From: Chloranthus sessilifolius
Taxonomy: Eukaryota; Streptophyta; Magnoliopsida; Chloranthales; Chloranthaceae
DNA length: 64,000 bases
NCBI GenBank assembly: GCA_021018995.1
Contig: CM037589.1
Coordinates: 6,959,001-7,023,000 of the forward strand
Reading direction: 5' to 3'
This document shows positions 1 to 64,000 of this stretch, one piece after another. Position 1 is the stretch's first letter. Each line of letters begins with the position of its first letter. A program made the translations under genes and the position numbers. A model generated the notes under the pieces. It was not told where the DNA came from. It ran no database searches and saw only the letters and a program-made list of their open reading frames with translations.

Positions 1-144
1 AAATCAAAGAAATTTCACTCAAAGTTTCGTCTAACCCTTGTTTCGGTTAAATTTGGAATTTTTCACCGAAAGTTGTTATTATGTGATAAATCTGTGCAGC
101 CAACTCAAAACTACTTGGCTATGAGTAAAGGGGCCTAGGATCAA

Positions 145-330
145 GGTGTCAAACTCGGTATCAGTATCGGTATCGGATATTAATCTATAGAGGACTGATA
201 CGAATCGATCGATATCGAGTTGTACTGATACCTATTTAAAAAAATAAAAAATAAAAAATAAAGGTATCGGGTGATATTGATACTAATACCCGAGTTGATA
301 CATGATACACATCGATTTACTTGATGTGGG
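145..330. repeat. Dispersed TATCGG/CGATA repeat fragment
   Basis: This AT-rich stretch carries repeated half-palindromes such as TATCGGTATCGG, GATCGATCGATATCG and GGTATCGGGTGATA. The same vocabulary recurs at about 6855-6990, 8680-8905 and 19905-20265, so it looks like a decayed copy of a dispersed inverted-repeat element. No target-site duplication is clear. Bases 1-70 hold a separate 'aaatttc' family fragment like those near 44.0 and 60.2 kb. Confidence 0.45.
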
Positions 331-491
331 ACTAAACTTTACTTGATATTTGATATTTGATATCATGCCAAGGATACTATAAGGGAGAGACAAGGCTATA
401 ACTTACTTGATGTGGGATTAAAATTTAACCCTATAGGCGTGACAACATTTACACTACTAAAGTCCTAAATCGCACACTTTGTTTTTTTAAT

Positions 492-492
<1 letters not shown>

Positions 493-522
<30 letters not shown>

Positions 523-531
523 AAGAAGAAA
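493..531. repeat. (AAG)n microsatellite
   Basis: About 13 uninterrupted AAG units. No gene context; it lies in AT-rich intergenic DNA. Confidence 0.9.
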
Positions 532-640
532 GGACACATTATTTATTTTATTTTTAGAAGGTAAAATAATTTTTTGAAAAAACAAGAAACTAAGATACAA
601 CAACAATAAAGCTAGAGGGAAGAAATATGTAATCAATCTC

Positions 641-778
641 ATTAGTCCAAGTGTCAGTTACACATTTCTCAATTAAAGATGAGCATAATTTTGTAGCCTA
701 TATATTTTAATTAGTCCAAGTGTCAGTTACACGTTTCTCAATCAAAGATGAGCATAATTTTATAGCCTATATATTTTA
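641..778. repeat. 69-bp tandem duplication, two copies
   Basis: Two adjacent copies (641-709 and 710-778), each starting ATTAGTCCAAGTGTCAG and ending in the TATATATTTTA tract, differ at only a few bases. This is a recent local duplication with no coding potential. Confidence 0.85.
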
Positions 779-1217
779 ATTTCATAAGTGAGTTGTCACT
801 TTTATTGCTTGAATTGCTCACATCATATACTTTAACGCTGAGTCAGGAATGATAAAATATGTTACCATAGAGAAACACTCAATCATTCCAGTAGACAATT
901 TTTTACAGACAATTTTGTATGTAATTTATGTGGTATGATATGACTGCCTACATATATAATGGGGCTCAAACACTTCAACCAGTCCTCTCATGCCATATAA
1001 ACTGCCTTTAAAATTATCTATTAAATATTGTCCATCATTTATAATTTTTCTAATAATTTATACCGGTAGTACTAGTAATAACATTCTCGTAGGTCCCTTA
1101 GGAAAAAGAAAGCAGAAAATTCGATGTGGAAGCAAGAGAGCCAAGATTCCAGAGTCGTATGACGCTGCGTTGGGACCCACAATCGACGTGTCATATGTCC
1201 TAATACCATCATGAAAC

Positions 1218-1227
1218 GCCACGTGGC
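1218..1227. promoter_or_regulatory. G-box (CACGTG) in non-repetitive upstream DNA
   Basis: GCCACGTGGC is a perfect palindromic G-box, the site recognised by plant bZIP and bHLH factors. It sits about 2.6 kb upstream of the first Dof start, in a stretch (about 1080-1700) that is less AT-rich than its surroundings and shows no recognised repeat. Its regulatory role is inference only. Confidence 0.3.
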
Positions 1228-1299
1228 ATGGAGAACGAGGTGATGACAGGTGCCGTGACGATAGAAGACTAGTGGATGGAGTCAGTACTTACTACTTAA

Positions 1300-3839
1300 T
1301 ATATATATTAGGCAGGGAGGCAGCAAGAGCAAGAGAAGAAGCATGTTGGGTTACGATTTCTGATACCAAATAATATAATAATAGTTAAAAGGATAAAATA
1401 AATGGTGGAGTGAGATCTTGGTCGTCTAAAATAATGGTCAGGCTTTCATGGGTAAAGATGGCGTGGATTTGATTCTTTGGTCCCCTCTCTCCACACCCCC
1501 ATCCCCCAACCCCTTCCCTGAGAAGTGAGAACCCCCTCCTTATCCAACCTCCCTCCATAGCATTTTCTTTCTTTTATGTTGGTCTAAACAGGGAATCTCG
1601 TCTGGTGGATGTGCGTGGTGGGATCCACAACTCATCACTCGATTGACGGACACCGACCCTCTCGTTTCTTCCAACATTTATTGGTTTCAGATTTACCATA
1701 TTCACACATACTCATTCTATGTATAATATATTGTCTGAAACCTATACGTTTCGACTCAGGCGTCCAATGATACATATGTAACCTATGGGTGTAGCCAAGG
1801 AGAGAGAGCTAAGGTAATAGATTTGAGTATTTTTCTCAAAATTAATTGGCTATGAGTAGGGAGTGATCTTATCAGTGGAGAGACAAGGGTATAAATACTC
1901 AATTTGGGACTAAACTTCAAAACGCCCTGCACGTATTAGTCAGATTGAGCCAAATCACGTGGACAATTAAATAGATTGATGTGGAGCGAAAAAAATTCTA
2001 TCTTGATAATATGATAAATTTAGGCATCCATCTCAAAATCATTTAGGGGCCGAAGATCTTATGACTTTAACATATGGCTGAAGCCCAAATATAAATTTAA
2101 TAATATTTTTATCATACCACATTTTCTTAAGCGCAAACTTTCAATGCTACGGTATGGTAAACCCACGTAGGTCTTCCTGGGACTAAGACTATGGTGTAAT
2201 AGACTCCAACTAGTTAAAATAATTATTAACATTTGTCAACCATTGAGGGCCCCATAGATAATTAATCCACCCATTTAGACCAAATCCGATTATATATATA
2301 AAATGGTTTTGTGGTCTGAATGACTAATTCCTTCTGGTCTTATGATTTGTAAAAGTTGAAAATTGGATCGTAGAATATGATTAACTTTTGGCTGTTGTTA
2401 TGCTGTTAAAATTTTCTTTTTAAATTTTTTGTTTGAAATTATCTATACAAATCTCTCTTGCTTTATGCGTCACTCAAAATTAGACTTTTGGTGCCAAGGG
2501 ACACCAATATAGCTTGAACGAAATTACGAATCACATAAATTTATTGACGATAAGGATCAAAATTTCAGATTTTATTTTAATTTCTGTGGGGACCGAACCG
2601 TAATTTTAGCCAAAATTTTCAACTCCATACGAAAAAACCAAACTTTAAGGATTTCGTTTCCGTTTCTGTGGGACCGAAACAGAAAATTTGGATAGAAATT
2701 TTGACCCTTCTTTGACCAACTAAACAAAGCTAGTAATGACACATGAGCTAATGGTATGTGCAACCTATCTACTTAATAATAGATGCCTCTACTATTAAGT
2801 GGTAGCAGCCATCTCTCTCTCTTACGTCTTACAGGTAAGTAAGAGTTAACAAGTACGGATATTATCAAAAAAAAAGAAAAAAAAAGTTAACGAGTGTAGG
2901 TGAAATTTATTCTATGCATAAATAGTAAAGAAAGAGAGGAATAATTATAGATGTAGGAGAAGATCCCTCGGGAGCTTACAAAATCCAAATGTCCCCCTCC
3001 CCACTTAAACGGGTAGCTTTTTAGTTTTTATAATAAGTATATTTAAGAGAGCACAAAGAGCTGAGCTGCCCACATGGGGCTACTGACAGGACCTGCGATG
3101 CACCCCTCTTAACGGTTTTCCAAGCCAAACGGAGGGAAGGGTTTTTGGGTCTCTCGCGCAAAAAGCGTGGTCTTCGATCGGCATGAAACTTAGGAGCCCA
3201 CATGGCGAGTGTTGTCGCTTTCCGTTTGATGAAATGCTTTAGAGAAGATGTGTATGGAGATGTGCAGTAGTATAACTAAAACATAAAAAGAGAAGCCTCG
3301 GGTTTCGCCCTCTTGGGATTCCCTCTGTATTCTAACTTAAATGAAAGCCAAAGGAATGTTGTGTGGGGATGCGTGGTCTAATAATATTTATATATCTGTA
3401 ACTTGTGATCCATTTGCGTATATTGGGTTTTGGTGTTCTTTCTTGTTTTTGCTAGAAGTAGAGGGGGAGCGTCTTAAGGTCTTCTAATTGTTGTCTGTTT
3501 ATCTTCTAAGTTAGTTAAATGAATTCAACCCATTATGTGGTTTGAGCTGATTCTGTGGGTTTTGGTATAGGGAGAGGGTTTAATGGTTTTGTAACTCTTG
3601 TTTATTCACTATTATTCTTAGTAATTAGCCCTCTTTAGCTTCTAAGTTCACTGTATTAGGCTGCTGAAGCATTTCGTGATTTGTTTTGGTTCTTCTTACT
3701 CACAAGTCTTTGTCTAAATATATTCAATTTGAGCAGCATTTGATTACTAGGGACTCGGCGATAGCTACTGCTGTGTCTGTATATTACTGTTTCAATAGTG
3801 ATTCCTTTGAAAAGAACATTGCTTGGCAACGGTGAGAAG
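1300..3839 (+). other. Upstream region and probable 5' leader of the first Dof gene
   Basis: No open frame worth calling lies here. The stretch holds a pyrimidine-rich block at about 1480-1570 and TATA-like tracts near 1298, 2290 and 3388. From about 3200 to 3839 the DNA is free of recognised repeats, which suits a promoter and leader. The transcription start cannot be placed by eye. Confidence 0.35.
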
Positions 3840-3880
3840 ATGACTTTAACTTCTACCAACGAATGGCCCCAGGTTGGTCG

Positions 3881-3937
<57 letters not shown>

Positions 3938-5012
3938 AATTCAACACACTAGTTTTGTTTTTTAGCGCTTGGAATGGAATGTTCCTAATGGGTAGTTACT
4001 AACTTGCACCCATTGTTATCATTTTTTGTTTTCTTTGTTGCTCCAGCAGAGAGAAGAAGAAGAAGAAGAAGATAGGGTTTTGATGGCGCCGTTGAGTGGT
4101 TGTAACCTTATGGAGAAACCATCACACGATCAAGCACAGAGGTGCCCTCGTTGTGATTCATCCAACACCAAGTTCTGCTACTACAACAATTACAGCTTAT
4201 CTCAACCCCGGCACTTCTGCAAGGCCTGTAAGCGGTACTGGACTAGAGGCGGCACGCTTCGTAACGTTCCGGTTGGTGGAGGGTGCAGGAAGAATAAGCG
4301 CGTCAAGAGACCAGCCACCTCGGCCGTGTCTTCTTCTGATAACCAACCTCTTCTTCTTCCTCCTCCCAATCCTACTCATCAAATTGGTGTTTCTACTACA
4401 TCAAGCGACATCAATTCGTTGTTTTACGCCCTCCCCAACAATTCCACTGACATGAACCTCCCTTTTTCAAGATTAAGCACTTCTAATGGCTATGATCTCC
4501 AGCCTCAATTGGGTGCTTTGGGGTTGAATTATTCATCAGGGCTGCACCATAAGGACTATGGAGCTGTGTTTAACAGTGCCCAAATCGAAGAGGCCATCAA
4601 TCCATCCTCTCTTTTTTCTAGTTATTCGCTTTTTGGATCTTCTTCTTCGCCGTCATCTTCTTTAACTGCTACTCTCATGGCTTCCACACTTCAGCAGCAG
4701 CAAGAGAAACTGGCTTTGGGTCTGAGCAACACTCGACCCATTAACGATTTCCAGGTCTTCTTGCCCTTCCAAGACCTGCAACTCACAGGGAACGCGAATT
4801 CAGAGGTCTTCAAAGGTGTGAAATTGGAAGTAGACGAAGAAGATGATGATTATGATGATGAGAGAAATGTGATGAACAACAAGATGGAATGGCACTTCCC
4901 ATGTGAGATTCCTATCAATACCGCCGCCGATTCCTCACTTTATTGGAATCCGACTGCTGGGGCTTGGCCTGAAACTACCAACTTCGGATCTACAACAGCA
5001 CCTTTGATCTAA
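3840..5012 (+). CDS. DOF1.4: Dof (C2C2) zinc-finger transcription factor, DOF1.4-like, two exons
   Basis: Plant-specific nuclear DNA-binding regulator; Dof domains bind AAAG-core promoter sites. I predict exon 1 at 3840-3872 ([11 protein letters not shown]), a GT-AG intron at 3873-4046, and exon 2 at 4047-5012, giving 332 residues. The short first exon ending in W-x-Q matches the conserved Dof gene structure, and the phase-0 junction keeps the frame. The Dof finger spans about residues 42-96, with the CX2CX21CX2C zinc ligands at about 44, 47, 69 and 72 and the segments [20 protein letters not shown] and [21 protein letters not shown] basic KNKRVKRP follows as a likely nuclear signal. An acidic run ([12 protein letters not shown]) and a W-rich tail ending TTAPLI resemble recalled Arabidopsis DOF1.4. 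Exon 2 opens with a coding (GAA)n tract giving six Glu. The frame also extends upstream to a TTG at 4026, which I reject as a start. ATG codons at 4083 and 4110 are alternatives if exon 1 is skipped. The gene looks intact. Confidence 0.93.
3873..4049 (+). other. Dof intron with NAGNAG tandem acceptor
   Basis: The intron begins CAG|GTTGGT. It ends in CTCCAGCAG, two AG acceptors three bases apart (after 4046 or after 4049). Use of the second would drop one Gln at the junction. NAGNAG acceptors commonly give such single-residue isoforms in plants. Confidence 0.7.
3883..3934 (+). repeat. (TC)n microsatellite at the 5' end of the Dof intron
   Basis: About 26 TC units start only ten bases after the splice donor. 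On the other strand this is a GAGA tract, the type of site bound by BBR/BPC proteins in plants. Length polymorphism between individuals is likely. Confidence 0.85.
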
Positions 5013-6639
5013 GTCAAGCTAAAGACATATTTTTCTTAGCTTCCTCTTCTTCTCTATTATGTGTTTTGTTGAGTAAAGTTTATGTGGGTTTTCGTCTCTA
5101 GTAACCCTTTTGGGGAGCTTGGATCGGAGAGATCATGTCAGTTGCAAAGGCTATTGCGATCAAGAAATTAAAGCTGTTTGCTCTGAGAGGAACCTCGGAT
5201 CCTTTAAACTCAGTCTTCTCCATCTTAACTTCAACTGTTGAAGGGTTTGTTTCCTTAATTTAAGGAGCCTTTGAGAAGTCTATTAAGTTTGTTTTGTTGT
5301 TTGTATAGATGGCATATAGCCATGCCATGGCATAACCTCTTTTTCTTCTAATGTATTTGTTATTGGATGGTTTAGGGTTTATTAGAGATTGAGATGATAG
5401 TAGCCATCAGAGGATATGATCTTACTGATGTAGGGGCAATTTGGGACTAATAAGTTCTTTTTCTTCTCTTTTTTTCTAGTTTTGAGTTTGGAAAGAAATT
5501 TGGTATAATAATATTTAGATTGGGATTTGTTTCTTCTTCTTCTTATTATTATTATATATTTTTTTTCTTTGGTAATGCAGATGGCCATTGTTGCATGTTG
5601 CTAAGATTCTTGTTCTACAATGGGTCAAATTTCCGGAATAAACTGATACGTATCCTTCTATACATACTAATTTCGGAGCAACTGGGTCTCATATATACCA
5701 TCCAAAATTGATTCGTATCGTCCAATATGTATCTCGGTTTTAGAGTTGCTTGATGGTTACAAGAAAATCAAGATTTTGACTCATGAATTCATTCTCCAAT
5801 CGTAGACCACCACCATTACATGAATGTCAGACTGCTGGAGAAAGATCAGATACTGCATCATCCATTGGACCCCCTTTCATCTATATCCAATGGTGGTAGC
5901 ACGACAGAGCCACATTTCAATATAATGATGCATGTTGTGTACGATATCATAAAATGATTCATCTGTCTTGGTACATTTTTAGTTTTCAGATGCAAAAATA
6001 CAGGGACGCATATGTGTTCCATAATAGTGTAGTGGACCCCCCTCACCACTTCGCTCTATACTTATCTCCATCTTTACACATTATCTATGCACGTACTCAT
6101 CTCTGTGTAGCTGCAAATCAAGAGTCTAGATCTTCTGGATTTGCTATCTAAGGAAGTGGGCACTTGCATGATGTATGAACTTAGTCTATTCTTTCTTTGA
6201 GCTGCCCATCATTCTTTTATTTTTTGGATGAATTTTTTTATTTTATGAACTTTCTTGAGTTTATTTGAATTACAAGTTTAGTTATTAAAATGTATGTTGT
6301 TGTTGGCTTTTAAAACAATAGAAGAGGAACAAGATGGTGGCTGCTTGGAAGAGTCAAAAAGGCACTATCATAGTGCCCAGAACCAGCAAAAAATCGACCC
6401 CATAAGTAATTTAGGGAGGATAACAAATGAATAATCTATTCATTAATGAACAAAATTGAATTATTATTTTATTTTTTTGCTTTGTTACATGTTTTAGAAC
6501 TAGTTGGATAAATGAGTGGCCCTTTCATGCAGTTTCCTTCATATTCAAGTGAATCAAGCAAACAGGCAATTATAACGAAAGAACTTGGAACTGCAATGCC
6601 ATAATGGGCACATTATAAAACTATGAACTGTTTTTTTTT
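5013..6639. other. 3' flank of the first Dof gene, then unassigned DNA
   Basis: The 3' untranslated region probably ends within 300-500 bases of the stop (T-rich, with AATAAA-like sequence at 5636). A short GATACGTATCC fragment of the dispersed repeat lies near 5640-5725. Nothing else is recognised. Confidence 0.4.
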
Positions 6640-6816
6640 ATTTGTTTTTGAAGATGCCATACGGCATAGATAGCCCACATGTAGTGCCATCCATTTATGG
6701 TGCAGTACACTAGGAGGAGACCGGCACAAAGGGCAAGAGCAAGCATGGGGATTAAAACCTACGACCTATTAGTTCCACGGAGAAGGGAAGAGGATACCAA
6801 TTGTGCTAATGCTTTC
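6640..6816 (-). mobile_element. tRNA-derived SINE, family 2
   Basis: Read on the minus strand, this has an A-box-like start (TAGCACAATTGGTATCC), a B-box-like GTAGGTTTTAATCCCC about 40 bases later, a tRNA-unrelated body, and the 3' end ATGCCGTATGGCAT followed by an A-rich tail. It shares body and 3' end with the copy at 11771-12017. SINEs are copied by LINE reverse transcriptase in trans. Confidence 0.7.
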
Positions 6817-6854
6817 TATAGAGATAATGTCTAATTAATCTCCCCTCAACATGG

Positions 6855-6990
6855 TTTTAAATCTGGGTATCAGGTACCATATTAGTTGATGCTCAATGCT
6901 CAGACTGATACGTACCGCCTAATACCGATGTATCATTCATTATAAGAGAAGCAAATTAATTAATATCAGGCCATACCGAGATTTAAAATC
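6855..6990. repeat. Dispersed TATCGG/GATACG repeat fragment
   Basis: Contains ATCAGGTACC, GATACGTACC and ACCGATGTATC half-sites of the same dispersed family as at 145-330 and 8680-8905. It lies between two SINE/MITE insertions. Confidence 0.35.
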
Positions 6991-7203
6991 ATGATTTGTC
7001 TCAGATGGCCCACGGTGGGTATCGGCCAAACCTGCCTACATCAATAGGTTTCAGCTGAAACGTGTGTGATATCAAGACCTGTGCAGATGCCCGTGGATTC
7101 TTAATTTAAACCATGCCCCCAAGATGGTAAAAACTCGTACGATTTCAGAGGATGGAAGATCTTGATATTACAAGAGTATAAATCATAAACATGATATATT
7201 TCG

Positions 7204-7416
7204 AGGGTAATGATCGATCCGGTCCAATCGGTTGAACCTGATATCATGTTCAACCAGTTTTAGAATTATTCGTTAAGGGAGAATCTTGACTATATATAAT
7301 CTTTTTAAAATGGAAACCTTGGAAGTCAAAATTCTCTTCTATCCATTGACTGCAAATCTGGTTGAACAGAAAATCAGGTTCTAAGTGTTCAACCAGTTGG
7401 ACCTGATCATTGCCCT
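7204..7416. mobile_element. Short inverted-repeat MITE
   Basis: The left end AGGGTAATGATCGATCCGG and the right end CCTGATCATTGCCCT are inverted copies, with a second inner pair (CGGTTGAAC / GTTCAACCAG). The 213-bp size and lack of coding suggest a non-autonomous DNA element. The superfamily is not clear. Confidence 0.55.
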
Positions 7417-7520
7417 AATTTCAAAACCAAATTAAAGAATGAGAAGTTTGTATCCAAACCCCATGCAATGTTTCACCACCACAAACTTTCGCTTAAGAAA
7501 CTTATTGCCCCCTAATAATG

Positions 7521-7522
<2 letters not shown>

Positions 7523-7578
<56 letters not shown>
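7523..7578. repeat. (AT)n microsatellite
   Basis: About 28 AT units, directly abutting the MITE at 7579-7930. A further short TA run follows that MITE, so the element sits inside the microsatellite. Confidence 0.9.
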
Positions 7579-7580
<2 letters not shown>

Positions 7581-7930
7581 AAAAGGCCTCCGTCCTCTAT
7601 GGGAGGACGGTCACATCCTCCAACCTTCTACGTGGCACCCAAAATAATTTTTGGGTGCCACGTGGACCTTGGGTGCATTACTTAGATCATCTTTGAAAAA
7701 AAAATAAAATTTAACTCATCTCCACCGTGTATATTTTGAGCCGTGAAATGTGGACCAATGAAAATCGTCAAACTTTGACTTGTGGGTTAAATTATTTTTT
7801 TTAATATTGATCTAAACTTTCTACTTGTGCTCCACGTGGCACCCAAAAAGTGTTTTGGGTGCCATGTGGAGCTCCACATGGATCTTGGAGGATGGTCACG
7901 GTCCTCCATTGGAGGACCTAACCGGCTCCC
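7579..7930 (-). mobile_element. Micron-like MITE inside a TA microsatellite, copy 1
   Basis: The 352-bp unit runs from GGAAAAGGCCTCCGTCC to AACCGGCTCCC and is bounded on both sides by TA runs. A second copy in the opposite orientation lies at 29178-29540, also bounded by TA runs. The ends carry small inverted repeats of GTCCTCC/GGAGGAC. The body carries several G-box or ACGT cores (CTACGTGGCACC, GCCACGTGG, CTCCACGTGGCACC). The context matches the Micron type of plant MITE, known to lie in (TA)n tracts. Confidence 0.75.
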
Positions 7931-7940
7931 TATATATATA

Positions 7941-8132
7941 TTTGATAACTTGGGTATTCGAGCCTCTTAGAGCACCCATCTAATCCCAAGGGCACATGCG
8001 CACCCCAAATTTAGAATATGTCAGGTCAACACAGGATATAAATCTCTAGGGTGGTCTCAAGGGGAAGAGGGGATTCGAACTCCGATCTCCTACTTTTGGA
8101 AGCAGGTACCTGACCAGCTCACCTAATCCCTT
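7941..8132 (-). mobile_element. tRNA-derived SINE, family 1, copy a
   Basis: On the minus strand the element starts GGATTAGGTGAGCTGGTCAGG (A-box region), has the B-box GAGTTCGAATCCCC, then the body CTAGAGATTTATATCCTGTG, and ends AAGTTATCAAA. Three further copies at 10141-10338, 45613-45817 and 56339-56450 share body and 3' end. Confidence 0.8.
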
Positions 8133-8289
8133 AAGATTATGTAATAATGTCATATATGTTGATCCCTTCGTAGCTTAAATCTATGTATTTGGGACATTTT
8201 GTCTATAGGGTTTATGGTTTCCTTATATAACATAAGCTATCATTATCTGCACAATGTGAAAAGGTAGGCACACCCACTAGTAATCACAT

Positions 8290-8910
8290 GCAATTGGATC
8301 AAAATCTCTGGTTTTCGGTGCATATCGGGCAGCTCCTAAATAGATATGCACCGGTCAGCTACTAAATAGATACATATTGATTTTGGATGATATAGTGGTA
8401 TTTATCCGCTTATACAAATTAATATATTTTTTTGTATTTTTGAGACATACTGAAAAAAAAAATAATAATAATAATTTGAAGAAGAGAGGCTGAAATTCAT
8501 TGAAGAAAAAGAAATTGGGCAGATAGTCAAATACATTCAATGTATAAACCCCGTAAACTCCAAAATCAATATGTACCGGATGATACATATCGGTTTCGTC
8601 CGAAATTTTGGCCTATGATTACACCCAATAATTTGGGGATTAATAAGGAGTTGCACCTCATTGTTTGGCCCAATTTTTCCTTTAGATCCAAGGTGTCCAA
8701 ATCAGACTCGATATCGGGCATCAGTCATTGGAGGGCTGATACAACTCTGCCGAAACGTATCGGCCGGTACTAATACATATCGGCCAATTTTATTTTTTTC
8801 AAAAGAAAAGGAAAACAAAGGTATCGGCCGATACAACCCCGTATCGGGATACCTTGAGATGCCGATACGTATCGGTATCAGCCGATTTTTGATACCATGG
8901 TCTTTAAATT
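8290..8910. repeat. TATCGGCCGATA dispersed inverted-repeat element
   Basis: The core at 8690-8905 has repeated palindromic words (TATCGGCCGATAC, CCGATACGTATCGG, GTATCAGCCGAT) around a central A-rich spacer. The left part (8300-8400) has ATATCGGGC and ATGCACCGG. This is the best-preserved copy of the family in the window. Open frames across it (8540-8966) are repeat artefacts. Confidence 0.55.
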
Positions 8911-8999
8911 TTTTATGGGCATCCAATAACGGATTTGAAATGCTGACCATGAATACTCGTGGATAAAAAATAAAAATAAAAAAACAACAATTGGTGGAA

Positions 9000-9740
9000 G
9001 ACCACCCGTTGATAGATTTTAAAACCAATCATTTGACATCCATAACTACAATAAAACTTTTATCTTTTTCATTTGAAATGGAGAACGGTCACAGAGTGGA
9101 GGGCCACAATCCAAAAAGTAGTAATTACAATAACTAACATTAAAATACATTGAATGACATCCAAGACCCATCTAACAACGAAACAGAATTCAGGGACCTT
9201 CAAAGTAAGGTAAAAATTCGAGAATCCACTACCATCCTAAACATCCGCCAGTAACCGATACCGAAGATTCACCCGAAGAAACGCCACTACCATCGGCAAA
9301 CTCACGATCTACAAAAACTCCTATCACATTGGAAACGGGGGCAACAAGCGACCAAAAGTTGAATAAAACTCTTATATTCTAACCCTAAAATAAGAAAAAA
9401 ATAAGGAGAGAACAATAAAGAGCCGAAGCCTCCAAACAAAAGACGGCCTCTAAAGGATCAATTTATTGAAAGCATAAAAAAGTAGATGGAAAGCGATTAA
9501 ATCCCCCCATCCCACTCCCTCCCATAAAACGTTTTTTCCCCACTCTGACTCTCAAAATCGCCTGGAGAGAGAGAGCACCCGCTGTTTTTTAATTATTTGA
9601 GAGAGATAGGAGGTGAAAAAGGGGTGAGAATGATAATACACTTCCCACATTAGATATGGGTGCACTGGCAAAAAAAAAAGAAAAAAAGAATACCGGTTCT
9701 TTAAATATCAAAATGGTGTTTTACGATTATGTACGCCTTA
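9000..9740. other. No gene recognised
   Basis: AT-rich DNA with short purine tracts (GAGAGAGAG near 9565) and A-runs; no frame, repeat border or RNA gene was recognised. Confidence 0.4.

Positions 9741-9742
<2 letters not shown>

Positions 9743-9794
<52 letters not shown>
9743..9794. repeat. (AT)n microsatellite
   Basis: About 26 AT units. A MITE-like segment (next entry) follows directly. Confidence 0.9.
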
Positions 9795-9795
<1 letters not shown>

Positions 9796-10010
9796 AGTAG
9801 ATGTGAATCATGTGATTGGTGAACTTTAATATCAGCCATTAAAACTAAGAATAATGATTGATATTAAAGTGCACAGATCAAATTACTCAAATCACCCACA
9901 AAGTGTGATTTTTGAGCCAACAGCTCTTCAATGTATAATCTATTACTTAACAGTATAGACTACCCACACCCCAATCCATTATTGGTGTAAGATCATTTGA
10001 ACACCATTTT
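9795..10010. repeat. Dispersed MITE-like repeat (GAACTTTAATATCAGCC family)
   Basis: Contains GGTGAACTTTAATATCAGCC, GTGTGATTTTTGAGCC and GGTGTAAGATCATTTGAAC. The same phrases recur near 14230-14480, 58830-59300 and 59560-59730. No coding and no clean borders. Confidence 0.5.
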
Positions 10011-10140
10011 ATTGTTTGAACATCATGAGATTTAATTCCACAAAAAAAGTCACTAATTGTTTGAAACAAGTGTACCTTTGATGTGCCTTCATTTTCAAGG
10101 GTTGCAAATACGGTACCCTAACTATAACTTTTCGTTTTGT

Positions 10141-10338
10141 TTTTTTTTCATAAGTTGGGTATCCGGGCCTCTTAGAGTACCCATCTAATCTCAGGGGAAC
10201 ATACACATCTCAAATTCAGCACATGTCAGGTCAACACAGGATATAAATTCCTAGGGTGGCCTCAAGGGGGGATGGGATTCGAACTCAGGTCTCCTATTTT
10301 TAGAAGCAAGTACCTGACCAACTCACCTAACCCTTTGA
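10141..10338 (-). mobile_element. tRNA-derived SINE, family 1, copy b
   Basis: Matches the copy at 7941-8132 over its whole length. On the minus strand it starts GGTTAGGTGAGTTGGTCAGG, has the B-box GAGTTCGAATCCC, and ends CCCAACTTATGAAAA. Note that this and copy a lie in the same orientation 2.2 kb apart. Confidence 0.8.
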
Positions 10339-10665
10339 GATTTACCCTAGCTATAACTTATTAACCATCTCTAAGCCTAAACTTAACATATATTTATGTT
10401 AACAAATTTGAGTATAATTTGCTCACACAAGACCTCGACTTGTAGGTTTCAATGACAAGTGTTGTGGACCACTGGTTAGAGGTTTCCAAAAGTCAGCCGC
10501 CTCACTCCAATCTTTGATTACAAAGTCATCTCTATACATTGGGATTCATTTATTGGTTGAATGGGAATAGGACTCCCAAAGCAAGCCCCAAATAGATGGG
10601 ACAAGATATCGATGATGACGACCATGACTCATTGTCTTCTTGATGTCCAAGTCTTCGATGAGAAA

Positions 10666-10873
10666 AAAAATCGCAAATACCTAATCCAACCCGGCCCAAT
10701 GTCCGGCCCGAAAACCTGACCCGAGCTGGTAAAATAACTCCTATAAAATACCAGGTCGGATCAACTCAACCGAAAGGTCGGATGTCGCCTTATGCACCTG
10801 ACCCGACAAAATATTGGGCCAGGTATAGTCAGGTATCGGGTATACTTAATCCGTTGACAGCCCTAACTGAATT
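10666..10873. mobile_element. hAT MITE remnant (right end)
   Basis: Rich in AACCCGGCCC, GACCCGA and GGTCGGAT words and ending in GACAGCCCTA, the typical terminal sequence of the hAT family seen intact at 61388-62411. No matching left end or 8-bp duplication is visible, so it is truncated. Confidence 0.5.
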
Positions 10874-11182
10874 GCATGGGCTATCACATGGTGGTGCTAC
10901 CCATTTTGGTCATAAAAAAACTGAGGCACCCTTCAACATGCCTTGTAGTGGCAGTAGTGCTAATCATATTCGTTGTAACAGCATATAATCTAAAATATCA
11001 GAATATCATACGATCTAAGGGTAAGCTTATGATCTCAAGATCTGTTGTGTGAAAGATTGGAACAAAAAAAGATTTCTGTTATTAAATTTAAAGTAATCCA
11101 CGGTTTAAAGAATGTAAAACCCGAATTGAGAAAAAAGAATCTTCAGATATAAATAAAGGTATCCTTCTTCTTAAAAGAGTCA

Positions 11183-11492
11183 GAGCATCTCCAAAGGAGC
11201 TCTTCAAATCCAAAGTGGCCCTTGAAACAGTTACTTTTGGTATTTGATCAAGAGCCTCTTGCCCCATTCCAACCTGCTCTTCAAATCCAACGATTCAAAT
11301 ATAATCTTTTTTTAATTAAAAGTGGGACCATTGAAGATAGAAGAAATAATAAAAAATACAAAATATTTTGTATGTGAATAGCTGTTGGAGAGACCCATCA
11401 TCCCCAGCTCTTCAAATTCAAACCCACTTTTCAAAAGTGTGTCACATTACTAGTACAAAGGTTAGTTTTGAAGAGTTGCTATGGATATGCTC
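11183..11492. mobile_element. PIF/Harbinger (Tourist-like) MITE
   Basis: Inverted ends: the left is GAGCATCTCCAAAGGAGCTC, the right ends GAGTTGCTATGGATATGCTC. The GAGCATCTCCA terminus and a 3-bp flank (TCA left, TTA right) fit Tourist-type MITEs, whose target is TWA. It is 310 bp and noncoding. Confidence 0.7.
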
Positions 11493-11520
11493 TTAGTCTA
11501 CAATGGGTGTCTACCCATCA

Positions 11521-11612
11521 CACTATCAAAAACAAGACTATTAGAGACAGTCAAATACTATCACTTTGCTATTAACAAAAAACTGCTGCTAATAGTCTTA
11601 TTTTTTGTAGTG
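11521..11612. mobile_element. CACTA-type MITE, 92 bp
   Basis: Begins CACTATCAAAAACAAGAC and ends TTTTTTGTAGTG, flanked by a 3-bp direct duplication TCA. The inner inverted repeats (GACTATTAG / CTAATAGTC) match the copies at 28907-29068 and 40856-40997. Confidence 0.85.
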
Positions 11613-11770
11613 TCAAGGGATAATTAAAGTACTCGACATTTTTGTGTGACTGCTTTACACGCATAGACTTCTATGCATTAGAAATAATGCACATCAAGCA
11701 GTCACACACACGTGGATGCGCTTATTGTATGACTAACTCTATTGAAAATAAAGAATGAAAAACAAACATG

Positions 11771-12017
11771 TTGAGTAGCTCAACTGGTATCCTCTTCTCA
11801 TGTGGAAGCACAGGTCATAGGTTTTAATCCCCACATTTGCTTCCGCACTTTGGGTGGGTCTCCTCCCAGTGTATTGCGCCAAATATGAATCATTTCTGTG
11901 TGCAAGTTTGCATATGCACTACATCTGAGATGTCTATGTCGTATGACATTTTCAAAAAAAAGTTTACATATGCACCACATTTGAGATGTCTATGCCGTAT
12001 GGCATCCTAAAAAAAAA
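11771..12017 (+). mobile_element. tRNA-derived SINE, family 2, with duplicated 3' tail
   Basis: The near-ideal A-box GTAGCTCAACTGGTATCC is followed by B-box-like AGGTTTTAATCCCC, then the body and an A-tail at 11953-11961. The last ~55 bp (TGCATATGCACTACATCTGAG... to the tail) are repeated at 11963-12017 with their own A-tail. Confidence 0.75.
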
Positions 12018-12386
12018 CTCATTGTTTTATAATTTTTGCAGAGCCTCAAAAAGGGTATTTCAACATCCATGTTCAAATTTGAGTTGACCAAAATGATAAA
12101 GTGCTTTGTTTAAAGATGATACCATAGTTGAAAATGGGATTGTACCATGTACGTTCCTGGGTTTTCGGCCAAAAATTTCCCTTCCATACAATATTTTGAC
12201 CGAAATTTTAGACCTTGATATCGTTTCGAGTTGGACCGAAACTGATAAATTTCGGCCTATAATTCAAATTATCGGCCGAAATTTTGAATCATAGGCCACC
12301 TCTTCTTCTTTTCTTTGTTTTTTTAATGAGCAAGTTGGGCTTACACTTGTGACCTTGAGTTTTTTTTCATTCGTTATAAAAAATTG

Positions 12387-12980
12387 AGATTTTTGCATTT
12401 ACTCTCTAGGATATGTCGTATTTACATTCCGCTCCCATGTTTCACCTATTTACACTGCGGTCCTTATTTTTGTGTTTCCTTTGCATTTTGCCTCCTACAG
12501 TATTGAATCAATCATTGACTATTATCAAACAAAACTTTAATTGCTTGGAATCAGATGATGGAGATCATTTTCACCATAATATTCTACCCAATGAATTTTG
12601 AGATTAGGAGTCCACCATTAGATGCTCATAGTTTAATTTTATAGGGAAGATGAAACAAAAGTGATTATGATCGTGGGCATAAATCAAACATGGTCCTTTG
12701 ATCAGTTTTCAATATGTGTGCCATGTGAATCAAAATTTGGCCTGTCTTATGATAAACTCATGATCTCAAGATTCATTGGGTAGAAAATTATGGTGAAAAA
12801 TGATCTCCATCTGATTCGAAGCAGTCAAAGTTCAATTTTATAATAGTCAATGATTGATTCGTCACTGTAGGGGACAAAAATGTAAAGGAAAGACAAAAGC
12901 AAGGACCGTAGTATAAATAGCTGAAACACAGGGGGCGGAGTGTAAATACGACATATCTTAGGGGGTAAATGCAAAAATCT
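12387..12980. mobile_element. 594-bp long-inverted-repeat element, copy 1
   Basis: Two ~195-bp arms in inverted orientation: the left starts AGATTTTTGCATTTACTCTC, the right ends GGGGGTAAATGCAAAAATCT. The core contains the motif set (CATGATCTCAAGATTC, GATCTCCATCTGATTC, GTGTGCCATGTG) that is tandemly amplified at 41.0-43.5 kb. Long arms and no coding fit a MULE-type non-autonomous element, but no clean 9-bp duplication is seen. Confidence 0.7.
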
Positions 12981-13429
12981 AAAAAAAAATTGTTGGGTGC
13001 AACCTTGAGGTTGCAATATTGTTAACCATAGTTACCAAATTCGGCAATTTTTGGAAAAAAAATCCCCATTTTTTGAAAAAATATATAATGCTTTTTTTTT
13101 TAAGTGATTAATTGAAAAAAAAAATGGGGTATAGGCATTTTAAACGATTTTTTTCACAAATTTTTCATGATAAATTCAATAATGACGATCAGGTTAAGAG
13201 TTTCGGATTGATTCTTCAATTTTTTTTATTTTTTCATTGTTTTTTCGTTTTTTTCCCTATTTCGGGCTTGATGACTATGTTCTCAATGTTCCATTGTGCT
13301 AGAAGCACAAGCCCAGCCCCATCCACATGCAGATGTGCAAAAAAGCACACAAATTTAGGGGCTCCAAATTTATGTGTGGATCTTAAGTCCACACATCGGA
13401 TGGCAGTCATGGGAACCTTAGGTACCCAT

Positions 13430-13906
13430 TGCATTATTGGGTGGCTGCCAAAATCTGGGGAGTTATTCTCAAGTCGTTTGATATGGGGTGGGTTCAATCG
13501 GAAAATGTCTTTCAATAGTTTTTGGTATGGTCCGAAGTTCGCTTGGAGGGAGAGAGGGGGGGCCTTTTGGAGAATCAGTTTCTTCGCAGTCTATGGTGCA
13601 TGTGGCTTGAGAGAAACACACATATTTTCAATCGGAGACGTTGCCCAATTGGGATGGTTTTGAAGAGTATCCGGGACATCATGTGTTGCTGGATGGCTTT
13701 GTATAAGGAGGGGGTGGTGGGGTTCCTCTTGCTTGGGACCCAGGGTAGAGCCCGCGAGGTTGCCATCCATTTTCTTTTACGTTTCGATTTTTTTGGTTTT
13801 TTTCTCCCTTTTAATGTGGTCGCAAGCCTTTTGGTAGGGGTGGATCTACACCTCGCCATTTTTTAATAAAATTTCAAATCATTACTAATTTAAAAAAAAA
13901 AAAAAA
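13430..13906 (+). mobile_element. 5'-truncated LINE (L1-like) with poly(A) tail
   Basis: The frame from 13522 includes ENQFLRSLWCMWLERNTHIF and SIRDIMCCW, the C-terminal reverse-transcriptase-associated zinc-binding (zf-RVT) region typical of plant L1 ORF2 (x-W-x-ERN-x-IF). The element ends with AATAAA-like sequence and about 15 A (13892-13906). Upstream sequence is out of frame by at least one shift. Only the 3' few hundred bases remain, as usual for incomplete target-primed reverse transcription. Confidence 0.75.
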
Positions 13907-13919
13907 TTAGGTACTCATA

Positions 13920-14975
13920 GCCATTGTTTGAAATCTCGCCCGAGACGAGCGTCTGAGGGTCAGAAAGACAAGATGAGTGCATATGTGAATTGTTAGGGGT
14001 TAAAATCGCCGTATCTCGCCAAGATATATGAGATCCCAGGTATCTCGTTCGTGATATGGGGCCTTCCTGCCAAGATGGAAGAATCTTGAGTTAATTTGAC
14101 AAAAAAAAATAAAAATAAAATATAAATAAGTGCCCCCACTCTCCAAGGCTGAAAAAAAAGGTACCCTTCTCCTTTCTCCATTCTCCTTCACGGCTACAAT
14201 ACGAGGGCATTTCTTTTATATCTTTTGCAAATGGAAGCGATTACATCTAAATGGTGTTCAAATGATCATATGCTATCAATGAAGTAAGATTGAGTCTACA
14301 TCCTCAAAGTTGATAGATCATAGATTGATAGGCAAAAGGGCCAAAATTCACATTTTTTGAGAGTTTTGAATCATTTGATCTGTGCACTCTACTACCAACC
14401 AACCGTTGTGCTTAATTAGTTTCAACTTTCAACTGCTGATAATAATGATCGCCAAACAGATGGTTCACATTCACTTATGAGCATGATTCTTTGGCTAAAA
14501 TATATTTTGATAATGGACTGCAATATGAGAAATTTAGATTATTGATTGTGAATGTGCCCCACAGGTCACAATAGCAAACCACAAACCAAGGTTGTGAGAT
14601 CAAAATTTTACATTTAATAGTGGACAACCGTTTAAACACCATAATTGTACTTCTATTTTTAAACACCATTTGGTGTTTAAACGTCAGTCGTGACTCGTGA
14701 GCCATTTTCCGTTTAAAAATATATGTTTTTTATTTTTTAACTTAAATAAAATTATTATAAATAATTTATCAATTTAATTTAAATTAAAAATAACTCTTTT
14801 TTTTTGGGTTTTTTGCATAGACCTCCCTGCATTATACTAATATTATAAGAAACCCCCTGAGTTATGGATATTTATTTTAAAGCCCCTACTTTTGTGTTTC
14901 TCTTCCAATCGTATTTCACCATCTCGCCTAGACGCGAGATATAGCCGAGACATCTCGGATTTCAAACCATACCAA
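13920..14975. mobile_element. Probable inverted-repeat element (ATCTCGCC ends)
   Basis: The left end (TTTGAAATCTCGCCCGAGACG) is matched inversely by the right end (CGAGACATCTCGGATTTCAAA). The interior holds a MITE-like segment at 14230-14480 of the 9795 family. Borders and class are uncertain. Confidence 0.4.
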
Positions 14976-15177
14976 CAACGTCTCTGCCTACACAAAAGAA
15001 GACTTCTTGTTTTAAAGATGACTCCTTGCTTTAAAGTAAAGTATGATTATATATAATCCACTTGAACTAGCAGTCGACTTTAAACGGTGCACGATGATCT
15101 CAACCTGAGGTCGCAGGTACTATCAAATGCTAACCAATAAAATAAAAAATAAAAAAAGACTTTGAAATGTATGAAAC

Positions 15178-15558
15178 CTAGGGGTGCAAATTTTGACCCG
15201 AAATCCGATCCCGACTTGAAAATAGAGCAAAACTGAATCAGTCCGAACCGGTTTGAACTGTCCTGAAAAATGATTCTGACTGAACCAAACGGAATGGATT
15301 CTAGTTCAGTTAGAGTTCGATTTTCGGTTTTCGGTGGCGAAAACCCACCAATTAGGTAGGATTAGAAAATTGAAAATTCAAAAAAATTAAACAAAAAAAA
15401 AGAAAGAAAAAGCACAAAACTGAACCGAAAGAAATCGAAAATTTCGGGTTTCAGTTTGGTTTCGATTCCAAAAAATAAAAATAAAAATAAACAGAACCGA
15501 TTCATGTCGGTTCGATTTCGGTTCTAGTTGAATCAAACCGAAAACCGAAATGGTTTCT
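15178..15558. mobile_element. hAT MITE fragment (left end)
   Basis: Starts with TAGGGGTGCAAATTTTGACCCG, the hAT-type terminus, and holds many ACCGAA/TTCGGTTT words. No right terminus or 8-bp duplication is seen. Confidence 0.45.
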
Positions 15559-15705
15559 CCAATCACGAGATGCACCACATCCTGTAATGGTTTCTCCAGT
15601 TCCCTAAGATTTTGAAAAAACAAAAAAAAATTGAACTTTTTTGCCTCCAAATCACAGGTTAAAATGTCTTGGTTCGCCACCTAAACATAGTATATTAAAA
15701 ACTTC

Positions 15706-16299
15706 AGTTTTCTGCATTTACCCTCTAAGATGTCTTATTTATACTCTGCCCTTGCGTTTTACCTATTTCCAATGCGGCCCTTGCTTTTGTGTCTCCTTTA
15801 CTTGTTAGTCCCTCCAATGACAAACTCTCCGACAAGATAAACTTTGATTACTTTAAATCAAATGATTGAGGCTTTGTCTGCCCCCATCTTTGATCTAGTG
15901 GATCTTGAGATCATAGGCCTACAATCAAACAGTCGGATTTTGATTCACATGGCACACATTTTGAAAGCGATCCAAGGACCACATTTGATGTGCAACCATG
16001 ACCGTGATAACTTTTTGGGTTGGCTGCCATGTGGAATCAACCTCTGTCTGTTTGATGGTAGGCTCCCAACCTCAAGATTCAGTGGGCGGAAGACTATGAT
16101 TAAATATGATTTCTATCGTCTTATTCAAAGCGGTCAAAGTTTAGTTCTCTTATAGTCAACGACTAATCCTTCACCGTAGGGGTAAATCAGTTAAGGAAAT
16201 ACAAAAGGAAAGGGCCACATAATAAATAGGTGAAACATATGGGGAATGAAGGTGGAGTAAAAAAAAGGCATCTCTAGGAAGTAAACGCAAAAAAACTCT
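15706..16299. mobile_element. 594-bp long-inverted-repeat element, copy 2
   Basis: The same structure and exactly the same estimated length as 12387-12980: the left arm starts AGTTTTCTGCATTTACCCTC, the right arm ends GTAAACGCAAAAAAACTCT. The core again has the GATCTTGAGATCATAG, GGCACACATTTTGAAAG and CATGTGGAATCAA phrases of the tandem array at 41.0-43.5 kb. Noncoding. Confidence 0.7.
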
Positions 16300-16768
16300 A
16301 AAAGATTTTCAAACAGATCGAAATATCGAAATATAGAAAAGTTGAGTGAATCCAAAATCTAAAGGAGGCTCATGGAATTGAAAGAGCTAAAGATGCCATA
16401 GCAATAGTTATTTTAGAATGAACCTGTTGCGTCCGAAATGGTGTCAATTACGAATCCTCAGGGCATTACTAGTACCAGATATATTACTCAAAGGAATAGG
16501 CACAATACACTTTATTGGAATTGAGAAAATTTTGCTTTGAATCAAATTTCAATTGTGATACTTTTTATTTTTTATTTTTTATTTTTTTTTATAGATGATC
16601 ATTGATCAATCTTAGACAAGATGTCATGGCACCTGATTCTCAAGTTGGGTGTCATGTGACCCTCAACTCTCCTTGAAGAAAGTTTGAAATGCTACCTTTG
16701 AACGTGCATTGCAAAGGGAAATTATGATTTGAGCCATTCTTTATAATGGAGTAATTATAATATAAACT
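16300..16768. other. No gene recognised
   Basis: AT-rich intergenic DNA ending in A/T tracts next to the SINE tail; nothing recognised. Confidence 0.4.
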
Positions 16769-17008
16769 TTTTTTTTGTTGATACGGCCATTCGGCCGAGA
16801 TAGCCTCAAGAACCGAGGAGCAGTCATGCATACACATGTTACAGTTATGGAGCCGCGTGAAAGAGCACCAACTATAGTGGTGAGGGGTTAACTAACAAGG
16901 CCCAACCCACACCTTGTAAAGACAAGGGCGGGAAACAACATGGAGGGCGAGAATCGAACCCACGGCCTACTTCCTCACATTGGAGGGAGCATACCAACTA
17001 GTTACTCA
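16769..17008 (-). mobile_element. tRNA-derived SINE, family 3
   Basis: On the minus strand: A-box region AGTAACTAGTTGGTATGCTCC, a very good B-box GTGGGTTCGATTCTCGCC, body, then the 3' end CGGCCGAATGGCCGTATCAAC and an A-tail. A partial copy with the same 3' half lies at 20908-21000. This is the best internal polymerase III promoter in the window. Confidence 0.8.
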
Positions 17009-17623
17009 TAATATTACTTAAAGTTAAGGATTTGGTTAGTGCTTTATGGCCCGCCCAGCTCTGGTGGAGTTTTAAAGTTCGAGTGGGTAGTTTTCCGAAA
17101 AGCTTAGGGATTGGACTGTTGCCCAAATGGTGATGCCCTCAAGCATACATGTAGCGCATATTAGGGGTTCAAATCTCATGTTTACCTATCAAAAAATGTT
17201 CTCCCCAAAACCACGAGCCTTTTAAGGTTGTCTAACCTAGAGGACTAAGTGAGGGCAATAGTATGGTCCAAGTAGTTGAACTACATGTGCGATTGAATTT
17301 ATTTTAAGGACCTTGGATATAAGGGAATCTTGTCTTTCATTGTTACTAGTTTCATAGGTTGACCAATAAGTTATTACATATCGTAGAGAGTATGACAACT
17401 CAAGAGTAGCACTTGGGGAATAAATCTCACACAACAAACCATTCATATTGAGTAACACATAGGGGAATAAATCTCACCCAACAACCCTTACCATATTAAT
17501 GTAATGGAGGAAGCAAACGTGAAGTGTGGAATCCACGACCTCAAGCCTCACAAAGGAGGGAGAATACCAATTGAGCTACCACTCGTTTAGTTCCCTTCTT
17601 CCCAGAAAGAACTCATTTATGTC
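17009..17623. other. SINE-like fragments, no gene
   Basis: Short tRNA-like pieces (GGGGTTCAAATCTCA near 17165; on the minus strand GAGCTCAATTGGTATTCTCC near 17570) suggest decayed SINEs. Nothing else is recognised. Confidence 0.4.
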
Positions 17624-19166
17624 TGTAGACACTCAAATCTGACACCATTGATGTCAAATTGGGATTTGAGAGATTGTAACATTCACGAATCCCAATGCAC
17701 TTTCGATCTTGATCTGATTATCATCTCCAAACCATCTCCCATACTTTTCCTTAACCCAATTCACCCTTGTGGACCCCACCCTCATCAATTTCTATTCAAA
17801 ACTTTGAATCTTTGAATTTATTGATTTCCATCTAAAACTCCAATTAAACCCTAATTACCTCATCTAAGCTTATCCAATTAGTTAATACTTATTCCTTACC
17901 AATCTTAGGAATCTTAGCCCATATGAATTTCCCCTTTTACCCTCACTCTCATTTGCTTTCCATTAGAGCTCCTTCTAGAATAATTTTTGGATGAGAGACA
18001 TGTGTCTCAATCCAATGGTTGTTCTTAGAGAAAATTAGCATAATCAATGTGTAATGTTTGTGGTCAATTATGGTTTGGCATTTGTCTTCCCACATAACAA
18101 GACCCATATAACTTCTTCTCCTTCCTTCTAGAATAATTCTTAGATATTAGAAACTTGTCACATCCAAGGAATTTTCTTATGAAATTAACACAAATCCTTC
18201 TGAATTAGAGCTTGTCAAATGTCTCATACATGGCAAGCTTCAATATGACTCAATTAGAGCTTGTCAAATATCTCATACTTGGCAAACCTCAATTGACTCA
18301 TTTCTCTATAAGCACATCTCTTGGATGAAGACCATTTGTCTAATCCAAGGGTTGTTATTAGAAGAGAGAAACACAAGTTTTTCTGCTATTGAATGAGCCA
18401 ATAGGAGTTTGACATGTAGCCCTAGCAACCCAATTGCCTATAAATAGAAATTTTCTCCTCCAATCAAAGGACTAAAAATTGTTAGAATTTTATAACTTTC
18501 AAATTTCTAAACCCTAATTTTTTCATAGTCATCTCTCACCCCTTACTTTTAATCTAGATCTAGATCAAAACCCTTAACCCAAACCCTAGAGTTCTTAGGA
18601 CCGAAATTCTCTCATTTACACCATCATAGCCTCTCAAATGAAGCCACCGGTCAAGATCAAGGCTCTCAAATCCCGTTTTCATCTTCCCCATTGGTTATAT
18701 TGTATTTTTTCTATTTTCATTGCTTCTTGTCCCTTTGTTAGGGCCTTACTCCGCTGAAATCATAGCGAGTTGAGGCTTAACTTTGAGGTCCAATTGCCTT
18801 CGGGCAAGGGGAAGTTTCGTCAAATTTTTTACTCGAATTACTTCCTTTTTGCCTTTATCTTAGCCATTATTCTGCTCTTTTAGCGTCGTAGCGGCCTAGA
18901 TAGTGGCCTTAATCTACTTATCTTTACCTTTACGTGCGTAGGGGGTGCGTAGGGGGTGGACAAAAACACTTCCCCATACTTAATAGTTCTGTAAGTGAGA
19001 CCAGTGAATTGAGTCAATATACCACGTATATTGGTTCCGAGTTTTGAAGGTGAGACCGGTGAATTGAGTCAATATATCACATATATTGATGTCCAGTTCT
19101 CCTTGGGAACCGAGTGGCGACTCAGTGTTCGTAGGACCTCTCCCCCTATGGGATTGGGGATCTACA
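17624..19166 (+). mobile_element. Solo LTR, Ty3/Gypsy Tat/Ogre-like
   Basis: Starts TGTAGACACTCAAATCTGACACC and ends GGGATCTACA, with the GTGGCGACTC phrase just inside the 3' end. Both are typical of Tat/Ogre-type LTRs. Closely similar 5-bp flanks (ATGTC, ATTTC) fit a target duplication. A TATA box (CTATAAATA) lies near 18431. No internal region or second LTR adjoins it, so it is a solo LTR fossil of about 1.54 kb. Confidence 0.7.
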
Positions 19167-19257
19167 ATTTCAAAATTCCTTCTAACTTTCAAGGGTTCTA
19201 AACCCAGTTCACTAGTTGCGAAAATATATTTTTCAAGATTTCAAGCTCCATGTCATA

Positions 19258-19641
19258 TAAGAAAATGTTGTATAAGAAAAATATCATATGAAAATATGGA
19301 TGCATCGCCGAAGGAAAGGTTGTATAAAATTTGTAGTGATTTTTGCTACATAGAACTTTTCACACATATGTGTTGCTGAAGCACAAAGGATCCAAGCACT
19401 CGAAGCTACGATAGATTCAAAATGGCTTCACACCTCGCTAGCCATGAGGGCGAGAAGCATTAGCATCCATTTGACTGCAAATTCTGCTTTTACAAGTTCA
19501 TGTGAATCGGATTTGGCCAAGCATCAAAGGGAAGTGCATGATGGAAAGTATAAGGACGATCAGAAGGTTAAAGTAGGATCGGAGGAAGAGGAAGATGAAA
19601 TTGAATTACATTTTAGGAAAAGGGATGATGAAATTGAATAA
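19258..19641 (+). pseudogene. C2H2 zinc-finger gene fragment, decayed
   Basis: Pieces of tandem C2H2 fingers are readable in shifting frames. One has FDCKFCFYKF followed after a frame change by ESDLAKHQREVH, the classic C-x2-C ... H-x3-5-H finger with the host-type SDLxxHxxxxH core. Upstream, ERLYKICSDFCYIELFTH and HLASHEGEK look like a neighbouring finger and linker. At least two in-frame stops (near 19473 and 19502) and one shift (about 19500) break it. An acidic tail (SEEEEDEIE) ends at a stop at 19641. It follows a solo LTR directly, so an insertion may have cut the gene. The parent gene is unknown. Confidence 0.6.
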
Positions 19642-19904
19642 TTTTTTGTTGTTTTTGTGTTTACTGTGTTGATTGAACAAACAAAACAGTACTATCTTCT
19701 GAATGTTGATTTTTCAAAATGGAAATGTCAACTATGTCGTCATCTTCAACCCAGAGAAAACTGAAACACCAAATTGGAAGAGACCATTAGACTTTAGAAG
19801 ATCGAATCTGACGAATGCATTTTGATGAAGTTCTCTTCAAAAAACTAGATGTAGCTATCTTTCATAGGTCAAATACGCATAAGTCAAAATCTAGTAACGT
19901 TTCA

Positions 19905-20265
19905 ATCATGATTTTAAATATCGGCAATATCCAATACAATTGATAGATATGTATCAGGTTAGCCCCATTCGATACGAATCTATGCTCTGACTTCATATAT
20001 ATGAGGTAAAATCAGGTCAAATATCATACCATATTGGCCCATGTCGGGTCATATCGACTGATTTATATCAGACAACATATTATAAATGTTTTTTTTGCAA
20101 TTTTTTTTTATATTTTTATATATAATCTATTATTCTATAATTTAAAATATGTGCCTAAATATGGATTGATTTTGTCGATCCGTATACGATATATCAGATA
20201 CATAGCGGCTTGGGGCCCAGCTCCTAATGTTGATATATATTGGACTTTAAATCCCTAGTTTCAAC
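19905..20265. repeat. Dispersed TATCGG/GATACG repeat
   Basis: Phrases AATATCGGCAATATCC, GATACGAATC, CCGTATACGATATATC and TATCGACTG belong to the same family as 8290-8910. The central AT-rich spacer reads TTTTATATATAATC. No coding. Confidence 0.45.
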
Positions 20266-20907
20266 TTAATCATTGAATCAAAAGATATCAGATTAGACAC
20301 CCAAAAACTTTGGCTAAAATGATAAGTTAGTATTTTTTTATTCAATATTTATTAAAAAAATCAAATCGATAAAAACAATTTAGATCATATGGATTGAGGC
20401 ATCCTAAATTTTCGCCACCATCCGTCTCTTATGCGGTCTCTAATACTTTGTTATAAAATTGAAAAGTTGAGGCTAGCTGATTTTGGGAAAAATAATATTT
20501 TACCCATTTTGTAGTCAATCGGCTGAAAAAATTAAAAAATCACAACGTTTGAAAATTTTTTGAAAAAAACCTTCCATGAATTTTTTTTCTACAAACCCAT
20601 GTAAAGTAAATGAAAAATAAAAAAATTTCCTCCCTGTTTTGCCAAACAAGGCTTGCGTTTAAAAAAATTTAAACCCTCATATACATGGGAATTGACTTTC
20701 ACTGCTACCGCTTTCTTTCTTCTTTTTTCATGAATAATGGTAAAATTATTGCCAAGGACTCTGACCGTTGCCATGAAGTTGTCGCTGCATTGACCCAAAA
20801 TAAAATAATGGTTAAAAAATAATAATTAATGCCCTAAAGTTGACCTGAGAAAATGCACTGATAATTTTGAATTATGAATCAATGAAAGGTTCAAAATGGA
20901 TTGTCAC
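20266..20907. other. No gene recognised
   Basis: AT-rich intergenic DNA with A/T tracts and no recognised element. Confidence 0.4.
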
Positions 20908-21000
20908 TTTTTTTTGTTATAGCCATTCGACCGAGACAACCTCGAGAACTGAGGAGCAAGCACGCATACACATATGATAATTGTAGAGCAGCGTGAGGGA
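20908..21000 (-). mobile_element. tRNA-derived SINE, family 3, 3' fragment
   Basis: Matches the 3' half of the SINE at 16769-17008 (CGGTCGAATGGCTATAAC on the minus strand, with TGTGTATGCGTGCTTGCTCC). The 5' tRNA-like part is not recognisable here. Confidence 0.6.
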
Positions 21001-21456
21001 GATTAACCAGAGTGCTCTTAAATAAGAGAAATGCTTGACAATTTAGACAAAATGAGGTTACCCAGAGTGTTAGTGGTGTCACTCACACGAGGAGCTAATA
21101 CTAGCTAAGTAGCTCAAGAAATATAAAAATTAAAAATAAAATTGTTGAAAATCGAGAGTCAAAGAGGGTAGCTCAAAAGATTGGGTTAGCTATAAAACTC
21201 CGCCCAACCCAGCTCTTAAATATTAGGTCTAGGGCTAAATTATAATAACTCGACCCACTTTGACTATTTTAACGGTGTTAGATGATATACCACATTGTGC
21301 ACAATGTTAGCGCTCCACACTGGAACTCACCCTCTTTTAGAAACCTCTATAAATTCATTAACTCATCTTTTTCACTCTTTTCTTTTTGAGAAACTCTAGC
21401 CTCTCTCACCTTCTTCTTCTAAGAAACCTTAGCTCTCTTAAATCCTCTCCCAAAAC

Positions 21457-24036
21457 TGTAATAGCCCGAAAAATCACGCTAAACTATGACTTCGGGATCC
21501 GTGCCCGATCGGTCATAGGTTTGACCAAATGGAAGTCCAATAGTTAGCATGAGGTGTGATGAACGGATGAGATGTGATAAACTTAATGTCTATGTGGTGT
21601 GTGTTGTAAATGTGAAGTCGCATACACCTATCGCGGTGTATGTGTTTAACACACACAAGTGAGAAAAGGGATAAAAGGGTTTAATAACCCTAGAGGTGTA
21701 TTTTGGTTGTTGAAGGAGAGTAAAGAAGAGAGAGAGAGAGAGAGAAAAGTAAGAGAGGAGTTATTGCAACTAATTGGAGGGGGGATTCAAGAGATAAAAG
21801 CCGGATTCAACGCGATTTGGATCTGTTAGAGCCAAAGCTGGAAACCCTAGCCTTCCAACTATTTGATTGAAATCAACTTGAGATCTATTCAAGGTAAAAT
21901 TTTTGTAAATAAAATGCATAGATTATAGGGGTTAAGTTGTGATTGAATGTGGGTTAAAATCATAGGATAATGGCTTAGAAAAATAGAGGAAAAAGTATGG
22001 AAAAAGATTGGGAAGAACAGCTCGAAAGGGGCTGAATCTGACAATTTCGATTAATCGAAATTGGCCAGGAAGTTGAAAGGTCAGAGGACCCCGATTTCGA
22101 TTAATCGAATTTGATTTCGATTAATCGATTTGGGGATCGATTAATCGGAGGAACCTGGTGGACCCTGTGGGTTGGAGGAAATGACTTGAGGAAAAATCGA
22201 CTAATCGAAATGGGATTTCGATTAATCGATTTTAGTTTTCGATTAATCGATTTGGGATCGATTAATCAACTTGTGAAACTCGACTGTTCGAACTGAGGGT
22301 CGACTTTGCGAAAAGAAGAATTTCGATTAATCGAAATTGGATTCGATTAATCGAATGAAAACTCGACTGTTCGAACTGAGGATCGACTTTGCGAAAAGAA
22401 GAATTTCGATTAATCGAAATTGGATTCGATTAATCGAATGAAAACTCATTGTCAATCGAGGATCGACTTTGCGAAAAGGAGAATTTCGATTAATCGAAAT
22501 TGGATTGATTAATCGAATAAGCTCATTCGTCAACGAGGATCGACCTTGCGAAACAGAGAATTTCGATTAATCGAAATTACTTCGATTAATCGATATTGAC
22601 CTTCGATTAATCGATTTTGGAATTCGATTAATCGACTGAGATAAATTATGTTGACTTTTAGGTTTGACTTTAAGATTCTTGGAGGGTCTTATACCTTCTT
22701 TATTGCATCCTTTGTGATGTGTTTCACCTGTTATGTGGTACCATAGGTGGTCCGTGTGGACTAGTGCACAAGGAGCCACGTGGGACCTTGATGCATTGAT
22801 CAAATGAAGACTTGAGGTAGGGAACACCTTGAACATGTACCTTATTTTACAAGAGCATGTATGTAGTGATATAGAATTCAATTCAAATGTTTATTTCTTA
22901 AGAATTTGTGAAAAGTGTGTGTGTGTGACATCCATAAGAGTAATCATGATGAGCCATCCCCAGGGGATGAAGAAGTAAAGAGATAAGGGTATCAAGTATG
23001 ATGCAAGTAAATGGATACATCCCAGGGATGTATCCAAGGATTGAATCATGTTTGATAGGGCCTAACTGATATAAGATAGCACATTTACACGGTGAATAAC
23101 TATATGTAAGGCACCGATATTTTTATTATTTGAGGTTTGATAGGGTACCCCACCGACGTGGCGGGATATCCACGGCCCGACACGGGAGGATATCCAGATA
23201 TAGTAAGCACACCCCAGGGGTGTTGATTGAGACAAGTGAAACCCCGCCACCAATCCCCAGGGGAAAGGGGCTTGGGTACTATTGGTATTCCCAGGGAATA
23301 CGGTTAAAACTGTCTATATAGATGACGATGATGGGTATCTCATCGAGGCTCGATGCTATATTGCTCGGGGATTACTTAAGTTGAAAGTTTAAGTTTTGCT
23401 TTAGGCCTTTTCAGCATCATTCATGAGTAAATGAAAATACAAGTAATCAATAGTAAAACGAAATGCTTTTTACCTGTTTCATTAACAATCATGCATGGCA
23501 TATCATGGAATATATGTGAGTTATAATTTATATGTTCAACCGTGTTGTTCCCTATTGAGCTAGGATGTAGCTCACCCTATAGACTATACGTCGCAGGTCC
23601 ACTACTAGCGACTCTGAGGCTTGAGGAGGCGATCGTGAGTGTCGGACCTTTGGAGCCACCTCCAGAGGACTTCTTCTAGAGGACTCCGTTGTGCCACTTT
23701 GAGGGATTTTGGAGAGAGTTTTTGTACGGCTTGGTATGTCAAGCCTTGATTCTGTTTAAACCATGTATATATATAGATGGGATTATTCTTTTGGGGCGAA
23801 CCATCCGTGATGATTGCTATCATCGATGGTTCGGATCGGTTCTCCATTCATGTAGAGGCATGAGGGTAGAACTGTCTTTTGGAGAGTTAATTAATATAGA
23901 TTCAAATTCCGCAATTTCGTTTATTATTTTATTGCAATGCTTTATATACCAGTGTTCCGTGCTTAGCTAAGGGGCACGGTCAAGATGATCGTGCTGATGG
24001 CACGGGTTTCGGGGTGCCGAAATCCGGGCTGTCACA
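21457..24036 (+). mobile_element. Solo LTR A (Gypsy, Tekay/Del-like), nested
   Basis: TGTAATAGCCCGAAAAATCACG ... GGGCTGTCACA, 2580 bp, with a perfect 5-bp target duplication AAAAC (21452-21456 and 24037-24041). Homologous phrases are found in reverse in the solo LTR at 47389-49947 (GAGCTAGGATGTAGCTCACC, GAACCATC...GATGGTTC). No internal region is attached, so this is a solo LTR left by recombination. Confidence 0.85.
22045..22640. repeat. Palindromic TTCGATTAATCGAA array inside LTR A
   Basis: About 20 copies of the self-complementary word TCGATTAATCGA, many as full TTCGATTAATCGAA. Within 22290-22560 they are arranged in a higher-order unit of about 80 bp with the spacer phrase CGACTTTGCGAAAAGAAGAA. 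The array begins about 0.6 kb from the LTR start. Confidence 0.9.
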
Positions 24037-24514
24037 AAAACTCTCTAGCCTCTTCTCTCAAATCTCCTGCTCAACCACCGACAAGATCGAACGAGGACGA
24101 AAGAGAAGAAAGCTTGGATGAACCGACGCTTTGGGCATCGATCTCTTCAACCCGAATAGCCACAAGATCAATCATTCTCCCTTCAACAAGTAGGTACCCA
24201 TTAATCCGATCTATTCTTCTCAGATCCCATCACGTAGGATGCGTTTAATAGCGCATCGATGAGTTGAAAACTAATTAAACCCTAATATCTTGTAAATCTG
24301 ATAAATCTGCATAGTTAGTAATTCACCCTTCTATTAAAATTGAGAATCTATATTCTTGTAGTATCTTTTTAAATCTTCCTTTTGCTTGACTGCCGCAGGC
24401 GAACCACCGGTCGGATGATGCCGAAAATTAGTAGGGAGGTCCAATCTTACCCAAGCCCCAATTTTCGTGGAGAAATCTACCCCAAATCGATTGGACATGA
24501 CTAATCAATTGGGA

Positions 24515-24790
24515 ACAACGGACGTCCACATGTTTCAGAACGGACGTCCGTAAGCGTTAGGATGGACGTTCGTAAGCTTTAGGACGAACATTCATAGTTT
24601 GTGTACTCCATTTTCGTGCTCGACAGACATCCGTGCATTCAGGATATACGTCTGTAGTTTGGGTACTCCACTGTCATGCTCGACCGGCATCCATGTATTC
24701 AAGACGGGCGTCCATAGTTGGGATACCCTACTGTCATGTTCAATGGACGTCTGTGGATTCAAGACGAACGTTCGTGGTGTCAGTGATGGT
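24515..24790. repeat. Degenerate GGACGTCC array inside the outer LTR
   Basis: Repeated words ACGGACGTCCGT, GGATGGACGTTCG, GACGAACGTTCGT. From 24595 there are about three ~60-bp units with the phrase GGGTACTCCACTGTCATGC. Open frames across it on both strands are artefacts of the repeat. Confidence 0.75.
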
Positions 24791-24899
24791 TGGACTCGAT
24801 TAGGACCTGATTCAGGTTCAGTATTTCGAATCATCGGTGTCTTATGGTAGAGTATCGAGTACTCTACCCACCCACTACTGTATCATGACCAAAATTTTT

Positions 24900-26025
24900 A
24901 ATGCATATTAATATTGAATTGAGGTCTTTTGATCAATATTCATGACAAATTTAAAAACTTATAATCACGATATCTTTTTATTTATTTATCCGTTTACAGT
25001 ATATTATATATCAAATTTTATCACCTCGACGGGATCTTCACGATGACATAGAGACATTAAGATTTTGATGTCATCTGTGAAGTTAAACTCTAACCTTTCG
25101 TGTTTCTTGATTACGCGTACACTAAGAACTATATATATTCTATATCTGTATTGATGTACTATATATATATATATATATATATGATTTTATTCATCAACTA
25201 AAATAAGACTATATTTCTGTCATTATTACGGTGTACGTTTTAAAAGCTAGGTCATGTATGTCAATGTATGAGATCACGCTTACGCTTGGGCGTGGTGATT
25301 CGCTGAGATAGTATAGAAGTGGGGATCACACCGTATTCACATGTCTTACAACTCATGATGATATAGAACATCATGACGAGTGGAATAAGATATGATACTC
25401 AACCTTTAAGCCTTCATCATGGTGGGGTTCCTTTCATGGTCACATGAAATTCGGAATGTAGGCATCCATGTATGGATGTAATACCTTTATGGGAGTATGG
25501 GCTGTCACATGAAGTACATCCAGGTTACTAAGGAACCCGTCCCTAGAAAAGCATGGTTTAGTTAAGCTTATCACATCATGGCACAGTCTGGATTCAGGTT
25601 GTATGATAAGATAAGATACGAATATAATAAGATATCGTTATGTAAGCTAACATAAGATTAATAATTTAAGTTTGTATGTGTCGTTCCTTGCGTAGCCACC
25701 GTGATGATTTAAGTTTGTATGTTGTTCTCGCCTTTAAAGACGAGTACGCTTGTCAGGCGCTCCTGAGACTAGATGGGTGTATGATATGATTTGATATGTT
25801 ATGATATGGAGGGGTGGTATGTTATGGTGGTATACTACTATAGTCCCTCATATGGTAGACTCGAGCAGCGACTATGGCACAGGTCGTATTAAGAATAGAA
25901 GTAAGTATACGCCTAATCGGTCTCCAAAAGAGGCCAATTTAAGTACCCAAAATAGTATTTTATGATCTTCAAACTAGGTAATTACTAATGATTTCTATAG
26001 TTTAGTGGATTATGGGCAGATTACA
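24900..26025. other. Body of the outer LTR, noncoding
   Basis: No gene. Holds a (TA)n run at about 25160-25181 and several GATATGATA words. The sequence belongs to the outer LTR. Confidence 0.5.
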
Positions 26026-26030
26026 AGTTA

Positions 26031-28090
26031 TTGATAAAACGCGTCAAAAGAAGGCAATAATCATGGATTCAATGCAACAAGATTGTCGAACCAAGAAGGA
26101 GCTCCAAAAGAGCGAAAGATGTGACGAGCATTAGTCAAAAATCACTTGGTGGCAAGCAGTAAAAATTGATTGCAGATAAGGAAATAAAAAGGCAAAAGAA
26201 TTCAATTAGAAATTAAGAAGAAATATAAGGAGACCCGCATTTGTGGCCGCAAGCCCACTCTCGTGGTTGCAAGAATGGACCCAAAAGTTTTGCTTTAAGC
26301 GCTCTGAATGCTCAGATATGCGGGGAGATGCCCAGAATTCTATATTTTTATATTTTGCTTATTAATAGTACTTTGTAATTAGGTTAAACTATTTTTTCTT
26401 AAGCTTTTTCTCTTTTTTATTTTAAGGGAGAACTTGGAAGTCTTTCAATAGTTGTAGAGGATTTGAGTTTTTTACTTAAAGATTCAACAATTAATATTGA
26501 AATATTATGTTGGTGACATCGGATCCGTGTGTGATGCGTAGATCGGAGCTGAGAGGCTAACTCTCTTGTTCAAAGAGAAAGTGAATCCTAGATAAGTAGA
26601 TAATTTCCTTTCAGTTTATCATTCTTATTTGAATATTGAATCATGGGGCTAGGTAATTCTAGATGAATATTATACTTCCATTGAAAATCTATCTATAGTC
26701 ATTGATCTTGTAGATTAATGAGCATAAAAGGGTTATCTAGTAACCTAGATTGGTCTTGTAGATTAATATAGGATGTCGTATGATTGATTAATATGCTATA
26801 ATTGTTTATTCATGATATGTTATACCTTGTGCATGACTCATGTCATTCGTAAATGCATCATAGTAACTAAGATAATATATGCGTGGATCATTAATCGTAT
26901 TATTTTTGAATTATTTTGCTTATAGTAAAATAAGGGTAGATATTAATTGTTTATTATTGATTCAATTGAAGGGAGTGAATCTAACTATTCTAGGGTGTAA
27001 CTCTATCCTTGAATGCCATCATCTTTTTTTCATTCTTTAATTTCGAGTCATTTTTGTTAATTGTTAATCTTTCATTTTAATTTATTGAGTAGTGTTAATT
27101 TCACCATCAAACATTTTCATCCTTAGTCAGGGGCGGAGCCACGTTATGACTTAGGTGGTCAATTGACCACCCAAACTTTCTAAAAATTTGTTATTAAGCT
27201 TTAAGTGTCTTAATTTATAGTAGTAGATTTTCATCCATCCAAAATTATATTGACCACCTAAAATTATTTAAAATCTTCAAACAAACTTTTTTATGGTATT
27301 TCTTTTCATAACAAATATTTTTTCTTTAATTTTTTTAACTAAATCCGACAATTTTGGCCTATTTTTTAGCTCCCCTCCATTTATTTAGGTGTTCGAACTT
27401 ATTTTCGGAGAGATTTCTCTCATAATGGGCTCCACTATGTTGTAGAGCTGCATACTCATATTTATGGTATTAAGCTCTAATATAATTACTTTAAAAAATT
27501 AAGTAATTTATTACACATAACAAAGTTTGAACCTATAACCTAACGTTTAGGGAATACTAAGTCTACCACTAGAGCAATTCACTAAGATATGTATAGAGCA
27601 TAAAAAACTTAATACATATATAATTTTTAAAAGACATCAAAATTATTAATTAAAAAAATATCGGGTCTTCCCGTTCATCATCGGGATATGTTCAACAGCT
27701 TCGATGGTCTCATGGGCTCCCTACAACGTATTGCCATATCATCCTACTCTTTGGAGGATGACGACGAGGATGATGCTACCTCGTAGTCATTCTTCGAGGA
27801 AATTTTGAATTAGACCAATTTTATTGGAACGGCCTAATCGATATGCATATAATTTTCTTTTATTTCGTTTGTAGATATTTTCATTTTTTTAGCGTTTGCT
27901 TAGAAAAAAAAATTATACAATTTTCCAACATTAATTGATTAGATGACCACCTTATGAAAAAATTCTGGCTCCACCCCTGACCTTAATAGAAATTAGGTTT
28001 AACACTCTTACGAGTTAGTAAATTTACTCGCCCCCTGTGGGTTCGACATCTGTAATACTTACCCTTATTCCACGAACTTATGCACTTGCA
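26031..28090 (+). mobile_element. Solo LTR C (Gypsy, Tat/Athila-like), nested
   Basis: Runs from TTGATAAAACGCGTC to TATGCACTTGCA, flanked by perfect 5-bp copies of AGTTA (26026-26030, 28091-28095). The CCCCCTGTGGGTTCGACATC phrase near its 3' end is typical of Tat/Athila LTRs. About 1.2 kb remains after removing the hAT insertion at 27128-27979. No internal region adjoins it. Confidence 0.7.
27128..27979. mobile_element. Non-autonomous hAT element (CAGGGGCGGAGCC ends)
   Basis: Inverted termini CAGGGGCGGAGCCACG and CTGGCTCCACCCCTG, with similar 8-bp flanks TCCTTAGT and ACCTTAAT. This end sequence is a widespread plant hAT MITE signature. It is 852 bp with no transposase. Being inside LTR C, it is the youngest insertion in the stack. 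Confidence 0.85.
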
Positions 28091-28906
28091 AGTTACAGTC
28101 TTTTTAAACAATCAACACTTATGCGATGTACAAAGACATTTATCGTTGTAATATGATATATTATATTTATGAGGTATGGTGAGGTACGCTGGGATTGGAA
28201 TGTGTCTAGATCATGGTCTTACATGTAGGTTAAGAGATGATTTTGATAATACGCATGACTTTAATATTTTTTTATTTCTTATATATTATCATATTATTAT
28301 TATCACTCACGAGATGCACCCACAATGCACCTAAGTGGTGTAGGGTGGATTGATAGTATATCGACTGAGTTACGTGTTGTTTAGCAACTCAACCCTCGTA
28401 TCATTTATTCTTTGTAGGTGATTTTATCGACGAAGTGCACGCTGGTTATCCCGATCTTGCGGATGCTGATTTTGTTAATCTCGTAGACACTCAGTATCAT
28501 GAGCCTTGAGAAGGCAACACTGTAGGACACTAGGAGGACCTCCATGCCGATTATTGATAACATTGTTTTAATATTGAGATTAGAATTTGCAATCTAGGCA
28601 GTTTATTCTTTCGTTTCATACAGTGATTGTTTATTTATAGTCTTGTACTTTTTATTTATAGTTGATCTTTATTTCCTTATTGATTAGTAAACATTTCATG
28701 GATTTTATCACATTTTATTTAATCTTTTTGGTTGCTCTAATATTTCATTATTTTATTATTAAATTCATGAATTTTGTAGAACCATATTAGCACGTGAAAA
28801 CTTTGATTATGTATATGTTCGTTTAACGTATCTGAGATGCGTGCGGAGCATGATTTAGAATTCTAGACCCTCGGAGTAGAGTAGAATTTTGGGTCGTGAC
28901 AAACAT

Positions 28907-29068
28907 CACTACAAAAATAGTGTTTCTCCGGCACTTGCTGTTAAGGCAATTTTTTATAGTGACATGACTAATAGCGGCAGTTTTTTATAGAGATGGCACT
29001 AATAGCAGCAATTTTTTGTTAATAGCAACAGTTTTTTACTGCCGCTAATAGTCTTATTTTTTATAGTG
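28907..29068. mobile_element. CACTA-type MITE, 162 bp
   Basis: CACTACAAAAATAGTG ... TTTTTTATAGTG with a 3-bp duplication CAT on both sides. Inner repeats of TAGCGGCAGTTTTTT and CTGCCGCTAATAGTC. Lies five bases from the right end of the outer LTR. Confidence 0.9.
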
Positions 29069-29177
29069 CATTGAGAGGCCTAAGGTAGGGCTAAGAGCAT
29101 TAAGCCCAATGAATTTAGGGCTGGGCTAGAGCAACCAATTAATCCAAAGACATAATCAAGAAACAATATATATATAT

Positions 29178-29540
29178 GGGAGCCGGTTAGGTCTTCCAAT
29201 GGAGGACGATTACCGTCCTCCAAGATACACATGGAGCTCCATGTGGCATCCAAAATACTATTTTGGTGCTACGTGGAGCACAAGTGGACGGTATAGATCA
29301 ATATTAAAAAAGAAATTGAAAAAAACTTTTTAAACCCACAAGTCAAAGTTTGACGGGCATTGGTCCACATTCCACAGTTCAAAAAATACACAGTGGAGAT
29401 GAGTTTTCAAAAAAAAAAAATTCAAAGATGATCTAAACAATGCACCCGAGCTCCACGTGGCATCAAAATAATATGTTGACTGTCACGTGAAAGCTTGGAA
29501 AACGGTGACCGTCCTCCCATGGAGGACGGAGGCCTTTTCC
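29178..29540 (+). mobile_element. Micron-like MITE inside a TA microsatellite, copy 2
   Basis: GGGAGCCGGTTAGGTC ... GGAGGCCTTTTCC, 363 bp, flanked by (AT)n on the left (29166-29177) and (TA)n on the right (29541-29559). The reverse-orientation partner is 7579-7930. Contains CTACGTGGAGC, CTCCACGTGGC and TGTCACGTGA ACGT cores. Confidence 0.75.
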
Positions 29541-29562
29541 TATATATATATATATATATTTG

Positions 29563-29745
29563 GTGGTCACATGCATCTCACGTGCAAAGCTTAGCTTTGC
29601 AGTTGTTACTTTTGTCTTTATCTAGTTGACCAAGATAGGTTTGCTCATCCCAATTAGTTGTGCTAAATTCTTTTTAAGGAAAAAATTAAGATTAGTTGGC
29701 AACTTGGCATGCTTATGCATATTAAATTAATCTCGTGTAAACTAT
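29563..29745 (+). repeat. Direct-repeat segment, left copy
   Basis: TGGTGGTCACATGCATCTC ... TATGCATATTAAATTAATC is repeated with changes at 31464-31675. The hAT element at 30225-31026 lies between the two copies. Confidence 0.6.
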
Positions 29746-29764
29746 TTTTGCAGTAATTTTTTTT

Positions 29765-30216
29765 TCTTTTTTCGATCGGGAATATTCAGCCTCTTAGAAT
29801 TGCTGATTAAGTCTTCGGTTATGTTTAACTAATGCACATCACACTACCATTTAGTACAGATAAATTCCTGCGAATGGCAAATAAGGGGTGAGATTTGAAC
29901 TCAAAATCTCTGCTTGATACATGATTCTGGCCATCGCATCCTATTGGGGTCTTTTTTTTTTCAGTTTTTTTTTTTGGGGAGGATTGGGGTCTTTTTTTAA
30001 ATAAGTTTAGAATAAATTTAAGTGGGAGACACATAGCATTATGAGGTTTTAGCCCCCATTATGAGACTAATAGTCTTTTTCTTTATCCAAATCTATGACG
30101 ATTAAGTCCCAAATTTGCGGTAATTTAAAACAATAATTAATATCTTTCGTTAGCCCCCACTAAAAGAAAACCTCGGCTACGGCTCTGGTTGGAGACTGCC
30201 TATTTCAAATTTGGTA
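29765..30216. other. Possible SINE relic, otherwise unassigned
   Basis: On the minus strand, GAGTTCAAATCTCACCCC near 29892 resembles a SINE B-box, and AGAGGCTGAATATTCC near 29785 recalls the 3' end of SINE family 1. The match is weak. The remainder (29960-30216) shows nothing. Confidence 0.3.
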
Positions 30217-30224
30217 CTTAGAAA

Positions 30225-30538
30225 TAGGATTGCAACAAAGCCGAGCCAGTTCAAGAGCTCAGTCTGAAAATAAAAGTTTTTATTCTCCTAAGTTTGGCTC
30301 AAGAGTCAGAGCCAAGCTTTTTATTTAAAGCTCGTTTGAAATAGAGCTAAGCTTGTAAAGCTCGACTTGACCCGACTCAACTTAATTAATAGTATATAAT
30401 ACATTTATATATAATAAAATATATTATAGAAAATTTTAGTTTTATTTTTCTTTTTCTTTTTTCCCTTATAATAATAGTTACTTTATAATGAATAAATATA
30501 TGTAATAAATAAATAATCCTTATGGTTTTCTCTCTCTT

Positions 30539-30572
<34 letters not shown>

Positions 30573-31026
30573 AGCAACCATTAAAGTTGTTTTTCTCTCG
30601 TCTCAATGAACAATCACTAGCACGGCAATTGACCAACCAATCAACACCCACGACTAACGCCTATGCTCTTAATCAATATATAACACATTATATTTAAACA
30701 ATTTTTTCTCCAATCGTTCCATTAAATCCGACTAAAGGATGAAAAGATATTAGGACTTTCATTTATTAAAATTTATTAAAGCTTTCATCCATTAAAAATA
30801 GATCAGATAATGTATAAAACAACATTAAGAAAAAAAATTATAATAAAATTTATTTAGCTTGAAGCTCGGCTCGACGGACTCGAGCTCGATAGAGCAGAGC
30901 TAGAGCTTAAACTTTTCAAGCTCGAACGGCCAGGGCCAAGTTCTAGCTCAGCTCGTATAAGGTAGAGCCGAGCTAGAGCTAGAGCTAACCCAAGCTTGGG
31001 CTTGGCCCGGCTCAATTGTAGCCCTA
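30225..31026. mobile_element. Non-autonomous hAT element (AGGGCT ends), 802 bp
   Basis: Left TAGGATTGCAACAAAGCCGAGCC, right GGCTCAATTGTAGCCCTA, with a perfect 8-bp target duplication CTTAGAAA (30217-30224, 31027-31034). Internal AGCTCGGCTCGA/GAGCTAGAGC words and a (CT)n microsatellite at about 30530-30572. No transposase. Confidence 0.85.
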
Positions 31027-31463
31027 CTTAGAAAAACATTTACCATATCTAATTGCAATAAGGTTGATCAGCCATTTCGCAATGTTAAAAACACTGCAAG
31101 ATTGGATTCTTCATTTACCAACATAATTTTTTAAAAAATTTACAAAATTCATAATTTTTTCAAAAAAATTATTAGCGATTCAAATTTAATCATTAATTGT
31201 CAAATTCATGAATTATTTGTAACTTTTTTGAAAAATTGTCGGATTCGAGCTCTATATCCCTGATCAAATTGAGATGACTAAGAGCCCCAGAAGGAAAGAT
31301 GATGAGGAATCAATGGTGAAGAGTGTAGCATTGTGTTTAGTAGTTCAAATCTCATAAAAGACACAGAAAAAAGGACTCATACCTTGAGGCTTGAGTACGA
31401 GAGGTTTTTAACAGTATTTTAAGGCTTGACCAATAACGTATATGTGTGCCTCTCACGTGACTT

Positions 31464-31675
31464 GGTGGTCACATGCATGGCTTATCGTTAGCCTAGTAGT
31501 TGGTAGTTTGTTACCTTTGTCTTTATCCAATTTAACTTATCCTGGTAGGTAGGTTTGCTTATCCAATTTAGTTGTGCTAAATTCTCATTAAGCGTAACTT
31601 TAATAATTCTTATTAAGGAGAAGGTAAAGATTAGTTGGTAGGATTATGCATATTAAATAAGTCTCGTGTAACAGT
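31464..31675 (+). repeat. Direct-repeat segment, right copy
   Basis: Right copy of the segment at 29563-29745 (TGGTGGTCACATGCATGG ... TATGCATATTAAATAAGTC), with small insertions. Origin unknown. Confidence 0.6.
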
Positions 31676-31776
31676 AAGTTTTGAATGAATTAGGTTGGAG
31701 AGCTATCATCATTATCATTATCTAAATAACCCTAACAAAATCAAATCTTTAACCCTAAAAACACTAAAGTCATCTA

Positions 31777-31838
<62 letters not shown>
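31777..31838. repeat. (AAT)n(ATT)n palindromic microsatellite
   Basis: About 9 AAT units run straight into about 11 ATT units, giving a perfect snap-back hairpin. It abuts the proposed left end of the Mutator-like element at 31842. Confidence 0.9.
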
Positions 31839-31839
<1 letters not shown>

Positions 31840-32204
31840 AAGGGAAATTTATCTGATCGGCCCTGTCAGATATACCTTTTACGTCAGAGGCCCTGTGGTT
31901 TCACCTTTATCTAAACCGACCAGCTCCAAGCCTAGCCGACCCTAAGGAGAGTAAAAAGTTCAAATTACCCCCTTCTATGACTTTCTTTAACCCACAAAGC
32001 ATCCTCTTCTTCCTCATTGTAATATGCTAAAAAGTTAGAGGTGGGTCAGGTCACAGGTAACGACGTCTTCTTCCTTAATCTGATATGCTCTGATCTGCTA
32101 TTTTGAAGAAGAAAACAGAGGCTTGGGAGAAGAAGTCATGCATTTCTCCATTATGAGAAGAAGACTCTGCAGTTTACCCTTGCAACGCGAGGTATCTTAC
32201 ATAA

Positions 32205-32325
32205 ACCCCATTTTCAGTTTATTAGGGTCTCTTAATTGGGCAATATAAGAAATAATTTAAGTTTATTGATCCATATTTTCAGTTTGTTAGGATCTCTTAT
32301 TCGTGCAGTATAAGAAAGTCTTTGT
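32205..32325 (+). repeat. 65-bp tandem duplication near the MULE left end
   Basis: Two copies of TTTTCAGTTTATTAGGGTCTC / TTTTCAGTTTGTTAGGATCTC with matching AATATAAGAAA tails start at 32211 and 32276. This may be the subterminal or promoter region of the element. Confidence 0.7.
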
Positions 32326-32354
32326 ATCCTTGGATCATTTTTTAAAAAGTATAT

Positions 32355-32590
32355 ATCTCGATTGCAAATATAATCGTCATCGACTTTATATACAGTCGAT
32401 ATCGATTGCAAATATAATCGTTATCGACTCTATATTTAATCGATAACGATTGTCTATAAAGTTGATGACGATTATATATACAATCGATATCGATTGTATA
32501 TAGAGTCGATGCTGATTATATTTGAAATCGATATCGACTATATATAAAGTCAATATCGATTGTATATATAATCGATTGTATATAGAGTCC
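32355..32590. repeat. ATCGAT minisatellite array 1 (upstream of transposase)
   Basis: About 11-12 units of ~20 bp built from a TCGATATCGA-like palindromic core and an AT-rich spacer such as CTATATATAG. Lies just upstream of the transposase ATG at 32643, in the promoter or leader. Confidence 0.9.
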
Positions 32591-32642
32591 TTTCTTTTTT
32601 GTTTCATCAGTCTTATACCCCTTCCTTCTCATTCTTAAACAG

Positions 32643-35370
32643 ATGATGACGGACGTGAAGATTCCTCTTCTTTGTCACTATGATGGCCTTCTTGTAAACG
32701 ATGATGGCTTGTATGAAGGTGGCCGGAGGAGGGTTATTAACATTTCGACAAGTATTTCTTATGAATAATTCATGAGGCAAATGTCTGCTGTCAATTTTGC
32801 GAGGGCGGATGAAACAGTTTCCACAAATTTTTATATGAAGATAATGAATATCCCTGTGGTTGCCGACATTTTGGACGCTGATGATTTGGCCACCCTATTT
32901 ACGTTTTATAGATCCGGGGTGGACGTCATAAAGGTATTCATCATTAAGGAACCGTCATCCTTCCAAGTCGAAGTTGAACAAGTAGATCTTGGCGGGACTG
33001 AATTTCAGCCATGTAAGTTTGAGGATGAAACTGTATACGATACCGTCCCGTTAGGTGATGATAGCGATATTACGGCGAACATGACTGCCAAGAAAGCAAC
33101 TTTTGATTTAAACGATGCTCCGATTGAATCGTATGATAACCCACTAAAATACATGCATGGGCCACAACAATGTAGTCAATGGTTAGACTATACTTCAGAA
33201 CGGGCGGTGGATACCGACAATTTCAGTCATATCTTCCCCGGTGGATGGACAACTTGGTTTACTCATGAATTATGTTCTACCATGCCATCGATGGGAATTA
33301 CCGGAGAAACTCAACCCCATGTCCATACACATGAGCACCCCTTCGGTGAAGGGCCTAGTCAACCACGCCATTATCGATTCGGTGAAGGATCTAGTCAATC
33401 ACATCAGAACCCCTTTGGTGAAAGATCTAGTCAACCACCTGAGAACACCGCTAGTGAATGGTGTAGTCATCCTCAACCCACTAATGAGGATACCTTAGAA
33501 GAAGATTATGAAAGCGAATAGGATGGGTTTATAAAAGAGGATCCGAAAATTTTTGTGAGAGACAATGATAATCCCCTAGTAGACGGAGATTACGAAGTGT
33601 CAGAAACATCGGGCGACTCCTCCGATGAAGAGGTGAAAACTGAATATCAGAATTGGACGTTTAAAGTTAAAGAGATCTTCCGAGACAAACAAATATTTTA
33701 AAGAGCATTGAAAGAGCACGCAGTGGATAAAAACTTTTAAATTCGACCTGTGAAAACCGCTAGTTATCAAGTGACAGCCAAATGCTGCGAACCCGATTAT
33801 TCGTGGCGAATACATGCGTCTAAATTGACTGGGTTCGATTCTTTCCAAATCAAGACATTCAATAGTACTCACACATGCGGGGCTGCTAAGATCGGACCGC
33901 ACGATCACCGTAATGCAATAATCTCCTTCGTAGCCAACTATGTACGGGATAAACTTATGGAAGGATTCGACTACACACCGGCGTCGATAATGTTTGATAT
34001 TGTAAAAGCTTATAATGTGTAAATCTCATATGCAAAGGCTTGGAGGGGAAAAGAACTTGCCCTTAATGATATTAGAGGCAGTTGGGAATGACAATTTGTA
34101 GATCTACCGGCTTACGTGAAAGAGATGAAAAGGGTAGATCCTAATGTACAAACATCCTTTCAACTTACGCTTGACGGTAAGTTCCAAAGATTTTTTTAGA
34201 GTTTTGGCCTGTGCATCGGAAGCTACCGCAATATACTTCGTCGCATATTGCTTGTAGACGGCACACACCTACGAGGGCGTTTCGAAGGAATCCTACTTAT
34301 CGCCTCGACGCAAGACGGTAATGGTCATATATTACCGTTAGCATTTGCCGTCGTCGAGTTAAAAGAAGAGGATACATGGATGTGATTTCTTGAACGGGTA
34401 GGTGCATTCGTGATCGGTGGGTTTAATGAAGATTTCATTTTTATCATTGATAGGTCGAAGGGTTTAATAAATGCGGTGAAACAAATTTTTCCTAACGCAT
34501 ATCACAACTACTGCATGCGACATATGACACAAAATTTGACACACAAGTATCCCAAAAACAATGTGAAGGGTCTATGGTGGAAAGCTGCGCGTGCATATTC
34601 AGTAGAGAGATTTGATTATTTTATGAACGAAATGAAGAAAGATCCTGTTGATCCTCGAGCCGTACAGTATATTTCAAAAATAGACCCGAAGCATTGGGCA
34701 CACGCACATATGGAAGGAAGGCAGTACGATTCTCTGACTATGAATAATCCTGAAAGCTTAAATAGTGTACTAAAGATAGCTCAAGAGAGACTAATTATCG
34801 ACTTAATCAGAACTACTAGAGAGAAAGTCACCGATCATTTTCAAAAGCGTGAAGCGGATATACGAAATGAACCACCCTCCTGCAGCGAGCGAGCATATGA
34901 AGAAGGTGTTGCAATGGGCCGGTAGAAAGAGAGCTCAACCATACGGGCGCGATCAATTCCAAGTCAACTCCAAAAATTTCATTCATCATGTCGACTTGGA
35001 ACACAAGACATGTAGTTGCCGCCGTTGGGACATTCATGACTTGCCTTGCTCCCATGTCGTGGCGGCCATCAATCGGAGAAGTTACGACTACCATAACTTA
35101 TGTGAGAAGTGATTTTTCACCGCTTGCTTAAGACAAACATACGACGAGCAATGGCTTCCCACCCTCGATAAAAGCCAATAAAAGTTCCAAGCAGAGTAAC
35201 TCCCTTAAAATATGAAAGTGAGACCACCCTATAATTGTCGAAAGCAAGTCGGTCGTCCGAGGAAGAGAAGGATAAGGTCTAAAAGTAAGGTTAGGGTCCT
35301 ACAGTGTAGCAGGTGCATTGAATATGGTCACAATCGCAGGAGTTGCACGGCAGTGGGACCAATGGGTTGA
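32643..35370 (+). pseudogene. MuDR-type transposase, decayed
   Basis: DDE transposase that would cut and paste the element. Starting at the ATG at 32643, successive parts are: a PB1-like N-terminus (to about 32950), a MuDR plant DNA-binding domain (about 33640-33900; YSWRIHASKLTGFDSFQIKT, STHTCG), and the MULE catalytic domain with VDGTHLRGRFEGILLIASTQ (about 34255; first catalytic Asp), IIDRSKGLINAV (second Asp) and YHNYCMRHMTQNL. A SWIM zinc finger follows (CSCRRWDIHDLPCSHVV, about 35010-35065), then VGRPRKRRIRS and a CCHC knuckle CSRCIEYGHNRRSC at about 35300-35345. In-frame stops include those at 32766, 33519 and 34020, with others between 33690 and 34390, and a frame change near 34850-34925. 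Apart from that shift the reading is collinear, so decay is mainly by point changes. Confidence 0.88.
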
Positions 35371-35519
35371 TAGTGTATATTTTTAATAAAGATAGATGGA
35401 ATGTAAATGAGAATATATATTTGCTCATAAATTCAGAATTTAGATTTTTTTGATTCGTAATAGTTGTAATTTTACTGTACAGTTACACAGAAACATGTAA
35501 CCAAGAATGTACAAATAAG

Positions 35520-35745
35520 ACGTCAGCGACTGTATATATAGTCGTTGCCGATTATTTATAGGCGTCATCGACTATATTTATAATCGATAGCGACTCTATA
35601 CAGAGTCGTTATCGACTATATAAATAATCGATAACGACTCTATTTAGAATCACCATCGACTTTATATAAAGTCAATATCGATTCATTTTAGAATCGATAT
35701 CGACTATTTATATAGTCGATAGCGACTCTGTATAGGTCGATAATG
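35520..35745. repeat. ATCGAT minisatellite array 2 (between the convergent genes)
   Basis: About 11 units with cores TCGTTATCGA, TCGATAGCGA and TCGATAACGA and AT-rich spacers. Lies between the 3' ends of the transposase gene and the Ulp1 gene. Confidence 0.9.
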
Positions 35746-36777
35746 ACTTCTATTTCTACATTATAACCACTGCTACTTAAAAAATGTTTCAATTATATTA
35801 AAAATGTTTCATTTATAAAAAAATGTATCATTTATATTTACAACCACACTACTGCTGCGCCTCCTCCTCTTTGTCCTCCTCCTCAAATTCTCTTCCCCCA
35901 TCGCCGGTGTATGTCGTCAGTGTATGGCCAATTTCTGCCCTAAACCTATCCATATCTGATTGCGCGAAGTCAAATTTCTTTCCCAACATGAAGTACTCCA
36001 CATACTTCACCACAAACACCCCACAATCACTCGAATTGGACTATCGGGGAAGGGCTTTGATCCGGTAGTCACTAGATGACCAAGGATAGGTCTTCGTGTT
36101 CAGTGCAGTGGAGTCACCATACGAATATAAAACCGCGGGAAGGTAGTGGGTCTGTTTCAAAATAGAGGAATGTCAGAAATGTTAAGCTAACAATGATAAA
36201 AGATATGCTAAGCAAAATATCTTATCAGTGTTTTTAATTGGGTCAGATATCTTTCCTTAAAGGGCCTATTAAATATAGGGTCGACGACCATTATCGATCG
36301 TTCGACTACCTTCACGATCACAAGCGCCCAGTATAATGGTTGTTGGGAATGAATTGACATAAATATCAACAAAAAAGTAATATAATCTCAAAGGGTATGA
36401 TAGAAAAATTATAAAGAAAAATTATAAAGAGGTTAAAAGCATACTGTGCTGCACTCGTGAGCCTACAAATTTCGAAACTGATTGAAGAAGAAATTTTCCA
36501 TCAGCTTCTTGCCTTGGCTCTGTTCTTATTTATAGGCAGCCCACCGTTTAATTTGACTCTCGAACGATTCTTCATATAATCTTTCAGCGAGAAGAAACTT
36601 GTTGAAATCGTTCAGTTCAAAGCCCATGTACGTCAGAGTGGTAGGGCTCATAAGGAAGCTTTTGTGCTTTACATCAGGATGAATATCGTCGTCAATTACT
36701 TCCAAGTGTCTCAGGTAGGCGCCCATAATCTGAAACCAAAGCGGTTAGAGTTAAATATGCAGTTAGAGTTAAATAAT

Positions 36778-37015
36778 CGGTATCGACACATTTTATAATC
36801 GATGACGATGACTTATATAATCGATATCGACTCTAGACTGAATCGATATCGATTCGTTGTCGAGTATACAATTGCCATCGACTATACAATGAATCGATAA
36901 CGATTCATTGTAAAGTCGATAACGATTATATAAGTCATCGTCATCGATTATAAAATGAATCGATACCAATTCAGTGTAGAGTCGATAACTACTCTATTTC
37001 GAGTCGTCATGAGTT
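36778..37015. repeat. ATCGAT minisatellite array 3 (in Ulp1 intron 36730-37067)
   Basis: About 12 units with TCGATATCGA/TCGATAACGA cores. It fills most of a 338-bp intron bounded by GTAAGT (37067-37062) and TTTCAG (ending 36730). Confidence 0.9.
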
Positions 37016-37744
37016 TTAAATTGTCTATTTGTGCCTACAATAGCTACAATAGCTTTACTTTACTTACAAAATTGTCCATGTACTTCGTGCCCTCCAAACA
37101 TCTGAAAGATTGCACCACCAGCCTATAATTACCAATGGTGCTTACGTAGTCGCTGCATAAATGAAGGCCAACGTAACTAATCTTCGTAATACATTTATAA
37201 ATTTATAATAATAAAGTGAAAGATTTAGGCTTGTTCCTGGAAAGAATAACTTACTCGTCCTCCTTCTCAGGTTTGTTCCATATCTCTTGCATGTATTTCT
37301 GCTCCGCTGTCAGCAGAACAATAGCATCAGCAGCCGTAGACCCAGGCTCAGTGGTAGCATCAATCACCAGTCCAGGCTCAGCAGCTTTTCTTTCAATAGC
37401 CTTCTCGGTTATAGGCTTTTTTACCGTCGCTACCCTTCACTGTGTCCTAGGTTTGACGGCAGTTGTTTTGATGAGTTTCCTTTGCCTAGGTCTTAAGCGA
37501 GGGTCAATTTATTGGTGAGACAATTGGGAAGGGGTTTGCTCTTCACCAGCTGGACCTTTATCGGTTTGAGTCTCAGGCAACTCGTCAGCAGCTGCTGTCA
37601 CCTCACCCGTGGGAGGATCCTGATGCAGGGGAGTTGATGGTTTCTCATTGACCGGTGTGTCGCACACTTTCGATATCAGCTCCTCAATACCGCCATCCTG
37701 AACATCGAAATAATGGTGTAAAGTATTTTAAAAAGTCCAAATCA

Positions 37745-37925
37745 ATTTTACATTTAATCGTTCTCGACTGTATATATAGTCAATAACGATTCAATATACA
37801 GTCGTTATCGACTGTAGATATAGTCGATAATGATTTAATATACAGTCGTTATCGACTGTATATATAGTCGATAATGATTAAATATATAGTCATTATCGAC
37901 TCTCTATACAGTCGGTATCGATTTA
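37745..37925. repeat. ATCGAT minisatellite array 4 (in Ulp1 intron 37698-37970)
   Basis: About 9 units with TCGTTATCGA and TCGATAATGA cores and CTGTATATATAGTC spacers. The intron has donor GTATGT and acceptor TTCAG on the minus strand. Confidence 0.9.
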
Positions 37926-38609
37926 TGTTAACAAATTTGAAACACATAAATATCACATTTCAACACATACCTTAGGTATCGCCTCTAATAAATTTTCAAT
38001 AAGTTCTTTTATATACCCCTGGCCCTTTCTGACCAACGAGTTGTAGTAATTCAACTTCTGCAACTCCTCATCCCTTGATTTCAGCCGCTCATTCAAGGAG
38101 TTGCATAGTTTCTCTATGGAAGCACAACGTTTCGTCAGGACCTTATTCTCTCCATTCAAATCGCTCACTCTTTGGGTGAGCTTCAAGTTCTCCAGCGCCA
38201 AACCGTCGACCTCCTCAACAACTCATTGAAGGTGGACGGTTCAGCTGGGCTCCCTTTCGCAGCTAGGCTCTCATTCGTGGCCCCCCTAGTTCTCAGCCGC
38301 TCTACACCTGCATGGACGGGGCCCTTTTTCGATGACGGTTCTTCGTCCAATGTCGATTGGTCATCCCATTCTTCCTCGTCAATATTCTCGACCGGAATAT
38401 AATTTCTCTTCTTCTTCGGCCGCATCTCTTCCACAGTTTTCTTGACCGGTTCTTGAGGCTCTTTCCTCTTCCCCCCAACGACATTTTAAACCCGTAGATA
38501 TTCTTTTAAGACGGGTATCTCTAATTCGAAGCCAACAGACACGAGGGGAGCGCGAACCTTTTAAAAGAAAAGAAAATACGGTCAATAACACACTAAATTG
38601 ATCATATAT

Positions 38610-38935
38610 TCCAAATGTACAGTATCGACTATTTAATAAATCACAATCGATTCTATAATGAATTAATACCGACTATTTAATAAGTCGTTATCGATTCTAT
38701 ACTGCATCGCTATCGATTACGTACGGAATCGGTATCGACTACTTAGTAAGTCATTATCGATTCTGTAATGAATCGTTATCGACTTATTAAATAGTCGTTA
38801 TCGATTTTTTACAGCATCGCTATCGATTACTTAATGAATCGGTATCGACTACTTAGTAAGTCGTTATCGATTCTATAATGACTCATTATCGATTCTAGAA
38901 TGAATCGGTAAGTTGTTTTTTGAGTCGGCATCGGA
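38610..38935. repeat. ATCGAT minisatellite array 5 (in Ulp1 intron 38558-38978)
   Basis: About 15 units of 21-22 bp with cores TCGTTATCGA, TCGCTATCGA and TCGGTATCGA. Spacers (CTATAATGAA, CTACTTAGTAAG) are less TA-repeat-like than in the other arrays. Donor GTATGAG and acceptor TAAAAG flank the intron. Confidence 0.9.
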
Positions 38936-39864
38936 TCTCTCTACTCCTTTTATTTGAATTATTTAATAAACCTCATACCTTGCTATCTAACATCTGTCCG
39001 TGTGTGTAACCTCTGATCCTTGACTGCGCCCTGTCCGACCATTTCAGCAGTCGTGGGAAAGGGACCTCGAGGCCTATCTGGGAAGGCGAAATATATGGCA
39101 GCATCTCGTAAGCCCACCATTGAAGTACACATATGCATCCATATGTGTTGTACGTCTTAAGAGCTTTATCCATCTCTGCGGTCTTTCTATTCGCCGCGGC
39201 CTTCATTATATACTCGATCAAGTCGTGGTACACGTGAAGACCCCACGGAGTTCGATTAAAGTTCTCCACATCATTGATGAGGTCGATGTGGTCTTCCGAA
39301 AGTTGATGGTGGGACCCGGGAAAGAGAAATATACACAACACATATAGAAGGGACAACTTTACGAAGTCTTCATAACTTTCCGCTCTCCAAATTACAGCAT
39401 CTATATGAGACCGGAGAATTTTTTCAGGAGGCGTTCCACAAAAGTATTTGTATCGAATGGTTTATTCTTCCGGTGGTTTAACGACGAGTATACTTTTACG
39501 GGCCAACTTCTGACAAGGCCCAGATCAATCGATAATGTCCAACTTCCGAAGATAAACATCAGTCTTCTTGATTCGGAAGTGATTTTTTTCAATCCAAAAC
39601 GTCAATATCGCATCGACCACATCAGAAAGAAATTTCACACCATTAGGCATTTAAAATATTCCACCGAAAATTGAATCTCTCAGCAACTTCTTTCGAGTTG
39701 GGGTAACATTATCGTAGAGATTCGAAATTGCACTGGGGGAACACTTGGCAACAAGTCGGTGTACAACCATCTTGACTGCTAGTTGAAATGAATTGTAAAA
39801 AAAAAAAAAAGGACTGAGTCCCACACTAACAAGGATAGTTTAAATGTTAACTGAACTGTAATAT

Positions 39865-39955
39865 ATAAAACCGATAACGACTCTAAATGTAATCGATATC
39901 GACTCTACTTGTAATCGATATCGACTCTAATTGTAATCGATATCAACCATTATGC
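39865..39955. repeat. ATCGAT minisatellite array 6 (upstream of Ulp1 gene)
   Basis: About 4 units with TCGATATCGACTCTA and TTGTAA spacers, just upstream of the Ulp1 gene ATG at 39770. Together with array 1 it brackets the element. Confidence 0.85.
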
Positions 39956-40117
39956 CTTATTTTTCTTTTTGATACCTTTATATGCACCCACAAAATCTTG
40001 AAAAGCACCTACACTAAGACCCACTAATTGCTTTGAATCAAACGATAGAGATTGTTTTTTGTCTCAAACTTCCACACCATAGATCTTGAAATCATGGGGA
40101 TGTCATCATGGGCACTT

Positions 40118-40362
40118 TAGAAAAACAACCTTAAAAAACAAACGATTTGGCATAAAATTCCATAACTTAAACGTTTTTAAAAAACAATTCTTTCACGATT
40201 TTTTGAAGTTCTGAGATCCGTGAAAGCATTGTTATTTTAATGAGGATTTGAAAATTCGCAGATCTTTGAACTTCAAAAAATTGTGAAAGCATGGTTCTTT
40301 TAAAACATTTAAGTTTTGGAATTTTTTGCTAAAAAGTTTGTTTTTTAAGGTTGTTTTTCTAA
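40118..40362. mobile_element. Foldback MITE, ~245 bp
   Basis: Arms of about 100 bp in inverted orientation: the left starts TTAGAAAAACAACCTTAAAA, the right ends TTTTAAGGTTGTTTTTCTAA. It splits a decayed unit of the ~300-bp family (phrases on both sides at 40020-40117 and 40370-40640). No target duplication was identified. Confidence 0.75.
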
Positions 40363-40855
40363 TTTTCCCTATCATATCAAATGGTCAGATTTTTATTCCA
40401 CATGACATATGTCTCAAAGCTGTGATTGGAAAACTGCATGACCAACAACACACTCAACCGTGATTTTCAATTCACTTAGTAAGATGAGTGTCACGTAGAA
40501 TCAAAACTGACCGTCTAATGGAATAGTAATGATCGATCTTGAGAACCATTGTGTCGAATATTGGGGTGAGAAACTATCTCCATCATCTGATTCAATACAG
40601 CCAATAATTTTTAGCATGGATGCTTTTCAAGATTTTGTGGGTGCAACTAAAAGTTCCCTTCTTAATCGGTTGGCTGGGATTGATGATCTTAGATATACAA
40701 AGAATGGAGCAAGAAGGTGATTCTCATAAATGAGAGGAGAAAATCGATATGGATTGTTTTCTTTCACTTTAATAATACTAGTAAAACTGCTCGTGCATTG
40801 CACATGTTAATCTACAAAGTTATTACAAGAAAAAAAACAAAAAAAAAAGTTTTAT

Positions 40856-40997
40856 CACTACAAAAAAATATATTATTAGCGACATCTTTTTGGAGCAAAA
40901 AACTTCCGCTATTAACAAAAAACTATTAAAGACTATTAGCGGCAAGGGTATTAGCGGCAGTTTTTGTCTATCGCTAATAGTCTTGTTTTTTGTAGTG
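40856..40997. mobile_element. CACTA-type MITE, 142 bp
   Basis: CACTACAAAAAAATATATT ... GTTTTTTGTAGTG with a 3-bp duplication TAT on both sides. Inner TAGCGGCAG/GCTATTAAC words shared with the other copies. Confidence 0.9.
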
Positions 40998-43480
40998 TAT
41001 TTTTAAATATTTTTATGAGTACTATAAGTAATTCTACAAATAATCATTTTTCATCTCAATTTTTGATAAAACGAATCTTGAGATCATCATGGTCCTACCA
41101 TCATAAGACAAGATTTGAATTTCACGTGGCAAACCTCTCGAAAAGTGATCCGTGAACCACTTGATGTACGGTCGTGATCATGTTCATATTTTGGAATGTG
41201 TGCCATGTGAAATCAAAATATGACTGTCTAAGGGTAGACTAAGCTCTATTATGTTCAAGATTTGGATGAAAAAATCTCCATCGTCTAATTCAACTTGGGT
41301 TTCATGTGCTTAAACTGTTGACTGCATTGAAATGGTGGTGCAGATCATTTTTCGTCACATTCTTTGAGACAGTAGAGATTGAGATCATGGTCCTACCATC
41401 GGACGCTAAGATTTTAATTATACATGACATACGTCATTATAAGTGATCTGAGAACTACGTTTGATGTGCGCCACATAGAATCAAAATATGACCGTCTGAT
41501 GGTAGGCCAATGATCTTATATGTTGAAGATTTGGATTACAAAATCTCCATTGTCTGATTCAAAGCAATCTTAACTCGAGTTTCACGTGCTTAAATCGTTG
41601 ACTGCTTTGAATTAACATTAGAAACCATTGTTTGTCTAAATCTTCAAGAGAATAGATATTGATATCATGGTTCATCGGACAGTAAAAGATCTTAATTATT
41701 CGTGGCAAATGTATTGATAAGTGATCCGAGAACCACGTTTGATGTGCGCCCATGATCATGTTAGGTTTTTCGTATGTGTGTCATGTGGAAGAAAAATAAT
41801 TGTTTGATGGCATGCCCATGATCTCAAGATCCTTTATGTCGAATATTTGGAAGAAAAATGATCTCCATTATCTTTATCAAAGCAATCTCAACCCGGGATT
41901 CACGTGCCTATATAAACCGTTGACAATTTTGAATAGACGGTTGAAATCGTTTTTCAACTAAATGTTGGACGCAATAAATCTTGAGATCCTGGTCCTACCA
42001 TCAGATGGTAAGATTTTGATTTCACGTGACAAACCTCTCGAAAAGTGATATGAGAACCATTTTTGATGTACGTTCATGACCATGTTCATTTTGTAGGATG
42101 AATATGATGATCAAATGGTATGCCGGTCTGATGGTAAGCCCGTGATCTCAAGATCTTTTATGTCAAATATTTGGATGAAAAATGATCTTCATCATCTTAT
42201 TCAAAGCAGTTACACGTGCCAAAGTAGTTAATGGTTTTGAATAGATTGTTGAGATCGGTTTTCGTCTCAATCTTCGACACAATAAATCTTGAAATCATGG
42301 CCCTACCATCAAATGGTAAGATTTTGAATTCACATGGCAGACCTCCCGAAACGTGATTTGAGAACCACGTTTGATGTACGCCCATAATCACATTCATTTT
42401 GTGGAATCTATGCCACACGGTATCAAAATATGCCCATTTGATGGTATGCCTAAGATCTCAAGATATATGTTAAAGATTTGGATGAAAAACAATCTCCGTC
42501 GTCTGACTCAAATCAGGCTCAACTCAGGTTTCACGTGCTTAATTTGTTGACTACTTTGGGTAGACGATGTAGATTCTTTTCCATCTCAAGCATTCACATA
42601 GAACTTGAGATCATGGTCCAATCATCTCACAGTAATATTTTACTTTCACATAGCAAATCTCTCAAACAGTGATCCCGAGAACCACCACTACAAAAAATAA
42701 GACTATTGGCGGCAGCCAAAAACTGTCGCTATTAACAAAAAACTGCCGCTAATATCCTTGCCGCTAATAATCATAATAGGTTTTTTATTAAAAGCAACAA
42801 TTTTTTGCTCCAAAAAACTATTGCTAATAGTCTTTTTTTTTTTTTTGTTTTTTTTTTTATATGTATATGCAAGATCATGTTAATTTTTTTCTAATGTGTG
42901 CCACTTGAATTCAAAATATGACCGGATGAGGGTAAGCCCATGATCTCAAGATCTATTATGTCGAAGAATTGGATGAAAAACAATCTCAATCATCCGATTT
43001 AAAATAGTTTCAACTCGAGTTTCACGTGCTTAATCCCTTGACTACTTTGGTTAGACAACATAGATTTTTTTTTGTCTAGAACATTCACATATAGATCTTG
43101 AGATCAGTCATATTTTGATTTCACCAAGTACATTTTTCAAAAGGTGATCCGAGAATCACGTTTGATGTATATGCATGATCTTGTTCATTTTTTTTTAAGC
43201 GTGTCACATGAATTCAAAATATGACCGTTTAAGAGTAAGTCCATGATCTCAAGATCTATTATGTCGAGGATTTGGATGAGTTTAACCTATGACTGCTTTG
43301 AATAGACGGTGGAGATGTCCGCAGCTAATAGGGCGCAGCTAAAGGCCTATTATTTTGTAGTGTGTTTAACCTTTGACTGCTCTGAATAGACGGTGGAGAT
43401 CGTTTTTTCTTCTTAATCTTCGACATAATTGATATGATCTTGAAAGCGTGGTTCAACCATAAGGAAGTAATAAAGTTGTG
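40998..43480. repeat. Tandem array of a ~300-bp quasi-palindromic unit, about seven copies
   Basis: The landmark GTGATCCGAGAACCACG recurs at about 41141, 41437, 41716, 42043, 42352, 42667 and 43141, giving a period of 280-330 bp (the last step holds a MITE). Each unit is an imperfect palindrome. CATGATCTCAAGATCTATT and TCGAAGATTTGGATGAAAAA are followed, after the loop CTCGAGTTTCACGTGCTTAA, by their reverse complements. GACCGTCTGATGG pairs with CCATCAGACGGT around a second loop. Related single units lie near 12.7, 16.0, 40.4, 43.7 and 56.8 kb. No coding. Confidence 0.85.
42686..42868. mobile_element. CACTA-type MITE inside the tandem array
   Basis: Starts CACTACAAAAAATAAGACTATTGGCGGCAG. The right end runs into a long T tract and is not cleanly defined. 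A further scrap (GCAGCTAATAGG ... TTTTGTAGTG) lies at 43322-43363. Confidence 0.75.
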
Positions 43481-43489
43481 GTGCCTTAA

Positions 43490-43935
43490 AATTAGGTGAG
43501 TGCAAATAGAAGTAACCTTTCAAATCGTGGGATATATGCATGAGCAAAATGGCACTCTTTAGAGAGGACACATGATTGTCTCTAACAGTAAGCCTCTTAG
43601 TAACTCTACCTAATGGTCCGGATGGATGCCTTTACTAACACCAATGGAATTTTGGAGGGCACATACTCTAAAAATCATTGACTTATTTAAATTGGACGGT
43701 ATTGATTATTTTTATGTCATGTAGAATCAAAATCCAATCGTCTGATAATAGGACCATGATCACAGGATATATCATGTCAAAAATCGGGACGAAAGACTAT
43801 CCTCATCATCTTTTTCAAAGCTATCAACAGTTTAAGTTTATAAAAATCAAAGTTAAGAAGGACGAATATTAGTTTGAAAATAAAGGTGCCCCCTAGATAT
43901 ACTGATAAATAATAGTCTTCATAAGTACTGAAGCT
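43490..43935. other. Decayed unit of the ~300-bp family, no gene
   Basis: Phrases ATGTCATGTAGAATCAAAATCC and CACAGGATATATCATG near 43710-43780 are relics of the array unit. Nothing else is seen. Confidence 0.4.
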
Positions 43936-43939
43936 TTAA

Positions 43940-44290
43940 AATCATAATAACAAATTTCTTTGAAATTCTCCAAAATTTCTTTAAAATTTACCGATATAGG
44001 GGTGAGGCGAAACTTTCGGCGAAATTTCGATAATTTCTCTGAAATTGCTGAAATTTCATTAATTTTGGCGAAATAAACGAAATTTCACCGAAATTAATAA
44101 ATCTTTTCTAATTTTAGTCATATCTTAAATAATAAATAAAAATCTTATGAAGTTTAAATATAATTTATATTTAATACTTCTTGTACTCTCCAAAAAATTT
44201 TTGAAACTTTTTGAATTTTTTTCAAAATTTATCCGAAACGATCTCCTACTGAAATGTTGCTGGAAACGAAATTTGTCACTATGGTTAAAA
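43940..44290. repeat. Dispersed 'GAAATTTC' repeat, copy 1
   Basis: Many GAAATTTCG, CGAAATTTCACCG and TTTCGGCG words end in AATTTGTCACTATGGT. The copy at 60135-60425 ends in the same AAATTTGTCACTATGGT phrase. Confidence 0.6.
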
Positions 44291-45612
44291 CCCTTCATTA
44301 TAAGGAATTGTGACCTGAAAACCTAGGAAAGCGTAGAAGTTGGGAAAGTCAACAGCCCAACTAGATAAAAGGTTCAACCGGTTGGTCCTGAACACGACCT
44401 TTTGATACGTGAAGTAGGTAGGTACACCATATCTTTCTTCAGCAAGAAATCATAATTATAAACAAATAAAAAATAATTAAAAAAGGGAGCCATTAGTTGC
44501 ATTCAGAAACTTGGCTGCTGCATTGAGTTTAAAATAAAAACCTACAAGTTTGGCGACCTCTGTCATATGAAAACATCATCTAAATCGTTTGATTTGAAGC
44601 TCATGATTTAAAGATATTAAGTGCAAAAGATTAGCACGAAATATAATTTTTATCATGTAATTAAATATAGTCAAGAGCTATTATTTGATTCAATAGTTGA
44701 TAACTATAGATCATATGATAAATATTGTGTTTTGCTCTAATCTTATCCACTAAAGATCTATAGATCATAAACTTTAAATCAAGTGGCCTAAATTATATTT
44801 TCATATGTCCGATGTCCCTAAAATATAAAGTCTTTTTTTAATTTTGGTGCAAGGGCCACATTTCCGAGTGCGTGTAACGGCTCGCATAAAAAAAAGTAAG
44901 TCCATTGAAACTGGCTTCTCACTAATCACTAGAAATGCCGTGAAGCTCAAATCCAGTTCGCCAGCTTTGCTTCGCTTACAAGCCGGAATAGCAGAGAGAA
45001 CCCCCTCCCTACTTTCTTTCTTTCTTTGTTAAAAAAAGAGCAAATGTCACATGTTTTGCTGCTAACATCTAAATCCAAATATGGAATAAATGGGGTCGCT
45101 CACTCATTACCAATTGTGGCATGAGCGCGCCCAACTTTAATGCCAAGTGGCACATCTATTGAGCAGTCCAAAGTCTTTAAAGTTGTAGCTAGCCCATATA
45201 TGGAAGCTAGTGTAAGTAAAAAAAATTGATTACGAACCGTTCGATCTATGCATTCTAACATGAATGATTCTTCAAATATTTTAATGGTCGATATTAATCT
45301 GGATGATTCAATGACCCGCATTACAGATTGGGTCATGACCACTCCTCTTTTATCCCGAGAGTCACAAGACTCACAATCAAAGCCTTTAAAGTGGTAACAA
45401 GCCCACGTTGGGAGCTATCATTAGAGCAAAAATACAATGATGAGATATAATATGAATGGTTGACGATCAATATTAAAATGCACCAATCACATGATTCTAT
45501 CCTCTCAAATGCACAGGATATTTTTTAACGAATCACTCGTTAATGATGGGTTGATAGTTAGACTATTTGGATCTGTTAAAAAGGTATAAAATTAAGTGGT
45601 CATCAACATATA
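44291..45612. other. No gene recognised
   Basis: AT-rich DNA. A less AT-rich island at about 44850-45030 (CCAGCTTTGCTTCGCTTACA) looks different in composition from its neighbours, but I cannot assign it. No repeat borders seen. Confidence 0.35.
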
Positions 45613-45817
45613 GGGTATCCGGGCCTCTTAGGTGAGCTTGCCAGGTGTCTGCTTTCAAAAGCAGGAGATTTGAGTTCGAATCCTCTCTCCCTCTTGAGAC
45701 CACCCTAGGGATTTATATCCTGTGTTGACTTATATGTGTTGAATTTGGAGTACGCATGTGTCCCTGAAATTAGATAGGTGCTCTAAGAGACCCGAATACC
45801 CAAGTTATCAAAAAAAT
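45613..45817 (+). mobile_element. tRNA-derived SINE, family 1, with inverted 3' scrap at its 5' end
   Basis: The sense copy begins at about 45629 (TAGGTGAGCTTGCCAGG), has the B-box GAGTTCGAATCC, and ends CCAAGTTATCAAAAAAA. Directly upstream, GGGTATCCGGGCCTCTTA is the reverse of its own 3' end, so the whole forms a foldback. Confidence 0.75.
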
Positions 45818-46434
45818 ATACATGTAGCCAATAGAGTCTCTCTCATTCAAGATATAAAGACCATGAGAAGCACCGAATTTTTAGGCCATGTGAAAATTTA
45901 TTGAGCAATCTAAGTCATCAAATAGTTCCAATGCTCTATATATGTAAAGTTTTTCCTAAATGTTGTGTGGGTAACGACCGTATTCATGAAACAATTAAAA
46001 TGACCAAAGATATATGCCATATGGCAAAAAGGTCATATTGAATACAAAATTGAGTTAGATTAGATGAATGGTCATACTTAATTAAGGGCTAGTTTGGACA
46101 GATTATTCACAATGAATAGCAAAAAATAGAACCATATTTGATATTTTCTCCTAGGACAGAACCATTAATCTAATTCAATTAAATTTTTTATCTAAATTAA
46201 TCTATATTGGGAAAATTGTTCATCATAAATAATATACAATAGAACTATTAATAATATTTTCATTCATTTAAAGGTAGAACATTAACTTAATTTAATTAAA
46301 TTTTCAACCAAAATTGAACCTAATTAAGCAAGGTTGATCAAGATGTGGTGCAAATCATCCACCATAAATAATATAATATATCCGTACCTTAGATATATTC
46401 ACCTAGTTAAACTACCCTTTATATATATTGTAAT

Positions 46435-46710
46435 AAGGTCCTCTTTGGCAACCCTTTTTCTCACAAAAACAAAAGAAGCTTTTGAGGTGCTATAAAAAGG
46501 TATCATATGATGCTTCTCAAATTTTGCTTCTCCAAAAAAAATTTCTCACATGCTAAAAATAATATTATATGGAAAATAATATAAGACAACTTTTTAAAAT
46601 AACATTTTAAACCATAGGTGGCAAGGTTTTTAGATGAAAATTACTTTTCACCCAATATTTTTCTTTAACAAAAAGTGTTTTTGAGAAAAACGTTACCAAA
46701 CAGGGCCTTA
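46435..46710. mobile_element. MITE with AAGGYCCTSTTTGG ends
   Basis: Left AAGGTCCTCTTTGGCAACC and right GTTACCAAACAGGGCCTT are inverted. A TAA flank on both sides fits a PIF/Harbinger-type target, though a hAT origin is possible. Inner TTGCTTCTCC / GGTGCTATAAAAAG is noncoding. Confidence 0.6.
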
Positions 46711-47388
46711 AATTTTGAAACCAAATTGGAGATGTGTGTCTTTTTTGGCAATTTCTATATAAAGGAGTCAATCCCTTCATCATATAACAAAGCAAAAAAA
46801 CTAGTAATTAGTAGGGGTGTTATTGGGTCGATTTTGGAGCAAAATCGAAACCGAACCAATAACTATCGATTTCTATTTTATAATACCGAAACTGAATCGA
46901 TAAGGTTCAAAATCGAAATCAAACTGATAGTTATCGGTTCGGTCGATTTTCGATTTTTAAACTTCAATTTTTATTTTTATTTTATTAGGAAGTCATTCTC
47001 AATTCATAAGGGTCAGATCACTGAAGACTCTGTAGATTATTGCTTATATCGCTAATTCGCTATTAATCATCCAAAAGTAGGTGATTGATCAAATGACTAA
47101 GAATATTTTTAAGAAATTAATAAACCAATTTGACAGCCTAGATCGATGTGTATTTTCTATATAATTTTATTTTAAATAAAAAATGACAAACATATCATTA
47201 GAGAACAATTCAGGAAACCAAAATTCCAAATGCAAAATCCCAAAACCCAAATCACACAAATACAAACTACAAAGGGAGTCCTAAGAAAATCCAAAATCAC
47301 AAATTCAAATACACTATATAGAAATCACAATTAAATAAAATGGGGTCTTAAAACCCCATAAATGCATATCCTTTAAACTCATTACCAC

Positions 47389-49947
47389 TGTAACAGCCCG
47401 GATTTCCGTTTCCAGAAACCCGTACCGTTAGGATCATACTCTGGATGATCCCGGATCGATCACACGTGTCCGCGCATATAGCGGAAGCTAGGTGGACACA
47501 TCCGAGCAGCGGTATTCTGAGTCAAACAATTTCTATGCTAAACACACATCAATAATAGTAAATGGAAAGAAAACACACACATTCCCAAAAAGGAACCAAG
47601 AAGAACCATCGGTGATGGACGTACATCACCCAACCAATGGTTCCCGATAGTGGTTCCGAAATGGACTGTGGACTAACATAAAATAAGTAAATGTAGAACT
47701 ATATTTGTTTATACAAAGGTGGCCACCAGGCACACAGTAATCCAAAAGATCAAAAGTACAAAATGTCGGGTAAAACTCGTCGCTGACGTCCAAATCTCTC
47801 CTCGTCCCTCTGCCTCGGCCTCGGGATCCGGCCGATAGTCCGGGTCACTCTGCGTCTCGCTAACCTCGAAAAAAGATTTGAAAGCGGTGGTGAGCTACAT
47901 CCTAGCTCAGTAGAAGAATTTCAATTAATTTACATCTAAATTATTAAACATGATTGCAGAACATATCTTAGATCGATAAGTGAAACAAAACTGAACAGAT
48001 ATAGATTGATGCTCAAACATGCAGGAAATCAGAATGCATAACTGGCAAAAGTAAACTGAACTTCGGAATTAGCAAGATGCTATGCTTATTAGATTTAAAT
48101 GACTTAAATCATACATATCTCTAACTTAAGTAACTCCCGTGTATATATATCACGTGATAGCCAGATTTGTGCCGATAGGAAACCCCAACCAATCGTCGTT
48201 CAATGAACAATTTTCAGGAATGCAATAATAATGCCCCACACATGGAGTGCATATTTTGCAGAGGATTTTCAAGCAACTGCACATTGTGCAAGAAACGGAT
48301 ATACCGCCGAGTCGGTGGGGATCGTCTGAATATTAAACCTCAAATCAAATACATACTTATTACCTCATGAATCAGATTATCATAGCAGATTATCAGAGCA
48401 GATTATCAGAGCATATGCAAAGAACAGAAACAGATATCAGAATACGGGAATCAGAGTTTAATGCATATGCAGGCATGCTTTCGAAAATCAAAGATAGAAT
48501 ACAATGTTAAGATATCATGCAATTAAATTTAGATACACTTTAAGTTGAATTTTCCCCTACCTCAGATCAGTTTATCTTCGAAGCAATTCCAAAGCTTTTT
48601 CGACGTGTCAGGGTTTATTCTATACCATATGCACATTACATTAAGTGTTAGGAATGTCGGAGAACTACCCGGCACAATATCCGGGGTGTCTACTTCATGA
48701 AGTCAAGACAGGCAAAAACAGGGGTAAGTGATCGATCACCACCCACTGTAGATCGATCACCACCCACTGTAGATCAATCACCACCTTGGTGATCGATCAC
48801 CAACCTCCATATCTCTTCCTCAACACAGTCAAGGTTGATCGATCACCTCCTTGGTGATCGATCACCAACTCTTCTGTAGATCGATCACCACCTTGGTGAT
48901 CGATCACCACAGCAAGTTTCAAAAACTCCTCCCTCTGTCCACATTAATTTTTATACAAATTGATCGATCACCACCTTGGTGATCGATCACCAACTCATCA
49001 GAGATCGATCACCACCTTGGTGATCGATCACTAACTTTGTAGATCGATCACCACCTTGGTGATCGATCTCCACCTGAGCCTCAACTTCTCAACTCTCTGG
49101 GGTCTCGCTCCCCATAAGTTTATCTGATTGATCGATCACCCCTTGGTGATCGATCACCAACTCGATCGATCACCACCTTGGTGATCGATCACCAATGACA
49201 AGAAAGTCGCCATTAATGGAGTTCACCTTCCTTCCATTTTGCTCTCTCTCCATTAATGGTTGTGCAATCACCATTAATACATCATAAACACACCCTTTAA
49301 ACTACTCATTTAACCCTATTTAACACACACAACTCACCTTGTTCGTGGGTTTCGGGGTTCCAAGAATGACCAAAAGAGGGTTTCAAACCTAGATCTTGAG
49401 CTCTTCCTCGATCCGGATCCAAATGAAGCTCTTCACTCGTCGTCAGATCAAGGTCTCTCACACCAATCTTAAACCCCAGGTAACTCAATCACTTAGGTCT
49501 AGCTCCCCTAGCTTAGAAATCCCTCATTTTCTCTCTTGCTAACCCTTTTCTTCTCTCACAAGGGATCTCTTTCACACTTTCTTAGCACAATCTCCAACCT
49601 ATGGAGCACGTAGGGCAAGGGGATGAAGGAGAAGAAGAGTGGAAGTCTCTCCTCTCTTGTCTCCCTTTCCTTCCTCTATAAGCTACCTCTCAACTCAGAA
49701 TCCCTGTTTTGCCCTTGGTATCTGTTCCGGTGTGAAGCATGAACACAGTTGCTTCTGCGCAGCGTGTTCCACCTACCCTCTACACATCTAGGATCTATAC
49801 GAAATTTTACACGTGATCTCATCTCATCACAGTGCCACATTATTTAAATTAATATAACTCGAAAGTTTTTGAATCAACCTCGATTTCCGTACTGGGCACG
49901 TAGATCAAAGCAGTCAGGCTCGTGTTCTAATTTTCGGGGTCGTTACA
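47389..49947 (-). mobile_element. Solo LTR B (Gypsy, Tekay/Del-like) nested in the hAT element
   Basis: TGTAACAGCCCGGATTTCC ... TCGGGGTCGTTACA, 2559 bp, perfect 5-bp duplication ACCAC (47384-47388, 49948-49952). The family match with LTR A (21457-24036) is in reverse orientation: GGTGAGCTACATCCTAGCTC and the paired GAACCATC/GATGGTTC block. No internal region. It inserted after the hAT element. Confidence 0.85.
48725..49195. repeat. Palindromic TGGTGATCGATCACCA array inside LTR B
   Basis: About 18 full or half copies of the 16-bp palindrome, usually paired as GATCGATCACCACCTTGGTG followed by ATCGATCACCA. Measured from the LTR's own 5' end it occupies about 0.75-1.22 kb, matching the position of the different palindrome array in LTR A. 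Confidence 0.92.
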
Positions 49948-50371
49948 ACCACTCCCCAAAGCCTATAACTTAAATGGTTCTTCCAACAACATAAAAACAC
50001 ATGAGAATATAAGATTTCAAAGGGAAAAAATAAACTTCTTTATTTGCAACCTAAGTTTTGTATGCACTATGCACTTATATAGTCGGGTAGCACCACTATC
50101 GGTTCCTTATTGGTTCGGTTTTGATTTTTTAACGTTAAAATCGAAACCAAACCAATAACTATCGGTTTCTATTTTTCGAAATCGAAATCGAACCGATATA
50201 TCCCAAAATCGAAACCAAACCGAAATTCGGGTCGGTTTGGTCGGTCCGGGTCAGTTTCTGCACAGCCCTAGTAATTAGCATTCAAACAAGTGAAAATGAG
50301 GCTTTTTGAAAAATTATAATGAACAAACTGTTGTATTAGGTTTACCCCAGCACGTAAAGGTTGGGTCGCTC

Positions 50372-50525
50372 GAGCGAGAACCAAATCCGCTAGAGCAAAT
50401 TGAGCACCCAACCAGTGCAAACTTTCGGGAAAAAGTCGCTCGAGCGACTTTGGTCCTCGCTCGAGTGATCTGTGCACAGTTGTAAAGGATTTTTCTCGAG
50501 CGACTTTGGTTGTCGCTCAAGCAAC
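50372..50525. repeat. Palindromic GTCGCTCGAGCGAC repeats in the Copia-like LTR
   Basis: Five or six full or partial copies (GTCGCTCGAGCGAG, GTCGCTCGAGCGAC, CTCGCTCGAGTGA, TCTCGAGCGACTTTGG, GTCGCTCAAGCAAC) within 155 bp. Confidence 0.8.
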
Positions 50526-50839
50526 AGGAGACGTCAATTACATGTCAACTTCGGGATTTGACAAATTTCTCTTAGAATAGAAATAGGATTCGTGACTTTT
50601 AGATAAAAGGAAAGTTTATAAAAGAAAAAGTGGGGCTTTTGGAGAGAGTTTTTTAAGAGATAAAAACTTGGATAAATACTTTGGAGAGGTAAGGTATTGA
50701 AAAATTGTTTAAGAATTAAAGATTCGATTGAAGCCGTTCTTGTACTGGGATTGTTACTATATTTCGGTGGATCTTTTCTCTGTTCTTTTAAGGACAACGT
50801 CCTCAGATTTTATAGCGATTTGATTGTGAAAGATCGAAT

Positions 50840-50974
50840 CACTACAAAAATAAGGTGTTTCAGCGACACTTGTTAAGGCAGCTTTTGGTTGCGACAGTTT
50901 TTACTAGCGACAGGACTGATAGAAGCAGTTTTTTATTTAAAAAATTGCCACTAATAATTTATTTTTTGGTAGTG
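50840..50974. mobile_element. CACTA-type MITE, 135 bp
   Basis: CACTACAAAAATAAGGTGTTTC ... TTTTTTGGTAGTG. The ends fit the family, but the 3-bp flanks do not match, so one edge may be altered. Confidence 0.7.
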
Positions 50975-51469
50975 GGTTTGATATTGTTTGAGAATACACT
51001 ACAGAGAAGAGAGTGTGTGCGTTGTAAACATTTATGAATAACTCATATACTCTCGTGAACGTTGCCCTCGATTGGATGAATTACATAAATCTTGTGTTGT
51101 GGTTGTGATTATTCTCTTGCATCTTATATTTTCTGCATTCATTGCGATAAGGGAGTTCATTAGCGTGGGTTAAATTTCTAACACTAACGGAAACAACATA
51201 CCATTCAACGGATGCTTATGTGACACGATATATAAGCAACTGCCTCGACATGCATTGCTAAGGTTCCACTCCGTTTACAATGTCCCACATCAACCGTCCG
51301 TTGAATGGTCTGTAGTTTCATGAGGGTTTTTCTCACCATAATAACATGCTATGAAGGGTTTTGAGATTCTCGGTGTGGTTTATGATCGGCTAATGCAAAT
51401 CTTGAGAAAAAGTGAAAAAATATAATATTTTGCTACCAAAAGCTCAAATATTATATTATATTATATTAT

Positions 51470-52440
51470 AATATAATATGGTAATCACACCACCAAAAAT
51501 GCTAATTATTTGCCCTCTCGGTCTAAGCCGCGGGCAGTTGCAATGCCCCCAACGGACACGAACGTCGCGAAGTTGCGTCTTCCATTACTCTCACTTTGGA
51601 CACTTGCCCTCTCCACACCATAAACGATTATGCTGGGGAGATCAGTTTGCTGTTTCAAAGGAGACGAAAACTGATCTCAACCGTCTATTCAAACCGATCT
51701 CAATCTATAACACAATAAATAAATAAATAATTAGGAAAGGGTTGACATCCTTTTATTTTTTTTATAATGAAGTGTTGACACCTTGATATAAAGATATTGA
51801 CGCCCCTAAAATAAAGTGTCGGTATTCCGACGCCAATCTGCCAATGCATCACTATCAAGGTGCCGGCGCCTCTCTACTAGGGTACCGGCACTTCGCTTCC
51901 GAGGTGCTGGCGCTTTACTATCGGACGCTTATATTTTTTGAATAAAATATTCTTAAAAATATAATATTTAACTATTTTATTATAATATGGTAACCACACT
52001 ACCAAAAATGCTTATTATTTGTCCTCTCAGTCCAGGCCGTGGGCAGTTGCAATGCCCCAACAGACGGGAACGTCGCCAAGTTGCCTATCCACACCAAAAA
52101 TGAGTATGATGAGGAGATTAGTTTGATGTCTCAAACGAGACGAAAAACGATCTCATCAGTCTATTCAAACCGATCTCAATCTACAACACAACAAATAAAT
52201 AAATAATTAGGAAATGATTGACAATTTATTTTTATTTTTATAACAAAGTGTCGACACTTTGATATAGAGACATTGGCGCCGCTAAAAAAGAGACGTCGGC
52301 ACCCCGACGCTAAGATGCCAGCAGATCGCTATCAGGGAGCCGATGCCTCTCTATCAAGATACTAGCACTTAACTTTCGAGATGCTAACGCTTTACTATTG
52401 AACGTTCATATTTTTTGAGTAAAATATTCTTTAAAAAATA
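51470..52440. repeat. Tandem duplication of a ~0.5-kb unit with a GGTGCCGGCGCC tail
   Basis: Unit 1 (about 51479-51984) and unit 2 (about 51985-52440) both start ATGGTAAYCACACYACCAAA. Both contain GGGCAGTTGCAATGCCCC and ATTCAAACCGATCTCAATCT, and end with a degenerate minisatellite of GGTGCCGGCGCCTC-like words and TATTTTTTGA. The tail is related to 57590-58070. Confidence 0.8.
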
Positions 52441-52559
52441 AGAGAAAAAAGAATGATACTTTTAAAAAAAATTTAAAATAACAATAAAAGATAATATAAT
52501 TTTTTAAATATTTTAATATTTTAACTCTGATTAATAAAATACACTCATATCATATCACT

Positions 52560-53824
52560 CACCACTTCACAAAAGAGATGCTATATATATAGCGCACCTA
52601 TCAAAAGACACATTTTCCACCTTTGTAAGAGGAATTATTTAATTTAATGACATAAGATCATCTAAAAGGTCATTTGGTGGACACATCTCTCGATGTCAGT
52701 TGTCTCGGTCTTGAGGCTGTTGAAAATCCGAGATTATATCCTTATATACACGAACGTATACAATAGAATGATCAAGCCGTACGATGAAACCAGTAGAATT
52801 TGATGTCACCGATTAACTATGACCATTGATTCCATACCTTTTTCTTTCGTCAATTGTTGTATGTAACTTTATGGACGGTACCAAAGGAAAGAAAAAGTTT
52901 GGACGGTTTAGATTAGATAGTGGCCAAATCTGTGGGTATGAGATGCCAAGCATCAATTATGGTGCTGGGGAGCATCACCATACCACGCGGTCCAATCAAG
53001 AAATAATGCAATATAGAATAAAAATGGAAGAGGAGCTACTGGTGGGGGGAAAGAGAGAGGTTGTGAGGTTGTGAGTTCTGACACAGGCATTCACCACCGC
53101 CACGCCAGGCTCGGGTCGCCGCCCTTCTTATCACTTTGTGGGCTGGGTCCATCCCGTAGGCCCATGGTCCCAACCCACATCACCCTATACTAGTGCTTCT
53201 TCTCCCTTACAGCTTTTCTTCTTCTTTCTGCTCATCTTCTTCTTGTCCTCCTCTTTGGTTACAAAAATTGGCTTTTTGTTTGTAAATTGGAAGGTGGTTT
53301 TGTGTTATATTTTGTCTGACCGTTTGATCCGAGTGATGGGTTGGCTTTCCTGTGTAAGAGCTTAAGACGACGAGTTTCCCTCTGATCATCCATGGATTGA
53401 GACGTTTCTGCTGTCCACAACCATGGTTTTTTCCTTATAAACATAAGATCAAACGGTCATATCTCTCCGGGAGTTCTGAGACGAACATCAGGAAGGAAGG
53501 TGGGTTTCCTCTCTCTCTCTCTCTCTCTCTCTCGATATCCGCTGTTGAGAATCTTCAGATATATCGTGACTGATTTTGATTTGTTTCTGTAACCTTGTTT
53601 TCGTGGCAGGCAACTATGGCCGTTGCTTTTCATTTTGCAAAGATTCTCGAGCACTAGAGGCCGACACGTTGTGTTTCATAGCCCATACAGAAACGGCAAA
53701 GGGCGCACTCCAAAGTCCAAACCCTTATCACAAATTTGCATGCAAGAAAGGAAACCAGGTGAATTCAACCCATTTACTTAGACCCTTTTCCTTGATCAAT
53801 CTAAATATATAGATATAGAAGAAG
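52560..53824 (+). other. Upstream and 5' leader region of the second Dof gene
   Basis: From about 52800 the DNA is free of recognised repeats. A (CT)n tract at 53510-53533 is followed by a T-rich tract ending TTTTCGTGGCAG|GC at 53610, a possible 3' splice site of a leader intron whose donor could be GGAAGGTGGG near 53500. In-frame stops at 53810 and 53816 close the upstream frame. A transcription start cannot be set. Confidence 0.4.
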
Positions 53825-54676
53825 ATGCAACACGAGAGAGGAGGAGGGGGGGGAGGAGGAAGTTCCCTTCTAAACACCACAATCAAAGGAGAAGAGATGA
53901 GAGACATGTTACAGCAAGATCGTAGAGCTCAACAGCCACCACCTCCACCACAGCAACCACAGAAATGCCCTCGTTGCGACTCCCTAAACACCAAGTTCTG
54001 CTACTATAACAACTACAGCTTATCTCAACCTCGCTATTTTTGCAAGACGTGTAGAAGGTACTGGACCAAAGGTGGAACCCTAAGAAACGTGCCCGTCGGT
54101 GGGGGTTGCCGAAAAGGAAAGCGTTCTAAAAGAACCTCCTCGTCTTCTTCGTCTGATAACCCCCAAAACCACCAAGAAAAAGACCCCACCACCACTGCAA
54201 CCACTACTACTTCTGCTATCTCCACCACCCCACTTACTAACGAAGCCGAAACAGGCGCTTACTATACAGGAGGAGGAGGAGGTGGGTTTTTGTCTTCTCT
54301 AACAGCTCTTCAATCCTTCAACCACCCCATGGGTGTAACCGATTTCGGGGGTTTTGGGTCTTTTAATCTACCTTTGCTTCAAGGGTTTAATATACCAATC
54401 AACGAGCATCATCAGCAGCAGCAATTGACGCATGGTTTTCAAATGGAGAGACCACTCCATCAGCTTTTGCCTTCTTCTTCGGCTCAGCAAGAATGGCAAC
54501 AACAACAACAAGCTTTGGTGAACACTAGTTCTACTACAACGCCGCCTACTACCTCTGATCTGGGCGCCTATTGGAGCAGCAGCGCGAACCCAGGTGGTGG
54601 CCCTTCTTCGGGCTCAACCCATTGGCCTGATCTCTCAGGTTACGGCCCTCCTTCTTCGTCTGCGTCTTTCTTATAA
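53825..54676 (+). CDS. Dof (C2C2) zinc-finger transcription factor
   Basis: Plant-specific nuclear regulator binding AAAG-core sites. The 283-residue frame is intact. The start at 53825 is chosen because in-frame stops lie at 53810 and 53816 and no closer ATG exists. It opens with MQHERG and a seven-Gly run, then a Gln/Pro-rich stretch (residues 36-46). The Dof finger spans about residues 46-100, with zinc ligands at 48, 51, 73 and 76 and the segments [20 protein letters not shown] and [20 protein letters not shown]. Basic GKRSKR follows as a likely nuclear signal. The rest is Ser/Thr/Gln-rich with a GGGGGG run, QQQ tracts and a C-terminal [14 protein letters not shown], typical low-complexity activation sequence. 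The MQ-start with early Gly-run recalls the DOF5.4/OBP4 type, but the C-terminus does not settle the subgroup. It differs clearly from the Dof at 3840-5012 outside the finger, so it is not a recent tandem copy. Confidence 0.95.
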
Positions 54677-55132
54677 CTAAATGAACAACTGACTAGTTTT
54701 TTTTTTTACTTTTTCTTTTACACATAGATTTGAAGCTTGTTTTTTGTCTTGGTTTTGCTTCAATGCCTCGTTGCGTTTACATCATATATATGCATCGTAG
54801 ACAACACATATATGTTGGCTTATTAATTGATGAGGATAAGGGAAGGAGAAGATTTATAGAGGTCTTGATATGGCTTCTGCCCCTATATGATATAACTGAG
54901 TGTTATACTGTTATATATGCGTTGAGAATTGAAATGGGTTTATTTAATTATCCATTAGTTTCAGTTTAGTTGGTCTGTAAACTTTGGGAAGAAGAAGATA
55001 ATAATATGAAGAGAAACCGAGAGAAAGGTTCTTTGTTTTCTTAATTTGACAAGATGGTTCGTTTGTGTGCTCCCGACTGAGTCTCTGACCAATTCGCTTT
55101 ATCATTTTCACAGTGAGCGTCTTCAACCTACC

Positions 55133-55187
<55 letters not shown>

Positions 55188-56338
55188 CTGCAAGTACACC
55201 TTTGGGAAGAGCACAAGATCAGAAGCCTATAAATGCATGCATGCTTCATTTATGTGTTACCTTAATACGCCTTTTACTGAATAGATAGAAACCATTCACA
55301 GTTCTTCTGTTGGCCTTTCAGGAACTTTGTCTCTTCTTCTCTTCTCAAATCCCATTTCTTTATGGTTTTCTAGCTTTCTTACACTGAACTTCGCTGTAGG
55401 TTCGATTCTTCAGTTCATGGTAAGATCACCAAGCTACAGAATACACTTTTATTCATTTATTTTGCTCAGAGGTGATTATATTATCCGGTAGAGATTTTTT
55501 TTTTGTGGGGGAGGAGAGGGAGAGAGAGAGAGAGAGAGAGGTGTCCATTGTTAGAGGGAATGTGGAATGGTGGTGGGTTGGAGTTCCCGAGGCGAGCGTA
55601 TCTTTTGTCTGCAAAGTAAGATCTATACCCAGAGAATAAATGCGAGTCTTAGAGCTTAGAATTTTGAAGAAGCCCAAAGACCAGCATTTTTTTTAGCGTA
55701 CGGATGAACCAATTTCCCCGGGTTTCTCTTTTAAAGCGTAGGTTTAGGGGCATTGGTTAGATGCATTGGATTCCCTGTGCTTAGATATAAGGGCTTTAAA
55801 GTGTGTTTGACTCGGATACCATCCATCGTTCATCGGTCGGTTATATTTTTACCCATTGGGATCGCCAATGCACTGTAACAGTTTATGGAGTGAGTGGAGC
55901 GTTGCTGACTTGTCTTCATTAGTAGGCATTGTTTATTGGTAGTGGTTTTGATATGCAGACTTGAGAGTTGAGGACTATTTGGTTGAATGGGTACGATTTA
56001 TTTTGATCTACTCCATCGAAGATTGGATGGCGTGGATCGATAGGGCAGGTGTACTAACTGCCTACCCATCTATTGGGAGAGTGAGCGTGATCCATTGGTT
56101 TAAAAATGTGTGCTTATTCATTGGTTTGAGAGTGAGTGTGGTGCATTAATTTAAAAAAGTGTGTTTTTACATTGGTGTGAGCGCGGGGGAACTCCAAACA
56201 AGAAATGAAATTAAATTTCCTGTTGATTTCTGTTGGAAATAAAAAAATTGTTGTTTGATTAGTCTCTCTAAATAGTGTATTTAATTTCTCAGTTAGATTA
56301 ATCTTTATGAAAAAAAATTCAACGGGTTTAGGGCCAAG
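54677..56338. other. 3' flank of the second Dof gene and unassigned DNA
   Basis: The 3' UTR starts in a T-rich tract. A (CT)n microsatellite lies at about 55135-55182 and a (GA)n at about 55518-55540. The stretch is free of recognised transposons. No further gene was recognised. Confidence 0.4.
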
Positions 56339-56450
56339 TAGGGATTTATGTCTTGTGTTGTCCCGAATGTGCTTATTTGGGGGTTGCATGTCCCTCTGTT
56401 ATTAGTCTTGTGTTCTGTTCTAAGAGGCCCGGACACTCAGTTTATCAAAA
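56339..56450 (+). mobile_element. tRNA-derived SINE, family 1, 3' fragment
   Basis: GGGATTTATGTCTTGTGTTG ... CTAAGAGGCCCGGACACTC and TTTATCAAAA match the body and 3' end of the copies at 7941, 10141 and 45613; the tRNA-like head is missing. Confidence 0.6.
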
Positions 56451-56699
56451 TATATATATATATCTCTATTAAAAAGAATATGAAAAAAGGCTTTCATTAT
56501 ATCTGCAAATCCATGTAAGGGAACCCCAAAAGAATGGGATATAGCGAGTGGCAAAGCTCTATCAGTGTTGAATCGGGATCCATTGCATTGTTGGGGCTGT
56601 CAAAGCCGATTTACGATGAGCCCTAGTGCGAAGACCCATTAAATCTCAAATTCATATTGAGTACCATTCTAAAACTGTAATCTCGACCGGCCAAAAAGC

Positions 56700-56950
56700 T
56701 AATCTCTCCATTGACTATTTTGAATCAAATAGAGAGCATTTTTCGCCCCAATCTAAATGGATCTTGAGGTCATGGCGGTGCCATAATAGGGTCAGTTTTT
56801 TGGTTGTGTGGCACGCATAATTTTAGGGTTACTAATTTGAGTGTGTCATGTGGAATCAAAAGACTGACAGTCTAATACAACTCTAGTGATTTCAAGAAAG
56901 ATCGATGTTGTGGAAGTTGGGGTGAGATTACAATTTATACCCATTCATAT
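56700..56950. repeat. Single decayed unit of the ~300-bp palindromic family
   Basis: GGATCTTGAGGTCATGG, GTGTGTCATGTGGAATCAAAA and GACTGACAGTC correspond to the unit amplified at 41.0-43.5 kb. Confidence 0.5.
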
Positions 56951-57280
56951 TTTGTTCAACGAAAATAATAGCAAGGGTATTTTGGGAAATAGGTAAAAAA
57001 TTTAATAGAGGGACCTATTACTCGGAGCTTGCTACATAGTTTTTAATTTTCGTTTTGGCGAGGTGGGGCAACATCTCAGTAGGTCTGCTTAAGAATCTTT
57101 TGAGTGGGCTGGGGGTGGTTTCTGCGCCCATGACAGGCTATCATGGGTTGGTGGGTGGGTGCTCTCTCTCTCTCCTTTCATTTGGTTGCCTTTACAGCTC
57201 CCACTGCTGCTGTATTGTGAGGCTATTTAAACATCTATACGCACCAACACTTAGATTGATGACTACTAGTATTGTAGCAA

Positions 57281-57283
<3 letters not shown>

Positions 57284-57321
<38 letters not shown>
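57284..57321. repeat. (TA)n microsatellite
   Basis: About 19 TA units; the open frame 57055-57498 across it (IYIYIY run) is not a gene. Confidence 0.9.
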
Positions 57322-57325
<4 letters not shown>

Positions 57326-57589
57326 ATGCATTCGGGCATAGAAATATTTTTACGCCAATTGGTATAGGCGCGATATGTAATGCCTTTTTTTGTAAAGTGA
57401 TGGGTGGTATGGTGCTTACTTTAATAATTAGGATTAAACTTTTAAAATATTTTAAAAATTATATTCCCTTTCAGCCATCATTCTTGACTTTCTTATAAAC
57501 TTTTTTAAAGCATTTTTTTTTTCTCTCTTTTTTTAAAAAAGTATCAGACTTATTTTTTCAATTATATTTTATTGCAAAAATTTGAGCGC

Positions 57590-57768
57590 AGTGAAGCGTT
57601 GGCACCCCAATAGCGAGGCGCTAGCACCCCGACGGCAAAGCGATGACACTCTGGTGTCGTGGTGCCAACGCCTCTATATCAAGGTGTCAGTGCTTCGCTA
57701 AAAAGAAAGGGACATCGGTGCCTCGTTTCAGGGGTGCTAACGCCCTATATTGAGATGTCGATGCTTTG

Positions 57769-57838
<70 letters not shown>

Positions 57839-58070
57839 GCGCTTCGCTAATATTTTTTTTTTATCGAAGCATCAGCACTTTAATATAGAGGCGTCGATAC
57901 CTCTTATTTTTTGAAGTGAAGCACCGGCATCTTGATATAGAGGCGCCGACACCCTGGAGCCGGCACTTTGGTACCAAGGTGTGTCAAGGTGCTAGCTCCT
58001 TTCTATCGGAGTGTCGACGCTTCATTGTCAAGGTGCTAGCGCTTAGCTACCGAGCGTTCATATTTTTTAA
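57590..58070. repeat. Degenerate GGCGCCGACACC minisatellite, split by a long (TA)n
   Basis: Words such as GTTGGCACCCC, AGGCGCTAGCACC, GAGGCGCCGACACC and AAGGTGCTAGCG recur every ~20-25 bp, linked by TATATCAAGG or TATAGAGG. A (TA)n tract at about 57771-57836 interrupts them. The flank TTCATATTTTTTAAATAAAATA matches the ends of the units at 51.9 and 52.4 kb. Confidence 0.75.
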
Positions 58071-58325
58071 ATAAAATATACCTGAAAAAGTAACTTTGAG
58101 AGTTTTATGAAAAAGTAGAGAGAAGAAAGAGAAACGAGACTTTGAAAAAGTCGAGAGTGACGGTTGGAAGACTATTTAACCTTTAAAATACTTTAAAAGT
58201 GTAACTTTAGTTAGTAAAGTGGTTCCCATGCCACCCATCACTTCACAAAAAAGGTACTACGTGTGACGCTCATATCAATTGGCGTAAAGATATCTCTACG
58301 TCCGGGGCGTATATCCCTAGTCTTC

Positions 58326-58379
<54 letters not shown>

Positions 58380-58380
58380 T
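58326..58380. repeat. Compound (AT)n(GT)n(GA)n microsatellite
   Basis: Three dinucleotide runs follow one another directly. Confidence 0.9.
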
Positions 58381-59800
58381 CTGGATCTGCAAATTCATTT
58401 TAGGGCATAAGGCTTCAAAGATATTCAGGTAGCGGTGTTTGATCCATCCAAATCATCAAAGCTCATTTTTTTTTTAAATATGAAGTGAGCCCAATAGTCA
58501 CTCATGGAAAGTTTAAATTATTTCATTGTTGTACTTTAAGTCCACATTAAATATCTATAGTTTTGATGATAAAAATATGATGGTTATTATTTTATTTTTA
58601 TTTTTATTAAAAATTTGTTATTATGGGTAAGGGAGGTTGGGGTCCTCTTCCTTTATTAAAAATGAGCATTAAGGCTAAGTTTTTACTGTGAAGATTAAAT
58701 CTTTCCTAAGAGAGTGGACCCTATTGGGAATTGACGACGTCCACCTAATACGAGGTTTGTGGGAAGCGCCTCCCTACTTTCAAGGTGTGCTTAGACCAAG
58801 GGCCAGAACATTTTGTTTCTGGACTTGACTTTCCTGACCTTCGTTTAAACACCAATTTGGTGTTTATTATTTTTTATAATTTTTATTTTAGAATGTGTTT
58901 AAATGATCTTATACCACTAATAACTTTGAGATGTGGGTGGATAATTTATAATGTCTAAGTGATAGATCATACATTGAAAGCTAATGTGCTCAAAAATCAC
59001 ACTCTTTGAGAGATTTTTAATTATTTGATTTGTACACTCTAATATCAGCCGTTATTATTTCTTAATGGTTGATATTAAATTCCACCTAATAAATGGTTTA
59101 CATCCACCTATAGGCATGATTTTTTTGCCTACACATGTTTTAAAAACAGATTGACAATTGGACAATTGGACAATTTAGATTGTTCTCACGTGTATGCCAT
59201 TGTAGCATTGTATTATAACACACGTTAATGGTTTAAGATTGAATGCTTAAAATAATGGTGTAAGACCATTTACACAGTATTTAAATGTTGGTCACGGGTC
59301 ATTACTCTTTTGTTTATTTAATTCTTTGGAATAATGCCTCCTTAGGGACACTAAAAAACCAAAATAATGTTCCATCATCATTCATAATAGATTGTTTTTA
59401 TATATCCAATTCACGAGAACTCTATTAAGCTTATGCCATTGAATTTGACTTTTGATCTTACACCATTAGTGATTTATTATTATACATATGACAAACAATT
59501 TTTTATCAATCTAAATTAGCCCAATGGCAATCTTTCATTAAAACATTTCTTAGTTAAAGAATTATGCATATGAGTAACCGTAAACTATCCGGTGGTGAAC
59601 TTTAATATTAGTGGTATTATAGTGTACATACCGAATGGTGCAAATCTTCAAGAAGTGTGATTTCTTGGCTCATCGCCCTTCGCTGTATGATCTCACACTT
59701 TGACGATATCAATTACCCACATCTTAAATAATTAAATATTGATTAAATGATTAGTAAGTCAAGTAAGTTTGTTGAAGTTTAGTCTCCCAGGATGTATTTA
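58381..59800. repeat. AT-rich DNA with two copies of a dispersed MITE-like repeat
   Basis: 58830-59300 and 59560-59730 carry GTGTGATTTCTTGGCTC, TAATATCAGCCGTTATT and AAATGATCTTATACC phrases of the family at 9795-10010 and 14230-14480. No gene. Confidence 0.45.
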
Positions 59801-60134
59801 TAGTCTTGTCTCTTCTCTTATAAAATCTTGATCCGCCACTCATTGCCAATTGATTTCGAGCTGAATGCCCAAATTTTTTACTTATATTTTTATACGGAGG
59901 TTAGGTATCTATATTCAAAGTACAAGGCAGAAGATGGCATTTCTTGATGTGTGGTACCAGTGGTCTACATGATTAACCACTACATTATTTTTATATTAAG
60001 CGAAAGAGAAGGGTGTCGTTAACTACGTTTATCTTTTAATGATTCATGAAGCTAAAGAAGAGCCCTTTTACCCAACAATCTTATCAACAGTTGACTTTTA
60101 TGTGTCAGGGCCCTTGAAAATATGTGAAAGTTAA

Positions 60135-60425
60135 GTCTTGAGCATGGTGACATATTACGTTTTCGGCAACATTTCGGTAGGGGGTATTTCGGTTTATTTC
60201 GGATAAATTTCGAGAAAAATTCGAAAAGTTTTAAAAAAATTTTGGGGAATACAAAACATATTAAATATATAATATATTTAAACTTTATAAAAAACTTATT
60301 TATTATCTAAAAATTAATAAAAATTTATTAATTTTGTTAAATTTCGTTAATTTTGTGAAATTTGGCCGAAAGTTTTGCCTGACCTGTTTCGGTAAATTTT
60401 GAAGAAATTTGTCACTATGGTCTTT
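60135..60425. repeat. Dispersed 'GAAATTTC' repeat, copy 2
   Basis: TTTCGGCAACATTTCGG ... AAATTTGTCACTATGGT, related to 43940-44290. No coding. Confidence 0.6.
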
Positions 60426-61379
60426 GAGGTAAAACTTAGAAAAGGAAAAATGACAAAGAGGGTATAAAAGTCATAATTTTGATAATATGTTGACGTGGGT
60501 TGGAAGGGTTGAACTATTTAATAATGTGAATGGGTGATGTGGATGAGGTTCGTCGCGCATTTCTGCTTGTCTTTTTCAATGTTTCCATCAAACATTCGTT
60601 CCTCGACACTAAGAACTTTCCAATATTATTTTAAAGGTCGCACTTAGCCACCAAATTTCCTACAAGCCACGCCCAATCATGGTTTTGTGGTTAGATATGG
60701 TATTAGCTGCCTCACCCGTTCATTTGACCTTAGATCTCTGTTGACTTTTAGATCATGGAGACCCGCACGCATCTCAGGTCCGCCTTCCATGCTCAAAGTG
60801 GTCAAGTAGCGGCCCTGTTTAGTAACACTCCCACCTATTTGACTCTTGCCCGCTCCGCACTAGAGTTGATTTTAGTAGTGTGCCAAAGTGGGGCTTTTTG
60901 ACTCATATGCAAGCGATATTGTTCAATTTTTGAGTTAGGTCATCGCATTAGTTTTATTCCTGACATAGGTGTTACACACGTTAACGCGGCAATACATGAA
61001 ATAGGCGGTCACACCTCATAGCCCAAGCTGGAGCTGGCAGAGAGCATAAGGCGGCTACAGATGGGGTCCTAGCTACTGCCAAAACTGTTGAAACCCGCTC
61101 AGGGGCGAATAGACGGGACGCTGGTGTATACCCATCCGTCAAGTTTCCCAATGCAGCATTTTTCACCCTGCAGTTCTCTGCCAGCTCCCTACAGATTTAC
61201 CAAACACACTTCCAAACACACTTCCAGGCCACTTTGGTTTCCGCCGAGCAAGAGCAGCATGGAGCGTTGCCAAAGAAAGACAACAATCAAGGCATACCCA
61301 AATGGTTTTAACTAGTGCATGGACCTTAGACTTGCGTGGACTTTTAGATCTCAAAAATCCGTATGCGTATCATGTTGCA
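60426..61379. other. No gene recognised; less AT-rich island
   Basis: About 60650-61320 is clearly richer in G+C than its surroundings (GCGGCAATACATGAAATAGG, CCGCTCAGGGGCGAATAG). Short frames on both strands have no recognisable family. It could be an old gene or element remnant. Confidence 0.35.
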
Positions 61380-61387
61380 ACTACAAC

Positions 61388-62411
61388 TAGGGGTGTTATC
61401 GGGTCGGTTTTGAGGCAAAACTGAAACCAAACCGATAACTATCGATTTCTATTTTATGAAACCGAAACCGAACCGATAAGGTTCAAAATCGAAACTAAAC
61501 CGATAGTTATCGATTCGATCAGTACGGTCGGTTTTCGATTTCTAAACCTCAATTTTTTAAATTTTTTTTATTAGGAAGCCATTGCCAATTCATAACAGTC
61601 AAATCACTGAAGACTTTGTAGGTAGTTGCCTATATCGTTAATTCGCTATTAACCATCCAAAAGTAGATGATTGATCAGATGGCTAAAATCATTTTCAAGA
61701 AATTAATGCACCTATCGGACAATCCAGATCAATGGGCAGATGCACCGATTATTAGTTTACACTGGTAGGTCTTGACGATATGAATTCAAACAGTATTATA
61801 GTCCACTCATCCACAGGTAGACCGTAATCATCTAATTGCATGTCAAATTTTAGACAGTTGATTATAAAATTTTCAACCATCCGTTTAACAATCCTCTGAT
61901 CTGTGAAATGTCGAACATTTTTCAAATGCATGATATGGGTTGCCAACATGCATTGTCTAGATTAACCAGATTCATGATGCATGACCCTTCATAGCTATTT
62001 CATATTTTCATTATATTACAATTTGTATATATATTCAGATTTTTTTGCATAAAGAGAGAAAACAGAAATTTAAAAAAAGAACCTAAATGATTGAAACATA
62101 TTTTATACAAACTAATTCAGAAGGCAATGCATGAACAAGATTCATCTAAATACATGCATGCAGATAATAAAAAAATCATATCCAGATCCCAATAACTTTA
62201 CAGAACCTCAATCTCAGGCATGCACCACTATCGGTTCTTATCGGTTCGGCTTCGATTTTTTAACATTAAAACTGAAACCGAACCAATAACTATCGATTTT
62301 TATTTTTTGAAACCGAAACCGAACCGATATGTCCTAAAATCGAAACCTAATTGAAATTCAGGTCAGTTTCGGTCGGTTTGGTCAGCGAGGGTCGGTTTCT
62401 GCACAGCCCTA
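61388..62411. mobile_element. Non-autonomous hAT element, 1024 bp
   Basis: Left TAGGGGTGTTATCGGGTCGG, right GGTCGGTTTCTGCACAGCCCTA, perfect 8-bp duplication ACTACAAC (61380-61387, 62412-62419). About 290 bp of the left and 190 bp of the right end match 46812-50270; the middles differ. No transposase. Confidence 0.9.
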
Positions 62412-62499
62412 ACTACAACACATGCAGTGCACCAGTGGACGGCTCAGGCACCTAATCCCGGCCCGAAGAGCCCGTAAGTTAAGGGTACAATAATAATTT

Positions 62500-62820
62500 C
62501 ACTTTCTATTATGATTGCCCTAATTACAGGGTATATAAGGTCTTTTTCGAGTGGCTGCTCTTGTAATGTAATTTGAAACTCTTGAGAAGAGTGAAACCTG
62601 GTGAATCCTTGGACTTAAGCACCATTGCCAAATCACGTAAAATCGATGTGCTTTCTTTGTGTAATTGATTTGCGTTCTTCATCTTTCTCCCTTTCTTTCT
62701 CAAAATGAGTGCTTTCTTTGTGTAATTGATTTGCATTCTTCATCTTTCTCCCTTTCTTTCTCAAAATGAGTACTTGTGGATGTATAGCCTTTCGCTTTCG
62801 TGTTGAAAGCGAACGACGAT
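62500..62820 (+). repeat. 61-bp tandem duplication in an LTR-like fragment
   Basis: 62648-62708 and 62709-62769 are near-identical (GTGCTTTCTTTGTGTAATTG ... CTCAAAATGA). The upstream phrase GAATCCTTGGACTTAAGC resembles the 3' part of a Copia LTR, but no borders were found. Confidence 0.6.
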
Positions 62821-64000
62821 ACAATTGAATTTATGAGAGATTTTCAAATGAAGGTGTGTTTTGGTCTGTGCTATTGTAGAGCAGGTCTTATCTGCTCTGG
62901 CCGAGAACTCGTTTTATCGCTTAAAACAAATCTCCGCTAAAATAAATGGGGCTGGGAGCTGCTATATCAAAAGTGCTTTGTGCTTAATAACTCTCTGCCA
63001 TGCATAGTCAAAGAGCCACTCTTTGATCGTGAAGAGCTAATCCAAATGCAGCATCAGATCTTCTAAATCTATTAGCATGCAGTGACAACCATGAGCATCA
63101 ATAAGAGTAGATGCTGGTCTCTGCCTGCTTTATGTCGGAGCAGTTTTATCACTTAAAACATCTCCTTACAAGAGTAAATGGAGTGTGGAACTATGTTACC
63201 AAACCTAAAAGTTGTTTCCTGTTAGAGCAAAAGAGCAAACCCAAACGCAGCCAAGTGAACCCATCAGTCTGCAATTCTATGTACATGGACCTGATTCATC
63301 TAGAATTAGTATTAGCTGCGAAAACCGTGCATGAGAGGTGCATAGGTTTAGAGGTGCAAAATCGTTTTTCAATGCTTTGACCCTTTTTGACGGAAGGAGA
63401 CCTAATTATAGAAACTTTTTTAATAAATCCTTTGAGTTGCACCCCGAGAGCTGATTAGTATGATTATCATCTCGGCAAGCCTCGAGATGCAAAAAATATC
63501 ACCTGAGACGTATCGGGTGATATTTAAAACCATGCCTAAGGCAGAGGCACGACTGCAGGAGCAAGCTCTCCCCGAGCTTTAGGACTGATGGAAGTTGGAG
63601 ATTTGACATGTAAAGTCATATCTGGATTGACAAAATATGAGTGCCCTTTTTAAAGAAAATAGGCCATGAGTGTCCCACTTGTAAATCACTTGGAGCAAGG
63701 GTGGGGCAATCCGAGTCATACAAAAGGTATCCTCATATTGGAGCTGCCCTCTCAACAATATACTCTTACATAAGTAATTGTACTTAATTATTTTTAATAA
63801 TTGATATTAAAGTGCACCATAATATTGGATGGTTCTACTCCTCTAATTGCAAGTGCAACTGATGATCTATCAATTGGACTGCTTGGAAGATTTATTATTA
63901 TTTTTTTATAACTTAGGGCATCCTAAGTTTAGGCTTGGACTAATTCCTAAGAGATGCTCTCTCCCTCACACTCACACTATGGCACTAAGTACTTCACGGA
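62821..64000. other. No gene recognised
   Basis: AT-rich intergenic DNA. A short frame at 63111-63380 (+) has no recognisable family and no codon signal I would trust. Near 63490-63525, ACGTATCGGGTGATA is another scrap of the TATCGG repeat. Confidence 0.35.

Follow-up and report, generated by a model that had tools for sequence, protein, structure and literature searches.

The window, the whole 64-kb stretch of DNA that was analysed, is a section of contig C6 in a searched genome of 2.17 Gb and 32 contigs. The element of interest spans positions 31842-39947 and is a Mutator-like element (MULE) carrying a transposase gene, an Ulp1 gene on the opposite strand, and six arrays of a short repeat in its non-coding parts. 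Its features, with array coordinates that are approximate and limits set partly by eye, are as follows:

31842-32060, plus strand: left terminal inverted repeat (TIR) and subterminal region, starting GGGAAATTTA and matching the ends of relatives
32358-32590, unstranded: array 1, 5' of the transposase, with a period of 22
32769-35370, plus strand: broken MULE transposase gene with DBD_Tnp_Mut, MULE and SWIM domains, in separate pieces
35521-35735, unstranded: array 2, between the convergent genes
35849-39839, minus strand: broken gene with a DUF1985/PMD-like part and Ulp1 (Peptidase_C48), in separate pieces
36769-36998, unstranded: array 3, within intron 36730-37067
37758-37921, unstranded: array 4, within intron 37698-37970
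38613-38910, unstranded: array 5, within intron 38558-38978, whose donor site is conserved in relatives
38976-39461, minus strand: exon resembling DUF1985 (PF09331) and plant mobile domain (PMD, PF10536), with sub-cut-off Pfam matches
39870-39947, unstranded: array 6, 5' of the Ulp1 gene and cut short by truncation of the element

Both the transposase and the Ulp1 gene of the window copy are interrupted by stops or frame changes. The transposase matches PF10551 (28.8 and 31.3 bits) and SWIM (39.3 bits) above the Pfam cut-off and DBD_Tnp_Mut (22.6 bits) under the cut-off of 25; the Peptidase_C48 match (E 1.8e-8) lies on the minus strand, in a gene convergent with the transposase, an arrangement also found in all five relatives that span both genes. 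By its transposase domains, TIRs and 9-bp target-site duplications the element belongs to the Mutator superfamily. The TIRs of the family are roughly 100-200 bp long and are present at both ends of L035, L037, L044, L045, L046 and L048. Target-site duplications were found in three of these six (exactly 9 bp in L035 and L037, 9-10 bp in L046), with no convincing duplication in L044, L045 or L048. A right-hand TIR was not found in the window copy, where homology to the relatives stops at about 39947. The KI-MULE (Kaonashi) label agrees with the convergent Ulp1 gene, but it is doubtful because KI-MULEs are described, in the available part of the source, as non-TIR elements (PMC2528002) and the family here has TIRs. 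Beyond the element, an open frame of 285 aa at window positions 53819-54673, with a Dof zinc-finger domain (PF02701, E 2.2e-33), is a host transcription factor gene.

The array unit measures 22 bp, in place of the approximately 20 bp first given for it, and its core TCGNNNNCGA lies inside a 14-bp palindrome, ARTCGWTAWCGAYT; the core is indeed palindromic, as had been noted, while what is conserved is the 14-bp palindrome. Higher-order units of 44, 66 and 110 bp also occur in the arrays. Within the 64-kb window, 22 of 23 TCGNTATCGA sites, 14 of 15 TCGATANCGA sites and 34 of 45 TCGNNNNCGA sites fall within 31842-39960, and among 8-mers in the window copy AATCGATA shows the strongest enrichment, with 28 occurrences vs. 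0.85 expected (both strands counted). None of the 28 strict cores lies in the coding sequence of the window copy, and the three array-bearing introns (38558-38978, 37698-37970 and 36730-37067) have GT-AG borders on the minus strand, as judged from sequence alone. The sequence-only reading had described six arrays of one unit in the non-coding parts, three of them in introns with canonical borders and none in an exon, and that description is borne out, and indeed strengthened, here. Genome-wide, the pattern TATCGAN{11,13}TCGNTATCGA has 11,053 + 11,381 matches on the two strands, vs. 9 + 8 for the reversed control; these counts, together with the clustering of sites in the window, exclude a chance origin of the arrays.

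The window also holds other palindromic arrays. At 48730-49195, and likewise at L042:2809-3239, the palindrome TGATCGATCACC is repeated with a period of 19-21 bp. The L042 arrays precede, by about 1.4 kb on the 5' side, retroelement frames in which protease, reverse transcriptase, RNase H and integrase domains are recognised. Because the motif recurs beside these retroelement frames, the TGATCGATCACC arrays probably belong to an LTR-type retroelement with palindromic arrays of its own, and a link between the MULE arrays and the other palindromic arrays of the window was rejected. At 22093-22635 there are TTCGATTAATCGAA arrays plus an 83-bp unit, and no frame of at least 110 aa was found near them within 17500-30000. 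Elsewhere in the genome, a 39-bp unit is repeated 8.5 times at L040:1-332; a DUF1985 exon lies about 7 kb away, with Ulp1-like exons between.

Twelve loci seeded by arrays were examined: eight of the first ten C1 clusters (the clusters at 3.40 and 5.22 Mb being outside the set) and four loci from a stricter pattern with 12 places. All twelve carry the TIR or coding parts of the family, and the possibility that arrays are common to the genome at large was rejected on that ground; the concern raised earlier that they might be equally common outside the element family is not what the examined loci indicate. Five relatives extend across both genes, L035-L037 found through their arrays and L038 and L039 through exon similarity, with both TIRs inside the examined stretch for L035 and L037 alone. 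Each of the five has arrays at all the places seen in the window copy: on the 5' side of either gene, in the spacer that separates them, and in the three corresponding introns of the Ulp1 gene. Conservation in introns and flanks, which the sequence-only reading had proposed to check, is thus seen in 5/5, and related copies carry the arrays rather than lacking them, though the shared positions may also be inherited by descent. L035 has one array more than the other relatives, of TCGTTAACGA type and located at L035:4950-5047 between the last two Ulp1-domain pieces, where the window copy is without one; the TCGTTAACGA-type variant pair occurs at 86 places genome-wide and at none in the control.

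The avoidance of coding sequence extends through the family. In the window copy and the five relatives, 0/184 strict cores touch coding sequence, defined as similarity to the window pieces, where 90.7 would be expected by length; with the relaxed core TCGN4CGA, two isolated sites fall inside transposase genes. The 29 exon-seeded partial loci have no cores in exons, and they have an array upstream of the Ulp1 gene in 28 cases (L026 being the one without), a first-intron array in all 29, and a next-intron array in 25 of the 26 that reach that intron (L024 being without). The splice donor of the first intron is GGTATGAGG in 28 of these 29 loci and GGTATAAGG in the other. The middle of the core varies with position in the element: it is ATAT in 47/80 outer cores vs. 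21/124 intron cores.

The spacing of the units is strict. Among core distances of up to 140 bp, 553 of 593 are exact multiples of 22, as counted over 33 loci (without L001-L004, L005, which is the window, L006, L010 and L040-L043; L006 and L010 were dropped as the same places as L038 and L039). Interior units were taken by position alone, from cores at 0 and +44, with the unit at +22 read regardless of its sequence, which gave 1002 readings (501 units on both strands) from 42 loci, again without L005, L006, L010 and L040-L043. All six fixed bases matched in 784 of the 1002, with ARTCGWTAWCGAYT as the consensus; the fixed core bases carry 1.6-1.9 bits each, and the eight spacer positions 0.1-1.1 bits. 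CpG transitions make up 166 of the 196 core readings with a single change (both strands; 83 of 98 units). In 29 loci, with array rates drawn only from units with intact neighbours, the two outer core bases (T and A) are changed in 1.0% of 678 positions, vs. 4.3% of 12,522 non-CpG exon positions, so constraint on the core is at least as strong as on an exon. CpG is kept at 89.2% of array sites vs. 84.0% of exon sites, and CpG decay is 10.2% in arrays and 9.8% in exons; since the decay in the arrays equals that in the exons, the arrays have evidently been methylated during much of the history of the family.

Arrays are also carried by copies that appear to encode nothing. L044, L045 and L046 have 1.2-1.5 kb between their TIRs, with arrays present and no match to any coding piece. 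The TIR search with L046 gave 3617 candidates, of which 40 were scored; six elements were drawn from these 40 with arrays ignored, and each of them has 4-11 TCGN4CGA sites and lacks any coding match, the TIR query itself having come from an array-bearing copy. L044, L045, L046 and L049-L054 are MITE-like, with the TIR common to the family and a core shifted to TCGATGACGA/TCGATGGCGA. In these nine non-autonomous loci, an ATGA or ATGG middle is found in 55/73 cores vs. 41/831 in 32 main-family loci (L004, L005, L006, L010, L036 and L040-L043 left out). Phasing is looser in the same nine loci (36/58), and TCGATGACGA pairs number 301 + 314 genome-wide vs. 0 + 1 in the control.

Among coding copies, the search with the DUF1985 exon gave 5559 candidates, and the 150 scored are all 83-100% identical, with none intermediate between this element family and other DUF1985 families. 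Five loci with DUF1985 exons of 56-71% identity retain the core, with 78/94 spacings in phase. At this divergence the frame of the core is unchanged and the middle bases alone shift, ATAC or GTAC middles occurring in 28/125 cores vs. 95/831 in the main family, a comparison in which the array sites are related by descent and independence is overstated. Among the loci compared, none represents a subfamily in which a truly different motif is paired with a matching protein.

An exon upstream in the Ulp1 gene has two Pfam matches that fall short of their cut-offs, to DUF1985 (E 3.3e-5) and to PMD (E 2.9e-7), the PMD match scoring slightly better. The DUF1985 score is 24.3 of the 35.1 bits required in the window and 21.9-24.9 bits in seven relatives, which match the same two families, likewise below cut-off. 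In a two-sequence comparison with L043, a place that scores 48.7 bits and so lies above the PF09331 cut-off, the DUF1985-like exon is 35% identical over 125 aa (E 4e-23), and a ten-sequence alignment that includes four other DUF1985 loci has 16 invariant columns. A DUF1985/PMD-like domain, weak in its Pfam score and unnoticed in the sequence-only reading, is encoded together with Ulp1 by one gene of the element. The fold prediction of the DUF1985 piece was too poor for use (mean pLDDT 46.4), and a search of solved structures returned two matches at E 0.39. At the Ulp1 alignment position that we take to be the catalytic His, the window copy has Tyr and 8/8 other aligned loci have His; the Cys is kept in all eight of these and the Asp in seven (not in L037). 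Counts of TCGN4CGA sites in four other DUF1985 loci from this genome are 0, 0, 1 and 2. A natural point of comparison is L041:4576-7914, where the transposase of another MULE and a DUF1985 gene also converge but motif arrays are absent.

Taken together, these observations favor a VANC-like self-recognition system, in which the DUF1985-Ulp1 protein would read the arrays of its own family, those of non-autonomous copies included; we put the probability of this at about 0.64. The protein is probably the reader of the palindrome because a related domain, the same placement of the motif and its restriction to one family occur together, and the DUF1985/PMD-like domain in the Ulp1 gene strengthens the analogy with VANC proposed earlier. 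The protein would bind the 14-bp palindrome ARTCGWTAWCGAYT, probably as a dimer, and palindromes every 22 bp (about two helical turns) would align the bound proteins along one face of the DNA, as the symmetry and the step suggest. Exons presumably cannot host such arrays, which would confine them to promoters, introns and the intergenic spacer. By analogy with VANC, binding would then strip or block silencing marks across the element, with the Ulp1 part perhaps removing SUMO from silencing factors (a guess from the domain alone), and relief of silencing would free both genes as well as the non-autonomous copies that hold only arrays and TIRs. We have counted against this reading the sub-cut-off DUF1985 match and the slightly better PMD score, the CpG decay, the failure to find a subfamily with a different motif and a protein to match, the poor fold prediction, the array-less L041 and possible descent.

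Subterminal repeats in CACTA and hAT elements serve as transposase binding sites, and the arrays might likewise be sites for the element's own transposase, acting in end recognition, synapsis or autoregulation. Such a role would suit their position near both ends of the relatives spanning both genes and their retention in non-autonomous copies, which need only the cis requirements of the transposase; it is harder to reconcile with internal arrays (those of the three introns and of the intergenic spacer) whose regularity is no lower, and with TIRs that form a separate end signal, and we consider it unlikely. Less probable again is a host reader of the arrays, some DNA-binding or insulator-like protein that the element exploits. 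Animal DREF and BEAF bind TATCGATA or CGATA clusters, and AATCGATA heads the enriched 8-mers of the window copy, but all 12 array-seeded loci belong to a family whose coding members encode the DUF1985-like protein, and we know of no plant host reader of such arrays.

Neutral minisatellite growth in the non-coding DNA of a single founder, passed on by descent, would explain the common positions, and the 44-, 66- and 110-bp higher-order units are indeed a sign of slippage or unequal exchange. Slippage would even out the whole unit, whereas the spacer varies far more than the core; moreover, arrays and phase persist at 56-71% DUF1985 exon identity, and arrays are found in non-coding relatives. 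We give this explanation very little weight, and just as little to the idea that the arrays mainly serve RNA, in hairpins, splicing or siRNA production, for example. Palindromic arrays, three of them in introns, would fit such a function well enough, but arrays also lie 5' of both genes, between the genes and in elements without a detectable coding part, and what is conserved is a palindrome of double-stranded DNA, spaced by helical turns.

The VANC-like self-recognition favored above also has a more specific form, which is possible but on balance doubtful. It would be an independent DUF1985-Ulp1 anti-silencing line in a TIR-bearing MULE, with a dimeric reader on a 22-bp-phased 14-bp palindrome and thousands of copies probably spread in one genome, where MITE-like copies with their own version of the site (TCGATGACGA/TCGATGGCGA) would parasitise the reader or be read by the protein of another subfamily. 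If the VANC-like reading is true, sequence-specific anti-silencing would be carried beyond Arabidopsis to a plant whose large genome offers very many targets, and its motif could be read straight from the sequence. Now that a likely reader domain can be named along with its target and the spacing rule, the recognition of DNA by DUF1985, the task of Ulp1 and the way in which non-autonomous copies ride along become directly testable questions. Phased palindromes limited to the non-coding parts of one transposon family also suggest a general route for finding such systems.

Sasaki et al. 2022 reportedly found that VANC systems diversified in eudicots as DUF1985, DUF287 and Ulp1 were acquired or lost; motif sequence, density and helical periodicity are said to set their specificity, and non-autonomous copies to be acted on as well. 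In the available parts of the papers, VANC proteins are described as carrying DUF1985 (PMC5735166, Fig. 5 legend) and binding motifs that are tandem in non-coding parts (PMC5735166), and Arabidopsis VANC21 and VANC6 as recognising tandem short motifs of their own element family, with consequent loss of methylation (PMC5735166, PMC10398659). A 2026 review, in its available sections, has Ulp1-carrying VANC genes (KIU) acting on specific KIU-VANDAL motifs, citing Sasaki et al. 2022, and dates the capture of Ulp1 to the separation of monocots and eudicots (PMC13317346); excerpts of meeting reports mention unpublished VANC structures (PMC8756742, PMC12859917). The element class had initially been thought new for such a system, a claim that is not supported, since the review, in those same sections, already credits motif-specific anti-silencing to Ulp1-bearing VANDALs (PMC13317346); the system is thus not new in kind. 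As far as checked, the motif, its strict phasing in a TIR family and the shifted core of the non-autonomous copies are new. The literature searched, mostly non-subscription and seen as the top matches of long lists, yielded no report of such arrays in Ulp1 MULEs outside Arabidopsis, and a search by motif letters gave no transposon paper by title among the matches listed.

Compared with VANDAL21 and VANDAL6, as these are presented in the portions of the literature available, the element here is likewise a MULE with a DUF1985-type protein and a family-specific motif in tandem, and its motif repeats are likewise found in introns and in intergenic and terminal non-coding regions. The motifs themselves are different, YAGTATTAY for VANC21 and AGTTGTCC/AGTTGTAC for VANC6 vs. 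ARTCGWTAWCGAYT every 22 bp in the present element, which also differs in having Ulp1 in the same gene as the DUF1985-like domain. Motif binding and demethylation are described for the VANDAL systems of Arabidopsis and are predictions for the present element, and the TIRs of VANDALs are described as degenerated, whereas this family has TIRs. With the KIU and Kaonashi MULEs it shares an Ulp1 gene reversed relative to the transposase. KIU-carrying VANDALs recognise motifs in other KIU-carrying VANDALs, according to the sections of the review available (PMC13317346), while in contrast to KI-MULEs, which are non-TIR by description, the present family has TIRs of about 100-200 bp and a set of MITE-like derivatives.
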